DNA from: Bosea sp. AS-1 | GTDB lineage: Bacteria > Pseudomonadota > Alphaproteobacteria > Rhizobiales > Beijerinckiaceae | Assembly: GCF_002220095.1 (NCBI RefSeq) | Contig: NZ_CP022372.1 | Coordinates: 1,150,501-1,214,500, forward strand | DNA length: 64,000 bases | Direction of reading: 5' to 3' | Shown: one piece after another, positions 1 to 64,000 of the stretch | How the letters are laid out: each line of letters opens with the position of its first letter | Numbering within the stretch: the first letter of the stretch is position 1 | The notes under the pieces: model-generated | Seen by the model: the letters and a program-made list of their open reading frames with translations, nothing else | Database searches by the model: none | What the model was told of the DNA's origin: nothing | Position numbers and translations under genes: made by a program

Positions 1-1610
1 ACCGCGATACGGTCAGCCATATAGTTCACGACGGCGAGGTTGTGCGAGATGAACAGGAAGGTCAGGCCGCGCTCGGCCTGGAGGTCCTTGAGCAGGTTGA
101 GGATCTGCGCCTGCACCGAGACGTCCAGCGCCGAGACGGGCTCGTCGCAGATGACCAACTCGGGGTCGAGAGCGAGCGCACGCGCAATGCCGATGCGCTG
201 GCGCTGCCCGCCGGAGAAGGAGTGCGGATAGCGGTTGAGGAAGCGGGTATCGAGGCCGACATCCTGCATCAGCGCCTTGACCCGCTCGGCCTGCTCCGGC
301 GCCTCACCGCGCTCGTGGATGACCAGCGGCTCGCGCAGGATGTTCTTCACCGTCATGCGCGGGGAGAGCGACGAGACCGGGTCCTGGAAGATCATCTGGA
401 CGCGCGGACGGAAGGCACGCAGGGCATCGCCTTCGAGAGCCAGCATGTCGACTCGCTCATGGCCGTCGTCGAAGATCACCTCGCCGGAATCGGGCGTGAC
501 GGCGCGCATGACGATCTTGCTGACCGTGGTCTTGCCGCAGCCGCTCTCGCCGACCAGGCCGAGGCATTCGCCCCGCCGGATATCGAAGGAGACGTCGTTG
601 ACCGCCTTGACGACCGACAGGCTGCCCTTGCCGAAGAAGCCGCGCGAGCCGGTGACATAGGTCTTATGGAGGTTGCGGACCCGCAGCAGCGGCGCCGTGC
701 CGGCGACAGGTGCGGGGGGCTTCGCGGCAGCGGGCGGACGCGGGCGGGCCTCGCGCAGCGCGACGAGGCGCTCGCCCTCGTCCATGTCAAAATGGGGCGA
801 GGCCTTCAGCAGCGCCTTGAGATAGGGATGGCGCGGGCGCCGGAAGATGTCCTCGACGGGGCCGCGCTCCATGATCTCGCCGTGGAAGATGACGACGACC
901 TCGTCGGCCATGTTGGCGACGACGCCGAGATCATGGGTGATCAGCAGGATCGCCATGCCCATCTCGGCCTGGAGATCGCGCATCAGATCGAGCACCTGGG
1001 CCTGGATGGTGACGTCGAGCGCGGTCGTCGGCTCGTCGGCGATGAGCAGGGCCGGCTGGCAGATCAGCGCCATGGCCAGCATGGCGCGCTGGCGCAGGCC
1101 CCCGGACAATTCGAACGGATAGAGCCCATAGGCGCGGTGCGGGTTCTTGAAGCCGACGCGCTTGAGCATCGCCTCGATCAGGTCGCGGGCCTGCGCCTTC
1201 GGCATCGGCCGGTGGAGGAGCAGCGCCTCCTGAATCTGGTTGCCGATGGTGTGGACCGGCGAGAGCGACGACATCGGCTCCTGGAAGATCATGCCGATGC
1301 GCCCGCCGCGGAGCGCCCGGATGCCCGGGCCCTCGCGGGGCAGGGCAGCGATGTCGATCACGGTCTCGGGTGCCAGCGGGTCGCGGAACAGAATCTCGCC
1401 GCCGGTGATGTCGCCGGCACGCGGCAGCAGGCCCATGATCGCCTGCGAGATCACCGATTTGCCCGAGCCGGATTCGCCGACGAGCGCGACGGTCTTCCCT
1501 GCAGGCACGCGCAGGCTCACGCCCTTCACGACGTCGCGAGCCAGTCCGTGAACCGTGAAGCCGATGCGCAGGTCGCTGACGCGAAGGATATCCATAGACC
1601 GAACTGACAT
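1..1610 (-). CDS. Fused double ABC ATPase of a peptide/nickel-type importer (3' end off window)
   Basis: This is the cytoplasmic ATPase of an oligopeptide/glutathione-type ABC importer in which the DppD-like and DppF-like halves are fused, as in GsiA. Domain 1 has Walker A GESGSGKS at residues 45-52 and a signature LSGGLRQRA. Domain 2 has Walker A GESGCGKT at about 354-361 and reaches the H-loop region (FISHNLAVV) at the window edge, so only a short C-terminus is missing. An Ala/Pro-rich linker joins the halves. The start is the ATG at 1610; an alternative ATG lies five codons downstream. The permease and binding-protein genes must be outside the window, so the substrate cannot be told. Confidence 0.9.
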
Positions 1611-1694
1611 GTCCCCTTTGGTGAGGTTCCATCCTCACCCGACGTCACTAGACGTCGAAAGTTCCGTCTTGCCAATGGCTTTCGGCAGGCTGGC

Positions 1695-2690
1695 TCATTC
1701 GGCCGGACATTGCCCGGCGCGGATGACATCGCTGCAACGCGGGCCGCGGCGGAAATCGTCGTAGCTGATGCTCCAGGGCAGCGCGTTGGGCGCGCGATAC
1801 GGACCGAACTTGAAATACTGGTTACGGTCGAGGCCCGGCGCCGCGTGGCCGATATGGCCCTTGACCGTGACGATCGGGACGCCGTCGGCCAGGATCTCCA
1901 CATGCCCGTCGCCGGCCGGTCCCGGTCGCGAGCGGACGACGAAATCGATCCAGCCCTTCTGCGCCGATGGAAGATCCGCGTGGCGCGTCACCCGGATGCC
2001 GGGCGCGCAGGCGTCGAAATAATCCGGATAGCTCTCCGGCGTCGCACCGCTCTCGATGGCGACCAGCGCGCGCGTCTGATGGGATTCCGGACGGTTCAGC
2101 ACGCGCGCTTCGCCTGGCAGGCAGCCCTCCGGACGCTCCGGGCTGCCTATCGGATAGGAGACGAGGAGATCGGTCTCGACGGTGAAGCCGAGGCGTCCCT
2201 GGTAGAGCCTGAGGGCGAGGAAGGGAGAAAAGTCGCGTTCTGCGTCGCGAAGGGTCTCGCGCTTCCACTGCGCCATCACATATCTGCGATCATCCTGCGG
2301 CAGCGGGTCGTTCAGACGAATGGCAAGGCCGTACCAGACGGTTTCCGAATAGGGCACGAGAACCTCCGGGCGTTCCCAGGCCTCGGCGCGCTCGCTGCAG
2401 CCCTCAGCACGCCGGTCGCAGGCCGGCACCGCCGTCAGAGTGAGCTCGCCCTGCCCCTGCAAGGGAGCATTCCGGCCGAAGGCGATGCGTCCCGCGCGCT
2501 GTTCCGGATTGTCCTTGTAGAAAAGGCCGCCTTCGGGCGCGAACGAGCCCTGCTCGAAACCGTCGACAAGGATCAGGCTGGCCGGGTCAGGAGCGGGCGC
2601 TGTTGCAGCCGGCAGTGGTATGGTCACGAGCAGCGCCGTCACGAGCAGCGCCAGGCGCCCGATTCGATGCCTGCCGGCAAGCTCGACCAT
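1695..2690 (-). CDS. Secreted heparin-lyase-I-like (polysaccharide lyase fold) protein
   Basis: 331 residues with an N-terminal signal peptide (hydrophobic stretch about residues 11-32, Ala-rich cleavage region). The mature part resembles the heparin lyase I/alginate lyase-like jelly-roll family: a WYGLAIRLND strand near residue 120, a central Gln/Trp strand (MAQWKRE), and a C-terminal FKFGPYR...SISYDDFRRG block. It probably acts on or binds an acidic polysaccharide in the periplasm or outside the cell; the substrate is unknown. It is followed on the same strand by the ABC ATPase gene after 84 bases. Its start is divergent from the gene at 2850. Confidence 0.7.
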   Translation of the reverse strand: MVELAGRHRIGRLALLVTALLVTIPLPAATAPAPDPASLILVDGFEQGSFAPEGGLFYKDNPEQRAGRIAFGRNAPLQGQGELTLTAVPACDRRAEGCSERAEAWERPEVLVPYSETVWYGLAIRLNDPLPQDDRRYVMAQWKRETLRDAERDFSPFLALRLYQGRLGFTVETDLLVSYPIGSPERPEGCLPGEARVLNRPESHQTRALVAIESGATPESYPDYFDACAPGIRVTRHADLPSAQKGWIDFVVRSRPGPAGDGHVEILADGVPIVTVKGHIGHAAPGLDRNQYFKFGPYRAPNALPWSISYDDFRRGPRCSDVIRAGQCPAE

Positions 2691-2849
2691 GTCTCCCCCT
2701 TACGCGCCGGTTCTGCCTGCCGGAGCATAACGCGATGTCCGGCTCGGGCGCATTGTGCTGTGCTGCCAGCTCACCATATATGGACGCTTACGGGCTGCGG
2801 GGCATAATGGCAGCCGGATGCGCGGCCGCGCCGAACAGGATCGTCTCCT

Positions 2850-5585
2850 TTGGAGCCCAACCTTTTCCGCTATATCTGGCAGAAGAGCCGTCGCGAGCAG
2901 ATCATCGTCCTGTTGATCATCCTCGTTTCGATCCCGTTCAACTGGGCTTCGTTCGACGTGCCCAAGCGCATCGTCAACGACGCGATCCAGGGCGGTGCCT
3001 TCAGGGACGGGCACATCACCACCACCTTCATGGAGATCACGCTGCATCTGCCGTCCTGGCTGGGCGGCGCGAGCCTCAAGCTGTTCGACGGCATCCAGGT
3101 TGGGCAGCTCGGCCTGCTGGTCGGGCTGTCCGGCTACTTCCTGCTGCTCGTGCTGATCAACGGCGGCTTCAAATACGTCGTCAACGTCCGCAAGGGCATT
3201 CTCGGCGAACGCATGCTGCGCCGCATGCGCTACGACCTGTTCAGCCAGCTCATGCGTTTCCGGCCCGAGGAGATCCGGGCGGTCAAGCCGGCCGAGGTCG
3301 CCAGCATGATCAAGGACGAGGTCGAGCCGATCGGCAGCTTTGTCGGCGATGCCTTCATCCAGCCGGTCTTCCTGCTGAGTCAGGCGCTGACGGCACTGGT
3401 CTTCATCATGGCGCAGAATTTCTGGCTCGGCTCGATCGCCTTGCTGATCGTGCTGGCTCAGGCGATCATCATTCCGATCCTGCGGCGCGAGCAATTGCGG
3501 CTCGGGCGCGAACGGCAGATCGCCTCGCGCCAGCTCGCGGGGCGGATCGGCGAGATCGTCGATGCCGGGCCGATGATCCAGGGGCACGGCGCCACCGCCT
3601 ATGTCCAGTCCGACATCGCCGGCCGGCTCGGCCGGCTCTTCGACATCCGCTACGCGCTCTACAAGCGGAAGTTCGCGGTCAAGTTCCTGAACAATCTGCT
3701 GGCCCAGGTCACGCCGTTCTTCTTCTACTCGATCGGCGGCTATTTCGCTCTGATGGGGCGGCTCGATATCGGCCAGCTCGTCGCCGTCATCGGCGCCTAT
3801 CGCGACCTGCCGCCGCCGATCAAGGAGCTGATCGACTGGGATCAGCAGCGCAACGACGTCAGCATCAAGTACGATCAGGTGATCTCGCAGTTCAACAGCG
3901 ACGACACGCTGGTCCTCGACGAAGACGCGGCCGTGGCGCCGTTGCCGGCGACGGGCGAGATCCAGGTCGAGGCGCTGCAGCTGCTCGACAATCGCGGTCA
4001 GCCGCTGCTGACGCCGCTGTCGTTCAGGGTGTCGCGGCCGGGTCTCGTCGCGGTGACCGGGCCGCCCGGTGGCGGCAAGGACGTGCTCGGGCGCATTCTC
4101 GGCCGTCAGGCGACCAACTATTCCGGGCGCATCCTGATCGATGGGGAGCCGCTGGCCGCCATGTCGGTCGAACGCGCGAGCTATATCATCGGGTATTCCG
4201 GCGACGAGGCGGAGATCATCGCGGGTTCGATGCGCGACAATCTCCTGCTGCCGCTGCAACGACACCGGCCGGACCTGAAGGCCCAGGGAGCGGTCGCGCC
4301 GGGCGAGGTACACCGTTTCGTGGAGGCTGTTCGGTCGGGTAACTCGCCCTTCCCATTCGAGGCGGACTGGACCGATTACGGCGGGGCGGGGCTCGACGAC
4401 CGGGCAGCGCTTGCGCGGCGCGTCCGCGATCTTCTCGACGTGTTCGGCTGCACCGAGGACGTCTACAATCTGGGCCTTGGGGGCAAGGTGATGCCGCCGG
4501 TGAGCGAGGAGGCGACGCGTCGCATCATCACCGCGCGGCGCGCCGTAGCGCGTGAACTCGCGCGGGCCGAGCGCGGCGACCTGGTCGAGCCTTTCATCGC
4601 CGATCGCTACAACGCCAACGCGACCATGGCCGAGAACCTGATCTTCGGCACCTGTACGACAGCCCGCTTCGACACCGCGACGCTCTATTTCGAGCCCTAT
4701 GCCCATGCGATCCTGAGGGCCGAGGCGTTGATCGAACCGCTTTCCGACATGGGCAGCCGGATCGTGGCGACCATGGCCGAGATCTTCGCGGGGTTGCCGA
4801 CGGGGCATGCGCTGTTCGAGCGTTATTCCTTCGGTGCCAATTTCGATTTCGAGCGTCTGAACGCGCTGGCGGCGAGCTTGGCCAAGCACGACATGCGCAC
4901 GCCGCTCGACCAGGAGACCGAATGTGACCTCGTCGCGCTAGCCCTCGGCTACATCGAGCCCAAGCACAGGCTGAACCTGATCGATCGGCGTCTACAGCAG
5001 CGAATCCTGCGCGCCCGCGCCAGCTTCCACAAGCACCTGCCGGCGGATGCCGTAGGCGACGTCGAGTTCTACGATCCCGGCAAGGTGATGTTCGGAGCCA
5101 GCGTCCGCGACAACCTGCTGTTCGGGCGGATCGGCTACGGCATCGCGGATGCCGAGCAAAAGGTCTCGACGGTGGTCCACCGGGCGCTGTCGCGCGCTGG
5201 TCTCGAGGGCACGCTCTATCGCCTCGGCCTCGACACCGAGAGCGGCATTCGGGGGCGCTACCTGCCGGTTCGGCTGCGGCATGCGATCCCGCTGATGCAG
5301 GCCCTGATCAAGGCGCCACAGATCGCGGTGCTGGACGTCACGGGCTTCCTGGCGATTTCGGACGATCCGGCGGGCATCGTCGAGCGGCTGCGCCGCTATT
5401 GCAGCGGTATGACGCTGTTTCTTCTCATTGGAGATGCTACTCTGGTCGAGGACGTTCCGTTGCGGGTGACCTTCCATGGCCCGACCGGCGTCATCGAAGC
5501 CGGTGCATTGCCGCGAGCCGCGAACGATGCGCTCGGCCAGCCGCCCCGCTTCGGGGATGCCCAGCGGATGGAGGTGGGGTCATGA
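2850..5585 (+). CDS. ABC transporter-like membrane protein with a degenerate, enlarged nucleotide-binding domain
   Basis: 911 residues, TTG start preceded by AGGA at 2837-2840. The N-terminal third is an exporter-type membrane domain with hydrophobic segments near residues 18-36, 80-105, 165-210 and 285-315. The nucleotide-binding part begins near residue 370. Its P-loop reads GPPGGGKD (404-411), with Asp where Ser/Thr coordinates Mg. There is no LSGGQ signature, only LPVRLRHAIPLMQAL in the equivalent place. The Walker B region reads IAVLDVTG, lacking the catalytic Glu. About 300 residues are inserted between the P-loop and the Walker B region. ATP hydrolysis is therefore doubtful. Its stop overlaps the next start (ATGA), so it is coupled to the cyclic-nucleotide-binding-fold gene. 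Confidence 0.8.
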   Translation: MEPNLFRYIWQKSRREQIIVLLIILVSIPFNWASFDVPKRIVNDAIQGGAFRDGHITTTFMEITLHLPSWLGGASLKLFDGIQVGQLGLLVGLSGYFLLLVLINGGFKYVVNVRKGILGERMLRRMRYDLFSQLMRFRPEEIRAVKPAEVASMIKDEVEPIGSFVGDAFIQPVFLLSQALTALVFIMAQNFWLGSIALLIVLAQAIIIPILRREQLRLGRERQIASRQLAGRIGEIVDAGPMIQGHGATAYVQSDIAGRLGRLFDIRYALYKRKFAVKFLNNLLAQVTPFFFYSIGGYFALMGRLDIGQLVAVIGAYRDLPPPIKELIDWDQQRNDVSIKYDQVISQFNSDDTLVLDEDAAVAPLPATGEIQVEALQLLDNRGQPLLTPLSFRVSRPGLVAVTGPPGGGKDVLGRILGRQATNYSGRILIDGEPLAAMSVERASYIIGYSGDEAEIIAGSMRDNLLLPLQRHRPDLKAQGAVAPGEVHRFVEAVRSGNSPFPFEADWTDYGGAGLDDRAALARRVRDLLDVFGCTEDVYNLGLGGKVMPPVSEEATRRIITARRAVARELARAERGDLVEPFIADRYNANATMAENLIFGTCTTARFDTATLYFEPYAHAILRAEALIEPLSDMGSRIVATMAEIFAGLPTGHALFERYSFGANFDFERLNALAASLAKHDMRTPLDQETECDLVALALGYIEPKHRLNLIDRRLQQRILRARASFHKHLPADAVGDVEFYDPGKVMFGASVRDNLLFGRIGYGIADAEQKVSTVVHRALSRAGLEGTLYRLGLDTESGIRGRYLPVRLRHAIPLMQALIKAPQIAVLDVTGFLAISDDPAGIVERLRRYCSGMTLFLLIGDATLVEDVPLRVTFHGPTGVIEAGALPRAANDALGQPPRFGDAQRMEVGS

Positions 5586-6028
5586 CGCTCGAAACCGATA
5601 TCGCCTGCCTGCGCGAGCTGCCGCTGTTTCGCGAGCTTCCGGCCTCGCGTCTCAAACTCGTTGCGCTGATGGGGGAGCGGCTGCGCTTCCCGGCCGGCGA
5701 CACCATCGTCAGTGATCAGGAGCGGCTGCAGGGAGTCTATGTCGTCCTGCAAGGCGACGTGGAATTCTCGCAGCGCCGCGATGACGGCGGCGGTCGCCGT
5801 TTCCAGAAGGAGGCCGGCAGCATCATCGGGGACGTCTCGCTGCTGAGCGGCAAGCAGTTCCTCGGCAAGGTCTCCGCCGGCACCGAGGTGCTCGCTCTGC
5901 GCATTCCGAAGGATCTGTTCTTCGAGCTGCTGCAGACCGTGCCCGAGTTCAGCCTCGCCGTCAGCCGCGACCTCGCCGACCGCGTGGCCCGGCTTGCGAA
6001 CGCGCTGCTGGCGGGCGAGGCGGCTTGA
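5582..6028 (+). CDS. Stand-alone cyclic-nucleotide-binding-fold protein, no DNA-binding domain
   Basis: 148 residues forming a single CAP-family effector domain (hydrophobic beta roll, then the GSIIGDVSLLSG turn near residues 80-91) plus a C-terminal helix. There is no helix-turn-helix, so it is not a Crp/Fnr transcription factor. The phosphate-binding cassette is atypical: the usual Glu is Asp and the usual Arg-Thr/Ser-Ala segment is replaced by QFLGKVSA, so binding of cAMP/cGMP is uncertain. ATGA overlap with the upstream ABC gene and a 16-base gap to the cyclase-like gene suggest one operon and a shared regulatory function. Confidence 0.8.
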   Translation: MTLETDIACLRELPLFRELPASRLKLVALMGERLRFPAGDTIVSDQERLQGVYVVLQGDVEFSQRRDDGGGRRFQKEAGSIIGDVSLLSGKQFLGKVSAGTEVLALRIPKDLFFELLQTVPEFSLAVSRDLADRVARLANALLAGEAA

Positions 6029-6044
6029 CGGAGCAGGTTGTCCC

Positions 6045-7841
6045 ATGAGTCTGCCACAGTCCGCCGGCGCCAGGAGCGGCGCCATGGGGGCCGGCATGGA
6101 GCAGGTTTCGTCCTGGAGCCGCGACATCCGCTTCATCTCGGGGCTGATCCTGCTCGCCTTCGCGACCTCGCATTTCATCAACCACGCGGTCGGCATCTTC
6201 GGTGTGCACGCGATGGAGCAGGTGCAGCAGTGGCGCTACTGGTTCTGGCACACTTGGCCGGGTACCGTGGCGCTCTACGGCTCCTTCATCGTCCATCCGT
6301 TCTTCGCCCTGCTGCGGGTCGCCCAACGCCGCACCTTCAAGATGCCGGCGCGCGAGATGCTGCAGATCGCGCTCGGTCTCGCCATTCCGCTGCTTCTGGT
6401 CGACCACATCATCAACACGCGGGTGGCGGGCGCCTATTTCCAGATGGACGAGAGCTACCACTCGGTGCTGCGGCGGCTCTGGCCGCATTCGGCGCTGACT
6501 CAATCGCTGCTGCTCGTGCTGGTCTGGACTCACGGGATGATCGGGATCCATTTCCTGCTGCGTTCGCGCGAGAGCTATCGCCACTGGCGCGACGTCTTCC
6601 TGCTTGGAGCGATCCTGGTGCCGCTGCTGGCCCTGATCGGCTTCTTCGTCGCCGCCCGCGAGGCCCAGCTGATGGGGTTGCCGCCCGAGTTGGTCACGCC
6701 GGCACAGCAGGCGATGGTCGCCTTCAATGTGGCCTCGGCCAAGGCGGTGTTCTACGGCCTCGTCGGCTGCTTCATGGTCTTCGTCGCCGCGCGCGAGGTG
6801 CGGGTGCGCACCACCCGCCAGATCACCATGCGCTTCGTCGGCCATGGCACGCGGCGTCTTGTGCCCGGGCCGACGGTGCTGGAGATGTTCCGTCGCTTCG
6901 GCATTCCCCATGCTGCGCTCTGTGGTGGGCGTGCGCGCTGCGCCACCTGTCGGGTCCTGGTGATCGACGGCGCCGATACGCTGCCCAAGCCGGGGCCAAA
7001 CGAGGCCAAGCTGCTCAGGCGGATCTCGGCGCCGGACCGGGTCAGGCTCGCCTGCCAGATCCGGCCGCGCGACGATCTGCAGGTCCAGATCCTGCTCGCC
7101 TCGCGCCTTAACGCCACGCCGGGCAGAACCCTCGAGCCCGACGCGACCCTGGGTCGTCGCGATCTAACCGTGATGGTCGCCGATCTGCGCGCCTTCTCGG
7201 CGCTGTCGGAGCGGCAGTTGCCGCAGGAGCTGATCGGCCTGCTCAACCGCTTCTTCGACGAGATGAGCCAGGCGATCACCGCGCATGACGGGCGCATCGA
7301 TGCTTTTTATGGCGATGGCTTCATGGCGGTGTTCGGCCTTGAAGGTCCGCTGGCGAAGGCCGCGCAGGCGGCGATCGCTGCGGCGGCCGACATCGTGCGG
7401 GCGGTCGAGGCGCTCAACCGCGAGTTCGGCGCGGCGCTGCCGCTGCCGCTCAGGATCGGCATCGGCATCCATACCGGCAACGCCATCATCGGCGCCGTCG
7501 GGAACGACAATCTCGGCCGGCGCGAGATCACGGTCGGCGAAACGGTCATGATCGCGAGCCAGCTCGAATCGGCGACGCGTCGCGTACTTTCCGATGTCGT
7601 CGTCTCGGAGGACACGATCCGCGCGGCCGCCCGCAGCTATCCCGGCACCACCGCGCTCAAGGTTGCGATCAAGGGGCGCGAGACGCCGCTGGCTGCTTTC
7701 GGCTTTGCCAGCGCGCCGGAAGTCTCCCGGCGCAAGCGTGGCGACGAGGCGCCTGTCGCGGCCACGGCGGCAAGGAGCGGTGACGGTCCTGCGGCCGAAC
7801 CGGCGGCATCGGAGCCGGGGTCCGACCCGACGGAAACGTGA
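6045..7841 (+). CDS. Membrane protein with 2Fe-2S ferredoxin and class III adenylate/guanylate cyclase domains
   Basis: 598 residues. The N-terminal half has about six membrane helices with several conserved-looking His residues (SHFINH, FWHTW, IVHPFF, LVDHI, WTHGMIGIH), suggesting a b-haem-type membrane anchor. A ferredoxin domain follows with Cys spacing C-x5-C-x2-C (LCGGRARCATC) and a fourth Cys in LACQI. The C-terminal class III cyclase homology domain keeps both metal aspartates (VADLRAFS, YGDGFMAVFG). However, the base-selecting Lys is Ala, and the usual Asn and Arg of the VNxAxRLE motif are Met and Gln (VMIASQLE). It could be a redox-sensing cyclase or an inactive sensor. Start chosen at ATG 6045, which fits the length of the membrane domain. 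Confidence 0.85.
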   Translation: MSLPQSAGARSGAMGAGMEQVSSWSRDIRFISGLILLAFATSHFINHAVGIFGVHAMEQVQQWRYWFWHTWPGTVALYGSFIVHPFFALLRVAQRRTFKMPAREMLQIALGLAIPLLLVDHIINTRVAGAYFQMDESYHSVLRRLWPHSALTQSLLLVLVWTHGMIGIHFLLRSRESYRHWRDVFLLGAILVPLLALIGFFVAAREAQLMGLPPELVTPAQQAMVAFNVASAKAVFYGLVGCFMVFVAAREVRVRTTRQITMRFVGHGTRRLVPGPTVLEMFRRFGIPHAALCGGRARCATCRVLVIDGADTLPKPGPNEAKLLRRISAPDRVRLACQIRPRDDLQVQILLASRLNATPGRTLEPDATLGRRDLTVMVADLRAFSALSERQLPQELIGLLNRFFDEMSQAITAHDGRIDAFYGDGFMAVFGLEGPLAKAAQAAIAAAADIVRAVEALNREFGAALPLPLRIGIGIHTGNAIIGAVGNDNLGRREITVGETVMIASQLESATRRVLSDVVVSEDTIRAAARSYPGTTALKVAIKGRETPLAAFGFASAPEVSRRKRGDEAPVAATAARSGDGPAAEPAASEPGSDPTET

Positions 7842-7923
7842 AACCGGACCGCTCTGGCCTTTGCGCGCGGGCCTGCCTATGGTCCGCGCGCCTAGCCCCG
7901 CCATTCCGCGCTCCTAACGAACC

Positions 7924-8586
7924 ATGACGCCAGAACCGCCCGTCGAGGCCTTTCATGACCTGTTGCGCGGCATGGCGGCGCTGTCGGGCAACCGCATCGT
8001 CGCCGACGTCGCTCGGCTCTACGGCAAAGGCGCGCCGCCCGATCTCTCGATCGCCTGCAATCACAAGCAGATCGCCTCGAAGCAGTGGCTGGTCGAGGCG
8101 CTGGCCGGCACCTTGCCCAGGCCCGATGGCCCGATCTGGGTGCTCGGCGCCTGGTATGGCGTGCTCGGTGCGCTGCTGCTCGACGACGAAAGGCTGGAGA
8201 TCGGGCAGGTCGTCAGCCTCGATATCGATCCCACCTGCGCGCCGATTGCCGAGACGCTGAACCATCGCCATGTCGCGACCAGCCGTTTCCGGGCCGTCAC
8301 GGCCGACATGACGGAACTGGACTTCGCCGCGCTGTCGCCGGCGCCGGGGCTCGTCGTCAATACGAGTTGCGAGCATCTCGACGATGTTCCGGGCTGGCTG
8401 TCGAGCTTGCCGGTCGGGTTGCCGCTGCTGCTGCAGTCGAACGATTACTATCGCGAGCCCGATCATCGCAGCTGCGTGTCGTCTCTCGACGCCTTCCGCG
8501 AGCAGGCGGGGCTGGCCGAGCTCTGGTTCGCGGGGGCGCGGCCGACGAATAACTACACCCGCTTCATGCTGATCGGCCGGCGATGA
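7924..8586 (+). CDS. Class I SAM-dependent methyltransferase-like protein
   Basis: 220 residues. A Rossmann-like core is visible: WVLGAWYGVLGALL (glycine-rich SAM loop, about residues 77-90), an acidic strand end VSLDIDPTCAPIAE, and an ADMTEL segment after the third strand. The substrate cannot be inferred. The stop overlaps the start of the following glycosyltransferase (ATGA), and a second glycosyltransferase follows in the same way, so it probably acts in decorating a glycan or glycolipid. No membrane segment is seen. Confidence 0.6.
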   Translation: MTPEPPVEAFHDLLRGMAALSGNRIVADVARLYGKGAPPDLSIACNHKQIASKQWLVEALAGTLPRPDGPIWVLGAWYGVLGALLLDDERLEIGQVVSLDIDPTCAPIAETLNHRHVATSRFRAVTADMTELDFAALSPAPGLVVNTSCEHLDDVPGWLSSLPVGLPLLLQSNDYYREPDHRSCVSSLDAFREQAGLAELWFAGARPTNNYTRFMLIGRR

Positions 8587-9833
8587 CCGGTCCCGCATTG
8601 CCACGCATCGCGATCGCGATGAAGGGCTATCCGCGCCTCTCGGAGACGTTCATCGCGCAGGAACTGCTCGGCCTGCAGCAGCGCGGCCTGGCCTTCGAGA
8701 TCTGGTCGCTGCGCCACCCGACCGACGCCGATCGGCACCTGATGCATCGCCAGATCACGGCGCCGGTGCGCTATCTGCCGGAATATCTGCATGACGAGCC
8801 GGGCCGTGTGGCGCGCGGCATGCTCGCTGCACTGATGCGGCCAGGCCTTTTTCGGCTCCTGCCGACGTTCCTGCGCGATCTCCTGCGCGACCGGACGCGC
8901 AATCGCTGGCGCCGCTTCGGCCAGGCCTGCGTCATGGCGCGCGAATTGCCCGCCGGCATCCGGCACCTGCACGTCCACTATCTGCACACGCCGGCTTCGG
9001 TGATCCGCTATGCGGCGTTGTTGCGGGGCTTGAGCTGGTCCTTTTCCGCTCATGCCAAGGACATCTGGACGACGCCGGACTGGGAGAAGCGCGAGAAGAT
9101 CGCCGCTGCCTCCTGGGGTGTCACCTGCACGCAGGATGGGCACCGCGAACTGGAGCGGCTGGCAGAGCGGCCCGGTAAGGTCGAGCTGCTTTATCACGGG
9201 CTCGACCTTGCCCGGTTCCCTGGACCCGAGACACGGCCAGCGCGTGATGGCTCCGCGGCGGCGGATCCCGTGCGCTTCGTCACGGTCGGTCGTGCCGTGG
9301 CGAAGAAGGGTTTCGACGACCTGCTCGACGCGCTGGCGAGGCTGCCCGCCGGATTGCACTGGCGGCTGACCCATATCGGTGGCGGCGAAAGGCTGAAGGC
9401 ACTCAAGCAGCAGGCGCAGGCGCTCGGGCTGGCGGAACGGATCTCCTGGGCCGGGCCAAAGGCGCAGGGCGAGGTGATCGCCGCCCTCCAGGAGGCCGAC
9501 ATCTTCGTGCTGCCTTCGAAGCAGGCCGGCGACGGCGACCGTGACGGCCTGCCCAACGTGGTGATGGAAGCGGCGAGCCAGAAACTGCCGATTGTGGCGA
9601 CCGATTTTGCGGGAATCCCCGAATTCGTGCGGCAGGGGCAGGAAGGGCTGCTGGTTCCCCCGGGCGATATCGATGCGCTGGCGGCTGCCTTGGCCGAGCT
9701 TGCGATTGCTCCGGGATGGCGCTCCGCGCTTGGCGATGCCGCCTTCCAGCGGCTGAGGGGGGCATTCTCGGCCGCGGCGGGGCTCGACCGGGTCGCGGTC
9801 ATGCTGCGCGCTGCATCGGGGGAGGGCGCATGA
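8583..9833 (+). CDS. Family 4 glycosyltransferase
   Basis: 416 residues with the GT-B fold. The N-terminal domain starts IAIAMKGYPRLSETFI, as in colanic-acid-type transferases. The C-terminal domain begins with VRFVTVGRAVAKKGFDDL near residue 238. The nucleotide-sugar-binding segment DGLPNVVMEAA carries the retaining-GT4 EX7E-type region, followed by GIPEFVRQGQEGLLVPPGD. It likely transfers a sugar to a surface polysaccharide or lipid-linked acceptor. It sits between, and overlaps by four bases, the methyltransferase-like gene and a MurG-like glycosyltransferase gene. Confidence 0.85.
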   Translation: MTGPALPRIAIAMKGYPRLSETFIAQELLGLQQRGLAFEIWSLRHPTDADRHLMHRQITAPVRYLPEYLHDEPGRVARGMLAALMRPGLFRLLPTFLRDLLRDRTRNRWRRFGQACVMARELPAGIRHLHVHYLHTPASVIRYAALLRGLSWSFSAHAKDIWTTPDWEKREKIAAASWGVTCTQDGHRELERLAERPGKVELLYHGLDLARFPGPETRPARDGSAAADPVRFVTVGRAVAKKGFDDLLDALARLPAGLHWRLTHIGGGERLKALKQQAQALGLAERISWAGPKAQGEVIAALQEADIFVLPSKQAGDGDRDGLPNVVMEAASQKLPIVATDFAGIPEFVRQGQEGLLVPPGDIDALAAALAELAIAPGWRSALGDAAFQRLRGAFSAAAGLDRVAVMLRAASGEGA

Positions 9834-10975
9834 GCGGGACCGTGCTGATCGTCGTCACGCACCTGCTCGGCAGCGGGCATCTGGTGCGGGCGGCGCATCT
9901 GGCGCGGGCGCTGGCGCGAGGCGGCTTTGCCGTGACGCTTGCCAGTGGTGGTATGCCACTCCGACCGATGGAAGGCGAGCCTTTCACCTTCGTGCAGCTT
10001 CCGCCGGTCCGGACGGAAGGCGTCGACTTCCGGACCTTGCTCGACGAGAGGGGGAGGGTGGTCGAGCCGGAGCGGATGGCGACCCGCTTGGCGGCGTTGG
10101 AGGAATTGACGACGCGGCTGCGGCCGGATGTCGTCGTCACGGAACATTTTCCGTTCGGCCGGCGGCAATTGGCCGATGAATTCCTGGCGGTGATCGCGAC
10201 CGCCAAGGCGATCAACCCGAGGGTCCGCATCCTCTCCTCGGTGCGGGATGTACTGGTGACGCCCAAGCCCGCGCGTATCGTGGAAGCTCAGGAACGCATC
10301 GCGCGGTTGTTCGACGCGGTGCTGGTCCATGGCGAGGAGGACTTCCTGCCGCTCGATCGCTCCTGGCCGGTCGATGCGATGCTGGCTGCGAAGCTGAGCT
10401 ACACGGGATATCTGGCCGATACGCCGATCATGGGAGCGGCGCAGGAGGCCGGCGAGATTCTCGTCTCTGGCGGCGGTTCGGCTGCAGCCCTGCCGCTTTT
10501 CGAGCTCGCTCTCGGCGCGGCGCGGCACGGGGCGGCGACGTGGCGCTGGCGTCTTCTCGTCGGGCGGGGCGTTTCGGAGGAGGCCTTCCAGCGGCTCGTG
10601 GCCGAGGCGAGAGACCTGGCGATCGTCGAGCGGGTGCGATCCGATTTCCCGGCTCTGCTCGCCGGTTGCGCCCTTTCGATCAGCCAGGCCGGCTACAACA
10701 CGGTGCTCGACCTGATCGCAGCGCGGCGCCCCGCTATCGTCGTGCCCTTCGACGCGGGTGCCGAGACCGAGCAAGCGATCCGGGCTGAGGCGCTGGAACG
10801 GGCCGGGCTTGCGCTCTGCCTGCGGCTGTCCGGGCAGCCGCCGATGACGGCGGAGGCGCTGGTTCGCGCGATCGAAGCGCGGATTGGGCGATCAGTACCG
10901 CGCGGCAGCCTGCGTCCCGACGATGGAGGGCGCGCTGTCGCAGCGGTGAAACTGCTCCTGGCCGAGCGGCGTTGA
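9830..10975 (+). CDS. MurG-like (GT28-type) glycosyltransferase
   Basis: 381 residues, start ATG 9830 overlapping the previous stop. The N-terminus has the glycine-rich loop GSGHLVRAAHLARAL. The C-terminal domain carries ILVSGGGSAA and SISQAGYNTVLDLIAARRPAIVVPF, the pattern used by MurG and related inverting GT-B enzymes to bind UDP-sugars. It is shorter and more divergent than MurG, so it is not called as the peptidoglycan enzyme. It is the last gene of the three-gene glycan run. Confidence 0.7.
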   Translation: MSGTVLIVVTHLLGSGHLVRAAHLARALARGGFAVTLASGGMPLRPMEGEPFTFVQLPPVRTEGVDFRTLLDERGRVVEPERMATRLAALEELTTRLRPDVVVTEHFPFGRRQLADEFLAVIATAKAINPRVRILSSVRDVLVTPKPARIVEAQERIARLFDAVLVHGEEDFLPLDRSWPVDAMLAAKLSYTGYLADTPIMGAAQEAGEILVSGGGSAAALPLFELALGAARHGAATWRWRLLVGRGVSEEAFQRLVAEARDLAIVERVRSDFPALLAGCALSISQAGYNTVLDLIAARRPAIVVPFDAGAETEQAIRAEALERAGLALCLRLSGQPPMTAEALVRAIEARIGRSVPRGSLRPDDGGRAVAAVKLLLAERR

Positions 10976-11141
10976 TTTCTTCGAGACCGTGAGCCGGCAT
11001 GCCCTTTGCGAAGGCCGGGTTGCAGCTTTGCGAATTGCCGCTTCCTGGCTTTCGCTCTAAGGAGGAATGATCCGCCTCCCTCCTCGGTCGGCACTGGGTA
11101 ACCGGCAAGATGCCGGCCATGGCCCTGCGCCCGGAGACAAG

Positions 11142-12128
11142 ATGATGACGACGACGACTGCGCCCGGCCTGCCCGACATGAAGCTGTCGGTGCGCCAGAC
11201 TTTCGGGATCGATACGGATCTCGAAGTGCCGGCCTTCTCCGCAGCCGATCCGCATGTGCCGGATCTCGACCCGGATTATCGTTTCGACCGCGACACCACC
11301 ATCGCGATCCTCGCCGGCTTCGCCCACAACCGACGCGTCATGATCTCGGGCTATCACGGCACCGGCAAGTCGACCCATATTGAGCAGGTCGCGGCCCGCC
11401 TTAACTGGCCTTGCGTCCGCGTCAACCTCGACAGCCACGTCTCGCGCCTCGATCTCGTCGGCAAGGACGCGATCGTGCTGAAGGAAGGCAAGCAGGTCAC
11501 CGAGTTCCAGGACGGCATCCTGCCCTGGGCCCTGCAGAACAACATCGCGCTGGTCTTCGACGAATACGATGCCGGCCGCCCGGACGTGATGTTCGTGATC
11601 CAGCGCGTGCTGGAGCAGTCGGGCAAGCTCACGCTGCTCGACCAGAAGCGCGTCATCCGCCCGCATGCGGCCTTCCGGCTGTTCGCCACGGCCAATACGG
11701 TCGGTCTCGGCGACACTTCGGGCCTCTATCACGGCACGCAGCAGATCAACCAGGGCCAGATGGACCGCTGGTCGATCGTCACCACGCTGAACTACCTGCC
11801 GCACGACAACGAGGTCGCGATCGTGCTGGCGAAGTCGAAGCACTACCAGAAGAGCGCCGAGGGCAAGGACATCGTCAACAAGATGGTCCGCGTCGCCGAT
11901 CTCACCCGCAATGCGTTCATGAACGGCGACCTTTCGACCGTGATGAGCCCGCGTACGGTGATCACCTGGGCGGAGAACGCGGCGATCTTCGGCGATATCG
12001 GCTTCGCCTTCCGCGTCACCTTCCTGAACAAGTGCGACGAGATGGAGCGGACGCTGGTGGCCGAGTTCTTCCAGCGCTCCTTCGGCAAGGAACTGCCGGA
12101 AAGCGCCGCGAACGTGGTGCTGAGCTAA
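11142..12128 (+). CDS. cobS: Aerobic cobaltochelatase subunit CobS
   Basis: 328 residues. CobS is the AAA+ ATPase ring of the CobNST complex, which inserts cobalt into hydrogenobyrinate a,c-diamide in the oxygen-dependent B12 pathway. Visible features are Walker [10 protein letters not shown] (70-78), Walker [11 protein letters not shown], and the sensor region [19 protein letters not shown]. The length is that of known CobS proteins. The start is the ATG at 11142 because family members begin close to it; 24 more codons would be possible upstream. CobT follows after two short genes on the same strand. Confidence 0.97.
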
Positions 12129-12143
12129 GGGGAGACACGAGCC

Positions 12144-12494
12144 ATGGCGCAGTATCAGGGCAGCTGCCATTGCGGACGGGTTGCCTATGAGGTCGAAGCC
12201 GATCTCGGGCAGACGATCTCTTGCAACTGCTCCTACTGCCAGCGCCGCGGCTCGATCCTGACCTTCGCGCCAGCCAGCGCCTTTACCCTGACCAAGGGCG
12301 AGGATGCGCTGACCGAGTACCGTTTCCACACGCAGAAGATCCAGCATCTGTTCTGCGAGACCTGCGGCATCGAATCCTTCGCACGAGGGGCGATGCCGGA
12401 CGGCACACCGATGGTCGCAGTCAACGTACGCTGCCTCGCCGGCGTCGAGCCGGCCGCATTGTCGCCGACGCAATATGACGGGCGTTCGCGCTAG
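12144..12494 (+). CDS. GFA/CENP-V family zinc-binding protein
   Basis: 116 residues. This is the glutathione-dependent formaldehyde-activating (Gfa) fold, with zinc-ligand cysteines in GSCHCG, SCNCSYC and FCETCGI. Most members have no proven reaction; some are linked to S-hydroxymethylglutathione formation or simple thiol chemistry. It lies 15 bases after cobS and 8 bases before the acetyltransferase, so it appears to be co-transcribed with the cobaltochelatase genes. Confidence 0.85.
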   Translation: MAQYQGSCHCGRVAYEVEADLGQTISCNCSYCQRRGSILTFAPASAFTLTKGEDALTEYRFHTQKIQHLFCETCGIESFARGAMPDGTPMVAVNVRCLAGVEPAALSPTQYDGRSR

Positions 12495-12502
12495 GAGGGG
12501 TT

Positions 12503-12919
12503 GTGGTCGCGATCACGGTCGAGCCCGAGCAGGACGAGACGCGCGCCGCCGTGCTGCGGGGCCTCAGCGCCCATAACCAGGTCCGGGTCGGCCCCCGCAA
12601 TGGCAAGCCGCTGACGATCAGCCTGCGCGACGGCAACGGCGACATCCTCGGCGGGCTGGTCGGCGAATTGAAGTGGGAATGGCTTCATGTCGATCTGTTC
12701 TGGATCGACGAGAGTCAGCGCGGCACCGGCCGGGGCGCGGCCATGCTGGCGCAGGCGGAGCAGGAGGCGAGAGATTATGGCGCGCGCGGCGTCTATCTTT
12801 CGACGATGAGCATCCAGGCGCCGGGCTTCTATCCCAGGCTCGGCTATCGCGAGTGCGGCCGCATGGAGGATTATCCGGTGGCCGGTCAAACGCTGCATCA
12901 CTTCACGAAGGCGCTATGA
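12503..12919 (+). CDS. GNAT-family N-acetyltransferase
   Basis: 138 residues, GTG start with a strong AGGAGG at 12493-12498. The acetyl-CoA-binding motif A is seen as [21 protein letters not shown] (shown in part), followed by a [18 protein letters not shown] segment typical of motif B. The substrate is unknown. The stop overlaps the cobT start (ATGA), so translation is coupled to CobT. Confidence 0.85.
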
Positions 12920-14814
12920 GCATCTCGAACCGCAAACCCGGAACGCCGAAGGAAGCCCCGGCCGAGCCGCTGAAGCGGGCGATCTCGGGCGCGATGAAGG
13001 CGATCGCACGCAAGCCGGAAATGGAAATCGTCTTCGCTGCCGACAAGCCGTCGCTGGTCGGCGAGCGGGCACGCCTGCCCGAGCCACCGCGGAAGCTGAC
13101 GGCTGGCGACGTTGCGATCCTGCGCGGCCATGCCGATTCGATGGCGCTGCGCCTGGCCTGCCATGACGCGGCGATTCACCGCCGCGCTGCGCCGGAAGGC
13201 GATGCGGCGCGAGCCGTCTTCGACGCCATCGAGCAGGCGCGCGTCGAATCGATCGGCGCGCGGCGCATGTCCGGCACTGCGGGCAACATCACCGCCATGC
13301 TGGAAGACCGCTATCATCGCGGTGGGCGCTACGAGGAGATCACAGACCGCGCCGATGCGCCGCTCGAGGATGCGTTGGCGCTAATGGTGCGTGAGCGGCT
13401 GACCGGGCTGAAGCCGCCCAAGGCGGCGGAGAAGATCGTGGATCTGTGGCGCGAGCAGATCGAGGCCAAGGCCGGCGACGACCTCGACCGGCTGGCGAAG
13501 TCGATCGAGGATCAGCGTGGCTTCGCGCGCACGGTGCGTGACATGCTGGCGGCACTCGACATGGCCGACCAGACGGCGCAAGGCGACGAGTCCGAGGAGG
13601 ACGAGGACAATCAGGATCAGTCCTCCGAGGATCAGCAGCAGCAGGAAGGCGAATCCGACCAGGAGAGCGGTTCCGATCGCTCCGAGGTCGAGGTCAGCGA
13701 GGATGCCACCGAGGAGCTGGAAGACGGTGCTTCCGAATCGACCGATGCGCCGGCCGGCGACTGGGAGGAGGAGGACGAGAACTCCGAATCCGAGGAGGCC
13801 GGCGAAGCTCCGCGTCCGCGCGAGGGCAAGAGCGACGGCCGCCTGGCGACGGACTACAAGGCCTATACGACCAAGTTCGACGAGACGGTCACAGCCGAGG
13901 AGCTCTGCGACGCCGAGGAGCTGTCGCGTCTGCGCGCCTATCTCGACAAGCAGCTCGCGCATCTTCAAGGCGTCGTCGCCAGATTGGCAAACCGGTTGCA
14001 GCGGCGCCTGATGGCGCAGCAGAACCGTTCCTGGCAGTTCGACCTGGAGGAGGGCGCGCTGGATCCGGCCCGCCTGCCGCGCATCATCATCGACCCGTTC
14101 CAGCCACTGTCCTTCCGGCAGGAATCGGACGTGAACTTCCGCGATACGGTGGTCACGCTGCTGATCGACAATTCCGGTTCGATGCGCGGGCGGCCGATCA
14201 CGGTCGCGGCGACCTGCGCCGACATCCTGGCGCGGACGCTCGAGCGCTGCGGCGTCAAGGTCGAGCTGCTCGGCTTCACCACGCGCGCCTGGAAGGGCGG
14301 GCTCTCGCGCGAGGCCTGGCTGCAATCGGGCAAGCCGGCGAATCCCGGCCGTCTGAACGATCTGCGCCACATCATCTACAAGGCAGCGGATGCCCCATGG
14401 CGCCGGGCGCGCAAGAATCTCGGCCTGATGATGCGCGAGGGGCTGCTCAAGGAGAACATCGACGGCGAGGCGCTCGATTGGGCACATAAGCGCCTGCTTG
14501 GCCGGCCCGAGCAGCGCAAGATCCTGATGGTGATCTCGGATGGAGCGCCGGTCGACGATTCCACGCTCTCGGTCAATGCCGGCAACTATCTGGAGCGGCA
14601 TCTGCGCCACGTCATCGCCGAGATCGAGACGCGCTCGCCGGTCGAGCTGATCGCCATCGGTATCGGCCACGACGTCACGCGCTACTACCGCCGCGCCGTC
14701 ACCATCGTCGATGCGGAAGAGCTTGGTGGCGTGATGACCGAGAAGCTCGCCGAGCTGTTCGAGGAAGACGGGCCGGCTGCCGGTTCCGGCTCCACGTCGC
14801 GCCGCCTGCACTGA
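12916..14814 (+). CDS. cobT: Aerobic cobaltochelatase subunit CobT
   Basis: 632 residues, the usual CobT length. The N-terminal domain is followed by a long acidic, Glu/Asp/Ser/Gln-rich linker (about residues 225-305) and a C-terminal von Willebrand A domain. The MIDAS motif DNSGSM begins at about residue 418. CobT stacks on the CobS ring and couples ATP hydrolysis to cobalt insertion by CobN. CobN is not in the window. The start ATG 12916 overlaps the acetyltransferase stop. Confidence 0.97.
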
Positions 14815-15809
14815 TGCGTCTCAGCCGTCGCGGCCTGCTGGCGGGGTTGGGTTCGCTCGCGCTACCGCGGGCGGCGCTCGCAATCGAACAGAATCGCTTT
14901 CCCGTCGAGATCAGCGCCCGGCGCATCGCGGCCTTCGAGCCACGTAATCCCGACCGGCGGCGCTTCGGCGCCCTGCAATTCCGCGGCGGGCTGGTGCTGT
15001 CCTGCGGTCATCCGCGCTTCGGCGGGTTCTCGGGGTTGTCGCGCTCCGCCGATGGCAGGGATCTCGTTTCGGTCAGCGATCGCGGATACTGGCTGACCGC
15101 GAAGATCGTTTCACAAGATGGCCGGCCAATCGCGCTGGACGGCGGCGAGATGGCGGCGATTCTCGGCGCTTCGGGACGTCCCCTGGCCCGCTCCGGGCTC
15201 TACGATACCGAAAGCCTCTGCATTGCCGACGGTATCGCCTATGTCGGGATCGAGCGCCGGCACGAGATCGTGCGTTTCGACTGGGCGAGGCAGGGGACCG
15301 AAGCGCGGGCGCGCTCCGTACCGGTGCCGGCTGAAATCAAGCGGCTGCCGCGCAATCGCGGGCTGGAGGCTCTCGGCGTCGTACCGAGCGGACCGCTCAA
15401 GGGAGCGCTCGTTGCCATCGCCGAGCGGTCTGGCCGGCAAGACGAGCCGACGCTTGGCGTTATCCTCGGCGGCTCGCAGCCCGGGCTGTTCAAGCTGGCG
15501 CGGCGTGATGGCTACGACATCACCGATCTGGCCTTCCTGCCCTCGGGCGACATGCTGGTGCTGGAACGCTGGTACCAGCCGCTACGCGGTGTGGGCATGC
15601 GGATCAGGCGAATCGCGGGGCGTGATCTCAAGCCCGGAGCATTGCTCGACGGGCCTCCTCTGATCGAGGCGGATCTCGGCTTCGAAATCGATAATATGGA
15701 AGGCCTGTCCATTCATCACGAGGATGGGCGGACGATTCTCACCTTGATCTCGGACGACAATTTCTCGTTCCTGCAGCGGACGCTGCTGCTGGAATTCGAG
15801 CTGGCATAG
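14814..15809 (+). CDS. Secreted esterase-like-activity-of-phytase family protein
   Basis: 331 residues. The N-terminus has a twin-arginine-like signal (SRRGLLAGLGSLALPRAALA). The rest is a beta-propeller-like sequence with GGFSGLSRS, DTESLCIADG and a late DNMEGLSIH segment, typical of the phytase-esterase-like family (PF13449). No reaction is established for most members. Its ATG overlaps the last base of the cobT stop, so it is probably the last gene of that operon; the functional link is unclear. Confidence 0.8.
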   Translation: MRLSRRGLLAGLGSLALPRAALAIEQNRFPVEISARRIAAFEPRNPDRRRFGALQFRGGLVLSCGHPRFGGFSGLSRSADGRDLVSVSDRGYWLTAKIVSQDGRPIALDGGEMAAILGASGRPLARSGLYDTESLCIADGIAYVGIERRHEIVRFDWARQGTEARARSVPVPAEIKRLPRNRGLEALGVVPSGPLKGALVAIAERSGRQDEPTLGVILGGSQPGLFKLARRDGYDITDLAFLPSGDMLVLERWYQPLRGVGMRIRRIAGRDLKPGALLDGPPLIEADLGFEIDNMEGLSIHHEDGRTILTLISDDNFSFLQRTLLLEFELA

Positions 15810-15866
15810 CGCCTGCCTTCAGCTTCTATCGTCCGGCTCTGCTGGGGAGACAGTGACCCGCCAACG

Positions 15867-15914
15867 AAAAAAGCGACCTCGCGGCCGCTTCCTTCAAACC
15901 CGAAAAGGTCGCTC
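15867..15914 (-). terminator. Rho-independent terminator downstream of rpmB
   Basis: On the minus strand an AGCGACC stem (pairing with GGTCGCT) closes a loop of about 30 bases and is followed by TTTTTT. It lies directly after the rpmB stop. Confidence 0.7.
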
Positions 15915-15916
15915 GC

Positions 15917-16204
15917 TCAGTTGGCGGCGAGCTTCTTCTCAAGATCACGCTTCAGCGAGAGCGCGCCGACCGAGAGGTCAGCGGCTGCGGCCTTGAGCAG
16001 GAAGGCGTCGAGGCCGCCACGATGCTCGACCGAACGCAGGGCGTTGGCCGACACGCGCAGGCGCACCGAACGGCCGAGCGCGTCCGACTGCAGCGTCACG
16101 TTGACGAGGTTCGGGCGGAAGACGGTCTTCGTCTTGCGGTTCGAGTGGCTGACGAGGTGGCCGGTCTGGGTGGCTTTCCCGGTCAGTTCGCAACGGCGGG
16201 CCAT
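15917..16204 (-). CDS. rpmB: 50S ribosomal protein L28
   Basis: 95 residues beginning [10 protein letters not shown], the standard L28 start, with the HSNRKTKT segment and a basic C-terminus. It is part of the large ribosomal subunit. The start is fixed by family alignment, although the frame stays open upstream. It is monocistronic here, with its own promoter (16301-16329) and terminator. Confidence 0.98.
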
Positions 16205-16300
16205 GGTTATCGTTCCTTGCATCCCCGGGGGGCTCAAATAAAAATGCCGACACGCGACGTGCCGGCCATCGAGCACCGGAAGTCAAATTGAAGTCGCGGT

Positions 16301-16329
16301 TCCATAGCCAAGGCCGGAGCCTGCGTCAA
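16301..16329 (-). promoter_or_regulatory. Predicted housekeeping promoter of rpmB
   Basis: Minus-strand TTGACG (16329-16324), 17-base spacer, TATGGA (16306-16301), about 97 bases upstream of the rpmB start. The same pattern and spacing occur before rplU. Confidence 0.55.
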
Positions 16330-16495
16330 GAAAAACTCCAAGGCTCGGGATGGCGATCCGTCAGCGTTAACGGATCGTAAAGCGCCGGGCCGGATGCTTG
16401 GTCCGAAACTCGCCCGCTGACGCCGCCAGTGGTCACGATTCGGACCGATTCACAGTGCATGTCGCGGCATGACCGCGCCGCTCCGGAGGAACTGG

Positions 16496-17308
16496 ATGAA
16501 GCCCGCCGTCGCATCGTCCCTGGCAGGTGTGATCCTCGCAACCTCCGTTGCCACCGCAGCAGGGGCGGCTTCGCTCGACGCCAGATACGATGTCTCGCTC
16601 CTGGGAATCACCTTCGGCAAGGCCGGCCTCAGCGGCAATATCGACGGCTCCGCCTACAAGCTCGACCTCGTCGCCAAGCTGACCGGCGTGGTCGGAGGCG
16701 TCACGGGCGGGCGGGGCTCGGGCGCCGCGAGCGGGGCCTTCGTCGGCGGCAAGCTTTCCCCCAAGACCTTCGCGGTGAGCTCGGCGAGCTCCAGCGAGAG
16801 CCGTACCGTGCGGATGGCACTTGCCGAGAACAGCGTCGCGGGGCTCGATATCGAGCCGCCGATCGATGAAAAGCCGGATCGCGTTCCGCTGACCGACAAT
16901 CATAAGCGGAATATCGTCGACCCGCTCAGCGCCTTCATCATGCCGGTCAACGGCAAGGGCAAGGACGGCGCCTGCAACCGTGTCCTGCCGATCTTCGACG
17001 GCGCGGCGCGCTACGACATCAAGCTCTCGAGCGCGGGCACGCGCAACGTCAAGCTCGAAGGCTATAGCGGGCCGGTTTCGGTCTGCCACGCACGCTACGT
17101 CCCGATCGCCGGTCACAGGGCACTGAGGCCCAGCACCAAGTTCATGACCGAGAACAAGGACATCACGACCTGGCTCGCGCCCGTGGCGGGGACCGACGTG
17201 ATGGTGCCGGTGCGCATCTCGGTGAAGACGATGATCGGCACGGCCGTGATCGAAGCGTCGAGCTTCAAGGTCGATCCGGGCGTGACCGCGAGCGCGGCCC
17301 GGAACTGA
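16496..17308 (+). CDS. Periplasmic DUF3108-domain protein
   Basis: 270 residues. The start ATG 16496 is chosen because GGAGGA lies six bases upstream. An Ala-rich signal peptide (residues 1-27) is followed by a beta-rich domain (DARYDVSLLGITFGKAGLSG...), the usual opening of DUF3108 proteins. Members are envelope proteins of unknown function. The gene stands alone between rpmB and the convergent SMR gene. Confidence 0.8.
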   Translation: MKPAVASSLAGVILATSVATAAGAASLDARYDVSLLGITFGKAGLSGNIDGSAYKLDLVAKLTGVVGGVTGGRGSGAASGAFVGGKLSPKTFAVSSASSSESRTVRMALAENSVAGLDIEPPIDEKPDRVPLTDNHKRNIVDPLSAFIMPVNGKGKDGACNRVLPIFDGAARYDIKLSSAGTRNVKLEGYSGPVSVCHARYVPIAGHRALRPSTKFMTENKDITTWLAPVAGTDVMVPVRISVKTMIGTAVIEASSFKVDPGVTASAARN

Positions 17309-17332
17309 GGCGCGCCTGCTGCGGTCAGCGCC

Positions 17333-17674
17333 TCAATGCGCCGCCGATTTCGAGAACAGGTTGATCACCACGACGCCGGCGATGATCAGCGCCATGCCGA
17401 TGAGGGCCGGTGCGTCGAGCTTCTGGCCGAAGAGTGCTAGTGCGATCAGGCTGATCAGTACGATGCCGATACCCGACCAGATCGCATAGGCGATGCCGAC
17501 GGGGATCGTCCTGAGCGTGATCGACAGACAGTAGAAGGCGCAGAGGAAGGCCACGACCGTGATCAGCGACGGCACGAGCCGCGTGAACTCCTGGGACGCC
17601 TTCAGCGCCGAGGTGCCGATCACCTCGCTGACGATGGCGACCGCCAGCCAGAGATAGCCTGGCGCCTCCTTCAT
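17333..17674 (-). CDS. Small multidrug resistance (SMR/EmrE-type) transporter
   Basis: 113 residues with four hydrophobic helices. It carries the SMR hallmark Glu in helix 1 (AIVSEVIGTSALK) and the YAIWSGIGIVLI block of helix 3. SMR proteins work as dimers exchanging protons for cationic drugs or guanidinium. The start overlaps the aminotransferase stop (ATGA), so the two genes are co-transcribed. Confidence 0.93.
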   Translation of the reverse strand: MKEAPGYLWLAVAIVSEVIGTSALKASQEFTRLVPSLITVVAFLCAFYCLSITLRTIPVGIAYAIWSGIGIVLISLIALALFGQKLDAPALIGMALIIAGVVVINLFSKSAAH

Positions 17675-18855
17675 GCAGCCTTGGCCTGTTCGAGGAAGCT
17701 CTTCATCCGCTCCAGCGCCTTCTCGATGTTTTCCAGCGAATTGGCATAGGACAGGCGGATATAGCCCTCGCCATGGACGCCGAAATCGGGGCCGCCGATG
17801 GTGGCGACACCGGCCTCGTCGAGCAGGGCAGAGGCGAGTTTCTTCGCCTTCCAGCCGGTCTGCGAGACATTGGGGAAGGCATAGAAGGCGCCCTTCGGCG
17901 TGATGCAGGAGACGCCGGGAAGCTCGTTCAGCCCCTTCACCACTGCCTTTCGGCGCCGATCGAACTCGGCGACCATGGCGTGGACGGCGTCCTGCGGGCC
18001 GGTGAGCGCCGCCAGACCCGCCCATTGCGCTGGGGCATTGACGCAGGAATGCGAGTTCACCGCGAGCTTGCGGGCATTGTCGTAGAGCGGCTTCGGCCAG
18101 ACCGACCAGCCCATGCGCCAGCCGGTCATCGCATAGGTCTTCGACCAGCCATTGAGCAGGATCAGCCGGTCGCGAATTTCGGGATAGCTCAGCAGGCAGA
18201 CGTGCTTCTCGCCGTCATAGACCATCTGATCGTAGATCTCGTCGGACATGATCGCGACGTCGGGGAAATTCGCGAGGCCCGCGACAAGCTTGTCGACCTC
18301 GCTCTTGGGCGTGACGCCGCCGGTCGGGTTGGCGGGCGAGTTGATGATCAGCAGCCGGGTCTTCGGCGTGATCAGGGCCAGCGTCTCCTCGGCCGAGAAG
18401 GCAAAGCCGTTCTCCTCGCGGATCGGCACCGGGATGGGCGTCGCGCCGGTGTATTCGATCATCGAGCGATAGATCGGGAAGCCGGGGTCCGGATACAGGA
18501 TCTCGGCGCCGGGCTCGCCGAACATCAGGATCGCCATGAACATGGTGACCTTGCCGCCGGGCACGATCATCACGCTCTCCGGCGAGACATCGACCGAGAA
18601 GCGCTTGTGCAGATCGGCGGCGACGGCCTCGCGCAGCGGCAGGATGCCATTTGCCGGGGTGTAGCCGTGATGGCCGTCGCGCAGCGCCTTCACCGCCGCC
18701 TCGACGATATGCTCGGGCGTCGCGAAGTCCGGCTGGCCGATGCCGAGGTTGATGATGTCCTTGCCCTGACGCTGAAGCTCGGTCGCGCGCGCCAGCACGG
18801 CGAAGGCGTTCTCCTCGCCGATGCGACCGAAGGAGGGGACGACATGCAGGGTCAT
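17671..18855 (-). CDS. Class I/II PLP-dependent aminotransferase (AspC-like)
   Basis: 394 residues. The PLP-lysine motif is seen in [16 protein letters not shown]. Also present are the substrate region SPANPTGGV, the pocket SDEIYDQM and an Arg-containing C-terminal block ([10 protein letters not shown]). It probably transaminates aspartate, aromatic or related amino acids; specificity cannot be read from sequence. Start ATG 18855 ([18 protein letters not shown]) was chosen over an upstream in-frame start because the extra N-terminus does not look like the family. Confidence 0.93.
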
Positions 18856-19114
18856 GATGGCCTCGGGCTCGATTGTTTCCGACGGCCGGCTTGCGGGCGG
18901 CCTTCGGCCCCAGTCTTCGCCGCAAATGGCGCCGCGATGCAAGCCCGCGCAACTTTCCGCGCTTCGACCATGCAGAGCGCGCATGAAAAATAGTATGATT
19001 TATCGTGACGAGCCCCTTGCGGGCAGCGAGGCCGGACCGGATAATCGTCGCATCGTTCTAAAGAAAAGGGCGCTGCCGCAGGGTTTTGACGGCGGCGCGG
19101 GAGAGGAGCGTTCG

Positions 19115-20953
19115 ATGGCGAAGACCCCGGAGAGCAACGTGGCCCCGAAACGCAAGGCGAAGCGGCGCATCAAGCCGGAACAGCTGCGTTCCAAGGCTTG
19201 GTTCGACAATCCCGCCAATGCCGACATGACGGCGCTCTATATCGAGCGCACGATGAATTACGGCCTGTCACGCGAGGAGCTGCAGTCGGGCCGGCCGATC
19301 ATCGGCATCGCCCAGACCGGCTCGGACATCGCGCCGTGCAACCGCCATCACCTCGAACTGGCGCCGCGTATCCGCGACGGCATCCGCGAGATGGGCGGCG
19401 TGCCCTTCGAGTTTCCGATCCACCCGATCCAGGAAACCTGCAAGCGGCCGACCGCGGCGCTCGACCGTAACCTGCAATATCTCAGCCTCGTCGAGATCCT
19501 GTACGGCTATCCGATCGATGCCGTCGTGCTGACCACCGGCTGCGACAAGACCACGCCGGCGCAGATCATGGCCGCCGCGACGGTGGACATCCCGGCGATC
19601 GCCCTGCCGGGCGGCCCGATGCTGAACGGCTCCTTCCGCGGCGAGCGCACCGGCTCGGGCACGATCGTCTGGAAGGCACGCCAGATGATGGCGGCCGGCG
19701 AGATCGACTATAAGGGCTTCGTCGACCTCGTCGCTTCCTCGGCGCCATCGGCCGGCCACTGCAACACCATGGGCACGGCCTCCACGATGAACGCGCTGGC
19801 TGAGGCGATGGGCATGACCCTGCCAGGGGCTGCGGCAATCCCGGCGCCTTATCGTGACCGCTACGAGATGGCCTATCTCACCGGCAAGCGCATCGTCGAG
19901 ATGGTCTGGGAAGACCTGAAGCCTTCCGACATCCTGACGCGCGAGGCCTTCGAGAACACCATCGTCATCAATTCGGCGATCGGCGGTTCGACCAACGCTC
20001 CGGTGCACGTCAACGCCATCGCCAAGCATATTGGCGTCAAGCTCGACAACGAGGACTGGACGAAGATCGGCTACGACACGCCGCTCCTCGTCAACATGCA
20101 GCCTGCCGGCGAGTATCTCGGCGAGGACTACTACCGCGCTGGTGGCCTGCCCGCGGTGATCGCGGAGCTGCTGGCCAAGGGCAAGCTCAAGCCGGCCATC
20201 ACCGCCAACGGTCGTACCCATGAAGAGAACTGCGCCGGGGCCTTCTCGGGCGATCGCGAGGTCATCAAGGCCTATGACGAGCCGATGAAGAAGGAGGCCG
20301 GGTTCCTCAATCTCTCCGGCAACCTGTTCGACTCGGCGATCATGAAGACCAGCGTGATCACGCCGGAATTCCGCAAGCGCTATCTGGAGAATCCGAAGGA
20401 CCCGATGGCCTTCGAGGGCCGCGCCATCGTCTTCGACGGGCCGGAGGATTATCACCACCGCATCGATGATCCGGCGCTCGCCATCGACGAGCACTGCGTC
20501 CTGTTCATCCGTGGCGTCGGGCCGATCGGGTATCCGGGTGCGGCCGAGGTGGTGAACATGCGGCCGCCGGATTACCTCATCAAGAAGGGCGTCACCGCGT
20601 TGGCCTGCGTCGGCGATGGACGCCAGTCCGGCACCTCGGGCTCGCCTTCGATCCTCAACGCCTCGCCGGAAGCGGCGACGGGCGGCGGGCTTGCCTTGCT
20701 CAAGACCGGCGACAAGGTGCGCATCGACCTCAAGAAGCGGACCGCAAACATCCTGATCTCGGATGAGGAGCTGGCCGAGCGCAAGGCCGCGTTCAAGGCG
20801 GCTGGCGGCTACAAATACCCGAAGAGCCAGACGCCCTGGCAGGAGATCCAGCGCAAGATCGTCGACGAGCTCTCCGAGGGCATGGTCCTCAAGCCGGCGG
20901 TCAAGTACCAGAAGATCAACAAGAAGTTCGGCGTGCCGCGCGACAATCACTGA
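19115..20953 (+). CDS. IlvD/Edd-family sugar-acid dehydratase
   Basis: 612 residues. It belongs to the Fe-S dehydratase family that includes L-arabinonate/D-xylonate dehydratase and dihydroxyacid dehydratase. Cluster-ligand cysteines are in [17 protein letters not shown] and SAGHCNTMG. The C-terminal swivel domain has [16 protein letters not shown]. The long N-terminus ([20 protein letters not shown]) is typical of the pentonate-dehydratase branch. The start has GAGAGGAG upstream. The downstream aldolase-like, SDR and denD genes support sugar-acid catabolism rather than branched-chain amino acid synthesis. Confidence 0.9.
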
Positions 20954-21022
20954 GCGCGACCATAAATCCCGTGCGCGCGTCGGCACATGATGCCGCTGCG
21001 CAGGAATGGAGCCGCAGACGCG

Positions 21023-21060
21023 AAGGCGCCCGTCCTCAACCGCGACGGATGGGCGCCTTT
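21023..21060 (+). terminator. Rho-independent terminator after the dehydratase gene
   Basis: AAGGCGCCC pairs with GGGCGCCTT, with further pairing inside, followed by TTTCC. The hairpin lies 70 bases after the dehydratase stop. It implies that the next gene has its own promoter. Confidence 0.6.
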
Positions 21061-21244
21061 CCGGGCAGACGATTCCCGCATCTGTGCTGCGGTACTCCGC
21101 GCCGCAGCATGTTCGTCTGAATGACACGCTATTCCGTCGGCGCAACGGCCCCTGCCGGCTAATGCGCACGGATGGGGCTGACAAATGGGCCGGCTCCCGA
21201 CACTATGCCAGCCCGCAGCTCTGGCTGATCTGAAACGATTTAAA

Positions 21245-22084
21245 ATGAGCTATTCCCCTCAAGTCGAAACCTTCCGCAAGCTGCACGAGGCCGGCTGCTT
21301 CGTCATGCCGAACCCCTGGGACTTCGGCTCCGCGCGCTGGCTGCGCGGGCAGGGCTTCAAGGCGCTGGCCTCGACCAGCGCCGGCTTCGCCTTCACGCAA
21401 GGACGCGCCGACCAGGACGTGCCGCGCGACATGATGCTCGCTCACATCGCGGAGCTGGTGAAGGCGGTGCCCGACCTGCCGATCAATGCTGATTTCGAGA
21501 ATGGCTATGCCGATACGCCCGATGGCGTCGCGGCCAATGTGAAGCTCTGCGTGGCGACTGGCGTCGCGGGGCTCTCGATCGAGGATGCGACGGGGCGGGA
21601 CGACGATCCGCTCTATCCGTTCGAGCTCGCGGTCGACCGCATCAAGGCGGCCCGCAAGGCTGTCGACGAGACCGGCTCCGGCGTGCTGCTGACGGCGCGG
21701 GCCGAATGCTTCCTGACCGGTCACCCCGAGCCGCTGAAGGAAGCGGCACGACGGATCGAGGCCTATGCGGCCGCAGGTGCCGATGTGCTCTATGCGCCGG
21801 GGCCGAAGACGGTCGACCAGATCAAGACGATCGTGGCGGCTGCGGGCGGCAAGCCGGTCAACTTGCTGGTCTATGGCGATTTCGGTCTCACCGTCGCCGA
21901 TATCGCGGCGGCCGGTGGACGCCGCATCTCGATCGGTGCCGCGTTGGCGCGGGCAGCCTGGGCCGCCTTCATCGAGGCGACGCGGCTGATCGCAGAGGAG
22001 GGCAGCTTCAAGGGCTTTGCCGATAACGGGCCGTCCGCTCCCCTCAATTCCTTCTTCACGGACGATCTCAAGGCGCGTTCATGA
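21245..22084 (+). CDS. Isocitrate lyase/PEP mutase superfamily protein
   Basis: 279 residues in a TIM-barrel frame. The sequence has MPNPWDFGSARWL near the start, INADFENGYADTP (metal-binding acidic loop) and LSIEDATGRDDDPLYPFE. This is the oxaloacetate/2-oxo-acid hydrolase or lyase-like branch rather than true isocitrate lyase, which has a KKCGH motif not seen here. It probably cleaves a C-C bond in a 2-oxo acid. A four-base overlap joins it to the next gene. Confidence 0.85.
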   Translation: MSYSPQVETFRKLHEAGCFVMPNPWDFGSARWLRGQGFKALASTSAGFAFTQGRADQDVPRDMMLAHIAELVKAVPDLPINADFENGYADTPDGVAANVKLCVATGVAGLSIEDATGRDDDPLYPFELAVDRIKAARKAVDETGSGVLLTARAECFLTGHPEPLKEAARRIEAYAAAGADVLYAPGPKTVDQIKTIVAAAGGKPVNLLVYGDFGLTVADIAAAGGRRISIGAALARAAWAAFIEATRLIAEEGSFKGFADNGPSAPLNSFFTDDLKARS

Positions 22085-22410
22085 GCGGCAGCTCGGTCCT
22101 GATCGCGCCGGAATGGCTCGGCCATAGCGGGCTTTGGCAGTTCGACGCCAAGGGCCGCCGCCGGGCCGTCGATGCCGAGGATATCGGGCTGTCCGAGGCG
22201 CTGGCCGACCGGCTCGAGACCTGGATGGACGCATTCGACGCCATCTATGACGAGGATGACGAGACCGCCTCGGATTTTCCCAACGAGGTCGAACGGCTGG
22301 CCTGGGAAGCCGAGGGCCATGCGATCGCCCATGCGGTCGCGGCCGAACTCGGTGCGGGCTGGGAGGTTCGGCAGGATTTGACCGGCTGGCGCGGGAAGGG
22401 AAAGCCATGA
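22081..22410 (+). CDS. Conserved hypothetical acidic protein
   Basis: 109 residues, soluble, acidic in the middle (DAFDAIYDEDDE). I do not recognise a domain. It overlaps the genes on both sides by four bases (ATGA at 22081 and at 22407), so it is translated as part of that operon. Confidence 0.7.
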   Translation: MSGSSVLIAPEWLGHSGLWQFDAKGRRRAVDAEDIGLSEALADRLETWMDAFDAIYDEDDETASDFPNEVERLAWEAEGHAIAHAVAAELGAGWEVRQDLTGWRGKGKP

Positions 22411-23078
22411 CGTCGCTGCAAGACTGGAAGCCTGTGCCGTTTCCGCCGGCGAAGGTGCTGGAAGGGCGCTATTGCCGGCTGGAACCGCTGGACGTTGCGC
22501 GCCACCTCGACGACATCTGGGCGGCAGCGGCCGGCCACGATGCGATGTGGGACTGGCTGCCGGCCCGTCCGCCCAAGGACAAGGACGAATACCGCGCGCT
22601 GCTCGATTCGATGGTGGCCAAGGCCGGAATCGTGCCGCTCGCCGTGATCGACAAGGCCGACGGCAAAGCCAAGGGCCATCTCTGGATCATGGAGATCCGC
22701 CCGGAGAACGGCGTCTTCGAGGTCGGCTGGATTACCTATTCGCCGGCGCTGCAGCGCACGCGGGTGGCGACGGAGGCGATCTATCTCGTCGGCGACTACG
22801 GCTTCTCGCTCGGCTATCGCCGCTATGAATGGAAGTGCAACAACCTGAACGAGCCCTCGAAGCGGGCGGCCCTGCGTTTCGGCTTCCAATATGAGGGGCT
22901 GTTCCGCCAGCACATGGTGGTGAAGGGCGAGAACCGTGACACCGCCTGGTTCTCGATCCTCGATTCCGAATGGCCGGCGCGTGCACGCGCCTTCCGTGCC
23001 TGGCTTGCGCCCGAGAATTTCGATGCGCAGGGCCGGCAGAAGGCCTCCCTCGCCGATCTCGCCAAGGCCGGCGCCTGA
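22407..23078 (+). CDS. RimJ/RimL-type GNAT acetyltransferase
   Basis: 223 residues. The YCRLEPLDVARHLDDIW opening and the block SPALQRTRVATEAIYLVGDYGF are typical of the RimJ/RimL ribosomal-protein-acetyltransferase-like group, and the C-terminus has KWKCNNLNEPSKRAALRFGF (in part). Most members of this branch have unknown targets. The start overlaps the hypothetical gene upstream. Confidence 0.85.
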   Translation: MTSLQDWKPVPFPPAKVLEGRYCRLEPLDVARHLDDIWAAAAGHDAMWDWLPARPPKDKDEYRALLDSMVAKAGIVPLAVIDKADGKAKGHLWIMEIRPENGVFEVGWITYSPALQRTRVATEAIYLVGDYGFSLGYRRYEWKCNNLNEPSKRAALRFGFQYEGLFRQHMVVKGENRDTAWFSILDSEWPARARAFRAWLAPENFDAQGRQKASLADLAKAGA

Positions 23079-23080
23079 CG

Positions 23081-23536
23081 ATGACGCCGCGCCGCGCCAC
23101 GCCCGCCGATATACCCGCCATCGTCGCGCTGACGGAGGCGGCCTATCTGCCGAACGAGGCGATCATCGGCGTGCCTTCGCTGCCGCGCATCGCCGACTAC
23201 AACGAGGTGCTGGCTGCGCACGAGGTCTGGCTCGTCGATGGCGACAGCGGCCTGGACGCTGCCCTGGTGCTCGAGGTCGAGCCCTCGGATTTCACTGTCT
23301 GGAGCATTGCCGTCGCGCCTGAAGCCGCGGGCCGCAAGCTCGGCGCGGCGCTGATGGCCTTCGCCGACGAGCGGGGGCGGGCGCTCGGCTATGATTCCGT
23401 CCATCTCTACACCCATGCGAAGCTCACCCAGCGCATCGGCTGGTATGAGCGCCTGGGCTTCACCATCACGCATCATGAGGACATGGCCGACCGGCGCCTC
23501 ACCCATATGCGTAAGACGTTTTCTAAAGCCGGCTAA
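23081..23536 (+). CDS. GNAT-family N-acetyltransferase
   Basis: 151 residues starting MTPRRATPADIPAIVALTEAAY. The core is WSIAVAPEAAGRKLGAALMAFADE (motif A with the acetyl-CoA loop, in part), then the motif B tail IGWYERLGF. It is separated by two bases from the preceding acetyltransferase gene. The substrate is unknown. Confidence 0.85.
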   Translation: MTPRRATPADIPAIVALTEAAYLPNEAIIGVPSLPRIADYNEVLAAHEVWLVDGDSGLDAALVLEVEPSDFTVWSIAVAPEAAGRKLGAALMAFADERGRALGYDSVHLYTHAKLTQRIGWYERLGFTITHHEDMADRRLTHMRKTFSKAG

Positions 23537-23551
23537 AAAGAGGACGAAAGC

Positions 23552-24298
23552 ATGGCGGGTCGTTTGAAGGGCAAGGTCGCGGTCGTTACCGCAGCGGGGC
23601 AGGGCATCGGCCGTGCCATCGCGGAGGCCTTCGTCGCGGAAGGTGCTACGGTCTGGGCGACGGACAAGGATGTCGCGCTGCTCGAGGGCATTCCCAAAGC
23701 GAAGAAGCGCAAGCTCGACGTGCTCTCGACCAAGGCCGTCAACGCCTTCGCCGAGAAGGTCGGGCCGATCGATATCCTCGTCAACGCCGCCGGCTTCGTG
23801 CACCACGGCACGGTGCTCGATACCGACGACAAGGCCTGGGATTTCTCCTTCGATCTCAACGTCAAGTCGATGCATCGCACGATCCAGGCGTTCCTGCCGG
23901 GCATGCTGGCGAAGGGGGCCGGCTCGATCGTCAACATCGCCTCGGGCGCCGGCTCGGTGCGCGGCATCCCGAACCGTTATGCCTATGGCGCGACCAAGGC
24001 GGCGGTGATCGGGCTCACCAAGGCGGTCGCGGCCGACTACATCAAGAAGGGCGTCCGTGCCAACGCGGTCTGCCCGGGTACCATCCAGTCGCCTTCGCTC
24101 GACCAGCGTATCGTCGACCTCGCCAAGGCGACGAAGACAACCGAGGCTGCCGCCCGTCAGGCCTTCATCGACCGCCAGCCGATGGGCCGGCTCGGCACGG
24201 CGGAGGAGATCGCCTGGCTCGCGGTCTATCTCGCCTCCGACGAGTCGACCTACACCACCGGCCAGATCCATCTCGCCGACGGTGGCTTCGCGCTCTGA
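23552..24298 (+). CDS. Short-chain dehydrogenase/reductase
   Basis: 248 residues. The NAD(P) motif is TAAGQGIG (13-20), followed by NAAG, the catalytic Ser region NIASGAGS and YAYGATKAA (YxxxK). The TDKD segment after strand 2 favours NAD. It resembles the 2-keto-3-deoxy-L-fuconate/rhamnonate dehydrogenase branch, which would fit the dehydratase upstream, but substrate assignment is inferred from context. Confidence 0.88.
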   Translation: MAGRLKGKVAVVTAAGQGIGRAIAEAFVAEGATVWATDKDVALLEGIPKAKKRKLDVLSTKAVNAFAEKVGPIDILVNAAGFVHHGTVLDTDDKAWDFSFDLNVKSMHRTIQAFLPGMLAKGAGSIVNIASGAGSVRGIPNRYAYGATKAAVIGLTKAVAADYIKKGVRANAVCPGTIQSPSLDQRIVDLAKATKTTEAAARQAFIDRQPMGRLGTAEEIAWLAVYLASDESTYTTGQIHLADGGFAL

Positions 24299-24361
24299 CG
24301 CTAGGTTCGACATCGGGTCGCTTCGGCGGCCCGATGCCGCCAACATTCCAAGGAGGTAAGG

Positions 24362-25342
24362 GTGCATATCCTCGTTCTCGGCGGCGCCGGCATGGTCGGG
24401 CGCAAATTCATCGAGCGGCTGGCCCGCGACGGCGGCCTCGGCGGCAAGCCGGTCACCCGCGTGACGGCGCAGGATGTGGTGCCGGCCTCGCCGCCGCCCG
24501 CTGCACCCTTCGATTTCGAGACGGTCGTCTCCGACCTCTCCATCCCGGGCGAGGCAGAGAAGCTCATCGCGACGCGGCCTGAAGTCATCATTCACCTGGC
24601 AGCGGTCGTCTCCGGCGAGGCGGAAGCCAATTTCGACAAGGGCTACCGGATCAATCTCGACGGTACGCGCTATCTGTTCGAGGCGATCCGCAAGGCGGAG
24701 GGCTATACTCCGCGCCTCGTGTTCACCTCCTCCGTCGCGGTCTTCGGTGCACCGTTCCACGAGAAGATCGAGGACGAGTTCTTCACCACGCCGCTAACGA
24801 GCTACGGCACGCAGAAGGCAATCGGCGAGCTCCTGCTTTGCGATTATTCGCGGCGCGGCTTCTTCGACGGCGTCGGCATTCGCCTGCCGACGATCTGCGT
24901 GCGTCCGGGCAAGCCGAACAAGGCGGCGTCGGGCTTCTTTTCCAACATCATCCGCGAACCCTTGAATGGCGAGGAGGCGGTGCTGCCGGTCTCCGATCAG
25001 GTGCGTCACTGGCATGCCTCGCCACGCTCCGCCGTCGGCTTCCTGATCCACGCGGCGACGATGGACACCGCGGCCATCGGTCCGCGTCGGGCACTGACGA
25101 TGCCGGGCTATTCCTGCACGGTCGCCGAGCAGATCGAGACTCTGCGCAAGGTCGCGGGCGAGAATGTGGTGAAGCGGATCAAACGCGAGACCGACCCGGT
25201 GATCGACAAGATCGTCGCGGGCTGGCCGCGCAACTTCAACCCGCAGCGGGCGCTGGCGCTCGGGTTCAAGGCCGAAGCAAATTTCGAGGAGATCATCCGC
25301 GTGCATATCGAGGACGAGTTGCATGGCACCTTCGTGAAGTGA
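24362..25342 (+). CDS. denD: D-erythronate dehydrogenase-like NAD-dependent epimerase/dehydratase family protein
   Basis: 326 residues, GTG start with AGGAGG at 24351-24356. An extended SDR: GGAGMVG (7-13), FTSSVAVFG, and the catalytic pair in TSYGTQKAIGE. The overall sequence, including the C-terminal NFNPQRALALGF block, matches the DenD family, which oxidises D-erythronate at C2 before the OtnK/OtnI/OtnC steps. None of those partners is in the window. A strong terminator follows. Confidence 0.8.
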   Translation: MHILVLGGAGMVGRKFIERLARDGGLGGKPVTRVTAQDVVPASPPPAAPFDFETVVSDLSIPGEAEKLIATRPEVIIHLAAVVSGEAEANFDKGYRINLDGTRYLFEAIRKAEGYTPRLVFTSSVAVFGAPFHEKIEDEFFTTPLTSYGTQKAIGELLLCDYSRRGFFDGVGIRLPTICVRPGKPNKAASGFFSNIIREPLNGEEAVLPVSDQVRHWHASPRSAVGFLIHAATMDTAAIGPRRALTMPGYSCTVAEQIETLRKVAGENVVKRIKRETDPVIDKIVAGWPRNFNPQRALALGFKAEANFEEIIRVHIEDELHGTFVK

Positions 25343-25377
25343 CACCGCCGGCCAGCGGCCGACTGTCTCAACGACAC

Positions 25378-25416
25378 AAACGAGAAATGCCCGGCGATGA
25401 GCCGGGCATTTCGTTT
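25378..25416 (+). terminator. Terminator between convergent denD and acetyltransferase genes
   Basis: A long hairpin with core ATGCCCGGC/GCCGGGCAT and a five-base loop. The stem extends to AAAC/GTTT with a two-base bulge. It can serve both strands. Confidence 0.8.
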
Positions 25417-25469
25417 AGAGGGAGCGGGAAGCAAGGACCGGATCCGACCGACCATCGCTTTCTCATTCA

Positions 25470-26162
25470 TCAGGCCGGGCAGGGCTCGGCCTGTGACTGC
25501 GACTGCTGGAGCCGGGGCGGAAGCTCTGCCTCCGGCTCGTCGGCTGCCTCATCCGCCAGGCCGGGCGCATGGGCCCAGCCGCTGGCGCTCCAGCTCTTCA
25601 GCGCCGCCCAGGTCGAGCGGTCGAGCCGGAACTGCTCGCACGGGAAGAGCCCGCCGCGAGCCGGCAGCGACTTCAGGAACGAGCCTTCGGCACGGAAGCC
25701 GGACTTCTCCAGCACCCGCCGCGAGGCGGGGTTGATGACGCGCGTGTCGGCCTCGATCGCCGGGATGTCGACGAGCGAGAACAGCGTGTCGATCAGGCCC
25801 TGCACGGCCTCGGTGGCATAGCCCTTGCCCCAGTGCTGGGTGCCGAGCCAGTAGCCGACGAAGGGCACGCCGGTTGCCTGCCGGTGCGCGCCGATCATGC
25901 CGATCAGCTCGTTGGGCTTCGAGCGCGGGGTGATCGCCAGGGCGAGATGCTCGCCCAGGGCATTGCCCTTGCGCATCGCGAAGATGAAAGGCTCCACCGC
26001 CTCGGGCGGGTAGGGATGTGGGATCGATGCCGTCATCTCCGCTACCGCCTTGTCGCCAGCCTGGCGAAGGATGGCGTTGGCATCGGCCATGCGGGGCCAA
26101 CGCAGCCAGAGACGCCGGGTCTCGAGCCGGAAGACATCGTCGCGGGTCAATTCGGGGAACAT
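25470..26162 (-). CDS. RimJ/RimL-type GNAT acetyltransferase
   Basis: 230 residues, start ATG 26162 (MFPELTRDDVFRLETRRL). It carries FVGYWLGTQHWGKGYATEAV (motif A) and INPASRRVLEKSGF (motif B), typical of the RimL/RimJ group. The C-terminal tail is Ala/Glu/Gln-rich and less conserved. It lies downstream of rplU-rpmA but after their terminator, so it may be transcribed only by read-through. Confidence 0.85.
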   Translation of the reverse strand: MFPELTRDDVFRLETRRLWLRWPRMADANAILRQAGDKAVAEMTASIPHPYPPEAVEPFIFAMRKGNALGEHLALAITPRSKPNELIGMIGAHRQATGVPFVGYWLGTQHWGKGYATEAVQGLIDTLFSLVDIPAIEADTRVINPASRRVLEKSGFRAEGSFLKSLPARGGLFPCEQFRLDRSTWAALKSWSASGWAHAPGLADEAADEPEAELPPRLQQSQSQAEPCPA

Positions 26163-26189
26163 TGTGTCTCTCCGTCGGCGCAAACGAAA

Positions 26190-26222
26190 AAAGGGAGCTG
26201 GGACTTTGGTCCCATCTCCCCT
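26190..26222 (-). terminator. Terminator of the rplU-rpmA transcript
   Basis: On the minus strand GGGGAGATGGGAC pairs with GTCCCAGCTCCC around a four-base loop, followed by TTTTTT. It sits between rpmA and the acetyltransferase gene. Confidence 0.8.
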
Positions 26223-26316
26223 TCGCTGACCTTCGGGAGACCCGTTTCGGGCCTTCAACCCTTGATCCGTTCGGTTCGATGGAACCGGCGGATCGAGAGA
26301 TTTCCCTATCCGCCTT

Positions 26317-26583
26317 TTACTCTGCGGCCTCTTGGGCCGGGACTACGTTGACGAAAGCTCGGCCGAGTTTCGTCGTGAATCGGACGCGGCCGTTCGTCGT
26401 GGCAAAAAGGGTATGGTCTTTACCCATGCCGACATTGGCGCCGGCATGCCACTTCGTGCCGCGCTGACGAATAATGATGTTGCCGGCCACGACGGCCTGA
26501 TCGCCAAAGCGCTTCACGCCGAGTCGCTTGCTTTCTGAATCGCGGCCGTTACGCGACGAGCCGCCTGCCTTTTTGTGAGCCAT
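26317..26583 (-). CDS. rpmA: 50S ribosomal protein L27
   Basis: 88 residues beginning [20 protein letters not shown], the conserved L27 start whose N-terminal tail reaches the peptidyl-transferase centre. [15 protein letters not shown] is also diagnostic. There is no Firmicutes-type cleaved N-terminal extension. It is downstream of rplU on the same strand with a 168-base gap. Confidence 0.98.
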
Positions 26584-26751
26584 AACGCCCTACCTCAAAA
26601 CTTGTCGTGTCTCTGTAACCCGAATCGGCGGCGAAGACCACCCGTCTCGGATACGAAATGCCGGAACACCATTCTGTCAGGAGTGACAGACCAGGGCGCG
26701 AGCCCCTGCAATGATGATCCGGCGTGGATATCGACGCCGGGAAACCCGACC

Positions 26752-27243
26752 TTAGGCGTTGGACGACTCGTCCTTGGCCGCCTTCTTGGCCGGAGCCTTC
26801 TTGGCGGCGGCCTTCTTCGGCTTCTCGGCTTCCTCGCCGGCCTCGGCCTTGGCGGCCTTCGGGGCAGCCTTCGCCTTGGCGGCGACCGGGGCAGCGGCGG
26901 CATCGGCCTTCTTCATCTCCGGCTTCTTGCCGCCGGTGAGGATGTCGGTGATGCGGATGACGGTCAGCTCGGCGCGGAAGCCGCGCTTGCGCTTGGAATT
27001 CTGGCGGCGGCGCTTCTTGAAGGCGATGACCTTCTCGCCACGGGCCTGCTCGACGATCTCACCGGCGACGGTGATCTCGGAGAGAGCCTTGGCGTCGAGC
27101 GTGGTCTTCTCACCTTCGGTGAGCATCAGCACGGAGTCGAAAGCGACGGTGTCGCCCGCGTTGCCCTCGATCTTGGCAACAGTGATCTTGTCGTTGGCGG
27201 CGACGCGGAACTGCTTCCCGCCGGTCTTGATGACTGCGAACAT
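26752..27243 (-). CDS. rplU: 50S ribosomal protein L21 with a long Ala/Lys-rich tail
   Basis: 163 residues. Residues 1-103 are the normal L21 ([20 protein letters not shown] ... [19 protein letters not shown]). The last 60 or so residues are a low-complexity Ala/Lys/Glu tail resembling histone-like linkers, seen in some alphaproteobacterial L21 proteins. Start ATG 27243 has GGAGGA just upstream. It is the first gene of the rplU-rpmA pair. Confidence 0.97.
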
Positions 27244-27407
27244 TTTGTCCTCCATGTTCGGCCCCGTCCTGTCACGGCCTCCGGAAGGCAGCCAGCGGGA
27301 CGGCTTTTTGGCAGTCGGTTGCGTGGTCTGGTTTGCTCTTGCCAGCCCGCGACGCAGCGCACAGGCCAAAAGAGATCAGGCGCGAGTTTCCCCGCGCCGG
27401 ACGGTGC

Positions 27408-27436
27408 TCGATAGTCGCATGACCTCGGCAGGTCAA
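27408..27436 (-). promoter_or_regulatory. Predicted housekeeping promoter of rplU
   Basis: Minus-strand TTGACC (27436-27431), 17-base spacer, TATCGA (27413-27408). It matches the rpmB promoter in pattern (TTGACS-N17-TATSGA). Confidence 0.55.
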
Positions 27437-27479
27437 GCGAAAGCAGCGGGGAATGGTGGATTTCTCCTGCCCGGGAGGC

Positions 27480-27508
27480 TTGCCCCCTGCGGGCGGCTTG
27501 TGTAGTAA
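27480..27508 (+). promoter_or_regulatory. Predicted promoter of tRNA-Ser
   Basis: TTGCCC (27480-27485), 17-base spacer, TAGTAA (27503-27508), 28 bases upstream of the tRNA 5' end. Confidence 0.45.
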
Positions 27509-27536
27509 GCACCCCGCTTCGACCGAAAGCGACTGC

Positions 27537-27626
27537 GGACAGGTGGCAGAGTGGTTGAATGCACCGCACTCGAAATGCGGCATACCTGCAAGGGTATCGG
27601 GGGTTCAAATCCCTCCCTGTCCGCCA
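27537..27626 (+). tRNA. tRNA-Ser (anticodon CGA)
   Basis: A 90-base class II tRNA. Acceptor stem GGACAGG pairs with CCTGTCC, the discriminator is G, and CCA is encoded. The anticodon stem CCGCA/TGCGG encloses loop CTCGAAA, giving anticodon CGA (reads UCG). A long variable arm and a T-loop GTTCAAATC are present. Its last 14 bases are duplicated at 39542-39555, so it serves as an integration site. Confidence 0.96.
27613..27626 (+). repeat. Left attachment core in the tRNA-Ser 3' end
   Basis: CTCCCTGTCCGCCA, identical to 39542-39555 in direct orientation; the match breaks on both sides. Confidence 0.75.
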
Positions 27627-27683
27627 CTTATTCTGCTTAAGCAGTTGAAATTTAATTGAATAACCTCCGCCGAATGAGCGGCG

Positions 27684-27703
27684 CCCCACTATTTACCCCA
27701 CCG
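27684..27703 (+). repeat. Putative integrase arm-type site, left
   Basis: A 20-bp sequence with CCCCAC, a six-base spacer and CCCCACCG. It matches 39404-39423 at 16 of 20 positions and sits 57 bases inside the left core. Confidence 0.5.
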
Positions 27704-27809
27704 CAAAATTTTCTTTGATCTTGCTGGGCTTTCAAGGTCCAGGAAGCGCGCTGCGGCCAATCCTGCCGATTGTCTGCCCGCGATGGAACGCTCTCGACGA
27801 AAGACCAGC

Positions 27810-28088
27810 ATGGCTAAGCGCACGAAATCCAAAGCTCTCGATACCGAGTTCACGATGTTCGATGTCGTCTATGAAGACGGCTCGAGAACATCGAACCGGC
27901 GCGTTCCGACTGCACTGCTTGGCGGACTTGATGGTGATGAGCCAGCGCGAGCCGCCATTGAGGAGCAGGACCAGGCCATTTCTGAGAAGTCGGGCAAACC
28001 GCCGCTGGCTATTGCGACGCTCATTCGGTCAACAAAGGGGGCGGCGGAGCCAGTCAGGGATGATCGAAAGAAGCGGGGTTCGAAATAG
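27810..28088 (+). CDS. Conserved hypothetical small protein
   Basis: 92 residues beginning MAKRTKSKALDTEFTMFDVV, with YEDGSRTSNRRVP and LGGLDGDEPARAAIEEQD. It is charged, soluble and has no membrane segment. Similar short proteins are common in Hyphomicrobiales genomes, but no function is known to me. Start ATG 27810 is preferred over an in-frame ATG nine codons upstream on the basis of that conserved opening. It is the first gene inside the island. Confidence 0.7.
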   Translation: MAKRTKSKALDTEFTMFDVVYEDGSRTSNRRVPTALLGGLDGDEPARAAIEEQDQAISEKSGKPPLAIATLIRSTKGAAEPVRDDRKKRGSK

Positions 28089-28240
28089 CAGCCTTTTGAG
28101 TCGCACGGATCAAGTTGTCAGTGCTATCGGCCTTGATCAGCAGTCGCTGGTTCCAACGCGCTTTCAAAGCATCATTCAGCGCGGCCGCGGCTTTGGAGTG
28201 TGGATCATTCGCACCGGGGCTCGGCAATAGAAGGGAAGAA

Positions 28241-28690
28241 ATGCCTGATCCAGTTTACGAGGCGAAATACGGCAAGGGACCGCACCTGACGGCTGACGCC
28301 GTGGTGTGGCATCGCGGTGAAATCGCGCTGATTCGGCGCAGGAGGGACGGTCTCTGGGCCTTGCCTGGCGGCTTCCTTGACGAGGGGGAGACCTTCCAAC
28401 AGTGTGCGCTGCGCGAGTTCAAGGAAGAAGCTGGCATCGACCTGGAAGCGGGTGCTGACCTGATCAGTCGGATATACCAGCCGGTCGCATTCGATGCGGT
28501 CGATCGAGATCCGCGCAGCCGGATCATCTCGGGCGCGGTCCTAGTGGAACTGTCGGATCAAGCCGATCGCCCGGTTCTGATTGCTGGTGATGATGCTGAC
28601 ACCGCCGACTGGTTCGTTTCGGCGGACGTCCCACCGCTCTATGCCGACCACAACCGCATTATTGAGGCGCTCAACGCAATCTATCGCTGA
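28241..28690 (+). CDS. Nudix hydrolase
   Basis: 149 residues. A complete Nudix box is seen as GGFLDEGETFQQCALREFKEEAGI (shown in two parts here: GGFLDEGETF and REFKEEAGI), coordinating Mg for hydrolysis of a nucleoside diphosphate linked to another moiety. The flanking ALIRRRRDGLWALP and VDRDPRSRIISGAVLVEL segments resemble ADP-ribose pyrophosphatase-type members. Start ATG 28241 follows AAGGGAAGAA. Confidence 0.88.
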   Translation: MPDPVYEAKYGKGPHLTADAVVWHRGEIALIRRRRDGLWALPGGFLDEGETFQQCALREFKEEAGIDLEAGADLISRIYQPVAFDAVDRDPRSRIISGAVLVELSDQADRPVLIAGDDADTADWFVSADVPPLYADHNRIIEALNAIYR

Positions 28691-28743
28691 ATTCCCAGAC
28701 TGCTCCTATCGGCAGCGAATCTATGAGATCCACGGCCGGAAAT

Positions 28744-28911
28744 TCAGTAGTCCCCGGTCTCAAAGGCTATTGCCGCGAGAGCGGCTGATATTGCGGCAAA
28801 TAGCCATTGGGCATCCCCCATCCAGACAACCGGGATTGTTGGCGAGGCTAACACCTCCGTGATTCCCACGGCCGAAAACAACGCCGACAGAAACGAAACG
28901 CGCCGCATCAT
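28744..28911 (-). CDS. Small predicted membrane protein
   Basis: 55 residues (MMRRVSFLSALFSAVGITEV...) with two hydrophobic stretches. The start is chosen for the GGAGG placed five bases before the paired ATG codons; a longer 87-residue form is possible. I recognise no family, so it may be species- or island-specific. Confidence 0.4.
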   Translation of the reverse strand: MMRRVSFLSALFSAVGITEVLASPTIPVVWMGDAQWLFAAISAALAAIAFETGDY

Positions 28912-29072
28912 CGCCTCCAATTTTTGGAGGCCCCAACGCTTAGCTAGCGGGCAAGTTCCATCAATTTTGAGATACCCGAGACGTGCTGTGATCTGCCCCT
29001 TGGTCACGTTGCGTTGTCGAAACTGTTTGGTATTACCTCCTGCGAGGGCAAGAACATTAGAAGGCGATTGCA

Positions 29073-29507
29073 GTGCCGCACGAAAATAGAAAGCATCTGG
29101 ACCTGTCAGCTATGATTGTTGCTGCTTATGTCCAGCACAATCATGTCCCGCAATCTGAATTGTCCGGTTTGATTGAGCAGACGCATGCTGCTCTGAGGTC
29201 TATTGGCTCAGTGCCTCAACCAGCCAAACCAGTTCCTGCGGTACCAATTAGAAAATCGATCACGCCGGATTGGATCATCTGCCTTGAGGACGGACTGAAG
29301 TTTAAATCCCTTCGCCGTCATTTGAACGTCAAATACCAGCTGACGCCCGCTCAGTACCGCGAAAAGTGGGGATTGCCCCACGACTACCCGATGGTTGCTC
29401 CGAATTATGCTGAGATACGATCGAAGCTGGCCAAGTCGATTGGTCTTGGACGGGAACACATTGCACCGCCCGCGTCCGCGCGTCGGCGGAGTGCGTCAGC
29501 TTCCTAG
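29073..29507 (+). CDS. MucR/Ros-family transcriptional regulator
   Basis: 144 residues, GTG start. The C-terminal half has the Ros/MucR zinc-finger and DNA-binding pattern: ICLEDGLKFKSLRRHLNVKY, then LTPAQYREKWGLPHDYPMVA. The second Cys of the canonical CxxC is Asp, as in many MucR proteins. MucR proteins are H-NS-like repressors that bind AT-rich DNA and often control horizontally acquired genes. An island-borne copy could silence the island or cross-talk with the chromosomal MucR. Confidence 0.9.
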   Translation: MPHENRKHLDLSAMIVAAYVQHNHVPQSELSGLIEQTHAALRSIGSVPQPAKPVPAVPIRKSITPDWIICLEDGLKFKSLRRHLNVKYQLTPAQYREKWGLPHDYPMVAPNYAEIRSKLAKSIGLGREHIAPPASARRRSASAS

Positions 29508-29549
29508 CGGACAAGTCGCTGAGGACGTGAAGCTCCTGGATCGGAAAGC

Positions 29550-29571
29550 CCCGCCGGATGAGGCCGGCGGG
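29550..29571. terminator. Terminator-like hairpin between convergent genes
   Basis: CCCGCCGG and CCGGCGGG separated by six bases, with a short T run on the minus strand. It lies between the mucR-like gene and the leftward small gene. Confidence 0.5.
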
Positions 29572-29578
29572 TGCGACG

Positions 29579-29800
29579 TCAACTCAGCGCTGACTGACGA
29601 TATTGAAGCAGGACGTTCTGCTTCAGATCCTCTTCATCGAGCGCCAATGGAGCGCAGGATGCCACGATATAGGCGATTTTCGTCCGCTCCCTCTCGTGGT
29701 CTGCCTCTGGAACGGAATGCCGCACCTCGTTCCAGACGGCTTCAAGCGCCGCATAGGCCCGAGCAAGGTCGGCCGGATCACTCAACGACGAAAACGGCAT
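29579..29800 (-). CDS. Small hypothetical protein, paralogue of the 30767-31021 product
   Basis: 73 residues, soluble, predicted mostly helical. It shares the pattern A.AALE..W...R.S.P...R...YIV.SCA with the protein encoded at 30767-31021 (about 30% identity by eye). Function unknown. Conservation of the YIV.SCA segment between the two copies supports real coding. Confidence 0.6.
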   Translation of the reverse strand: MPFSSLSDPADLARAYAALEAVWNEVRHSVPEADHERERTKIAYIVASCAPLALDEEDLKQNVLLQYRQSALS

Positions 29801-30239
29801 GTCTCCTTTCCCCTATCATGCCTACGACGGGATGATTTAGGAGTAACGGAACAACCTTCAAGACATTCGAAGCTCGCGACGCGCTTGATCTCTCTCTGCA
29901 GGGTTGAAGCCGCTGTAAGGCCAAGTCTGAATGAGAAGGCCCGGCCTCCGTGGGGAGTGCCGGGCCTTTATGACCGTCGTCGCGCGCAGCCGAACGGTCG
30001 CCACTAAACTGATGCTCTACCGCCCGATCAGCCGCGGCCGGTACATCCGCGGCTCGCATCCTGATCGGCGGTAGAAAGAGGGAGCAGATTGGAGGTCGGC
30101 TCCCTCAGGTGTGCGCCCGCAAATGGGGAAGCTGACGCGATTGAATAACCTCGATTGCGAAGGAACGGTTCCGACGCCGCCAACAATTCTCCGACCGAGC
30201 GGCAGGGGAACATCCAACCCTGTGCCGCATTTCGTGCGA
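29801..30239. other. Non-coding or unassigned stretch
   Basis: About 440 bases with no convincing gene. It holds one hairpin (29938-29966); overlapping short frames on both strands look random. Confidence 0.5.
29938..29970 (+). terminator. Terminator-like hairpin
   Basis: GGCCCGGC and GCCGGGCC enclose a 13-base loop and are followed by TTTAT. No rightward gene ends just upstream, so it may end an unannotated transcript. Confidence 0.4.
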
Positions 30240-30380
30240 ATGCGAAGACGCCGTCCCCCAATCGAATTCTGGATCTGGCTCGTCGTCGCGGGGTTGATCG
30301 CAATTCTCGCCGTGTTTGCTCTTGCGCCGCCGGAGCCCACCTATGCACCGCAAACCGACCGTACCGTTGATGTCGGTTGA
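30240..30380 (+). CDS. Possible small single-pass membrane protein
   Basis: 46 residues starting MRRRRPPIEFWIWLVVAGLI, with one strong hydrophobic helix after a basic N-terminus (inside-positive) and a polar C-terminus. There is no clear ribosome-binding site, and the frame can be read 43 codons further upstream. Weakly supported. Confidence 0.3.
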   Translation: MRRRRPPIEFWIWLVVAGLIAILAVFALAPPEPTYAPQTDRTVDVG

Positions 30381-30461
30381 CATGTCGCAACGTTAACCAC
30401 GCACTATGGTCGATCTTCCAACCTCTCAATCCTGCGCGTTGCGTGGAGTTAGGCCTTCGAC

Positions 30462-30761
30462 ATGAAGCCTACCGTGGATGCCTATACGGTCGCTCTGCCC
30501 TGGTACGAGCGCGAGGATTTCGCCAAGCTGTGGGAGCTGGCGCATGACCGCGACGAGATGCCGTCCGACTATGATGATTGGCACCGCAATGCGGTGACCG
30601 TCATGAATGCCTGGCTCGCTCGCGGGCGGGCACTGGAAATTGTCACGATCCGCCCTGACGAATTCCTCGCCTGGCTCGCTGAGCGCGGCCTCCCCAACAC
30701 GGCCGAAACACGCAGGCAATATGTCGAGGCGCTGGCTCAGCACTGCCACGACGTCGCTTGA
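30462..30761 (+). CDS. Conserved hypothetical protein
   Basis: 99 residues (MKPTVDAYTVALPWYEREDF...), acidic and helical, with several Trp residues (WELAHDRDEMP, DDWHRNAVTVMNAWLARG). No membrane segment and no domain I recognise. It converges with the leftward small gene after five bases. Confidence 0.6.
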   Translation: MKPTVDAYTVALPWYEREDFAKLWELAHDRDEMPSDYDDWHRNAVTVMNAWLARGRALEIVTIRPDEFLAWLAERGLPNTAETRRQYVEALAQHCHDVA

Positions 30762-30766
30762 CGCAA

Positions 30767-31021
30767 TCACGATGAAAAGCGGTCATCGCGCATACGGTCG
30801 AAACGCTTCATCACCATGAAAATCAGATTGTCGGGGTCATTCGTCGCAAGGGCGCAACTGACTACGATGTAGGTCAGACGCTTCCGATCGAGCGCTCGCC
30901 GATCCTTGGGAATGCTTCCGCGCAGCAGCGCCCACGATTTTTCTAGTGCAGCCTTTGCGCGAGCGACATCGGCCGCATTGCGCAGCAGGATGAAGGCGTC
31001 ATCAGCGCGGTTCGAACCCAT
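30767..31021 (-). CDS. Small hypothetical protein, paralogue of the 29579-29800 product
   Basis: 84 residues, with ARAKAALEKSWALLRGSIPK and LTYIVVSCALA, matching the pattern of the 73-residue protein 1 kb to the left. Two divergent copies on the island suggest an expanded family of unknown role. Confidence 0.6.
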   Translation of the reverse strand: MGSNRADDAFILLRNAADVARAKAALEKSWALLRGSIPKDRRALDRKRLTYIVVSCALATNDPDNLIFMVMKRFDRMRDDRFSS

Positions 31022-31096
31022 TGGCGCACAGGAAAATCGAACAAGACCGGCACAAAACGCAACGTGCGGCCCCGGGGTTCCGTCCTGCAGAGCAAC

Positions 31097-31124
31097 AAAA
31101 AACCCGGCTCCTATCGGAGCCGGG
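31097..31124 (-). terminator. Terminator of the KGG-protein gene
   Basis: CCCGGCTCC and GGAGCCGGG around a four-base loop, followed on the minus strand by TTTTTTG, 26 bases after the stop. Confidence 0.85.
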
Positions 31125-31149
31125 CCCTGACTTCGGCAGGGAGACCTAG

Positions 31150-31449
31150 CTAACGCTGGCCGCCTTTCCTTCCTGCCTCGGCTGCCTTCTGTCGATCCTC
31201 GGCAAAGTTTCTCGGACCGCCGCGGTGGCCGGATGCCCCATGCTGCTGTCGATCGTTACTTGAAGCGCTCTGCTGCGAACGACCACCGTGGCTTTGTTCG
31301 CCACCACGCTTTCCTGCCTCGGATGCGAGTTCATGGTCCTGGGAGAAGCTCCGCTTTTCAGACGGAACACTCTGTCCGCCCTTGCGGGCGATGTCGTGCT
31401 GCTTGTCTTCGTCCATGCCGGCGAATCCGCGGCCTGACTGATTAGCCAT
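31150..31449 (-). CDS. KGG-repeat general stress protein
   Basis: 99 residues, start ATG 31449 (MANQSGRGFAGMDEDKQHDI). It carries three Gly-rich KGG-type repeats: IARKGGQSV, AGKRGGEQS and AGRKGGQR. This is the stress-induced hydrophilic family of Bacillus GsiB and E. coli YciG, thought to protect against desiccation and related stresses. The upstream region has an exact EcfG-type promoter, and a YciE-type gene is divergent, echoing the E. coli yciGFE grouping. Confidence 0.85.
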   Translation of the reverse strand: MANQSGRGFAGMDEDKQHDIARKGGQSVPSEKRSFSQDHELASEAGKRGGEQSHGGRSQQSASSNDRQQHGASGHRGGPRNFAEDRQKAAEAGRKGGQR

Positions 31450-31509
31450 CGTCTGACTCCATTTCTGGATTTTCAGGATCGTGGACGCGAATGCATCCAC
31501 TGATGAACC

Positions 31510-31534
31510 AACGACGTCACTCTCCGACTGTTCC
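31510..31534 (-). promoter_or_regulatory. EcfG (general stress sigma) promoter of the KGG-protein gene
   Basis: Minus strand GGAAC (31534-31530), 16-base spacer, CGTT (31513-31510), the alphaproteobacterial EcfG consensus. It lies 60 bases upstream of the start. Confidence 0.7.
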
Positions 31535-31720
31535 AGGAAAAGAGAGAGACCAAGGACACGGAGGGCATTGAGCTAAGTCACTCCATCCCTTCGTCAAATT
31601 CGGATCTACACCGGCTACGCTTCATAGGCGACTTGCGTCGGACGCAAACTGCAGGAGGAGCATTTTTGTTGGATCGGCTAAGCACCTCGCCAGGCGCCTC
31701 ACGGCCCGTCGAACCGCTTC

Positions 31721-31745
31721 GGAACCTTAGCAATGCAGCATTGTT
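31721..31745 (+). promoter_or_regulatory. EcfG-like promoter of the yciE-type gene
   Basis: GGAAC (31721-31725), 16-base spacer, TGTT (31742-31745), one mismatch to the CGTT element, 33 bases before the start codon. It overlaps the palindrome at 31726-31748. Confidence 0.5.
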
Positions 31746-31748
31746 AAG
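31726..31748. promoter_or_regulatory. Palindromic operator candidate
   Basis: Two 11-base half-sites, CTTAGCAATGC and GCATTGTTAAG, around a central A; 10 of 11 positions are complementary. It lies inside the predicted promoter of the yciE-type gene, where a repressor dimer could bind. Confidence 0.45.
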
Positions 31749-31778
31749 AGGGCTTCACCCCCAACGAGGAGATGACCC

Positions 31779-32279
31779 ATGGCGACCGAACCTAAGAAGC
31801 TCGACGACCTATTCCTCGATACCCTCAAGGACATCTACTACGCCGAGAAGCAGATCCTGAGGGCGCTACCGAAGATGGCGAAGGCGGCGAATTCCCCCGA
31901 ACTGAAGCAGGCATTCGAAACCCATCGCGACCAGACCGAGGGGCACGTCGAGCGGCTTACGGAGGTCTTCGACATCCTCGGCAAGGCCCCTCGCGGCAAG
32001 ACATGCGACGCCATTCTCGGCATCATCGAGGAAGGCAAAGGCATCATCGAGGAATTCGAGGGCAGTCCCGCTCTCGACGCTGGTCTCGTCGCGGCCGCGC
32101 AGGCCGTAGAGCACTACGAAATCGCCCGATACGGGACATTGAAGGCCTGGGCTCAACAGATGGGGCTCAAGGACGCCGTCAAGCTTCTCGATCAGACCTT
32201 GGGCGAGGAAGAAAAGACGGACCAGCTACTCACGAAACTCGGCACCACCTCCGCGAACAAGCAAGCTGTTGCGGCCTAA
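31779..32279 (+). CDS. YciE/YciF-type ferritin-like DUF892 protein
   Basis: 166 residues. The four-helix-bundle DUF892 family: LFLDTLKDIYYAEKQILRAL, then ETHRDQTEGHVERL with the Glu/His diiron-type ligands, and VEHYEIARYGTLKAWA in helix 3. Members are stress-induced and structurally rubrerythrin-like; activity is unproven. AACGAGGAG precedes the start. The gene is divergent from the KGG-protein gene. Confidence 0.92.
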   Translation: MATEPKKLDDLFLDTLKDIYYAEKQILRALPKMAKAANSPELKQAFETHRDQTEGHVERLTEVFDILGKAPRGKTCDAILGIIEEGKGIIEEFEGSPALDAGLVAAAQAVEHYEIARYGTLKAWAQQMGLKDAVKLLDQTLGEEEKTDQLLTKLGTTSANKQAVAA

Positions 32280-32334
32280 TCGCAGCTTGGCGTTCGGCCT
32301 CAACCGGGCGCCAAGCAGGCCCAGAGGGCGAGTG

Positions 32335-32760
32335 ATGCACGACTACACGAAATACCTGATCCATAAGAACAACCGCGCCTCGCTTTTTACGCGTTTGGCA
32401 CAGACAGTCGCGACGTGGACTGGAAAGCCGGTTACATTCTTCGCTGCCGTGGTGCTCATCGTTATCTGGGGCGCCTCTGGCCCAGTCTTCGGCTTCAACG
32501 ACACCTGGCAGCTCGTCATCAATACTTCGACCACCATCATCACCTTCCTGATGGTCTTCATCATCCAGAACAGCCAGAACCGCGACACCGCCGCCATGCA
32601 GATCAAGCTCGACGAGCTGATCCTGAAGCTGGAGGGCGCACGCGAGGAACTGCTCGATCTCGAAGAAATGGATGAAAAGGATCTCACATCGATCCGAGAG
32701 GATTTCTGCAGCCGCGCGACCAAAGCTCGGGCAAAAGGACAACGTCCGATCGGATCGTGA
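32335..32760 (+). CDS. Low-affinity iron permease family membrane protein
   Basis: 141 residues. Two membrane helices (about 30-48 and 62-80) are joined by the family motif WGASGPVFGFNDTWQLVINT; TTIITFLMVFIIQNSQNRD follows, then a helical charged tail (LDELILKLEGAREELLDLEE). Named for yeast Fet4, but bacterial members are short and transport is unproven. The start ATG 32335 is set by the MHDYTKYLIHKN opening. It follows the yciE-type gene by 55 bases. Confidence 0.88.
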   Translation: MHDYTKYLIHKNNRASLFTRLAQTVATWTGKPVTFFAAVVLIVIWGASGPVFGFNDTWQLVINTSTTIITFLMVFIIQNSQNRDTAAMQIKLDELILKLEGAREELLDLEEMDEKDLTSIREDFCSRATKARAKGQRPIGS

Positions 32761-32906
32761 GAGCGCCCACCGGCAGAGGGAAACGACAAATACCAGACCC
32801 GAGACAGGTCTTGAAAAACTGAATCCCGAGCACCTAAATCGTCGTTTCCAGGCGCCTTCTTGGCTGCCCGGGACCAGACCCATGTTGCTTCGAGGAGAAT
32901 GTGGCT

Positions 32907-33209
32907 ATGGCAGTACTGCCTTCCGATGAGTTCGAACGTCCCGTCGTCATCCTAACCGGCTTGGGGCATCCGACGGCAGTGACCGGCGCAATGGACGCCT
33001 ACATGTTCCTGGCGGATTGGCCGAAACATAAGCGAGATCCTGCCCACGAGCTGGCCACGAAGGCTTGCCTGGCTGCTGTGCGCGGCGAAATCGAACCGGA
33101 AACTGCCAAAGGGTTATTCGCCTCATGGGCGGAAAGACAGGACATCCTAGCACCCGATGTCGTGGCGTTCGGTGGCAGCAAGAGCAAAGGCTCGCACGGA
33201 ACCGTTTGA
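32907..33209 (+). CDS. DUF982 protein
   Basis: 100 residues with the DUF982 pattern RPVVILTGLG, AYMFLADWP, RDPAHELATKACLAAVRGE. The family is small, found in Rhizobiales and of unknown function. The ATG at 32907 is chosen because GAGGAGA is well spaced for it; a GTG at 32901 is too close. Confidence 0.8.
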   Translation: MAVLPSDEFERPVVILTGLGHPTAVTGAMDAYMFLADWPKHKRDPAHELATKACLAAVRGEIEPETAKGLFASWAERQDILAPDVVAFGGSKSKGSHGTV

Positions 33210-33216
33210 CGAAAAT

Positions 33217-33241
33217 GCCCGGCCTCGCTTAGAGGCCGGGC
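33217..33241. terminator. Bidirectional terminator between convergent genes
   Basis: Perfect 10-bp stem GCCCGGCCTC/GAGGCCGGGC with a five-base loop, placed between the DUF982 and DUF1236-type stops. Confidence 0.8.
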
Positions 33242-33264
33242 GATTCTCTGCGGCCTGTCAGGGC

Positions 33265-33681
33265 TTATTCGATCACCTGGATGATCTTTCGAGTTCTGGG
33301 CTCTACAACGACGGTGTGGTCGTTGACCACCGTGTATCTGTACCCCTTGCGAGCGCCATACTCGGCCGGAATTTCGCGATAGGTCACGCCGCGCTCTGGC
33401 AGGACGGCCCCAACTCGGACCTCCTCGCGGTAGCTGTACGACGGCACCTCGTGTTCCCTGACATAGGTCTTGAAGCGCGGTGTTTGGCTACCGACGATAG
33501 CTCCAGCCACGGCGCCACCAACGGCACCCGCAGCCGCCCCGGCAGGGCCTCCAACCGCTGCTCCGCCAGCCGCTCCTCCGACAGCGCCGCCCGCAGCTCC
33601 CCCACGAGCGCCCTCCGGATTCTGGGCGAATGCCATAACCGGCAGCATCACAACAGCGGCAGCAAGAATGATCTTTCTCAT
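33265..33681 (-). CDS. Secreted DUF1236-type protein with Gly/Ala repeat region
   Basis: 138 residues. A signal peptide (MRKIILAAAVVMLPVMAFAQ) is followed by a Gly-Ala-Val repeat region (about residues 25-65, glycine-zipper-like). The C-terminal domain has VPSYSYREEVRVGAVLPE and YRYTVVNDHTVVVEPRTRKI, the DUF1236 pattern. It is probably periplasmic or outer-membrane associated. AGGAGA precedes the start, and a GGAAC-N16-GGTT element lies 36 bases upstream. Confidence 0.8.
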   Translation of the reverse strand: MRKIILAAAVVMLPVMAFAQNPEGARGGAAGGAVGGAAGGAAVGGPAGAAAGAVGGAVAGAIVGSQTPRFKTYVREHEVPSYSYREEVRVGAVLPERGVTYREIPAEYGARKGYRYTVVNDHTVVVEPRTRKIIQVIE

Positions 33682-33716
33682 CGATCGATCTCCTGGTTGC
33701 CCCAGCTGGACAAGAA

Positions 33717-33741
33717 AACCGCTCATGCACTCAGCAGTTCC
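33717..33741 (-). promoter_or_regulatory. EcfG-like promoter of the DUF1236-type gene
   Basis: Minus strand GGAAC (33741-33737), 16-base spacer, GGTT (33720-33717); the second element has one mismatch. Confidence 0.4.
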
Positions 33742-33881
33742 GTTGCCGCCAAATCACCTTCGAAATGCCCGAAAAGAGCCCGCCGGCCGGAACCAGCAAA
33801 GACAACTGTATAGAGGAAACGCCCCAGGGTCGGACGACCTCGACGGAGCGAGGCAATCTAGCGGCCGTCAGTTTCTCGAAC

Positions 33882-33906
33882 GGAACCCCGCCGTTGCCAA
33901 GCGGTT
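33882..33906 (+). promoter_or_regulatory. EcfG-like promoter of the small secreted protein gene
   Basis: GGAAC (33882-33886), 16-base spacer, GGTT (33903-33906), 37 bases before the start codon. It is divergent from the similar element at 33717-33741. Confidence 0.4.
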
Positions 33907-33943
33907 CCGCTATTGGCGCACCAGACCAGCTACGGAGGCACCA

Positions 33944-34189
33944 ATGAAGCAGCTCGTAGCGATTGTAATTCTTTCGGCAGCTATCACGAGTTCGGTTGCG
34001 GCCGGTCCATCGTCGGACGAAGTGATGCTGACCGCTCAGCAATGCGCGGCGCTACCAGTGTCGGCTTATCAGGCCATCGCTCGGCTCGGTATTCAGACTG
34101 ATGGATACATCACTACCCCTGATCATCCGTCGATGACGCTCACACCTGGGCAGGTCCGGTCTCTTCAGGTCGGAGATGGCGTCGATTGA
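33944..34189 (+). CDS. Small secreted hypothetical protein
   Basis: 81 residues. Signal peptide MKQLVAIVILSAAITSSVAA, then a short mature part with one Cys (LTAQQCAALP). GGAGG lies six bases before the start. No family recognised. It is divergent from the DUF1236-type gene and may share stress control. Confidence 0.6.
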   Translation: MKQLVAIVILSAAITSSVAAGPSSDEVMLTAQQCAALPVSAYQAIARLGIQTDGYITTPDHPSMTLTPGQVRSLQVGDGVD

Positions 34190-34221
34190 GGCGGCGACGG
34201 ACTCGGTAACGCCGCTAACCC

Positions 34222-34569
34222 TTACGCTCCCTGCGCTCCGGCTGTTAGACGCGGCACGGAAGGCTCGAAATCGCTATCGCTCCCCTCGTCATCGCACTGC
34301 GCGCCCTCGTCCTCGCAGACGACTTCGGCGTCGCAGCCGTCTTCCAATTCGGCGTCCCCGTCGATCGAGTCAGCAATGGCTATGAGGCAATCCACGATAA
34401 TGCCGAGGCGTCGTCGTATGCTTCCGAGCGCAGCGGGGGTTTTGCCCAGCATGCCCGCGACCTCACGCAGGATGGTTTCAACGGCTGCCCGCTCGGCATC
34501 GGAAAGTGGCCCGTCTGCCTCCGAGAGCAGGACGGTCATGGGGATGGAGCGAAGATCAACCAGGCTCAT
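34222..34569 (-). CDS. Conserved hypothetical protein, acidic C-terminus
   Basis: 115 residues. The N-terminal half is helical (LSDAERAAVETILREVAGML), followed by LGIIVDCLIAIADSIDGD, and the end is very acidic with scattered Cys (DGCDAEVVCEDEGAQCDDE). No recognised domain. The start overlaps the preceding stop (ATGA). It is the last gene of the leftward island operon. Confidence 0.65.
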   Translation of the reverse strand: MSLVDLRSIPMTVLLSEADGPLSDAERAAVETILREVAGMLGKTPAALGSIRRRLGIIVDCLIAIADSIDGDAELEDGCDAEVVCEDEGAQCDDEGSDSDFEPSVPRLTAGAQGA

Positions 34570-34901
34570 TGCATCTGCTCCAACATGCGCTTGGCGTAGT
34601 GAAAGACCGCGATCAGGCCGCGCTCCCCATCGTCCAGCACTTCCGGGTTCTCGGGGTCGTTGAGGTTGAGATGGTCTCCGTCCGCTTCCAGCATGACGGT
34701 CATCATCGCCAGCAGCGCGGCCGGCGTTGTCGGCTCGGTTTTGTAGATATCTCGGAGCGACACATGGGCGGGGCCGATGGTTACCTTGGCAGCGGCATCG
34801 CGAGCTGCGTCATCCTCGATATCGCAGGCCGCCATGAACGCTGCCCACAGCGGGCGCCAACGCTCGATCGCTGCGAAGACAGGATCGGGATGTGTCGTCA
34901 T
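34566..34901 (-). CDS. Conserved hypothetical protein
   Basis: 111 residues starting MTTHPDPVFAAIERWRPLWA. It is helical, with WAAFMAACDIEDDAARDAAA and a C-terminal MLEADGDHLNLNDPE segment. No membrane segment; function unknown. The ATG at 34901 is chosen because it overlaps the stop of the 57-residue gene upstream; an in-frame ATG five codons earlier exists. Confidence 0.65.
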   Translation of the reverse strand: MTTHPDPVFAAIERWRPLWAAFMAACDIEDDAARDAAAKVTIGPAHVSLRDIYKTEPTTPAALLAMMTVMLEADGDHLNLNDPENPEVLDDGERGLIAVFHYAKRMLEQMQ

Positions 34902-35071
34902 CGGCGTGGCTCCCAAGGAATGACCCGGCGCCCGATGACCAGTTCGCCGTCGACATAGACGACCGGCAGATGGCCATAGAACGAGAATGTCGGGAGGCTG
35001 ACGGGCTTCACGCCGTAGGAGCGTGCGGGCTTGCCCTTGCCGCGGCGGCTATTGATCCGAATGGGGCTCAT
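34898..35071 (-). CDS. 57-residue conserved-looking small protein
   Basis: A short frame (MSPIRINSRRGKGKPARSYG...) with a basic N-terminus and PVVYVDGELVIGRRVIPW at its end. Support: GAGGAG 12 bases upstream, ATGA overlap with the next gene, and position inside a tight leftward operon. It looks like a small beta-rich protein; function unknown. Confidence 0.55.
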   Translation of the reverse strand: MSPIRINSRRGKGKPARSYGVKPVSLPTFSFYGHLPVVYVDGELVIGRRVIPWEPRR

Positions 35072-35119
35072 GCGAGAGCACTCCTCAAAGAAGGGAGGGG
35101 GTAGGGGTCCATGCGGCTG

Positions 35120-35923
35120 TCAGGCAGCCGAGCCGGCAATGCGAAGGATTGCGGCGGCCAGCCGTGCGGCCCAGCGCTCCCGGCTGCCTTCGATGGCCAT
35201 CACGTAGGCCGGCATCTGGCGAGTGGCCTCGATGGCCTGGGCCTGAATCATCACGCCGGCCATCGTCTGGGCCTCGTGCTTCATGATGGCGGTTACGTGC
35301 TGGTTCAGCGCATCCTCGGCCGCGGTAAGACGTTTCCGGGCGGGCTCGTACCCTGACGCCTTGAGCACGCTGGTGAACTCGCCGTGGTACCGTTTGGCGA
35401 GTTTCAGCGCGGCCTCTTCCTGAGCGAGATTCACGCGCAGCTTGCCCATCCATCTTTCGTGGCGAGCCTGCCCGGAAGCGGATTTGAAGCGGGGCGGCTG
35501 GGCGAGATATTCTTTCGTCCACGTAACTTTGTGCTCAGCACCTTCGACTGTGAGGACGCCGTCGCGATTATCGTCGCCCCAGTGCCGGGCGGCGCCGTCC
35601 AGGCGTTTCTCCCAACTCCCCCGGTCGTCAAACGAGTGTCGCTTGAACTTGATCTCCGCTGGGACGGCGGGGAGCTTCGGGTCCCATTCGGCGTAAATCT
35701 TCGCCAGCTCGTCGCGAGCAGTCCGCTGCGCGTTCGCGATGGCTTCCGTCAAATCCCCGAGCTGCATGAGCGCCGGGTCTTCCGTGGGTGCATTCTCGCC
35801 GGCCAAGGCAACAGGGCCAGCGGCAGCGGTGGATGCGGCGGCAAGCCCGAGGAGCATGCGGCGGCGGTCGAAGAGGGCAGAAGACAAGCCGGCAGCGGCT
35901 GCCCGAACGGTGGCGTTCAGCAT
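35120..35923 (-). CDS. Hypothetical exported protein (twin-arginine-like signal)
   Basis: 267 residues. A Tat-like signal is seen at residues 19-42 (FDRRRMLLGLAAASTAAAGP). The mature part is helical and charged, with LTEAIANAQRTARDELAKIY and a conserved-looking Trp-rich centre (RHWGDDNRDGVLTVEGAEHK). I do not recognise the family. It lies between the IS-split gene and the 57-residue gene, all on the minus strand. Confidence 0.65.
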   Translation of the reverse strand: MLNATVRAAAAGLSSALFDRRRMLLGLAAASTAAAGPVALAGENAPTEDPALMQLGDLTEAIANAQRTARDELAKIYAEWDPKLPAVPAEIKFKRHSFDDRGSWEKRLDGAARHWGDDNRDGVLTVEGAEHKVTWTKEYLAQPPRFKSASGQARHERWMGKLRVNLAQEEAALKLAKRYHGEFTSVLKASGYEPARKRLTAAEDALNQHVTAIMKHEAQTMAGVMIQAQAIEATRQMPAYVMAIEGSRERWAARLAAAILRIAGSAA

Positions 35924-35995
35924 TGGGAGGTTCTCCAGCGATTGAAAGTTGGTCGTTTCGGCGCCGATAGGGCGCCTTCGGGGTTGCCGGTTCGA

Positions 35996-36375
35996 TCAGA
36001 ACCGTTCGGGCATCTCTTTGCGGACCGCTGCGAGCGCTACGTCGGTCACGTCCTGGGTGCATTCCAGATCCCAGCGGAGGAGAGCGCAGGCCCGGCCCTC
36101 GGCTTGGCTCTTCGTGACCGCCCGCGCATCGCGAAGCCGATCCATCACGTTAAGATGGCGCTCCACCAGAATATCGGTGATGTCGTCGATCTCGCTGCCG
36201 GCGGCATTCAGGACGCCACGCTGCTCCTCCATCCGGCTCGTCGAGGTGAAGGCGTTGGCGATAGTGACGAGGGTATCAAGCACGTTGGCCAGCGCGATCA
36301 GGTCAGGAACTGTCTTCGCCCTGTCTTCCAGCAGATCAGCGGGGCTGGCTGAGACAGTCGGATTGCCGACTGGCC
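35996..36375 (-). pseudogene. 3' part of a gene split by an IS3-family element
   Basis: Continues the frame of 37605-38071: after the IS the frame reads VGNPTVSASPADLLEDRAKT ... and runs to a stop at 35996. A GTG at 36283 could give a 95-residue remnant, but the frame is open up to the IS. The sequence is helical (ILVERHLNVMDRLRDARAVT) with no recognised domain. Confidence 0.75.
36372..36375. repeat. Target-site duplication, left copy
   Basis: GGCC immediately outside the left inverted repeat, matching 37605-37608. Confidence 0.7.
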
Positions 36376-36395
36376 TGCTGCCGGTTTCGTGGACA
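36376..36395. repeat. IS terminal inverted repeat, left
   Basis: 20 bp, perfect inverse of 37585-37604; begins with the TG typical of IS3-family ends. Confidence 0.9.
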
Positions 36396-36400
36396 GTCGG

Positions 36401-37261
36401 TTAAGCTAATCCCACCTTCTTTTCGAACTCGACCGGGCTGATGTAGCCGATGGTCGAGTGTCTGCGAACGGCGTTATAGAACCGCTCGATGTAATCGAAC
36501 ACGTCGGCACGAGCATCGTCGCGTGTTCGGTAGACCCTGCCTCTGATCCGCTCGGTTTTGAGCGAGGAGAAGAAGCTCTCCATCGCGGCATTGTCCCAGA
36601 CATTGCCCGAGCGGCTCATCGAGCAGGTGACGCCGTTGTCGGCCATGAGCTTCTGGAACTGCTCGCTGGCATACTGGCTGCCCTGGTCCGAATGGTGCAG
36701 CAGGGCATCCGGCTTTCCCCGGCGCCAGATCGCCATCATCAGCGCATCGGTCACGAGTTGAGCGGTCATCTCGGCCTTCATCGACCAGCCCACCACCCGG
36801 CGGGAGAAGAGGTCGATGACGGCCGCAACGTACAGCCAACCCTCCGCGGTCCATATGTAGGTGAAGTCCGCGATCCAGCGCTGGTTGGGCCGTTCGGCGT
36901 GGAACTCCCGGCCGAGCGTATTCGGGGCGATGGCCGATCGTTGGCCATCATCCTTGGGCAGGCTGCGCCGACGCGGCCTGGCGCGCAAAGCTTGTGCGCG
37001 CATCAGCCGTTCGATGCGATGCAGGCCGCAATCGATGCCTTCCGCCAGCACGTCCCGCCAGACGCGCCTGGCACCATAGGTGCGATCCGAACCAAGGAAG
37101 CTTGCCCGGACCCTGGCGCCAATCTCCGCGTCGTCGCGCGCACGCCGGCTCGGCGATCGGTTGAGCCAGGCATGAAAGCCCGAGCGCGACACATCCAGCG
37201 CTTCGCAAAGCCACGCCACCGGCCAGATCCCCCGGTGCTTCGCAATGAACGTGAACCTCAT
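36401..37261 (-). CDS. IS3-family transposase OrfB (DDE integrase domain)
   Basis: 286 residues. The DDE catalytic triad is visible in RWIADFTYI, AAVIDLFSRRVVGW and AAMESFFSSLKTE. An upstream HTH_21-type region (WLCEALDVSRSGFHAWL) is present. Its start overlaps the orfA stop (ATGA), but the active form is probably an OrfAB fusion made by frameshifting at 37291-37297. Confidence 0.95.
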   Translation of the reverse strand: MRFTFIAKHRGIWPVAWLCEALDVSRSGFHAWLNRSPSRRARDDAEIGARVRASFLGSDRTYGARRVWRDVLAEGIDCGLHRIERLMRAQALRARPRRRSLPKDDGQRSAIAPNTLGREFHAERPNQRWIADFTYIWTAEGWLYVAAVIDLFSRRVVGWSMKAEMTAQLVTDALMMAIWRRGKPDALLHHSDQGSQYASEQFQKLMADNGVTCSMSRSGNVWDNAAMESFFSSLKTERIRGRVYRTRDDARADVFDYIERFYNAVRRHSTIGYISPVEFEKKVGLA

Positions 37262-37548
37262 GTCACGTCCTTCGCGAAGTAGGCTGCGGCCTTTTTTAGA
37301 ATATCGCGCTCCGCCTTGAGCTTGGCCACCTCCCGCCGCAGCCTCTCGATCTCAAGCTGCTCCGGCTTCATCTGACCGTGGCCGGGAAAGGCCTGCGCAG
37401 GATCGGCAGAAAAGAGCTTCACCCATTTGCGCAGCTGGTTCTCATGGACATCCAGGTCCCGAGACGCCTGCGCCACACTCACTCCGCGATCCTTGATCAG
37501 GCGGACCGCCTCGATCTTGAACTCACGCCCAAACTGTCTTCGCCGCAT
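37258..37548 (-). CDS. IS3-family transposase OrfA
   Basis: 96 residues with a helix-turn-helix (RRQFGREFKIEAVRLIKDRG ... ASRDLDVHENQLRKWVK) and a C-terminal leucine-zipper-like helix (QLEIERLRREVAKLKAERDI). It binds the IS ends. An A AAA AAG heptamer near its end is a canonical slippery site. Confidence 0.95.
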   Translation of the reverse strand: MRRRQFGREFKIEAVRLIKDRGVSVAQASRDLDVHENQLRKWVKLFSADPAQAFPGHGQMKPEQLEIERLRREVAKLKAERDILKKAAAYFAKDVT

Positions 37549-37584
37549 ACGCCACCTCCGGTTTCATGAAACACCTAATCTCGG

Positions 37585-37604
37585 TGTCCACGAAACCGGC
37601 AGCA
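37585..37604. repeat. IS terminal inverted repeat, right
   Basis: 20 bp, perfect inverse of 36376-36395. Confidence 0.9.
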
Positions 37605-38071
37605 GGCCACTTCCGGTCGTTCTTATCGTGGATAATCCGTCTGGCTTCCGACCATTCGGCGTCCGTAAAGAGATAGACTAGGTCTTGCTGCCTTCCGAGA
37701 TCTGCAATTTGAGGGATCGGCTCGGCCACGGCGAGCTGACCTAGGGAAGCTAGGCTGGAGCCAAGCCTAGAGCCAAGTGGACCAAGGGCAGAGACCTGCT
37801 GCCGTGGATCGTGGCCGAGCGATGGTTCATAAGAACCATGAGTCTCCTTAAGGGTGCGATGGACGATATTCCTCCAAAACCTATCAACGCCATCAATCGA
37901 AGCTGGTGGTAGAGGATCGGCTTCCTCAAGGAATTCAGCGATTTTCCACTCGATCCCAAACATTTGTCGGCCGATGCGGTCAATCGCTGGAACGGTAAAG
38001 AGCAGGCCAGTTGGCTGGTTGGGCCAACTAGCTTCGTTCGTCCAAAGCAATTCGGGTCGTGTTGTTACCAT
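37605..38071 (-). pseudogene. 5' part of a gene split by an IS3-family element
   Basis: Begins at ATG 38071 (MVTTRPELLWTNEASWPNQP) and runs into the IS, where the frame goes on for 27 residues into IS sequence. Joining it to 35996-36371 across one copy of GGCC gives 843 bases, a continuous frame for 280 residues. No domain recognised. It was probably the first gene of the leftward operon. Confidence 0.75.
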
Positions 38072-38170
38072 TCTCGTCGCACCCCGCGACGCACCTGAGT
38101 GTAGGACGGGGAAATCAGGTGGTGCGCCCTGACTTGTCGGCTGGCCGGCCTATCCCCGCCCGTTTCGGAC

Positions 38171-39397
38171 CTATCCTGCTTGTGCGCGGATTGGCGTCAC
38201 GTTGTCTGCCTTGGCTTTTGCAGTGCTGAGATACCCGGCCCACGCGTCCATGAGCTTCCGCCGCTTCATCAGCGCATCACCGCGCCGATAAGCGCGCTCA
38301 GTTTCGTCACCGACGACATGCGCCAACGCGGCCTCGGCAATCTCACGTGGGAAGGACGTGCATTCGCCCGCCCAATCGCGGAAAGAGCTGCGGAAGCCGT
38401 GCGGCGTGAATTGCTCTTTGTCCATCCGCCGCATGAGCATGAGAATGGCGTGGCTTGATAACGGCCTGTTCTTCCGGGCGCCGGGAAAGACGAAGTCATT
38501 CTCGCGCGCCTGGTGCATGGCGCGGGCAATATCGAGAGCGCGGGCCGTCAACGGCACACGATGAATTCGCTCAGCCTTCATTCTGGCCGCCGGCACGGTC
38601 CAGATTCCGCGATCAAGATCGACCTCATCCCAGGTCGCGCCGCGAACCTCGCCAGTTCGAGAAGCCGTGAGGATCAGGAACTCCAGGGCGCGGGCGGCAA
38701 TCGCATCACGCTCGCGCAGATCCTTCACGAAGGCGGGAACATCGTCATAGGCCATGGCGGGATGATGCCCGCGTGCGAGCCTTGAGCGCTTGGGCAACAA
38801 TTTGTCGAGATGACCTCTCCAGCGAGCAGGATTCTCGCCGGTTCGTTTTCCTTTGGCCTTCGCGGCATCAAGGATGCGTTCTATCCGGCCGCGGACTCGG
38901 GACGCCGTTTCCTGCTTCGTCTTCCAGATCGGCTTGAGCACGTCCAGCACATGCTCCGTCCCGACCTCGTTAATGGAAAGAGGCCAGAGGCACGCAGCAT
39001 GCGTCTTGAGCGATGATAGCCACTGCGCCTGATGCTTGGTGTTCCGAAATCCCGATCTGATGTCCTCGATCAGAATTTCTGCGAATTCCCCGAAGGTAGA
39101 GACAGCGTTGCGGCTCGCCTCTGCTGCGGCTTCCTTTCTCGCCTCAATCGGATTTGTGCCGGCGTCCAGAAGCTTTCGTGCTTCGGCGGCTTTGTCGCGC
39201 GCGTCGGCCAGGCCGACGGCACTCAGGCCGCCTAGCCCCATCTCCTTGCGGCTCCCGCCCCATCGAAACATGAAGAGCCAGCGCTTGGCTCCGCTCGCAT
39301 CGACGACGAGATAAAGCCCGCCGCCGTCGCTATGACGCCCTGGCTCGGTCAGCGTCGCGACACCGCGAGCGGACAGTTTGTTGATTTGGCGGCCCAC
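38171..39397 (-). CDS. P4-type tyrosine integrase
   Basis: 408 residues, GTG start. The N-terminal arm-binding DUF4102 domain (LTEPGRHSDGGGLYLVVDAS) is followed by a core-binding domain and a C-terminal catalytic domain with Arg in TASRTGEVRGATWDE, His/Arg in HGFRSSFRDWAGE and the nucleophile Tyr in ERAYRRGD. This family usually integrates at tRNA 3' ends, matching the tRNA-Ser site. Its 5' end lies 145 bases from the right attachment core. Confidence 0.96.
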   Translation of the reverse strand: MGRQINKLSARGVATLTEPGRHSDGGGLYLVVDASGAKRWLFMFRWGGSRKEMGLGGLSAVGLADARDKAAEARKLLDAGTNPIEARKEAAAEASRNAVSTFGEFAEILIEDIRSGFRNTKHQAQWLSSLKTHAACLWPLSINEVGTEHVLDVLKPIWKTKQETASRVRGRIERILDAAKAKGKRTGENPARWRGHLDKLLPKRSRLARGHHPAMAYDDVPAFVKDLRERDAIAARALEFLILTASRTGEVRGATWDEVDLDRGIWTVPAARMKAERIHRVPLTARALDIARAMHQARENDFVFPGARKNRPLSSHAILMLMRRMDKEQFTPHGFRSSFRDWAGECTSFPREIAEAALAHVVGDETERAYRRGDALMKRRKLMDAWAGYLSTAKAKADNVTPIRAQAG

Positions 39398-39403
39398 CGG
39401 CTA

Positions 39404-39423
39404 CCCCACCTTTAGCCCCACCG
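39404..39423 (+). repeat. Putative integrase arm-type site, right
   Basis: A 20-bp sequence matching 27684-27703 at 16 of 20 positions in the same orientation, 118 bases inside the right core. Confidence 0.5.
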
Positions 39424-39541
39424 GGCGGTGGTCATTGTGTGGCACGGCATGACAGGTTCAGGCAATGGTTTCCCGTTCTGTTCCGCATGGTTTTCCACGA
39501 AATGCAGGTGCCGTCGTGCCGTGGCAGTTCAATTACGCGGA

Positions 39542-39555
39542 CTCCCTGTCCGCCA
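39542..39555 (+). repeat. Right attachment core
   Basis: CTCCCTGTCCGCCA, a direct copy of the tRNA-Ser 3' end at 27613-27626. Confidence 0.75.
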
Positions 39556-39741
39556 TCATCCCGCCAAGGGATTGATTCTCCAGAGAACTCAGTCAAACTC
39601 GGAATGCGCGCGCATCGGGCGGATGAACGGTACGCGATGGCATATGTCTGACGAACTGCAGGGCGTTGGCCCGTAAACGGGCAGGATAGGACGGCCTCGG
39701 CGCGCATTGCCGGGTAGGGGCCTTCAGGTACTGCGACGCAG

Positions 39742-40674
39742 CTACTTCTTTGTCGACCTGTCGCCAGCTGCCAAGGTCGGGGGCGCATCGGGAATCTGCG
39801 TTGCGAATGTGACTTTGCAACGGATACCTGCCGGCAGCGTCAATTGCGGGTTCGGCAAAGCCAGGCGCACGCCGAATGTCCCGCTTGCCGCGTCGAGCAC
39901 ATGATCGACCACGGTCACGAGCGCATCATGGACGCCGCCGATCGGCTGTTCCGGACGCACCTCGGCCTTGCTGCCGACAAGGATCTGCCCGAAGCGAGCG
40001 GAGGGCACGAAGACTTCGACCCTCAGTGGATCGATCTGCGCCAGCGTGAGAACCGGACTCTGGTCGTTGCGATATTCGCCCGGAACGAGGAGGCGCTCGA
40101 CCACCACACCGTCGATCGGGCTTCGCAGCGTTCGCTGGTTCAAGACCTCTTCCGCATGGGCCACTTCGAGACGGGCGATGCTCAGATTGAGGCGCGCCTC
40201 CTTGAGTTGCTGCTCGGCGACGCCGACCTCGGCCTCGATTTCTTCAAGCGAGGCAAGCGAACTGATCGCCCGGCTGTGGAGCTTGTCCAATCGATCATAC
40301 TTGCTGCGCAGGAACTGCACGCGCGCTTCGGCCGATTTGACGGCCGCGTCATTGGTTGCCCGAGCACGTGCGAGCGCCAGGTTCGCCACTTCGACGCCAT
40401 CCTCGATCTTGCCGACGACCTGGCCCTTCCGGACGATATCGCCCCGGTCGACATCAAGGCGCGCGATCAATCCGACCACAGGGCTCGCAAGCTTGACGAC
40501 CTGTTGCGGCTCGATCACGCATTCGAATTCCTGTGCATTGGCGGGCGGCGCTGCCGGCGCCTGCGCCCAGGCAGGAGAAGCTGTCAGGGCGAGGCACAGC
40601 GACCACCACGCATACCATGCAGTGCGGTGCATTCGCTGGAATTCGTGGAAAGCTCGTCCCCTCGATGTCACCAT
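39742..40674 (-). CDS. Secreted HlyD/RND-type periplasmic adaptor protein
   Basis: 310 residues from ATG 40674; starts at 40770 and 40632 are also possible. A signal peptide ends near SLCLALTASPAWAQAP. Then come the lipoyl-like half (CVIEPQQVVKLASPVVGLIA), a coiled-coil hairpin (EARVQFLRSKYDRLDKLHSR ... EEIEAEVGVAEQQLKEARLN) and the second lipoyl/beta-barrel half (RSPIDGVVVERLLVPGEYRN). It probably bridges inner and outer membrane components. It is divergent from the GAF-adaptor gene, with no pump gene of its own nearby, so it likely serves the export locus. Confidence 0.85.
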   Translation of the reverse strand: MVTSRGRAFHEFQRMHRTAWYAWWSLCLALTASPAWAQAPAAPPANAQEFECVIEPQQVVKLASPVVGLIARLDVDRGDIVRKGQVVGKIEDGVEVANLALARARATNDAAVKSAEARVQFLRSKYDRLDKLHSRAISSLASLEEIEAEVGVAEQQLKEARLNLSIARLEVAHAEEVLNQRTLRSPIDGVVVERLLVPGEYRNDQSPVLTLAQIDPLRVEVFVPSARFGQILVGSKAEVRPEQPIGGVHDALVTVVDHVLDAASGTFGVRLALPNPQLTLPAGIRCKVTFATQIPDAPPTLAAGDRSTKK

Positions 40675-40961
40675 GGGTAACCTGCGCAGCTTTCGATCGG
40701 CTTCGCGCTTCGAAGCCCTGACGGGGCACCACCGCCCTACAGCACATGACGCCTCTTTTTTTTGACTCATTCAAGCAGCCGGACCTAAGGTAATCTGCCG
40801 GATTTCCGGAGCACGGTACCGTAATCGCAGATAGATTATCGATTTCGCGGCAAGATCAGGCTGAGGGGCGGCGTGGCTACGCGCCTCGTCGGGGTGCAGG
40901 CAAGAGCGACCACTACGGAATGTAGGCAATATCCATTCTCGACGTGCTTTGGACGCCACAC

Positions 40962-42881
40962 ATGTTTGAGCCAGACCGAGGCCGAACGGCGAACGCGGAA
41001 CCACCGCCACCATTGCTTGTGGTACCGGTAGAGCCATCTACATCGCCGCACTGGCGCGGTCTGCTCGATGCGGGCCATGAAGCGGCGTTTGGTTCCGCTT
41101 GGCTTGCGTTAGAATGCAACCGTATCGCGGGGGTTGCCGCGGGCCTGCTGCTCATCAGGCCTGCCGTGTCAGATGCGCCGTGCCTGTCGCTGACCTGGCC
41201 GGCGCGTGACATCCAGGTCAGCGACCTTTCGCGGTTGGCCGGACAGGCTCTTGCAGAGCGCCGTGTCATCGTCGCTCCCGGTCGCGTCGGCCCTGAAGCA
41301 AGCCCGGCGCAACATGTCGCACTCGTCGTCGCCTTGCCGCTCGGCGCAGGCGCGCCAATTGCCGCCGCCGCGATAGCCTTGACGACGACCGCTGGCGTAC
41401 CCGTCGTCGCTCCAGAGGCCGTCGCCGAGCAATTGCGCTGGGGAGCGGGCTGGCTCGAGGCCCTGCCTTGGGCGCGACGAGCCAAGGCCCTTTCGCTCGA
41501 TGTCGCGCGCGCCGCATCCTGCCTCGATCTGCTCGCAGCGGTCGGGGCGCAGACGCGACTGCCGGAGGCAGGGATCAGCATCGTGAACGAGCTTGCGACG
41601 CGCCTGCGATGTGATCGGGTATCGCTGGGCGTGATCAAGCGGAACGGTACCATCCGCCTCCTGGCGATGTCGCATTCCGCCAGCTTCAAACACGAAAGCC
41701 GCCTGACGGACTCCATCGAAAACGCGATGGATGAAGCGATCGAGCAGTCCCGCAGCGTCGCTTATCCGCTGCTGCCCGTGATGGAATATGCCGTGCATAT
41801 CGCCCATCAGGCGCTGGCGGAAGGGGCGAAGACCGCCGGTACAACGACCATGTCCGCCGTGCTGAACGGCAATAGGGGCGAGCCGATCGGCGCGCTCACT
41901 TTCGAACGTCACGGGGCCGAGCCGTTCACCGCGGATACGTTGCAACTGGCGGAAACCATCGCAGCCTTGCTCGGACCGCAGATCGGATTGCGGCTGCGAG
42001 CGAACAGATGGATCGCCGGGCGCGTGATCGATCGCCTCCGCGACGGGGCCGACGCGCTGTTAGGCCCACGGCGACCGGGCTTCAAGCTCGCCGCCATTGC
42101 TCTGGGGGGGCTCACGCTCACCGCAGCCTTTGCGCATGGAGAGCACCGCGTCACCGCAAAGTCGGTGCTCGAAGCCGAGCTGCAACGCGCGGCCATCGCA
42201 CCGTTCGACGGGTATATCCGGACAGCTCCGGTCCGTGCCGGCGATACCGTGCGGAGTGGCGATCTCCTGGTCGCACTCGATGACCGCGACCTCCTTCTCG
42301 ATCGCTCGAAGTGGCGCGCCGAGCGTGACAAGCTGCTGCAACGGCAGCGGGAGGCGCTCGCCAAGCACGATCGCAACAACCTCGTCCTCATCGAGCCGCA
42401 GATCCGCCAGGCCGAGTCACAGTTGGAGCTTGCAGAGGAGAAGCTCGTCCGGGCACGCATCCTCGCGCCCTTCGACGGCGTCGTCGTCTCGGGAGATCTG
42501 AGCCAGATGCTCGGCTCTCCGGTGGAGAAGGGCAAAACCCTGTTCGAGATCGCCCCGCTGGAGGCTTATCGCCTGATCGTCCAGGTCGACGAGCGCGATG
42601 TGCGTTATGTCGCGGTGGGGCAGAGCGGTACCGTCGCCCTCGCGGGTCAGCCCGGCAATCTGCTGCCAATGACCTTGAGCAAGATCACGCCGGTGACGGT
42701 CGCGGAGGAGGGACATAATTCCTTCCGGATCGAGGCCCGTCTGTCGGAGCCTGGTTTGCATCTGCGCCCCGGGATGGAAGGTGTCGCCAAGATCGAAACC
42801 GGACGGCGCTCGCTCGTCTGGATCTGGATGCACCCTGTTTTCGATTGGCTGCATCTCGCTGCGTGGAAATACCTGCCCTGA
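40962..42881 (+). CDS. GAF-domain HlyD-type membrane adaptor
   Basis: 639 residues from ATG 40962; a GTG six codons upstream is possible. The order is a cytoplasmic N-terminal region, a GAF domain at about 200-343 (ISIVNELATRLRCDRVSLGV ... GEPIGALTFERHGAEPFTAD), one membrane helix at about 373-393, then a HlyD-like part (APFDGYIRTAPVRAGDTVRS, a coiled coil, and APFDGVVVSGDLSQMLGSPV). A cytoplasmic sensor is thus fused to a periplasmic adaptor. Nine bases separate it from the M50 fusion gene, so it is co-transcribed. Confidence 0.85.
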   Translation: MFEPDRGRTANAEPPPPLLVVPVEPSTSPHWRGLLDAGHEAAFGSAWLALECNRIAGVAAGLLLIRPAVSDAPCLSLTWPARDIQVSDLSRLAGQALAERRVIVAPGRVGPEASPAQHVALVVALPLGAGAPIAAAAIALTTTAGVPVVAPEAVAEQLRWGAGWLEALPWARRAKALSLDVARAASCLDLLAAVGAQTRLPEAGISIVNELATRLRCDRVSLGVIKRNGTIRLLAMSHSASFKHESRLTDSIENAMDEAIEQSRSVAYPLLPVMEYAVHIAHQALAEGAKTAGTTTMSAVLNGNRGEPIGALTFERHGAEPFTADTLQLAETIAALLGPQIGLRLRANRWIAGRVIDRLRDGADALLGPRRPGFKLAAIALGGLTLTAAFAHGEHRVTAKSVLEAELQRAAIAPFDGYIRTAPVRAGDTVRSGDLLVALDDRDLLLDRSKWRAERDKLLQRQREALAKHDRNNLVLIEPQIRQAESQLELAEEKLVRARILAPFDGVVVSGDLSQMLGSPVEKGKTLFEIAPLEAYRLIVQVDERDVRYVAVGQSGTVALAGQPGNLLPMTLSKITPVTVAEEGHNSFRIEARLSEPGLHLRPGMEGVAKIETGRRSLVWIWMHPVFDWLHLAAWKYLP

Positions 42882-42890
42882 GACGCCGAC

Positions 42891-45044
42891 ATGACCGTCG
42901 CACCGTTCCTGAGCTCCTCCTGGTATCGCGTCGCGCTCCGCAAGCCAAAGTTGCGCGATCATGCCTCGGTCCATCGCCACCGCTATCGCGGCAATGTCTG
43001 GTACGTCGTGCATGATCACGCCACCGGCCGTGTGCACCGCTTGTCGCCGGCGAGCTGCATGATGATTGCCGCCATGGACGGCGTGCGCACGGTCGACCAG
43101 CTCTGGCATGCGATTGGAGCCAAGCTGGGAGAGGAGGCACCGAGCCAGGGCGACGTGATCCGGTTGTTGGCCGAGCTCAATGCTTCGGATCTGCTGCAGA
43201 CCGAGGTCACGCCCAATTCGGATGCGCTCATGGAACGCGCCGCACGGGCAGGGCGGTCTGGGTGGCTGAGCAATGTGCTGTATCCACTGGCGCTGCGAAT
43301 CCCGTGCTGGCATCCGGACGCGTTCTTCGAGCGCACGCGGCCGATCGCCCGATGGATGTTCAGTCGCTCGGGAGCGATATTGTGGCTGCTTGTCATGCTC
43401 CCGGCGCTGCTGCTGGCGGCGCAGCACTGGCAGGAGCTGAATGCCGATGCCACCGACCGCATCCTTGCGGCCGACAACATCGTGCCGCTTGCCCTGACCT
43501 ATCTCCTGCTCAAGGTCATGCACGAGTTCGGGCATGGATTTGCCGTCAAGGCATTCGGGGGGGCCGTGCACGAGTTCGGTGTGATGGTTCTGGTCTTTGC
43601 GCCGCTCCCTTACGTCGATGCCTCGGCCGCATCGGGATTCCGCAGCAAATGGCAACGCGCGCTCGTCGGTGCGGCCGGAATGATGGTCGAGCTGTTTATC
43701 GCGGCGCTCGCACTTTACGTCTGGCTTGCCGTCGAGCCTGGAATTGTCCGGGCACTGGCTTTCAACGCCATGGTGGTGGCAGGCGTTTCCACCGTGCTGT
43801 TCAACGGCAATCCGCTCCTGCGTTACGATGGCTATTACATTCTTGCCGATCTGCTGGAGATTCCGAATCTTGCGCAGCGCGCCACCCGCTACTGGGGGTA
43901 TCTCATCGATCGGTATGTGTTTCGCACCGATGGGGCGAGGGATTTCGTTGCGACGAGTGGCGAGCGCATCTGGTTCCTCTTCTACGGGCCCGCTGCCTTC
44001 TTCTACCGTCAAGCCGTCATGCTGGGGATCGCGATATTCATCGCATCCCAGTATCTCGCTGTCGGCATCGCGGTTGCGGTCTGGAGTCTGTTGACGGGCA
44101 TCGCGTTGCCGATCGGCAAGGCGTCCTGGCTGGTGCTCACGAGCCCACGACTTCAGCGCAATCGTACTCGCGCAATAACCGCGACCTTCGGCGCAATCCT
44201 GGTCGCCGGGAGCGCCCTGTTACTGATCCCGGCACCGTTCTACTTCACGACCGAAGGCGTGGTCTGGTTGCCCGAGCGTGCCATCCTGCGCGCGGGGGCG
44301 AACGGCTTCGTGCGCGATTTCCTGGTCGAGCCCGGCCAAAGAGTGCAGGCTGGCGATGCGTTGATCGAAAGCGAAGATCCCGCATCCAAGACCGAACTCG
44401 AAATCCTGCGGGCGCGCGTCACGGAACTCGAGATCCGCCTTGCCACGGAGCGCTTTGCCGATCGCATACGTGCCGAGATCACAACCACGGAGCTGGGGCA
44501 GGCGCGCGCCGAGCTTGAGACCGCAACCAGCCGCGCTGAGCGGCTCATCGTTCGCAGCCCCGGCGATGGCATCTTCTCGGTGATGAAATCGCAGGATCTG
44601 CCCGGGCGCTTTGTGCGCGAGGGCCTGCTGATCGGCTATGTGCTCCCGCCCGACACGCGCATCATCCGCGCAACGATCGGGCAGGACGACATCGATCTCG
44701 TTCGTGACCGGTTGCGCAGCGTCACGGTCAAGCTGGCGGAGCGCCTCGATGAGACCTTGCCGGCGACGATCGTTCGCGAGGTTCCTGCCGGGCACAACAA
44801 TCTTCCGAGCCGGGCCCTTGGGAGTCCCGGCGGCGGTGCGGTGACGGTCGACCCGGCTGACACGCAAGGAACCAGGACGCTGCAACGTGTTTTCCAGGTA
44901 GACGTCGAGCTGTCCGCAAATGCCACGGCGCCCATCGCCTTCGGCGGTCGTGCCTATGTGCGTTTCGATCATGACTGGGAGCCGGTCGGCTGGCAGATGT
45001 GGCGGCGCGTGCGTCAATTGCTGCTTTCCCGGCTGCAGATCTGA
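42891..45044 (+). CDS. PqqD-like domain / M50 site-2 protease / HlyD adaptor fusion
   Basis: 717 residues. Residues about 24-107 resemble a PqqD-like peptide-recognition domain (VHDHATGRVHRLSPASCMMI ... LLAELNASDLL). A multi-helix M50 protease core has HEFGH at 211-215 and the third zinc ligand in NGNPLLRYDGYY (Asp313). The C-terminal 270 residues form a lipoyl/coiled-coil HlyD-type periplasmic part. It could bind a leader peptide, cleave it in the membrane and hand the chain outward. All catalytic residues are intact. It lies between the GAF-adaptor and SecA-like genes. Confidence 0.88.
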   Translation: MTVAPFLSSSWYRVALRKPKLRDHASVHRHRYRGNVWYVVHDHATGRVHRLSPASCMMIAAMDGVRTVDQLWHAIGAKLGEEAPSQGDVIRLLAELNASDLLQTEVTPNSDALMERAARAGRSGWLSNVLYPLALRIPCWHPDAFFERTRPIARWMFSRSGAILWLLVMLPALLLAAQHWQELNADATDRILAADNIVPLALTYLLLKVMHEFGHGFAVKAFGGAVHEFGVMVLVFAPLPYVDASAASGFRSKWQRALVGAAGMMVELFIAALALYVWLAVEPGIVRALAFNAMVVAGVSTVLFNGNPLLRYDGYYILADLLEIPNLAQRATRYWGYLIDRYVFRTDGARDFVATSGERIWFLFYGPAAFFYRQAVMLGIAIFIASQYLAVGIAVAVWSLLTGIALPIGKASWLVLTSPRLQRNRTRAITATFGAILVAGSALLLIPAPFYFTTEGVVWLPERAILRAGANGFVRDFLVEPGQRVQAGDALIESEDPASKTELEILRARVTELEIRLATERFADRIRAEITTTELGQARAELETATSRAERLIVRSPGDGIFSVMKSQDLPGRFVREGLLIGYVLPPDTRIIRATIGQDDIDLVRDRLRSVTVKLAERLDETLPATIVREVPAGHNNLPSRALGSPGGGAVTVDPADTQGTRTLQRVFQVDVELSANATAPIAFGGRAYVRFDHDWEPVGWQMWRRVRQLLLSRLQI

Positions 45045-45054
45045 GGCCGATGAG

Positions 45055-47073
45055 ATGTCGTATCCTCTTGGCTTACGGCCGGGTGCCGGCTCGCTCGCGA
45101 TCGATGCGCCTTATGCCGAGCGCGCAAGCTGCAAAGAGGGCCGCATCGACGGTGCACTGCTTGGCGGCTGGGGCCGGGTCTCGCCCCACTTGTTGTCCGC
45201 CATTCGGCGACATCGGCTCTCTCGCTTCGCGCGGCTGATCGAGACGCTGGAGCCACAGGTGGCGAACCTGCCGGATCGACGGCTGCGCGAGCTTGCCGAC
45301 GACCTGCGTGCACGATTGCGGTCGGCGCGCCTGTTCTCGCGGGAAAGTGCGCTTTCATTTGCGCTTGTGCGCGAAGCGGCGCGCCGTCACGTCGGCATGC
45401 GCCACTTCCACGTCCAGTTGCTAGGCGGCGCCGCCATGATGGGAGGGGCAATCGCCGAAATGGAAACCGGCGAAGGCAAGACCTTGACGGCGTTGTTGCC
45501 GGCAATCACCGCAGCGCTCATGGGCCGGCCGGTTCATGTCATCACCGTCAACGACTATCTCGCCCGCCGTGATGCGGAGCAACTCGGCCCCGTCTACGCT
45601 GCGCTCGGCCTTACCGTTGGATTGGCCGAGCACGGGCAATCGCCTGAGGACCGACGCCGCGCCTACGCCAGCGACGTGACCTACTGCACCAACAAGGAAC
45701 TGGTGTTCGACTATCTCCGGGACCGGCTGGTGCTTGGCCCGCGGCGCGCGAGCGCCCGGCTCCTCGTCGACCGGATGTTCCGGGATGGGCAGATCGGTGG
45801 CCTGCAACCGCTGCTTCTCCGCGGTCTGCATTGTGCGATCGTGGACGAGGCCGACAGCGTACTCATCGACGAAGCGCGCACGCCGCTGATCCTTTCCGGA
45901 GCACAGGAAGGTGCCGAGAACGCCGCCGGTCTCTACGAGGCTGCGCTCGATATCGCGCGCCGCCTGGATCCCGGCGATGCATTCCAGGTGCTGCCAAACG
46001 AAAAATCGATACGGCTCACCGCAGATGGCGAAAATCAAATCGCCGAGCTCGCTGCCGGAATGCCGGGCTTGTGGATCATTCGACGCGCCCGCGAGGAACT
46101 GGTCCAGCATGCGCTTGCCGCCCTGCACCTGTACCGCCGCGACGTCCAGTACATCGTTGCCGACGGGAAAGTGCAGATCGTCGATGAATATACCGGGCGC
46201 GTCATGCCGGACCGCTCATGGGAGAGCGGTATTCATCAGCTGATCGAGGCCAAGGAGCACTGCGCCATCACGGAGCGCCGCAAGACGCTGGCACAAATCA
46301 CGTATCAGCGCTTCTTCCGCCGCTATGTGCATCTCTGCGGCATGACCGGTACTGCAACCGAGCCCGCGGGGGAATTATACGCCACCTACGGCCTGCCGAT
46401 CGTTCGCATTCCGACGAATAGGCCATTGCGGCGCGCGAATGCGGGCACGCGCATGCTGTCGACGGCAGAACAGAAGTGGAAGGCCGTCCTTCGCTCTGTT
46501 CAAGCGGAGACACGCGCGGGCCGTGCCGTTCTGGTCGGAACGCGGTCGGTGGAAGCTTCCGAACAGATCTCGCAGTTGCTGCGCGCGGCAGGGCTCGAAC
46601 CCATGGTCCTCAACGCGCGGCAGGATCGCGAGGAGGCCGAGGTCGTGGCACGCGCGGGCCAACCGGGCCGGATTACCGTCGCGACCAATATGGCTGGGCG
46701 CGGCACCGACATCCAGCTGCATGCGGCGGTGCGCGACGCAGGCGGCCTCCATGTCATCTTGACGGAATACCACGAATCCCGACGCATCGACCGTCAGCTT
46801 TACGGGCGTGCCGGCCGACAGGGCGATCCGGGCAGTTACCAGGCCATCGTCGCTATCGAGGATGAAATCTTTCAACGCTTTTCCTCGCGCGGATTGCTCC
46901 AGCTGGTCACTCGAAATCTCGCACCTGATCGGCAAATTCCTGCTGCGATCGCGCTCGCGCTGCGCAGCTACAGTCAAAGCGCAGCCGAGCGATTGCACGG
47001 ACGCGCGCGCCAGGCTGCCGTTGCTGAGGATGATCGCATCAATAAAATTTTCGGCTTCGCCGGACCAGAATGA
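45055..47073 (+). CDS. Short accessory SecA-like translocase ATPase
   Basis: 672 residues against about 900 for housekeeping SecA. Present: Walker A METGEGKT (136-143), VNDYLARRDAEQ, DEAD box (264-267, DEADSVLIDEARTPLILSG), the preprotein-crosslinking domain, and NBD2 with TNMAGRGTDIQL and ESRRIDRQLYGRAGRQGDPG. The helical wing/scaffold region and zinc-binding tail are almost absent: only about 80 residues follow NBD2. It probably powers secretion of the LEPR-XLL protein encoded next. Start ATG 45055 follows the M50 stop by ten bases. Confidence 0.93.
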   Translation: MSYPLGLRPGAGSLAIDAPYAERASCKEGRIDGALLGGWGRVSPHLLSAIRRHRLSRFARLIETLEPQVANLPDRRLRELADDLRARLRSARLFSRESALSFALVREAARRHVGMRHFHVQLLGGAAMMGGAIAEMETGEGKTLTALLPAITAALMGRPVHVITVNDYLARRDAEQLGPVYAALGLTVGLAEHGQSPEDRRRAYASDVTYCTNKELVFDYLRDRLVLGPRRASARLLVDRMFRDGQIGGLQPLLLRGLHCAIVDEADSVLIDEARTPLILSGAQEGAENAAGLYEAALDIARRLDPGDAFQVLPNEKSIRLTADGENQIAELAAGMPGLWIIRRAREELVQHALAALHLYRRDVQYIVADGKVQIVDEYTGRVMPDRSWESGIHQLIEAKEHCAITERRKTLAQITYQRFFRRYVHLCGMTGTATEPAGELYATYGLPIVRIPTNRPLRRANAGTRMLSTAEQKWKAVLRSVQAETRAGRAVLVGTRSVEASEQISQLLRAAGLEPMVLNARQDREEAEVVARAGQPGRITVATNMAGRGTDIQLHAAVRDAGGLHVILTEYHESRRIDRQLYGRAGRQGDPGSYQAIVAIEDEIFQRFSSRGLLQLVTRNLAPDRQIPAAIALALRSYSQSAAERLHGRARQAAVAEDDRINKIFGFAGPE

Positions 47074-47302
47074 GGCCTGCGGCGTAACACCGATCATGCA
47101 CAGTTAAGCTTATGGTAAGAGCTCTTTTTTCCTGTGTTGACTTTAAGAGACTTAAAATAAAGTGCGCCGCTTTTACATAGTTAACAACTCTAATGCGGTA
47201 TGATATTGAAGCAATCCGTTGCCTTACGCCCAATTCCGGCAGGGTGGAGTTGGGTTCGATGTGCGAGCCCAGAATTCCGTTGCTTGAGGTTGGGAGAACG
47301 CA
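47074..47302 (+). promoter_or_regulatory. AT-rich leader region of the LEPR-XLL gene
   Basis: 229 bases, much richer in A/T than the flanks between 47101 and 47215. It contains TTGACT (47137-47142), TTTACA (47172-47177) and TATGAT (47199-47204), but none is paired at 16-18 bases, so no promoter is fixed. GGGAGA lies eight bases before the start codon. Confidence 0.35.
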
Positions 47303-50300
47303 ATGTCGGGTTCTGTCGGCTTGTTCACCCGAGTGACGCAGCGCTTCGCCAGCCGGCGTGCTCGACGAGCAAGTAGAGACAGAAAACCCTCTTCGCCATC
47401 CGCGCAGATGATCTTTGAAACGCTCGAGCCACGGCTGCTGCTGGCTGCCGACCCTCTCGGCATCACGGCCGGCTACGCCTTCGACGAAGTCTCTGGCACC
47501 GTTGCGGCGGACGCATCGGGCCATGGCCTCTCCGGCACGCTGACGAACGGCCCTACTTTCTCCGCGGGAAAATACGGAAACGCCGTGGCACTCGACGGCG
47601 TGAACGACTTCGTGAATCTCGGTAACCCGACTGCGCTGCAACTCACCGGCAGCATGACCGTCAGCGCCTGGGTCTATGTCAGCGCGTTTCCCTCTGACGA
47701 CGCGGCTGTTGTCTCCAAGCGCACCTCGGCTGAATCCGGCTATCAGCTCGATCTCACCAAGGACACGGGCCCGCGCACCATCGGCTTCAAGCTCACGACC
47801 AACACCGGCGGGGCGATGTTTCGCTACGGTGCAACGCCCCTGCAGCTCAACACATGGTATCATATCGCCGGTGTCTACAACGCCGCCAACCAGACGCTGG
47901 ACGTCTATCTCAACGGCGCCCTCGACAACGGCCAACTGACCGGCACCGTCAGCAGTTCCCAGCAGAATTCGACGGCGAACGTGAACATCGGCCGCCGTGC
48001 GGGCAATACGGGCTTCGAGTTCTCCGGGCGGATAGACGACGTCCGCATCGCCGATCACGTGCTGACGCAAGCGCAGATCCAGACGGATATGACGACCCCG
48101 CTCGGCGGAACCACGCCGCCGCCGCAGGATACGACCCCGCCGACCGTGGGGTTGACGCCGCCGGCATCGATCCTCTCGAAGACGGTGAACCTTGCAGCCA
48201 CGGCCTCCGACAATATCGGCGTGGTCGGCGTGAAGTTCCTGCTCGATGCCAACACGACGATCGGTGCCGAGGATACCACATCGCCCTATGGCGTTTCCTG
48301 GAATACGACGACCGTATCGAACGGCGCTCACACCATCACGGCGCAGGCGCGCGACGCTGCCGGCAACATCACCACATCGACTGCGGCTGCAGTTGTCGTC
48401 GACAATCAGGCGCCGACCGGGACTATCGTCATCAACGGAGGGGCGAGTGCAACCAACAGCACCGCCGTCACGCTCGCACTGACCGCAACCGATGCGGTTA
48501 CATCGGTCACGCAAATGCGGTTCTCCAACAACGGCACTTCATTTTCGACCGCCGAGGCGTTCGCATCCTCTAAGACATGGACGCTCTCCAGCGGAGCCGG
48601 GACCAAGACCGTCTATGTCCAGTTCAGCGATGCCGCCGGCAATTGGTCGACCGCCGTCACCGATACCATCGTCCTCGATACGACGGCTCCGACGATTTCG
48701 GCGCGGACGGCGACCAACATCACGGGCAATTCGGCGCAAATCACCTGGACGAGCAACGAGGCGGCGACTTCCCGCGTCGAGTACGGACTCACGACCAGCT
48801 ACGGCGCGACGACGACGCTTGATCCGACTCTGGTGACGGCGCACAGCGTCGCGCTCGCCGGTCTGGCCTCAAACACGACCTATAATTACCGCGTCCGCTC
48901 GATCGACGCCGCCGGCAACGAGGCGATCAGTGCGAACAGCACGTTCAAAACCGCTGCTGCAGCCGATACGACGCCCCCCTCGACCCCGAACGGCCTCACG
49001 GCTACCGCCGTTTCGACCACACAAATCAACCTCTCGTGGAATGCTTCGACGGACAATGTCGCGGTCACGGGCTATCAGGTCTTCCGCAACAACACGCAGG
49101 TTGGAACGTCTGCCACAACCACGTTCAACGATACCGGCCTGTCGCCGGGAACCACGTATAGCTACACTGTACGCGCAGTGGATGCGGCCGCGAATCCTTC
49201 GGGGCAATCGGCGCCTGCGAGCACTACTACGCTCGTGCCTGACACGGTTCCGCCATCAGCCAGCATCACAGCGCCGACAGGAGCCTCGCCGCTCTCCGGC
49301 ACGGTGACGATCAGCGCCGCTGCATCCGACAACATCGGCGTTGGCGGCGTGACCTTCCTGGTCGACAACGTCGCGATCGGTGGGGGCGAAGATAAGACGG
49401 CTCCGTATAGTGTCAGCTGGGACACGACCACTGTCGCCAACGGAACCCACACGATCGTCGCACGCGCTCGCGACACATCCAATAACACCACGGACTCGAC
49501 CCCCGTCACCGTGACGGTATCCAATACGCAGATCGCCGGCTTGGCGGCCGCCTATTCGTTCGACGAGGGCGTTGGCGCGACCGCCTACGATTCCTCCGGC
49601 CAGGGAAACACGGCGACGCTGGCCAATGGAGTTGCGTGGGTGGCAGGCCAGCACGGCAAGGCGGCGAGCTTTGACGGCGTCAACGACTACATCACGATCC
49701 CGAACTCCGCCTCGACCAATATTTCCGGCAACGCGCTGACCTTGTCGATGTGGATCAATCCCCAGCCGCTGGCGACCGGCGATTCCGTCGTGATCGGCAA
49801 GTTCTGGAATACCTCGATGTCCTCGCCCTACTATCAGTATGGCTTGGAACTCGGCGGCGGCAACAAAACCGACTTTTACATCGGAACGAGCAGCGGGCCG
49901 CGCGTCGCCATGGCGGGCACCACGCTACCGTTCAACCAGTGGACCTATCTTGCCGTCACCTTCGATGGCGCGCAGGTGCGGACCTATGTCAATGGCACCC
50001 TCGTCAACACGCAGGCGCTCTCTGCATCCATTACGGCTCGCGGCAACGCCATGAACATCGGAGCGGATGCCTCGACCGCCCAATTCCAGAAGGGATTGCT
50101 CGACGACGTGCGCATCTACAACCGCGTGCTGACACAGACACAGATTCAGTCGGATATGGCCGCACCGGTGGGAGGCCCGATCACCGGAGCTCCGCAGGTG
50201 TCGATCGATTTCCCGGCCAATGGCGCGCAGGTGAACGGCATCGTCAATGTGACAGCCGATGCAACCGACGACACCGGCATCGCGAGCGTCCAGTTCTATA

Positions 50301-52999
50301 TCGATGGCATCGCCACGGGCGCCCCTGATGCGGCCGCTCCCTACGCGCTCGCCTGGGATACGCGAACGGCGAGCAATGGCTCGCACACGATCACGGCCCT
50401 CGCCGTCGATATCGACGGCCATGTGGCGTCGTCAGCGCCGATCGCCGTGAATGTCGCGAACGCCAGCTATTTCCAGAACGAAATTCTCGCCACAGGCTTC
50501 GATCTCCCGACCGCGATCAAGTTCCTTCCCGATGGCCGCATGCTGGTGGCCGAACTGGCGGGCAAGATCAAGGTCTTGCCGGCGCCCTATACAACACCCG
50601 ATCCGACGCTATTCCTGCAGCTGAGCAATATCGGCTCGGCCGGCGTGCAGCAAGGGATCTATGACATCGCCCTTGATCCCAACTTCAACACGAACCATTA
50701 CTATTACGTCTTCTATACATTGGGGTCGCCGAACGTCGACCGCTTCTCGCGGTTTACTGCAAATGCGACATTGACCGGGACGGTCGCCGGCAGCGAATTC
50801 GTCATCTATCAGGATACGGAGATCGCCAATGCCGAACACCATGGCGGCGCGATCAACTTCAGCAACGACGGCAAGATCCTCATCACCACCGGCGAGCACT
50901 TCAACGCAGGCGAGGCGCAGGATCTGACAAAACCGCGCGGCAAGATCCTGCGCTTCAACATGGACGGCACGGTACCGACCGACAACCCCTTCTATGATGG
51001 CGCAGGCCCGCATTTCGACGCGATATGGGCGCTCGGACTCCGCAACCCCTTCCGGGCCTATTACGACGCGCCGACCGGGCGCCTGATCATTGGCGATGTC
51101 GGCGGGAATACCTATTCCACCGCGATCGAAGAGATCGATATCGGCGCGAAGGGCGCCAATTACGGATGGCCCAACGTCGAAACGCCTGACGGCAATCCCG
51201 CCTACACGGCGCCAGCCTATTACTATCCGCACAATGGGCGCGACGCCGCCGTCGTTGCGGGGTTCGTCTATCATGGGACGCAATTCCCCAGCGAATACCA
51301 GGGCAGCTTCTTCTTCGCCGACTACACGCAGAATTGGATCAAGCGCCTGACCTTCGACGCCAATGGCAATGTCACCGGCGTTTTCAACTTCGAACCGCCG
51401 GACGGATCCGTCGATGGCCCCTACGGCGATATCGTCTATCTGACGGAAGGCCCCGACGGCGCGCTCTACTATGTCGATCTCGGCTATTCCGATATCAGCG
51501 GCACGTTCGGCGTGAGCAAGATCCGCCGCATCGAGTTCATCGATTCAAACCTGCCTCCGGTGGCGGCCGCTTCCGCCTCGCCTACCCAGGGGCCGACCCC
51601 GCTCACCGTGAACTTCTCCAGCGCCGGCTCTTCCGATCCGGAGGGGCAGCCATTGTCCTATTCGTGGAATTTCGGAGACGGCACGACATCGACCGAAGCC
51701 AACCCATCGCACACCTATGCTGTCGCGGGCCCATATCAGGCTCGCCTCACGGTCTCCGATGGAACCAATTCGACACTCTCCACGCCCATCGCAGTCAGCG
51801 CCGGCAATCGTCCCGCCGTGACCATCACCTCGCCGGCCGACGGTGTGCTGTTCAGGGCGGGCGATGTCATTTCCTTCAGTGGGGCTGCGACCGACGTCGA
51901 GGATGGGACCCTGCCCGCCAGCGCTTATACTTGGAACATCGACTTCCTCCATGAAGGGCACGTGCATCCGGGCATCCCTATCACCGGCGTGACCAGCGGC
52001 ACCTTCACGATCCCGACCTCCGGGCATGATTTCAGCGGCTTCACCCGGTACCGGATCACGCTCACTGTCACGGATTCCAGCGGGTTACAGTCGAGCCAGG
52101 CGCTGACCATCTTCCCGGACAAGGTCAATCTCAACTTTGCGACGGCGCCCGCCGGTGTGACGCTCTATCTCGACGGTGTCGCGCGCACGGCGCCGTTCAC
52201 ATACGACACGCTGATCGGCTTCAATCACGAGATCGAGGCGCGCAACGCGACGGTCGGGTCGACCACCTACAACTTCGCCTCATGGTCCGATGGCGGCACG
52301 CAGGATCACATCATCGTCGTACCGGCCGGCGGGGCCACCTATACGGCGACCTACAACGTGGTCACCGCGCCTGCGCCCTTGGCTTTCGTGCAAACGAACT
52401 CGGCCACGCCGCAAACCAATCAGACGCAGGTCGCGGTCCCCTATACGAAAGCGCAAGTGGCCGGGGACACCAATATCCTCGTCATCGGTTGGAACAACGC
52501 CACCTCCAACATCACGTCGGTCACCGACTCTGCGGGCAACGTCTATCAGCTCGCTGTTCCGACCGTACGCGGAAGCGGGATCAGCCAGGCCATCTATTAC
52601 GCGAAGAACATCAAGGCTGCCGCCGCAGGGGCCAATACGGTGACGGTGACCTTCAATACTTCCACGCAGTTCGTCGATCTCCGCGCGCTCGAATATAGTG
52701 GCCTCGACCCCGTCAACCCGTTCGATGTCGGTGCATCGGCGTCGGGCACGAGCAGTTCGGCGAATAGCGGTGCGGTCAGCACGACGGCTGCGCGCGAACT
52801 TATCTTCGGTGCAGGAACAACGACGGGAGGATTCTCTGCGGCCGGGAGCGGCTTCACCACGCGCATCATCACGTCACCGGATCTCGACATTGCCGAAGAC
52901 CGGTTCGTAACGACAACCGGGAGCTACAGCGCTACCGCATCGCTCGCGGGATCCGCGGCCTGGGTGATGCAAGTGGCGACGTTCAAGGCCGCGGGCTAG
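47303..52999 (+). CDS. Giant LEPR-XLL surface/secreted protein with LamG, Ig/FN3, sorbosone dehydrogenase and PKD domains
   Basis: 1,898 residues. An Arg-rich N-terminus leads to LEPRLLLAAD (41-50), the LEPR-XLL sorting motif; there is no ordinary signal peptide. Then: LamG-like domain (54-268), bacterial Ig-like (276-460), FN3-like (461-643), Ig-like (646-743), second LamG (745-955), Ig-like (963-1053), glucose/sorbosone dehydrogenase beta-propeller (1056-1413, with ALGLRNPFRAYYD and GANYGWPN), PKD (1418-1500), and further beta domains to the end. No RTX repeats, LPXTG or PEP-CTERM anchor. It is likely an exported carbohydrate-binding and possibly PQQ-dependent sugar-oxidising protein. Confidence 0.92.
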   Translation: MSGSVGLFTRVTQRFASRRARRASRDRKPSSPSAQMIFETLEPRLLLAADPLGITAGYAFDEVSGTVAADASGHGLSGTLTNGPTFSAGKYGNAVALDGVNDFVNLGNPTALQLTGSMTVSAWVYVSAFPSDDAAVVSKRTSAESGYQLDLTKDTGPRTIGFKLTTNTGGAMFRYGATPLQLNTWYHIAGVYNAANQTLDVYLNGALDNGQLTGTVSSSQQNSTANVNIGRRAGNTGFEFSGRIDDVRIADHVLTQAQIQTDMTTPLGGTTPPPQDTTPPTVGLTPPASILSKTVNLAATASDNIGVVGVKFLLDANTTIGAEDTTSPYGVSWNTTTVSNGAHTITAQARDAAGNITTSTAAAVVVDNQAPTGTIVINGGASATNSTAVTLALTATDAVTSVTQMRFSNNGTSFSTAEAFASSKTWTLSSGAGTKTVYVQFSDAAGNWSTAVTDTIVLDTTAPTISARTATNITGNSAQITWTSNEAATSRVEYGLTTSYGATTTLDPTLVTAHSVALAGLASNTTYNYRVRSIDAAGNEAISANSTFKTAAAADTTPPSTPNGLTATAVSTTQINLSWNASTDNVAVTGYQVFRNNTQVGTSATTTFNDTGLSPGTTYSYTVRAVDAAANPSGQSAPASTTTLVPDTVPPSASITAPTGASPLSGTVTISAAASDNIGVGGVTFLVDNVAIGGGEDKTAPYSVSWDTTTVANGTHTIVARARDTSNNTTDSTPVTVTVSNTQIAGLAAAYSFDEGVGATAYDSSGQGNTATLANGVAWVAGQHGKAASFDGVNDYITIPNSASTNISGNALTLSMWINPQPLATGDSVVIGKFWNTSMSSPYYQYGLELGGGNKTDFYIGTSSGPRVAMAGTTLPFNQWTYLAVTFDGAQVRTYVNGTLVNTQALSASITARGNAMNIGADASTAQFQKGLLDDVRIYNRVLTQTQIQSDMAAPVGGPITGAPQVSIDFPANGAQVNGIVNVTADATDDTGIASVQFYIDGIATGAPDAAAPYALAWDTRTASNGSHTITALAVDIDGHVASSAPIAVNVANASYFQNEILATGFDLPTAIKFLPDGRMLVAELAGKIKVLPAPYTTPDPTLFLQLSNIGSAGVQQGIYDIALDPNFNTNHYYYVFYTLGSPNVDRFSRFTANATLTGTVAGSEFVIYQDTEIANAEHHGGAINFSNDGKILITTGEHFNAGEAQDLTKPRGKILRFNMDGTVPTDNPFYDGAGPHFDAIWALGLRNPFRAYYDAPTGRLIIGDVGGNTYSTAIEEIDIGAKGANYGWPNVETPDGNPAYTAPAYYYPHNGRDAAVVAGFVYHGTQFPSEYQGSFFFADYTQNWIKRLTFDANGNVTGVFNFEPPDGSVDGPYGDIVYLTEGPDGALYYVDLGYSDISGTFGVSKIRRIEFIDSNLPPVAAASASPTQGPTPLTVNFSSAGSSDPEGQPLSYSWNFGDGTTSTEANPSHTYAVAGPYQARLTVSDGTNSTLSTPIAVSAGNRPAVTITSPADGVLFRAGDVISFSGAATDVEDGTLPASAYTWNIDFLHEGHVHPGIPITGVTSGTFTIPTSGHDFSGFTRYRITLTVTDSSGLQSSQALTIFPDKVNLNFATAPAGVTLYLDGVARTAPFTYDTLIGFNHEIEARNATVGSTTYNFASWSDGGTQDHIIVVPAGGATYTATYNVVTAPAPLAFVQTNSATPQTNQTQVAVPYTKAQVAGDTNILVIGWNNATSNITSVTDSAGNVYQLAVPTVRGSGISQAIYYAKNIKAAAAGANTVTVTFNTSTQFVDLRALEYSGLDPVNPFDVGASASGTSSSANSGAVSTTAARELIFGAGTTTGGFSAAGSGFTTRIITSPDLDIAEDRFVTTTGSYSATASLAGSAAWVMQVATFKAAG

Positions 53000-53261
53000 T
53001 TCGGCTGCATCGACTCCGTGCGTTGGTTGAAGCGCGTGCTTCGACGCGGCACGTCCGCCGCTGAAGCGGCCGACGTGCAGGGCAGGTTCGCTTTGGGGCA
53101 GCTCGACGGTAGGCCGCAGGAGTGGTACACGCAGTCAATCGGGGCGGCTATTAAGTCATTGAATTTGCTAAATCAGAGGCGTGGAAAGCCCAATCCCTCT
53201 CAGCTCGCTGCTTCTGCATTACCAGCGGCTGCCATGGCGTTCCTGCGTTCGGGCTTCTCTC
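53000..53261. other. Intergenic stretch with no supported gene
   Basis: 262 bases. A short inverted repeat near 53028-53045 (GAAGCGCGTGCTTC) could be a weak terminator; an 84-codon frame here lacks any recognisable feature. Confidence 0.4.
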
Positions 53262-54182
53262 ATGCGCGTTGATGTCCTGGGGCTTCAGGCCTTCGTCAGC
53301 ATCGCTGAGCGCGGCAGCTTCCGTGCGGCCGCCTCTCATCTCAATCTTTCGCAGACGGCGTTGAGCCATCGCATTCGCAAGTTGGAAGAAGCTCTCGGCA
53401 CGCCGCTCTTTCTGCGGACGACCCGACAGGTCTCCCTGACCGCTGCCGGCACCACGCTGCTGCCGCGGGCGCGGCGCATCTTCGAGGATCTTGGTTCGGC
53501 GCTCGACGAGGTTCGGGTCGATCTGCGGGAGGGCGACGAGCAGGTTTCCGTCGGCTGCCTGCCGACGATCGCGGTGCACTGCATGCCGGCGGTCATCGCG
53601 GCCTTCGCCAAGCGCCATCCCGGCATCGGGGTCAGAGTGCATGACAACTCGGCCTCCGAGATCGCGGACAAGGTGCAGTCTGGCGAGGCGGAATTCGGTG
53701 TCACCATCGTCGCCGCCAATCGCTGGGACCTCGAACTCAAGCCCGTCGTCAAGGAATCTTTCGTGCTGCTCAGCCATCGCAGCCAGCCGCTGGCCTCGGC
53801 GACGGGGCTTAGCTGGGCGCAATTGCAGGGCGAACCGCTGGTCAGGGTCAGCGCAGAGACCGGCAACCGCATCCTGATCGACGATGCGCTCGGGGCGCGG
53901 CGGGAAACGCTGAGCTGGCGCTATGAGGTCCAACGGGTCGTGACCGCCGTCAGCCTGGTCCGTGCCGGCATCGGCTATGCGATCGTCCCCCAGCTCGCCC
54001 TGGACACGATCGACGACGGCGAGCTCGTGGCGGTACCGCTGCGCTCGCCGAGCGTTACGCGCACGCTCGGCATCATCACACGCAAGACCGTGCCCCTACG
54101 TCCTGCGGCGCGCGACCTGCTCTCGCTGCTGAGCCAGGCCTTGAAGCGTAGTGTTGCGGCGCGGCGGGATGAATCAAAGTAA
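53262..54182 (+). CDS. LysR-family transcriptional regulator
   Basis: 306 residues, ATG 53262. The N-terminal winged helix-turn-helix is LQAFVSIAERGSFRAAASHL ... LSQTALSHRIRKLEEALG, and the effector-binding domain follows with SVGCLPTIAVHCMP and LSHRSQPLA. It probably controls the aromatic-acid genes downstream in response to a pathway intermediate; this is inferred from position. Unusually it is in the same direction as its presumed targets. Confidence 0.93.
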   Translation: MRVDVLGLQAFVSIAERGSFRAAASHLNLSQTALSHRIRKLEEALGTPLFLRTTRQVSLTAAGTTLLPRARRIFEDLGSALDEVRVDLREGDEQVSVGCLPTIAVHCMPAVIAAFAKRHPGIGVRVHDNSASEIADKVQSGEAEFGVTIVAANRWDLELKPVVKESFVLLSHRSQPLASATGLSWAQLQGEPLVRVSAETGNRILIDDALGARRETLSWRYEVQRVVTAVSLVRAGIGYAIVPQLALDTIDDGELVAVPLRSPSVTRTLGIITRKTVPLRPAARDLLSLLSQALKRSVAARRDESK

Positions 54183-54253
54183 TCAATCCCTGCATTCTTA
54201 TCATTTGATGGGGGAATGAGGCTGCTCCACCTTGGCTGCGGGAGACAACGCGC

Positions 54254-55105
54254 ATGGGAGTGGCGGCGATGGCTGGTTCGGCACCGGCAAGAATCGCATT
54301 CATCGGGTTCGGTGAGGTCGGGCAGACCTTTTCGCGCGGGTTCGCAGCGAATGGCGTGGCTGGGATCCGGGCCTACGACCTGCTGTTCGGCCACGCGTCC
54401 GACGGGCGCCTGGAGGCGGCTGCCCACCGGATCGGCGTGTCCTGCGCCGAGACGCCTGAACAGGCTTGCGCCGATGCAAGCTTCATTTTCTCGGCCGTCA
54501 CCGCTGATCGTGCCGAGGCCGTGGCGCGCGAGGCCGCAGGCTGGCTGAAGCCGGGCCAGATCTTCGTCGACGTCAATTCGGCGGCCCCCGCCACCAAGCA
54601 ACGGGCTGCCGAGGCGGTTGCGACGAGCGGGGCCGATTATGTCGAAGCGGCGGTGATGGCGCCGGTGCTGAAGCCGGGCCTCGGCGTCGCAATCCTCGCA
54701 GGCGGTCCGAAGGCGCAGGTCGCTGCCCAGACCCTCAACGGGCTGGGTATGAACCTGACGCCGGTGTCCGACCTGTTCGGCCGTGCCTCGGCGATGAAGC
54801 TTTGCCGCAGCATCGTCATCAAGGGCCTCGAAGCCTTGATGGTCGATTGTGCCGCAGCCTGCGAAGCTTGGGACGTCAAGGATCCGGTCTTCGCCAGCCT
54901 GCACGCGACCTTTCCGTCGATCGACTTCCACGCGCTCGCCGCCGACATGCGCGAGCGCGTCGCGACCCATGGCTTGCGCCGGGCGGCGGAGATGCGCGAA
55001 GCGGCCGAGATGCTCGCGGGGGCAGGCCTCGAGCCGGGCCTCGCCAGCGCGGTCGCCGCGGCCCAGCAACGTGGGGCGCGCCTCAAGGCTGCGGGGGGAG
55101 ACTAG
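54254..55105 (+). CDS. NAD(P)-dependent oxidoreductase, DUF1932 family
   Basis: 283 residues. An N-terminal Rossmann domain (IAFIGFGEVGQTFSRGF) of the 6-phosphogluconate/3-hydroxyisobutyrate dehydrogenase type is followed by a DUF1932-like C-terminal domain (AMKLCRSIVIKGLEALMVDC). It likely reduces or oxidises a hydroxy-acid in the pathway below. Three bases separate it from the tautomerase gene. Confidence 0.82.
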   Translation: MGVAAMAGSAPARIAFIGFGEVGQTFSRGFAANGVAGIRAYDLLFGHASDGRLEAAAHRIGVSCAETPEQACADASFIFSAVTADRAEAVAREAAGWLKPGQIFVDVNSAAPATKQRAAEAVATSGADYVEAAVMAPVLKPGLGVAILAGGPKAQVAAQTLNGLGMNLTPVSDLFGRASAMKLCRSIVIKGLEALMVDCAAACEAWDVKDPVFASLHATFPSIDFHALAADMRERVATHGLRRAAEMREAAEMLAGAGLEPGLASAVAAAQQRGARLKAAGGD

Positions 55106-55108
55106 GCT

Positions 55109-56227
55109 ATGGCCCAGATCGCCGTTCCCTGCATGCTGATCCGCGGTGGCACCTCGAAGGGCGCCTATTTCCTGCGCGACGACCTGCCGGCGGATGTCGC
55201 GGCGCGCGACGCCTTTCTACTCGCTGTGATGGGTTCGCCCGACAAGCGGCAGGTCGATGGGCTCGGCGGTGCGCATCCTTTGACCAGCAAGGTCGCGATC
55301 GTCTCGAAGTCCAGCGAGCCGGGCTGCGATATCGACTTCCTGTTCGCGCAGGTCGGCATCGAGACGGCGCAGGTCGATACGACGCCGAACTGCGGCAACA
55401 TCCTCGCCGGGATCGGCCCGTTCGCGCTGGCGCGTGGGCTGGTCGCGGCCAGCGGCCTACGCACGACAGTCCGCGTTCGCACGATCAACACCGGCACCAT
55501 CGCCGACCTGACGATGGATACGCCGGATGGCGAAGCCAGCGCGGAGGGCAATGTACGGATCGACGGCGTGCCAGGCACGTCGGCGCCGATCGACATCGGC
55601 TTCCTCGATGCCGAAGGCTCGGTCTGCGGCACGCTGCTGCCGACCGGCAATGTCGTCGATGTGATCGAGGGCGTGCCCTGCACACTGATCGACAATGGCA
55701 TGCCTGTGATCGTGATGCGGGCGGCCGATGTCGGCCGCACCGGCTACGAGCCGCGCGACGAACTCGACAAGGATATGAAGCTGAAGGAGCGGATCGAGAG
55801 CATCCGCCTGGTAGCCGGGCCGCTGATGAATCTCGGCGATGTTTCGAAGAAGGTGGTGCCCAAGATCGCACTCGTCGCGCCACCGCGAGCTGGGGGAGCG
55901 ATCTGCACGCGCAGCTTCATCCCGCATGAGTGCCACGCCTCGATCGGCGTCTTCGCAGCCGTGACAGTGGCGACTGCGGCGGTGCTCCCGGGTTCGCCGG
56001 CGTCGTCGGTTGCTGTGATGCCTGAAGGCCGCGAGCGTTCGCTCTCGGTCGAGCATCCGACCGGCGAGTTCACTGTGACGCTGACGGTCGGCGGAACGGC
56101 GGAACGACCGATGATCGAGCGGGCCGGGCTGCTGCGGACTGCGCGCATCCTGATGGAGGGCCGGTCCTTCGTGCCGGCGAGCGTCATGGCGGCGCAGGCG
56201 GGCGGCGCCCGTCGGGCTGCCGAATGA
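55109..56227 (+). CDS. 4-oxalomesaconate tautomerase-like PrpF family protein
   Basis: 372 residues. The PrpF/GalD family shows CMLIRGGTSKGAYF at the N-terminus, VDTTPNCGNILAGIGPFAL with the catalytic-type Cys, and ICTRSFIPHECHASIGVF late in the protein. GalD converts between 4-oxalomesaconate keto and enol isomers in gallate catabolism. The assignment rests on the adjacent hydratase and aldolase genes, which perform the next two steps. Confidence 0.85.
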   Translation: MAQIAVPCMLIRGGTSKGAYFLRDDLPADVAARDAFLLAVMGSPDKRQVDGLGGAHPLTSKVAIVSKSSEPGCDIDFLFAQVGIETAQVDTTPNCGNILAGIGPFALARGLVAASGLRTTVRVRTINTGTIADLTMDTPDGEASAEGNVRIDGVPGTSAPIDIGFLDAEGSVCGTLLPTGNVVDVIEGVPCTLIDNGMPVIVMRAADVGRTGYEPRDELDKDMKLKERIESIRLVAGPLMNLGDVSKKVVPKIALVAPPRAGGAICTRSFIPHECHASIGVFAAVTVATAAVLPGSPASSVAVMPEGRERSLSVEHPTGEFTVTLTVGGTAERPMIERAGLLRTARILMEGRSFVPASVMAAQAGGARRAAE

Positions 56228-56246
56228 GACGGGAGGACTGAGATCG

Positions 56247-56972
56247 ATGGCCAATGCGCAGAAGACAGGGCTGGTGATCACCGCGCATCCCGGTGATTTC
56301 GTCTGGCGCGCAGGCGGTGCCATCGCGCTGCACGCGAAGCGCGGCCTACGCGTGAAGATCCTCTGCCTGTCCTATGGCGAGCGCGGCGAGAGCCAGTTCG
56401 CCTGGAAGAAGGCGGGCGTCCGCATGGAGGAGGTCAAGGCGCAACGCCGAGAGGAGGCGCAAGTTGCGGCCGAACTGCTCGGCGCCGAGATCGAGTTCAT
56501 GGATGCCGGGGATTACCCGCTGCGCACCACGCCGGAGATGCTCGACCGCGCCGTCGACATCTTCCACGCGCTCAATCCGAGCTTCGTGCTGACCCATGCG
56601 CTGGAAGACCCCTACAATGTCGACCACCCGGAGGCGACGCGCTTCGCCCAGGAGGCGCGCATCATCGCCCAGGCCGCTGGCCATAAACCCGATCCGGAGC
56701 GCGCCTATGCCGCGCCGCCGGTCTTCCTGTTCGAGCCGCATCAGCCTGAGCAATGCAATTTCAAGCCTAACGTCATCCTCAACATCGACGAGGTCTGGGA
56801 GCAGAAGCGCAAGGCCTTCGAAATCCTCGCGGCGCAGAAGCACCTCTGGGAATACTACACCCGCGTCGCGCTGAACCGCGGCATGCAGGGCGGGCGCAAC
56901 TCCGGCAAGGCCATGACCTATGGCGAGGCCTATCAACGGCTCTTCCCGGAAGCGCTGGAGGCGCTGGCATGA
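56247..56972 (+). CDS. 4-oxalomesaconate hydratase-like PIG-L family protein
   Basis: 241 residues. The zinc-site motif is [20 protein letters not shown] (AHxxD), with a second motif [16 protein letters not shown]. This is the GalB-type branch of the LmbE/PIG-L fold, hydrating 4-oxalomesaconate to 4-carboxy-4-hydroxy-2-oxoadipate. Its stop overlaps the aldolase start (ATGA). Confidence 0.87.
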
Positions 56973-57652
56973 CCCCGATCGTCATCCGCACCACGAAGCG
57001 CGCGCCAGCGGCCGCGATGGCCGATCTCCGGGATCTCGGCGTCTCCACGACGCATGAGGCGATGGGGCGGAGCGGGCTCATGAAGCCCTATATGCGACCG
57101 ATCTATGCCGGCGCTCAGATCGCCGGCGGGGCCGTTACGGTCCTTGCCCAGCCCGGCGACAACTGGATGATCCATGTCGCGATCGAGCAGGTGCAGCCCG
57201 GCGACGTCCTCGTCGTTGCCTGCACGACCGACAACATGGACGGCATGTTCGGCGATCTGCTCGCGACCTCGCTCAAGGCGCGCGGTGGCGTGGGGCTCGT
57301 CATCGATGCCGGCGTGCGTGATGTGCGGGTGCTGACCGAAATGGGCTTTCCGGTCTGGTCGCGGGCGATCTCGGCCAAGGGCACGGTCAAGGCGACGCTT
57401 GGCTCGGTCAATGTGCCGGTGGTCTGTGCCGGGGCTCTGGTTCACCCCGGCGACGTGATTGTCGCGGATGATGACGGCGTCGTGGTGGTGCCGCGGCTGG
57501 AGGCGGAGGCCGTCGCGGTCGCTGGCCGCAAGCGCGAGGCGGCCGAGGAAGAGAAGCGCCGGCGCCTGGCCTCTGGCGAACTCGGGCTGGACATGTACGC
57601 TATGCGCGAAGGCCTCGCCAAAGCAGGCCTCGTCTATCGCGATGACGATTGA
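56969..57652 (+). CDS. 4-carboxy-4-hydroxy-2-oxoadipate/HMG aldolase (RraA-like)
   Basis: 227 residues. The class II RraA-like aldolase fold shows [37 protein letters not shown] (Asp and Arg of the active site) and [17 protein letters not shown]. It splits 4-carboxy-4-hydroxy-2-oxoadipate into pyruvate and oxaloacetate, the last step of the 4-oxalomesaconate branch. Translationally coupled to the hydratase gene. Confidence 0.9.
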
Positions 57653-57700
57653 GACGACGAACGGCTTCGCAGAGAGCCAATTCAGGGGAAGGGAACGGCA

Positions 57701-58876
57701 ATGACGCATCGCAGGACGATTCTGGGTGGCATGCTCGGGTTGGCGCTGGCCGCTTCGACGAGCGGGTTCGCGCTGGCGCAGGAGGCGGTGAAGATCGGCC
57801 TGATCCTGCCGATGACGGGGCCCTTCGCCTCGACCGGCAAGCAGATCGATGCGGCGGTGAAGCTCTTCCTCGCCCAGGAAGGCGCAACGCATGGTGGACG
57901 CAAGCTCGAGGTGATCCTGAAGGACGACGCCGGCAATGCCGACGCGACGCGCCGCATCGCGCAGGAGCTGGTGGTCAACGACAAGGTCTCGGTGCTGGCC
58001 GGCTTCGGTCTGACGCCACTTGCGATGGCCACAGCGCAGATCGCGACGCAGGCCAAGGTGCCGGAGATCGTGATGGCGGCGGCGACCGCCACGATCACCG
58101 AGGCTTCGCCCTATATCGCGCGCACCTCCTTCACCCTGCCGCAGGCTTCCGAGCCGATGGCGGACTGGGCTGCCGCGAATGGCATCAAGAAGGTCTTCAC
58201 GGTCGTCACCGACTACGGGCCGGGCATCGATGCCGAGACCTCCTTCGCCAACAAGTTCAAGGCGGCGGGCGGCACGGTCGAGAGCGTGCGCGTGCCGCTG
58301 CGCAATCCTGATTTCGCGCCTTTCCTGCAGCGGGTCTCCGAGGCCAAGCCCGATGCCCTCTTCGTCTTCGTGCCTTCGGGCGTCGGTGCGCAGTTCATGA
58401 AGCAGTTCGTCGAGCGTGGCCTCGACAAGGCCGGCGTCAAGCTGATCGGCCCCGGCGACGTGGTCGATGACGATATCCTGGAAGGCATTGGCGACGTCGC
58501 GCTCGGCGCCATCACCACCCATCATTATTCGGCGGCACATGATAGCCCGGCGAACAAGGCCTTCGTCGCGGCCTTCCAAAAGGCCAATCCCGGCATGCGA
58601 CCGAATTTCATGGCGGTCGGGGGCTATGACGGCATGAAGCTGATCGCCAAGGCGCTGGAGGCGACGAAGGGCGATGCCAGCGGCGACAAGCTGATCGCCG
58701 CGATGAAGGGCGCCTCCTGGGAGAGCGTGCGCGGGCCGGTCAAGATCGACCCCGATACCCGCGACATCATCCAGAACATCTATGTCCGCAAGACCGAGAA
58801 GGTCGGCTCGGAACTCCACAATGTCGAGTTCGCGACGATCAAGGACGTCAAGGATCCGGTGAAGGCGCGCAAGTGA
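57701..58876 (+). CDS. LIV-type ABC transporter substrate-binding protein
   Basis: 391 residues. Signal peptide about residues 1-27 (RRTILGGMLGLALAAST), then the Leu/Ile/Val-binding-protein fold: VKIGLILPMTGPFASTGKQI, FTVVTDYGPGIDAETSF and VGGYDGMKLIAKAL. Given the catabolic genes on both sides, an aromatic acid is a likelier ligand than an amino acid. It heads a complete importer operon. Confidence 0.92.
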   Translation: MTHRRTILGGMLGLALAASTSGFALAQEAVKIGLILPMTGPFASTGKQIDAAVKLFLAQEGATHGGRKLEVILKDDAGNADATRRIAQELVVNDKVSVLAGFGLTPLAMATAQIATQAKVPEIVMAAATATITEASPYIARTSFTLPQASEPMADWAAANGIKKVFTVVTDYGPGIDAETSFANKFKAAGGTVESVRVPLRNPDFAPFLQRVSEAKPDALFVFVPSGVGAQFMKQFVERGLDKAGVKLIGPGDVVDDDILEGIGDVALGAITTHHYSAAHDSPANKAFVAAFQKANPGMRPNFMAVGGYDGMKLIAKALEATKGDASGDKLIAAMKGASWESVRGPVKIDPDTRDIIQNIYVRKTEKVGSELHNVEFATIKDVKDPVKARK

Positions 58877-58910
58877 CCGGCAATTATCCGATCCAGGCGG
58901 ATCGACGCGC

Positions 58911-59768
58911 ATGCTGACCATCCTGTTCGACGGCATCGCCTACGGGATGGTGCTGTTCGTGCTCGGCTGCGGGCTCTCCGTGACGATGGGGTTGATGAAT
59001 TTCGTCAACCTCGCCCACGGCGCCTTCGCGATGCTCGGTGGCTATGTCGCCGTGCAGGCGATGCAGCGCCTGGGCATTCCGTTCCTGGCGAGCCTGCCAC
59101 TCGCCTTCCTGGCGGCGGCGCTGGTCGGAATCGTGCTGGAGCGGCTGATCTACCGGCCGATGTACGGCAAGAGCCATCTCGACCAGGTGATGTTCTCGAT
59201 CGGGCTCGTCTTCATGGCGGTGGCCGGCACCGACTGGCTGATGGGCTCGACCCAGCAGTTCATCCACCTGCCGAGCTGGCTGCAGGGGCGTTTCGAGATC
59301 GCCGGCATCGGCATCGGCCGCTACCGGCTCTTCGTCATCGCGATCTGCGGCCTGCTCGCCTTCTCGCTGCAATGGGGCTTTACCCGCACGCGCTTCGGCA
59401 GCCGGTTGCGTGCCGCCGTTGACGATGCGCGGGTGGCGCGCGGGCTCGGCATCCCGGTCAACCGGCTGTTCGCATTGACCTTCGCGCTGGGCTGCGGGCT
59501 CGCCGGATTGGGTGGTGCGCTCGGCATCGAATTGATGGGGCTCGATCCCTCCTTTCCGCTGAAATTCATGATCTACTTCCTGATCGTCGTCACCGTCGGC
59601 GGCACCTCCAGCATCACCGGCCCCTTCTTCGCCGCCATGCTGCTCGGCGTTGCCGATGTCGTCGGCAAATATCTCGTGCCGGAGGTCGGCGCCTTCATCA
59701 TCTACGCGCTGATGGTCGTGCTGCTGATCACGCGTCCGCATGGGCTGTTCGCGAGGGCGCGGGCATGA
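58911..59768 (+). CDS. livH: LIV-type ABC permease LivH
   Basis: 285 residues, about eight membrane helices, with the family opening LTILFDGIAYGMVLFVLGCG and LSVTMGLMNFVNLAHGAFAM, and the cytoplasmic coupling region RAAVDDARVARGLGIPVNRL. The stop overlaps the livM start (ATGA). Confidence 0.93.
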   Translation: MLTILFDGIAYGMVLFVLGCGLSVTMGLMNFVNLAHGAFAMLGGYVAVQAMQRLGIPFLASLPLAFLAAALVGIVLERLIYRPMYGKSHLDQVMFSIGLVFMAVAGTDWLMGSTQQFIHLPSWLQGRFEIAGIGIGRYRLFVIAICGLLAFSLQWGFTRTRFGSRLRAAVDDARVARGLGIPVNRLFALTFALGCGLAGLGGALGIELMGLDPSFPLKFMIYFLIVVTVGGTSSITGPFFAAMLLGVADVVGKYLVPEVGAFIIYALMVVLLITRPHGLFARARA

Positions 59769-60772
59769 GGGCCGAGACTTTCGATCGTCGCGTGCGGCAG
59801 GCCCTCCATGCCGGGCGCCGCTGGCATCCGGCCGAGATCGCTTTCTGGCTGCTGGCTTTTGCCGCCTTCCTGCTGTTCCCGCGCAATCTGCTCCTGCTGA
59901 ACGAGATCGCGATCCTGGCGCTGTTCGCGCTCTCGCTCGACCTGATCCTCGGTTATGCCGGCATCGTATCGCTGGGGCACGCCGCATTCCTCGGCATGGG
60001 TGCCTATGCGGCCGGGCTCTTCGCCAAGCATGTCGGGGGTGACCCGCTCGCCGGCCTCGTCGTCGGCATGGGGGCGGCCGGGGTGCTCGGCCTCGTCACC
60101 AGCCCCCTGGTGCTGCGCGGCACGGATCTCACGCGCCTGATGATTACGCTCGGCGTTGCGCTGATCCTCTACGAGCTGGCGAATTCCTTCGGTTCGCTCA
60201 CGGGCGGTGCCGACGGGCTGCAAGGCATCATGATGGGACCGGTGCTGGGCCTGTTCGATTTCGACATCTTCGGCCGCACGGCCTACCTCTATTCGCTCTC
60301 CGTGCTGTTCGTGCTGTTCCTGATCGCGCGGCGGGTGGTGCATTCGCCTTTCGGGCTTTCCCTGCGCGCGATCCGTGACAATCCGCTGCGGGCCTCGGCC
60401 TCAGGTGTTCCGAACGCGCGCCGCCTCGCGGCCGCCTACACGCTGGCTGCCGCCTATGCCGGGGCGGCGGGGGCGCTGCTGGCCCAGACCACGCAATTCG
60501 TCTCGCTCGACGTGCTCGATTTCCACCGCTCGGCCGACCTGATGCTGGTGCTGATCATCGGTGGTGCCGGCTATCTCTATGGCGGACTCGTCGGTGCCAT
60601 TGCCTTCAAGCTGCTGCAGGACGCGATCGCGACCTTCACGCCGCAATACTGGATGTTCTGGATCGGTCTCTTCCTCGTGCTCTTCGTGCTCGGCGGCCGC
60701 GAGATCATCCATGGCGTGGTCAAGACGGTGGCCGGTCGCTTGGCATGGTTCGGTCGGGGAGGAGCGCAATGA
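59765..60772 (+). CDS. livM: LIV-type ABC permease LivM
   Basis: 335 residues, multi-pass, with LDLILGYAGIVSLGHAAFLG and the coupling loop LRAIRDNPLRASASGVPNAR, and a C-terminal IGGAGYLYGGLVGAIAFKLL. It pairs with LivH to form the membrane channel. Overlaps both neighbours by four bases. Confidence 0.93.
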   Translation: MRAETFDRRVRQALHAGRRWHPAEIAFWLLAFAAFLLFPRNLLLLNEIAILALFALSLDLILGYAGIVSLGHAAFLGMGAYAAGLFAKHVGGDPLAGLVVGMGAAGVLGLVTSPLVLRGTDLTRLMITLGVALILYELANSFGSLTGGADGLQGIMMGPVLGLFDFDIFGRTAYLYSLSVLFVLFLIARRVVHSPFGLSLRAIRDNPLRASASGVPNARRLAAAYTLAAAYAGAAGALLAQTTQFVSLDVLDFHRSADLMLVLIIGGAGYLYGGLVGAIAFKLLQDAIATFTPQYWMFWIGLFLVLFVLGGREIIHGVVKTVAGRLAWFGRGGAQ

Positions 60773-61521
60773 CGGCCGCTCTGCAGACCTTCGATCTCGT
60801 CAAGAGCTTCGGCGGCATCACCGCAACCGATCACGTCGATTTCACGCTGGCAAAAGGGGCGCGCCATGCCCTGATCGGCCCGAACGGCGCCGGCAAGACC
60901 ACCTTCGTCAACCAGCTCACCGGCGTGCTGAAGCCGAGCTCCGGTCGTATCGAACTGATGGGCGAGGACATCACGACGTTGTCGCGCGAGGCACGGGTGA
61001 AGCGCGGACTGGCGCGCACTTTCCAGATCAACCAGCTTTTCGCGACAATGACGCCATTGGAGATGATCGCGCTGGTCACCTCCGAGCGGCTCGGCCGCGG
61101 CAGCCAGCCTTTCCGCGCGCTCGACCGCGATCCGGAACTCGTCAGCCAGACCGCGGAGATCCTGACCTGCTTCCGGCTCGACGACATCATGGACCGGACG
61201 ATCGCGACGCTGCCCTATGGCAAACAGCGCCAGATCGAGATCGCCGCAGCCTTCGCAGCCAGGCCGAGCGTTCTGCTGCTCGATGAGCCGGCTGCCGGCG
61301 TGCCGGAGGCGGAACGCCGCGAATTGATGCAAACCGTGGCGGAGCTTCCCGGCGACGTTTCCGTGCTGCTGATCGAGCACGACATGGACCTTGTCTTCCG
61401 CTTCGCGACGCGCATCACCGTGCTGGTCAACGGCCGCGTGCTGGCGGAGGGCACTCCGGAGGAGATGGCACGCGACCCGGCGGTCCGCGAGGCTTATCTC
61501 GGCGAGGATGCTCATGTCTGA
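60769..61521 (+). CDS. livG: LIV-type ABC ATPase LivG
   Basis: 250 residues. Walker A GPNGAGKTT, the LivG-type segment GLARTFQINQLFATMTPLEM, a signature region LPYGKQRQIEIAAAF and Walker B VLLLDEPAAGV. The C-terminus has VNGRVLAEGTPEEM. Start ATG 60769 overlaps the livM stop. Confidence 0.95.
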   Translation: MTAALQTFDLVKSFGGITATDHVDFTLAKGARHALIGPNGAGKTTFVNQLTGVLKPSSGRIELMGEDITTLSREARVKRGLARTFQINQLFATMTPLEMIALVTSERLGRGSQPFRALDRDPELVSQTAEILTCFRLDDIMDRTIATLPYGKQRQIEIAAAFAARPSVLLLDEPAAGVPEAERRELMQTVAELPGDVSVLLIEHDMDLVFRFATRITVLVNGRVLAEGTPEEMARDPAVREAYLGEDAHV

Positions 61522-62224
61522 GCTGCTCAAGATCGAGAAGCTCTGTGCCGGCTATGGCGAGGCGCAGGTTCTGTTCGACATCGACCTCGCGCTGGCGCAG
61601 GGGCATTCGCTTGCGCTGCTGGGCCGTAACGGTGTTGGCAAGACGACGCTGGTCAACAGCATCATCGGCGTCACGCGCCGGCGCGGCGGGCGGGTCGTAC
61701 TGGCTGGGCGCGATCTCACCAGCGCTTCGCCGGAGCAGAGGGCGCATGCAGGCATCGGCTGGGTGCCGCAAGAGCGCAACATCTTCAAGTCGCTGACGGT
61801 GCTGGAGAACCTGAGGGCGGTCGCGCGGCCGGGGCCGTGGGATGTCGCGCGCGTCTTCCGCATGTTCCCGCGGCTGGCCGAGCGCAAGGCCAATCTCGGC
61901 AACCAGCTCTCCGGCGGCGAGCAGCAGATGCTGGCGATCGGCCGGGCGCTGATGCTCAACCCGAAGCTGCTTCTCCTCGACGAGCCGACCGAAGGGCTGG
62001 CCCCGATCATCGTCGAGGAATTGCTGAAAGCGCTGAAGGCCCTGTTTCGTGAGGAGGGGCTTTCCGCGATCGTCATCGAGCAGCATGCGCGCAAGATCCT
62101 CGAGCTGACGGATGACGCCATCGTGCTCGAACGCGGCCGGGTGGTCCTGGCCGAGCGCAGTGCTACGCTCATCGCCGAGCCCGAACGGCTCGAGCATCAC
62201 CTCGGCCTTGCGGCCGCTGCCTGA
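61514..62224 (+). CDS. livF: LIV-type ABC ATPase LivF
   Basis: 236 residues. Walker A GRNGVGKTT, GWVPQERNIFKSLTVLENL, signature LSGGEQQMLAIGRALM, Walker B LLLLDEPTEGLAP and the LivF-type H-loop IEQHARKILEL. Start ATG 61514 overlaps the livG stop region; an ATG two codons upstream is possible. Confidence 0.95.
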   Translation: MSELLKIEKLCAGYGEAQVLFDIDLALAQGHSLALLGRNGVGKTTLVNSIIGVTRRRGGRVVLAGRDLTSASPEQRAHAGIGWVPQERNIFKSLTVLENLRAVARPGPWDVARVFRMFPRLAERKANLGNQLSGGEQQMLAIGRALMLNPKLLLLDEPTEGLAPIIVEELLKALKALFREEGLSAIVIEQHARKILELTDDAIVLERGRVVLAERSATLIAEPERLEHHLGLAAAA

Positions 62225-62249
62225 CCAAAAGAGAACCGGAGGAAACATC

Positions 62250-63359
62250 ATGACCCAGAGGACAAAGCCGCCGTTCCGGGGCGATATGGTCGGAAGCCTG
62301 CTCCGCAGCGCGCCCGTGAAGGAAGCCCGCGCCAAGGTCGCGGCCGGCAAGATGGACAAGGCCGAGCTAACCAGGATCGAGGACGAGGAGATCCGGAAGC
62401 TCGTCAAGAAGCAGGAGGAGGTCGGCCTGCAGGCGGTGACCGACGGCGAATACCGCCGCGCCTTCTGGCATTTCGACTTTCTCGACGGCTTGAGCGGCGT
62501 TACCACCTACGAGACCGATGCCGGGATCCAGTTCAAGGGTGTCGCCACCAAGGGGCACGGCATCCGCGTCACCGGCAAGCTCGACTTCCCGGCGGACCAT
62601 CCGCATCTGGCCCATTTCAAGTTCCTGGCCTCGGTCACCAGCCGCGTGCCGAAGATGACCATTCCGAGCCCGTCGATGCTGCATTATCGCGGTGGGCGGA
62701 AGGCGGTCGATCCGACCGCCTATCTCAAGATGGAGGACTATTACGACGACCTCGGCAAGGCCTACGCCAAGGCGATCAAGGCGTTCTACGACGCCGGATG
62801 CCGCTATCTGCAGCTCGACGACACCAGCCTGTCCTATTTCTGCGATCCCGAGCAGAGGACGATGCTGGCCGAGCGCGGTGACGATCCCGACAAGCTGATC
62901 TTCATCTATCGCGACGTGCTCAACGCTGCGCTGAAGGCCAAGCCCGCCGACATGCAGATCACCACCCATACCTGCCGTGGCAACTTCAAATCGACCTTCA
63001 TCGCGTCTGGCGGCTATGAGCCGGTGGCCGATCTCGTCTTCAACCAGATCGATGTCGACGGCTATTTCATGGAGTGGGACGACGACCGCTCGGGCGGCTT
63101 CGAGCCGCTGCGCTTCCTGCCCAAGGGCGACAAGCAGGTCGTGCTCGGCCTCGTCACCTCCAAGTTCGGCGCCATCGAGAGCAAGGACAATCTCAAACGC
63201 CGGATCGAGGAGGCGGCGAAGTTTGCCCCGCTCGAGCAGCTCTGCCTGTCGCCGCAATGCGGCTTCGCCTCGACAGAGGAGGGCAACGTGCTGGCCGAGG
63301 AGGAGCAGTGGGCCAAGCTCGCGCGCATCCTCGAAACCGCCAGGGAAGTCTGGGGATGA
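62250..63359 (+). CDS. MetE-like cobalamin-independent methyltransferase domain protein
   Basis: 369 residues, with CGGAGGAAA before the start. It corresponds to the C-terminal half of methionine synthase MetE: FRGDMVGSLLR, LQLDDTSLSYFCD and the zinc ligands in THTCRGN and CLSPQCGF. Such stand-alone proteins use varied methyl or alkyl donors and are rarely the true methionine synthase. In this cluster a role in methyl transfer from a methoxylated or methylated aromatic intermediate is possible but unproven. Its stop overlaps the next start. Confidence 0.85.
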   Translation: MTQRTKPPFRGDMVGSLLRSAPVKEARAKVAAGKMDKAELTRIEDEEIRKLVKKQEEVGLQAVTDGEYRRAFWHFDFLDGLSGVTTYETDAGIQFKGVATKGHGIRVTGKLDFPADHPHLAHFKFLASVTSRVPKMTIPSPSMLHYRGGRKAVDPTAYLKMEDYYDDLGKAYAKAIKAFYDAGCRYLQLDDTSLSYFCDPEQRTMLAERGDDPDKLIFIYRDVLNAALKAKPADMQITTHTCRGNFKSTFIASGGYEPVADLVFNQIDVDGYFMEWDDDRSGGFEPLRFLPKGDKQVVLGLVTSKFGAIESKDNLKRRIEEAAKFAPLEQLCLSPQCGFASTEEGNVLAEEEQWAKLARILETAREVWG

Positions 63360-64000
63360 GCGCGGAACCCTGCTTCGACATCGCCCATCTCGGCCATGTC
63401 GAGCTCTTCACCGACAAGCCCGAAGCGAGCCTCGATTTCTTCGTCAACATCTTCGGGCTGACGGAGAGCGGGCGCGAGGGCGATTCCGTCTATCTGCGCG
63501 CCTGGGACGATTACGAGTTCCATACGCTGAAGCTGACCGCGTCGAACACCACCGGCGTCGGCCATGTCGGCTATCGCGCTTCGAGCGAGGCGGCGCTTCT
63601 GCGCCGCGTCGCCGCGATCGAGGCGATGGGGGCTGGCATCGGCTGGAGCGAGGGCGATCTCGGCCATGGCCGGGCCTATCGCTTCCACGATCCGGACGGC
63701 CATATCTTCGAGATTTATTTCGACACCCACAAATATGTGGCGCCGGAGGGCGAGCGACCGGCGCTGAAGAACCAGGCCCAGCGCAACCATGGCCGCGGCT
63801 GCGCGGTGCGCCGGCTCGACCATGTCAATCTGTTGGCGCAGGACGTCGCCGCCATCCGCGATTTCATGCCGAAGGCGCTGGGCAGCCGGATTACCGAGCA
63901 GATCGTGCTGGATTCGGGCGAGGTCGGTGGCTGCTGGTTCACCGTCAACAACAAGAGCTACGACATCGCCTATACCCGTGACCATAGGCCGGTACAGGGA
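63356..64000 (+). CDS. Extradiol (VOC-fold) ring-cleavage dioxygenase-like protein (3' end off window)
   Basis: At least 215 residues. Two vicinal-oxygen-chelate modules: the first opens IAHLGHVELFTDKPEASLDF and contains FHDPDGHIFEIYFDTH; the second opens RRLDHVNLLAQDVAAIRDFM. The layout is that of catechol 2,3-dioxygenase-type enzymes. The Fe ligands His in LDHVNLL and a later His/Glu pair are expected, but the last part is cut off. It probably opens the ring of the aromatic acid processed by the cluster. Confidence 0.82.
   Translation, partial: MSAEPCFDIAHLGHVELFTDKPEASLDFFVNIFGLTESGREGDSVYLRAWDDYEFHTLKLTASNTTGVGHVGYRASSEAALLRRVAAIEAMGAGIGWSEGDLGHGRAYRFHDPDGHIFEIYFDTHKYVAPEGERPALKNQAQRNHGRGCAVRRLDHVNLLAQDVAAIRDFMPKALGSRITEQIVLDSGEVGGCWFTVNNKSYDIAYTRDHRPVQG

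Follow-up and report, generated by a model that had tools for sequence, protein, structure and literature searches.

A protease-fusion cassette accompanying LEPR-tagged giant proteins in Bosea sp. AS-1 and other bacteria: a candidate export system

Introduction

In the genomes examined, a clear LEPR tag on a large protein was almost always accompanied by a cassette of envelope genes. Judging from the sequences, the constant catalytic part of this cassette is not SecA but a protease fusion, in which a PqqD-like domain, an M50 site-2 protease and an HlyD-type adaptor are joined. Gene content, co-occurrence, adjacency, the pairing of tags with cassettes, a conserved protease motif and the optional presence of SecA together suggest that the cassette probably recognises and processes giant proteins with an N-terminal LEPR leader and carries them across the envelope. 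The export of proteins of many thousand residues with neither an evident signal peptide nor an ABC exporter is an open problem in Gram-negative bacteria, and it is addressed here from the cassette of Bosea sp. AS-1 (contig NZ_CP022372.1), which lies in the window, i.e. the whole stretch of 64,000 nucleotides that was analysed.

A computational account of a SecA/M50-HlyD/GAF-HlyD/HlyD locus, regarded as related to type 1 secretion systems (T1SS), was given by Kamneva, Poudel and Ward in 2015 (PMC4452313). According to the available text of that paper, the locus comprises SecA_DEAD without SecA_SW, M50-HlyD, GAF-HlyD, HlyD and, in some loci, OEP, and it forms one operon in Methylobacterium extorquens AM1. 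Its main text names no substrate, and the terms 'LEPR', 'PqqD' and 'large protein' are absent from it. The window shares with that module SecA_DEAD without SecA_SW and the adjacent genes for M50-HlyD, GAF-HlyD and HlyD. The available text defines the locus by SecA; in the present analysis, the invariable component is the fusion, SecA can be missing, and one sister type has none. A LEPR-XLL giant is mentioned in the available text of a Vibrio genome paper (PMC10868602), and the present system is not described in that of PMC3482391, PMC8277102 and PMC7730722; neither a link of the cassette to tagged giants nor the sister (type B) system was found in the literature searched. The present analysis assigns to this locus, published without a substrate, a substrate class with strong support, a tag that can be read and, as its testable core, a protease. 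Also found were the sister system without SecA and a near-identical copy of it in some E. coli, mostly on plasmids.

The cassette and its giant protein in Bosea sp. AS-1

All five open reading frames (ORFs) proposed in the initial annotation are present, and the gaps of 9, 10 and 229 bases given there are exact. On the reverse strand lies a free periplasmic adaptor of the HlyD/RND type (39742..40632, 296 aa; ORF open from 40770), with matches to HlyD_D23 (Pfam, 1.4e-19) and RND_mfp (NCBIfam, 130.8 bits against a cut-off of 94.9). Its true start is probably 40632, from which the N-terminus reads MHRTAWYAWWSLCLALTASPAWAQ and yields what by eye appears to be a Sec-type signal peptide. The intergenic region between this divergent adaptor and the operon (40633..40943) is, from its position, a probable promoter region. 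The forward strand encodes a GAF-HlyD adaptor of 645 aa (40944..42881; Pfam GAF 3.7e-7, HlyD_3 8e-18), whose GAF domain would lie in the cytosol and whose HlyD part would reach the periplasm beyond a single membrane helix, the PqqD-like/M50 site-2 protease/HlyD fusion of 717 aa (42891..45044), a short SecA-like ATPase of 672 aa (45055..47073; ORF open from 44920) and the LEPR-XLL giant of 1898 aa (47303..52999), the candidate substrate. Profile searches divided the loci collected into 57 of type A, the window included, and 39 of type B; the leader of the giant likewise places the window cassette in type A.

Pfam gave no RND, MFS or ABC family for any of the five cassette proteins, and no inner-membrane channel was recognised in the cassette. 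The absence of TolC noted initially holds for the window, where an OEP gene was found neither among the five cassette ORFs nor elsewhere, but not beyond it: elsewhere in the host genome (5.84 Mb), OEP matches occur in five ORFs, one of 221 aa and the others of 491-638 aa, and many type B loci carry their own channel gene. SecY is present in a single copy, and there is one further full SecA besides the short one. The cassette resembles a tripartite exporter, sharing with type 1 secretion (HlyB/HlyD/TolC; the exporters of LapA and SiiE) the HlyD-type adaptors, a TolC-type channel and giant adhesin-like cargo; it differs in having no ABC transporter, in the N-terminal position of the tag and in the fusion of a protease to an adaptor. 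It was not filed as a T1SS because the ABC transporter test failed.

The leader of the giant (residues 1-50; 47303..47452, forward strand) consists of a basic stretch of 40 residues followed by LEPRLLLAAD, which was confirmed at residues 41-50, as first reported, with a match to NF012209 at residues 37-57. LEPR-XLL (NF012209, LEPR-8K) is a sequence label only; the window giant scores 31.6 bits, above the NCBIfam cut-off of 17, and is the only match above cut-off in the host genome, and the FDGA tag of the sister type scores low. Beyond the leader, Pfam recognises two LamG, three Big_7 and two fn3 domains, a GSDH (sugar-dehydrogenase) propeller and PKD. RTX families gave no Pfam match in this protein at E<=0.01, although an uncatalogued C-terminal signal may exist. 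With 1898 aa, it stands at the small end among the stronger LEPR-8K matches of the phylum sample.

Co-occurrence of tag and fusion across genomes

The co-occurrence search proposed in the initial annotation was run on a sample of 397 genomes from the window's phylum, and tag and fusion were found to co-occur, so that the refuting outcome named in that annotation, a lack of co-occurrence, did not arise. LEPR-8K matches were present in 91 of these genomes at E<=0.1, and matches to the fusion profile in 97 at E<=1e-10, with 84 genomes at 200 bits or more; only fusions of at least 200 bits entered the contingency tables, weaker fragments being dropped. When LEPR matches of at least 20 bits in ORFs of at least 300 aa were considered, 42 genomes had both, none had LEPR only, 42 had the fusion only and 313 had neither (Fisher p 1.6e-33, a value that ignores descent). 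The same score with any ORF length adds one LEPR genome without the fusion (G226, a 64-aa frame). Lower thresholds gave a similar picture: at 17 bits and ORFs of at least 500 aa, the counts for both, LEPR only, fusion only and neither were 56, 3 (G028, G035, G217), 28 and 310, respectively; at 15 bits they were 66, 7, 18 and 306 with ORFs of at least 500 aa, and 64, 1 (G028, 17.2 bits), 20 and 312 with ORFs of at least 900 aa. Fusion candidates were scored as the best two per genome in the phylum sample and the best three in the order sample described below, so that further copies are possible. Half of the fusion-bearing genomes (42/84) thus have no LEPR match of at least 20 bits in an ORF of at least 300 aa; LEPR-8K gives low scores to the type B tag, FDGA.

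Counted by genus, with at least 15 bits and ORFs of at least 900 aa, both were found in 38 of 231 genera, LEPR only in none, the fusion only in 10 and neither in 183. The tag tracks the fusion in four genera in which the fusion is patchy, namely the window's own genus (g1), g3, g7 and g104; genus g4 includes the exception G028, and genus g10 has two fusion-bearing genomes without a LEPR match. This table covers genera as labelled among the matches listed, and more patchy genera are possible. Among 297 genomes of the window's order (ORFs of at least 500 aa), 16 had both, none LEPR only, 21 the fusion only and 260 neither; three LEPR matches in frames shorter than 500 aa occurred without the fusion (G430, G485, G574). 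Seven of the 16 order genomes with both are new with respect to the phylum sample, and the fusion is present in all seven.

Gene neighbourhoods

At any listed score, the phylum sample contains 92 LEPR ORFs of at least 900 aa, all but one of them in fusion-bearing genomes; of these 91, 53 share a contig with the fusion, 45 of them at a distance of 6.5 kb or less. Adjacency is less frequent among the stronger matches (at least 20 bits, ORF at least 900 aa), 27 of 53 lying within 6.5 kb of the fusion. Another giant is located 0.6 Mb away in G019 and 1.2 Mb away in G006, and a single cassette may therefore act on more than one giant; the distance in G137 and G221 is about 11 kb, with the giant on the opposite strand. 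Among the loci with more than 3 kb on both sides, 30 of 34 in type A and 29 of 32 in type B have a large ORF (at least 900 aa, or at least 600 aa if cut) on the same strand within 4 kb of the cassette; over all loci, the figures are 38/57 and 31/39, respectively. A chance neighbourhood of cassette and giants was rejected on the strength of the counts.

A scan of contigs with the fusion provided 15 loci, the only source of evidence beyond the window's phylum. The order GAF-HlyD, M50-HlyD, SecA, HlyD recurs in long contigs of Gammaproteobacteria (L009) and Desulfobacteraceae (L015), and the cassette genes have the same order in a Burkholderiales contig (L016), in which the GAF-HlyD frame is split. 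A complete set in this order, but with HlyD on the opposite strand, occurs in Omnitrophota (L008), with no giant within its 17.8 kb, and a partial set in Verrucomicrobiota (L019); the finding of the gene set in contigs of other phyla indicates more than chance. Tagged giants adjoin the cassette in L007 (LEPRVLLSA), L009 and L010 (LEPRVLYSAD), L012 (LEPRLLYSAD) and L021 (IEPRILHSAD).

Annotated relatives are similarly arranged. A plasmid of Thalassospira marina encodes an annotated LEPR-XLL giant with the leader IEPRILLSAD, DUF3467, an HlyD-family adaptor, the fusion, an adaptor and TolC, with no SecA, and one of Pontibrevibacter encodes an annotated LEPR-XLL giant, DUF3467, an adaptor, the fusion, a SecA-like protein and an adaptor. 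Cassettes with SecA are also found in Pseudosulfitobacter, beside a giant gene of 38,214 bp with the leader FEPRVLLSAD, and in Mesorhizobium ciceri, with a giant gene of 31,557 bp. The annotated 1,479-bp neighbour of a Magnetospirillum plasmid cassette has no tag, and in the Azospirillum giant the tag was not seen at the annotated start.

A small DUF3467 protein (PF11950) is encoded beside the giant or GAF-HlyD gene in L211, L212, L221, L222 and 18 type A loci (e.g. L018:7681-8067). It was considered as a missing part of the cassette and rejected: present in those 18 type A loci, it was yet not found in the window.

Two cassette types and two leader dialects

Type A cassettes comprise GAF-HlyD, M50-HlyD, usually a short SecA, and HlyD, and go with the tag LEPR-x-LLS-(A/G)-(D/E), whereas type B cassettes comprise a TolC-type channel, HlyD, GAF-HlyD and M50-HlyD and go with LEPR-M-(L/M)-FDGA. 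In profile searches, HlyD was found in 43, GAF-HlyD in 51 and the outer-membrane channel (OMF) in at least one of the 57 type A loci, and the corresponding numbers for the 39 type B loci were 35, 38 and 22; an OMF gene also adjoins the cassette in named plasmid records. The OMF profile was made from four sequences, and the type A count is a lower bound because L015, L021 and L135 seem by eye to carry TolC-like ORFs.

Leaders were collected as 40 stretches, of which 39 could be read (L184 gave none) and 33 were paired with a fusion; another 18 came from loci and the window, giving 51. Serine stands at +7 in 27 of 31 type A leaders, and D or E at +9 in 27; type B leaders have D at +7 in 20 of 20 and F at +6 in 18, although +7 is not fully free in the 18 leaders from loci and window because the search pattern demanded S, A, D, G or T there. 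Five genomes (G006, G014, G105, G097, G137) have leaders read beside two different cassettes, and in each of them every giant next to one of these cassettes has the tag that matches it: LEPRF(M/L)LSGE versus LEDRIL(L/M)SA(E/D) in the first three, and LLS/LLN versus FDGA in G097 and G137. These are not five independent events because some of the genomes are closely related, and co-inheritance of the operon alone would equally match tags to cassettes.

By first-start reading, 18-69 residues precede the motif. The peak 12-residue hydropathy of the leaders is mostly under that of two yardstick signal peptides (2.52 and 1.99), two leaders reaching 2.0-2.3; this assessment is a crude hydropathy check only. 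In one type A giant (L009:15668-22117) and one type B giant (L213:3226-10269), the leader is followed by DUF4347 as the first Pfam domain, which may therefore be a post-leader module common to both types.

Type B occurs in Kosakonia (leader of the giant LEPRMLFDGA), in Azospirillum and in one record of an E. coli IncF plasmid (LESRQLFDGAA). On this plasmid (L215, NZ_CP104683.1), the cassette is accompanied by a 13.4-kb gene for an Ig-like giant. By megablast, 24 of the 5,426 complete E. coli genomes have a near-identical type B fusion, at 25 places in all, and 21 of these are on plasmids.

The protease fusion

The window fusion consists of a PqqD-like (RRE-like) N-terminal domain (residues 10-105; 42918..43205), an M50 part with the zinc-protease motif HEFGH (residues 211-215; 43521..43535) and a C-terminal periplasmic HlyD/MFP domain (residues 448-700; 44232..44990), all on the forward strand. 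Its Pfam scores fall below the cut-offs for both M50 (PF02163; 22 bits against 27.2, two type B relatives reaching 39.8 and 27.9) and PqqD (PF05402; 20.5 against 23.4). A profile of 13 fusion relatives matches the solved PqqD 3g2b over residues 17-102 (E 2e-4), and the profile of the sister family matches the solved site-2 protease 3b4r over a short stretch of 30 positions (191-220; E 9e-4). The Foldseek and VIA-align matches listed for the model of the window fusion include no site-2 protease, the HlyD domain having filled the lists. H211, E212, G214 and H215 are invariant across 13 aligned fusions, and the motif pair of site-2 proteases is completed in the window fusion by a downstream NPxxD-like NGNPLLRYD (305-313). 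HExxH, counted anywhere within the best fusion ORF of at least 600 aa of each locus, occurs in all 94 full-length fusions (55/55 type A, 39/39 type B), and the two families align over their full length, including the N-domain (hhalign probability 100).

Residues 20-401, comprising the PqqD-like and M50 parts, match NF041824 (E 1e-43; 149.8 bits against a cut-off of 300). The fusion is in this part akin to the M50 proteases of RiPP leaders (daptide HExxH, NF041824; YydH/LiaK, NF058609), but it stays below the NF041824 cut-off, is fused to HlyD and would act on a giant protein rather than a peptide. That the fusion recognises and trims the leader, as had been suggested, appears plausible in view of the PqqD-like N-domain, the HExxH of all full-length fusions and the pairing of tag subtype with cassette subtype. 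The protease is placed at the centre of the cassette because every full-length fusion has HExxH, whereas a number of type A loci have no SecA or a copy that has lost ATPase motifs.

The short SecA-like ATPase

The window SecA-like protein matches Pfam SecA_DEAD (1.5e-103), PP_bind and P-loop_SecA and aligns to SecA chain 3jv2 over 20-590 of 783; no Pfam match to SecA_SW (HSD/HWD) was found at E<=0.01, and the C-terminal region is also missing. According to the alignment, its Walker A motif TGEGKT (residues 138-143; 45466..45483, forward strand) is intact. An AF2 model, with a mean pLDDT of 65.6, was left unused. Like an accessory SecA2, the protein is a second SecA-like ATPase beside a housekeeping copy, but it differs in scoring 413-579 bits with the four NCBIfam SecA2 models, under their cut-offs of 725-1100, in lacking SecA_SW and in the single SecY of its genome.

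The strongest alternative to a protease-centred cassette is that the short SecA takes the place of the ABC ATPase, driving the giant through SecYEG or through an M50 pore, with M50 perhaps being no more than that. Such drive by SecA is the model of the initial annotation and close to what the available text of PMC4452313 proposes, and it agrees with the presence of a SecA-like ORF in 49 of 57 type A loci (profile search) and with the retention of TGEGK[TS], DE[AVS]D and GRGT[DE] together in 35 of 42 full-length SecA-like ORFs, the window copy included. It is nevertheless rather unlikely, as none of the 39 type B loci has a SecA-like ORF, the window copy lacks SecA_SW, and some type A loci have either no SecA or one without its motifs; a mere pore, moreover, would not need the HExxH that is kept throughout. 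SecA-like ORFs are absent from the uncut type A loci L124, L135 and L155 (the last with a divergent type A fusion, 221 bits), and in L007 the giant directly follows the fusion with no SecA between; L013, L017, L020 and L123 are truncated by contig ends. One motif is missing in each of the SecA-like ORFs of L097, L084 and L128, L012, L137 and L098 have lost all three, and L138 retains only the DE[AVS]D match. The last four (L012:7315-8943, L098:10882-12684, L137:3946-5811, L138:11042-12994) are apparent pseudo-ATPases at the SecA position.

The SecA profile was run against 80 genomes, with up to 15 candidates considered for each: five with type A, 45 other fusion-bearing ones, i.e. those without a type A cassette scoring above 500 bits, and 30 without the fusion. 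Among the candidates scored, a short SecA was found in the window's genome only. All others, including those of the 45 fusion-bearing genomes, which also argue against SecA drive, were ORFs of 727-1098 aa or pieces, which are read as housekeeping SecA. The absence from type B and the decay in some type A loci rule out SecA as a universal motor, so the initial claim that the ATPase drives the chain is unsupported as a general rule. The window copy, with its motifs intact, may still be the motor in this locus. What stands of the initial interpretation is that the cassette goes with LEPR giants and, as a plausible reading, that the fusion recognises and trims the leader; SecA drive lacks support in general, and the lack of TolC is particular to the window.

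Proposed mechanism and remaining alternatives

RRE domains hold RiPP leaders. In the mechanism favoured here, in which the protease fusion is central, its PqqD-like domain would retain the leader, which has no clear signal-peptide core by crude hydropathy, at the inner membrane, and the giant would cross this membrane through the single SecYEG of the genome or through a pore made with the M50 helices. The site-2 protease may then cut near LEPR-LLS|AD, both cleavage and site being guesses. The three HlyD-type adaptors (protease-fused, GAF-fused and free) would build a passage through the periplasm to a TolC-type channel, whose gene adjoins the cassette in many type B loci and, for the window, presumably lies elsewhere in the host genome. 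The short SecA could serve as an energising accessory in most type A systems rather than as a universal motor, and the GAF domain may gate the system by sensing something cytosolic.

More tentatively, the two types may constitute a separate class of secretion pathway, in which proteins of about 1,900-19,000 residues carry an N-terminal leader that an RRE-like domain recognises and a site-2 protease, itself part of the periplasmic conduit, cleaves. Each of the leader dialects, LLSAD and FDGA, would have its own dialect of the machinery, and the pathway would work without ABC, RND or any other canonical pump. If true, bacteria would be applying RiPP-style leader logic anew to their largest proteins.

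Alternatively, a different route could take the giants to the surface, and the GAF, M50 and HlyD proteins could sense, cleave, release or retain them, as LapD/LapG do, in concept, for LapA. The GAF domain on one adaptor and the lack of a recognised inner-membrane channel would fit such regulated release or signalling, and site-2 proteases often act in signalling. Three adaptors and the TolC-type channel beside many type B cassettes point instead to a transport conduit, and the tag precedes DUF4347, which is not a known retention module (in the two giants scanned from the start besides that of the window); regulated release is therefore regarded as improbable. It is hardly credible that the cassette serves small-molecule or metal efflux and lies near giant genes by accident, for although the free adaptor scores as RND_mfp and relatives are auto-annotated as 'efflux RND transporter periplasmic adaptor', no RND, MFS or ABC protein accompanies it in the window cassette, and co-occurrence and adjacency are far above chance.

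Genomic setting

A probable integrative element (27537-39555) abuts the cassette. It includes a tRNA-Ser(CGA) gene (27537-27626), whose 3' end CTCCCTGTCCGCCA is repeated (14 bases) at 39542-39555, a phage-type integrase gene beside this repeat (38171-39397) and an IS3-like transposase pair (36401-37548). An inverted match, likewise of 14 bases, came up in that search near 40621-40635, so that repeat length alone is no proof, and the argument is one of position. The cassette was rejected as cargo of the element because the probable end of the latter precedes it.

The right boundary at 53000-53261 is sharp. In G328, a genome of the same genus in which tag and fusion were not found, the LysR gene is conserved together with its right flank (80% over 53261-55088), and the 19.5 kb compared contain no match to any other part of the window.
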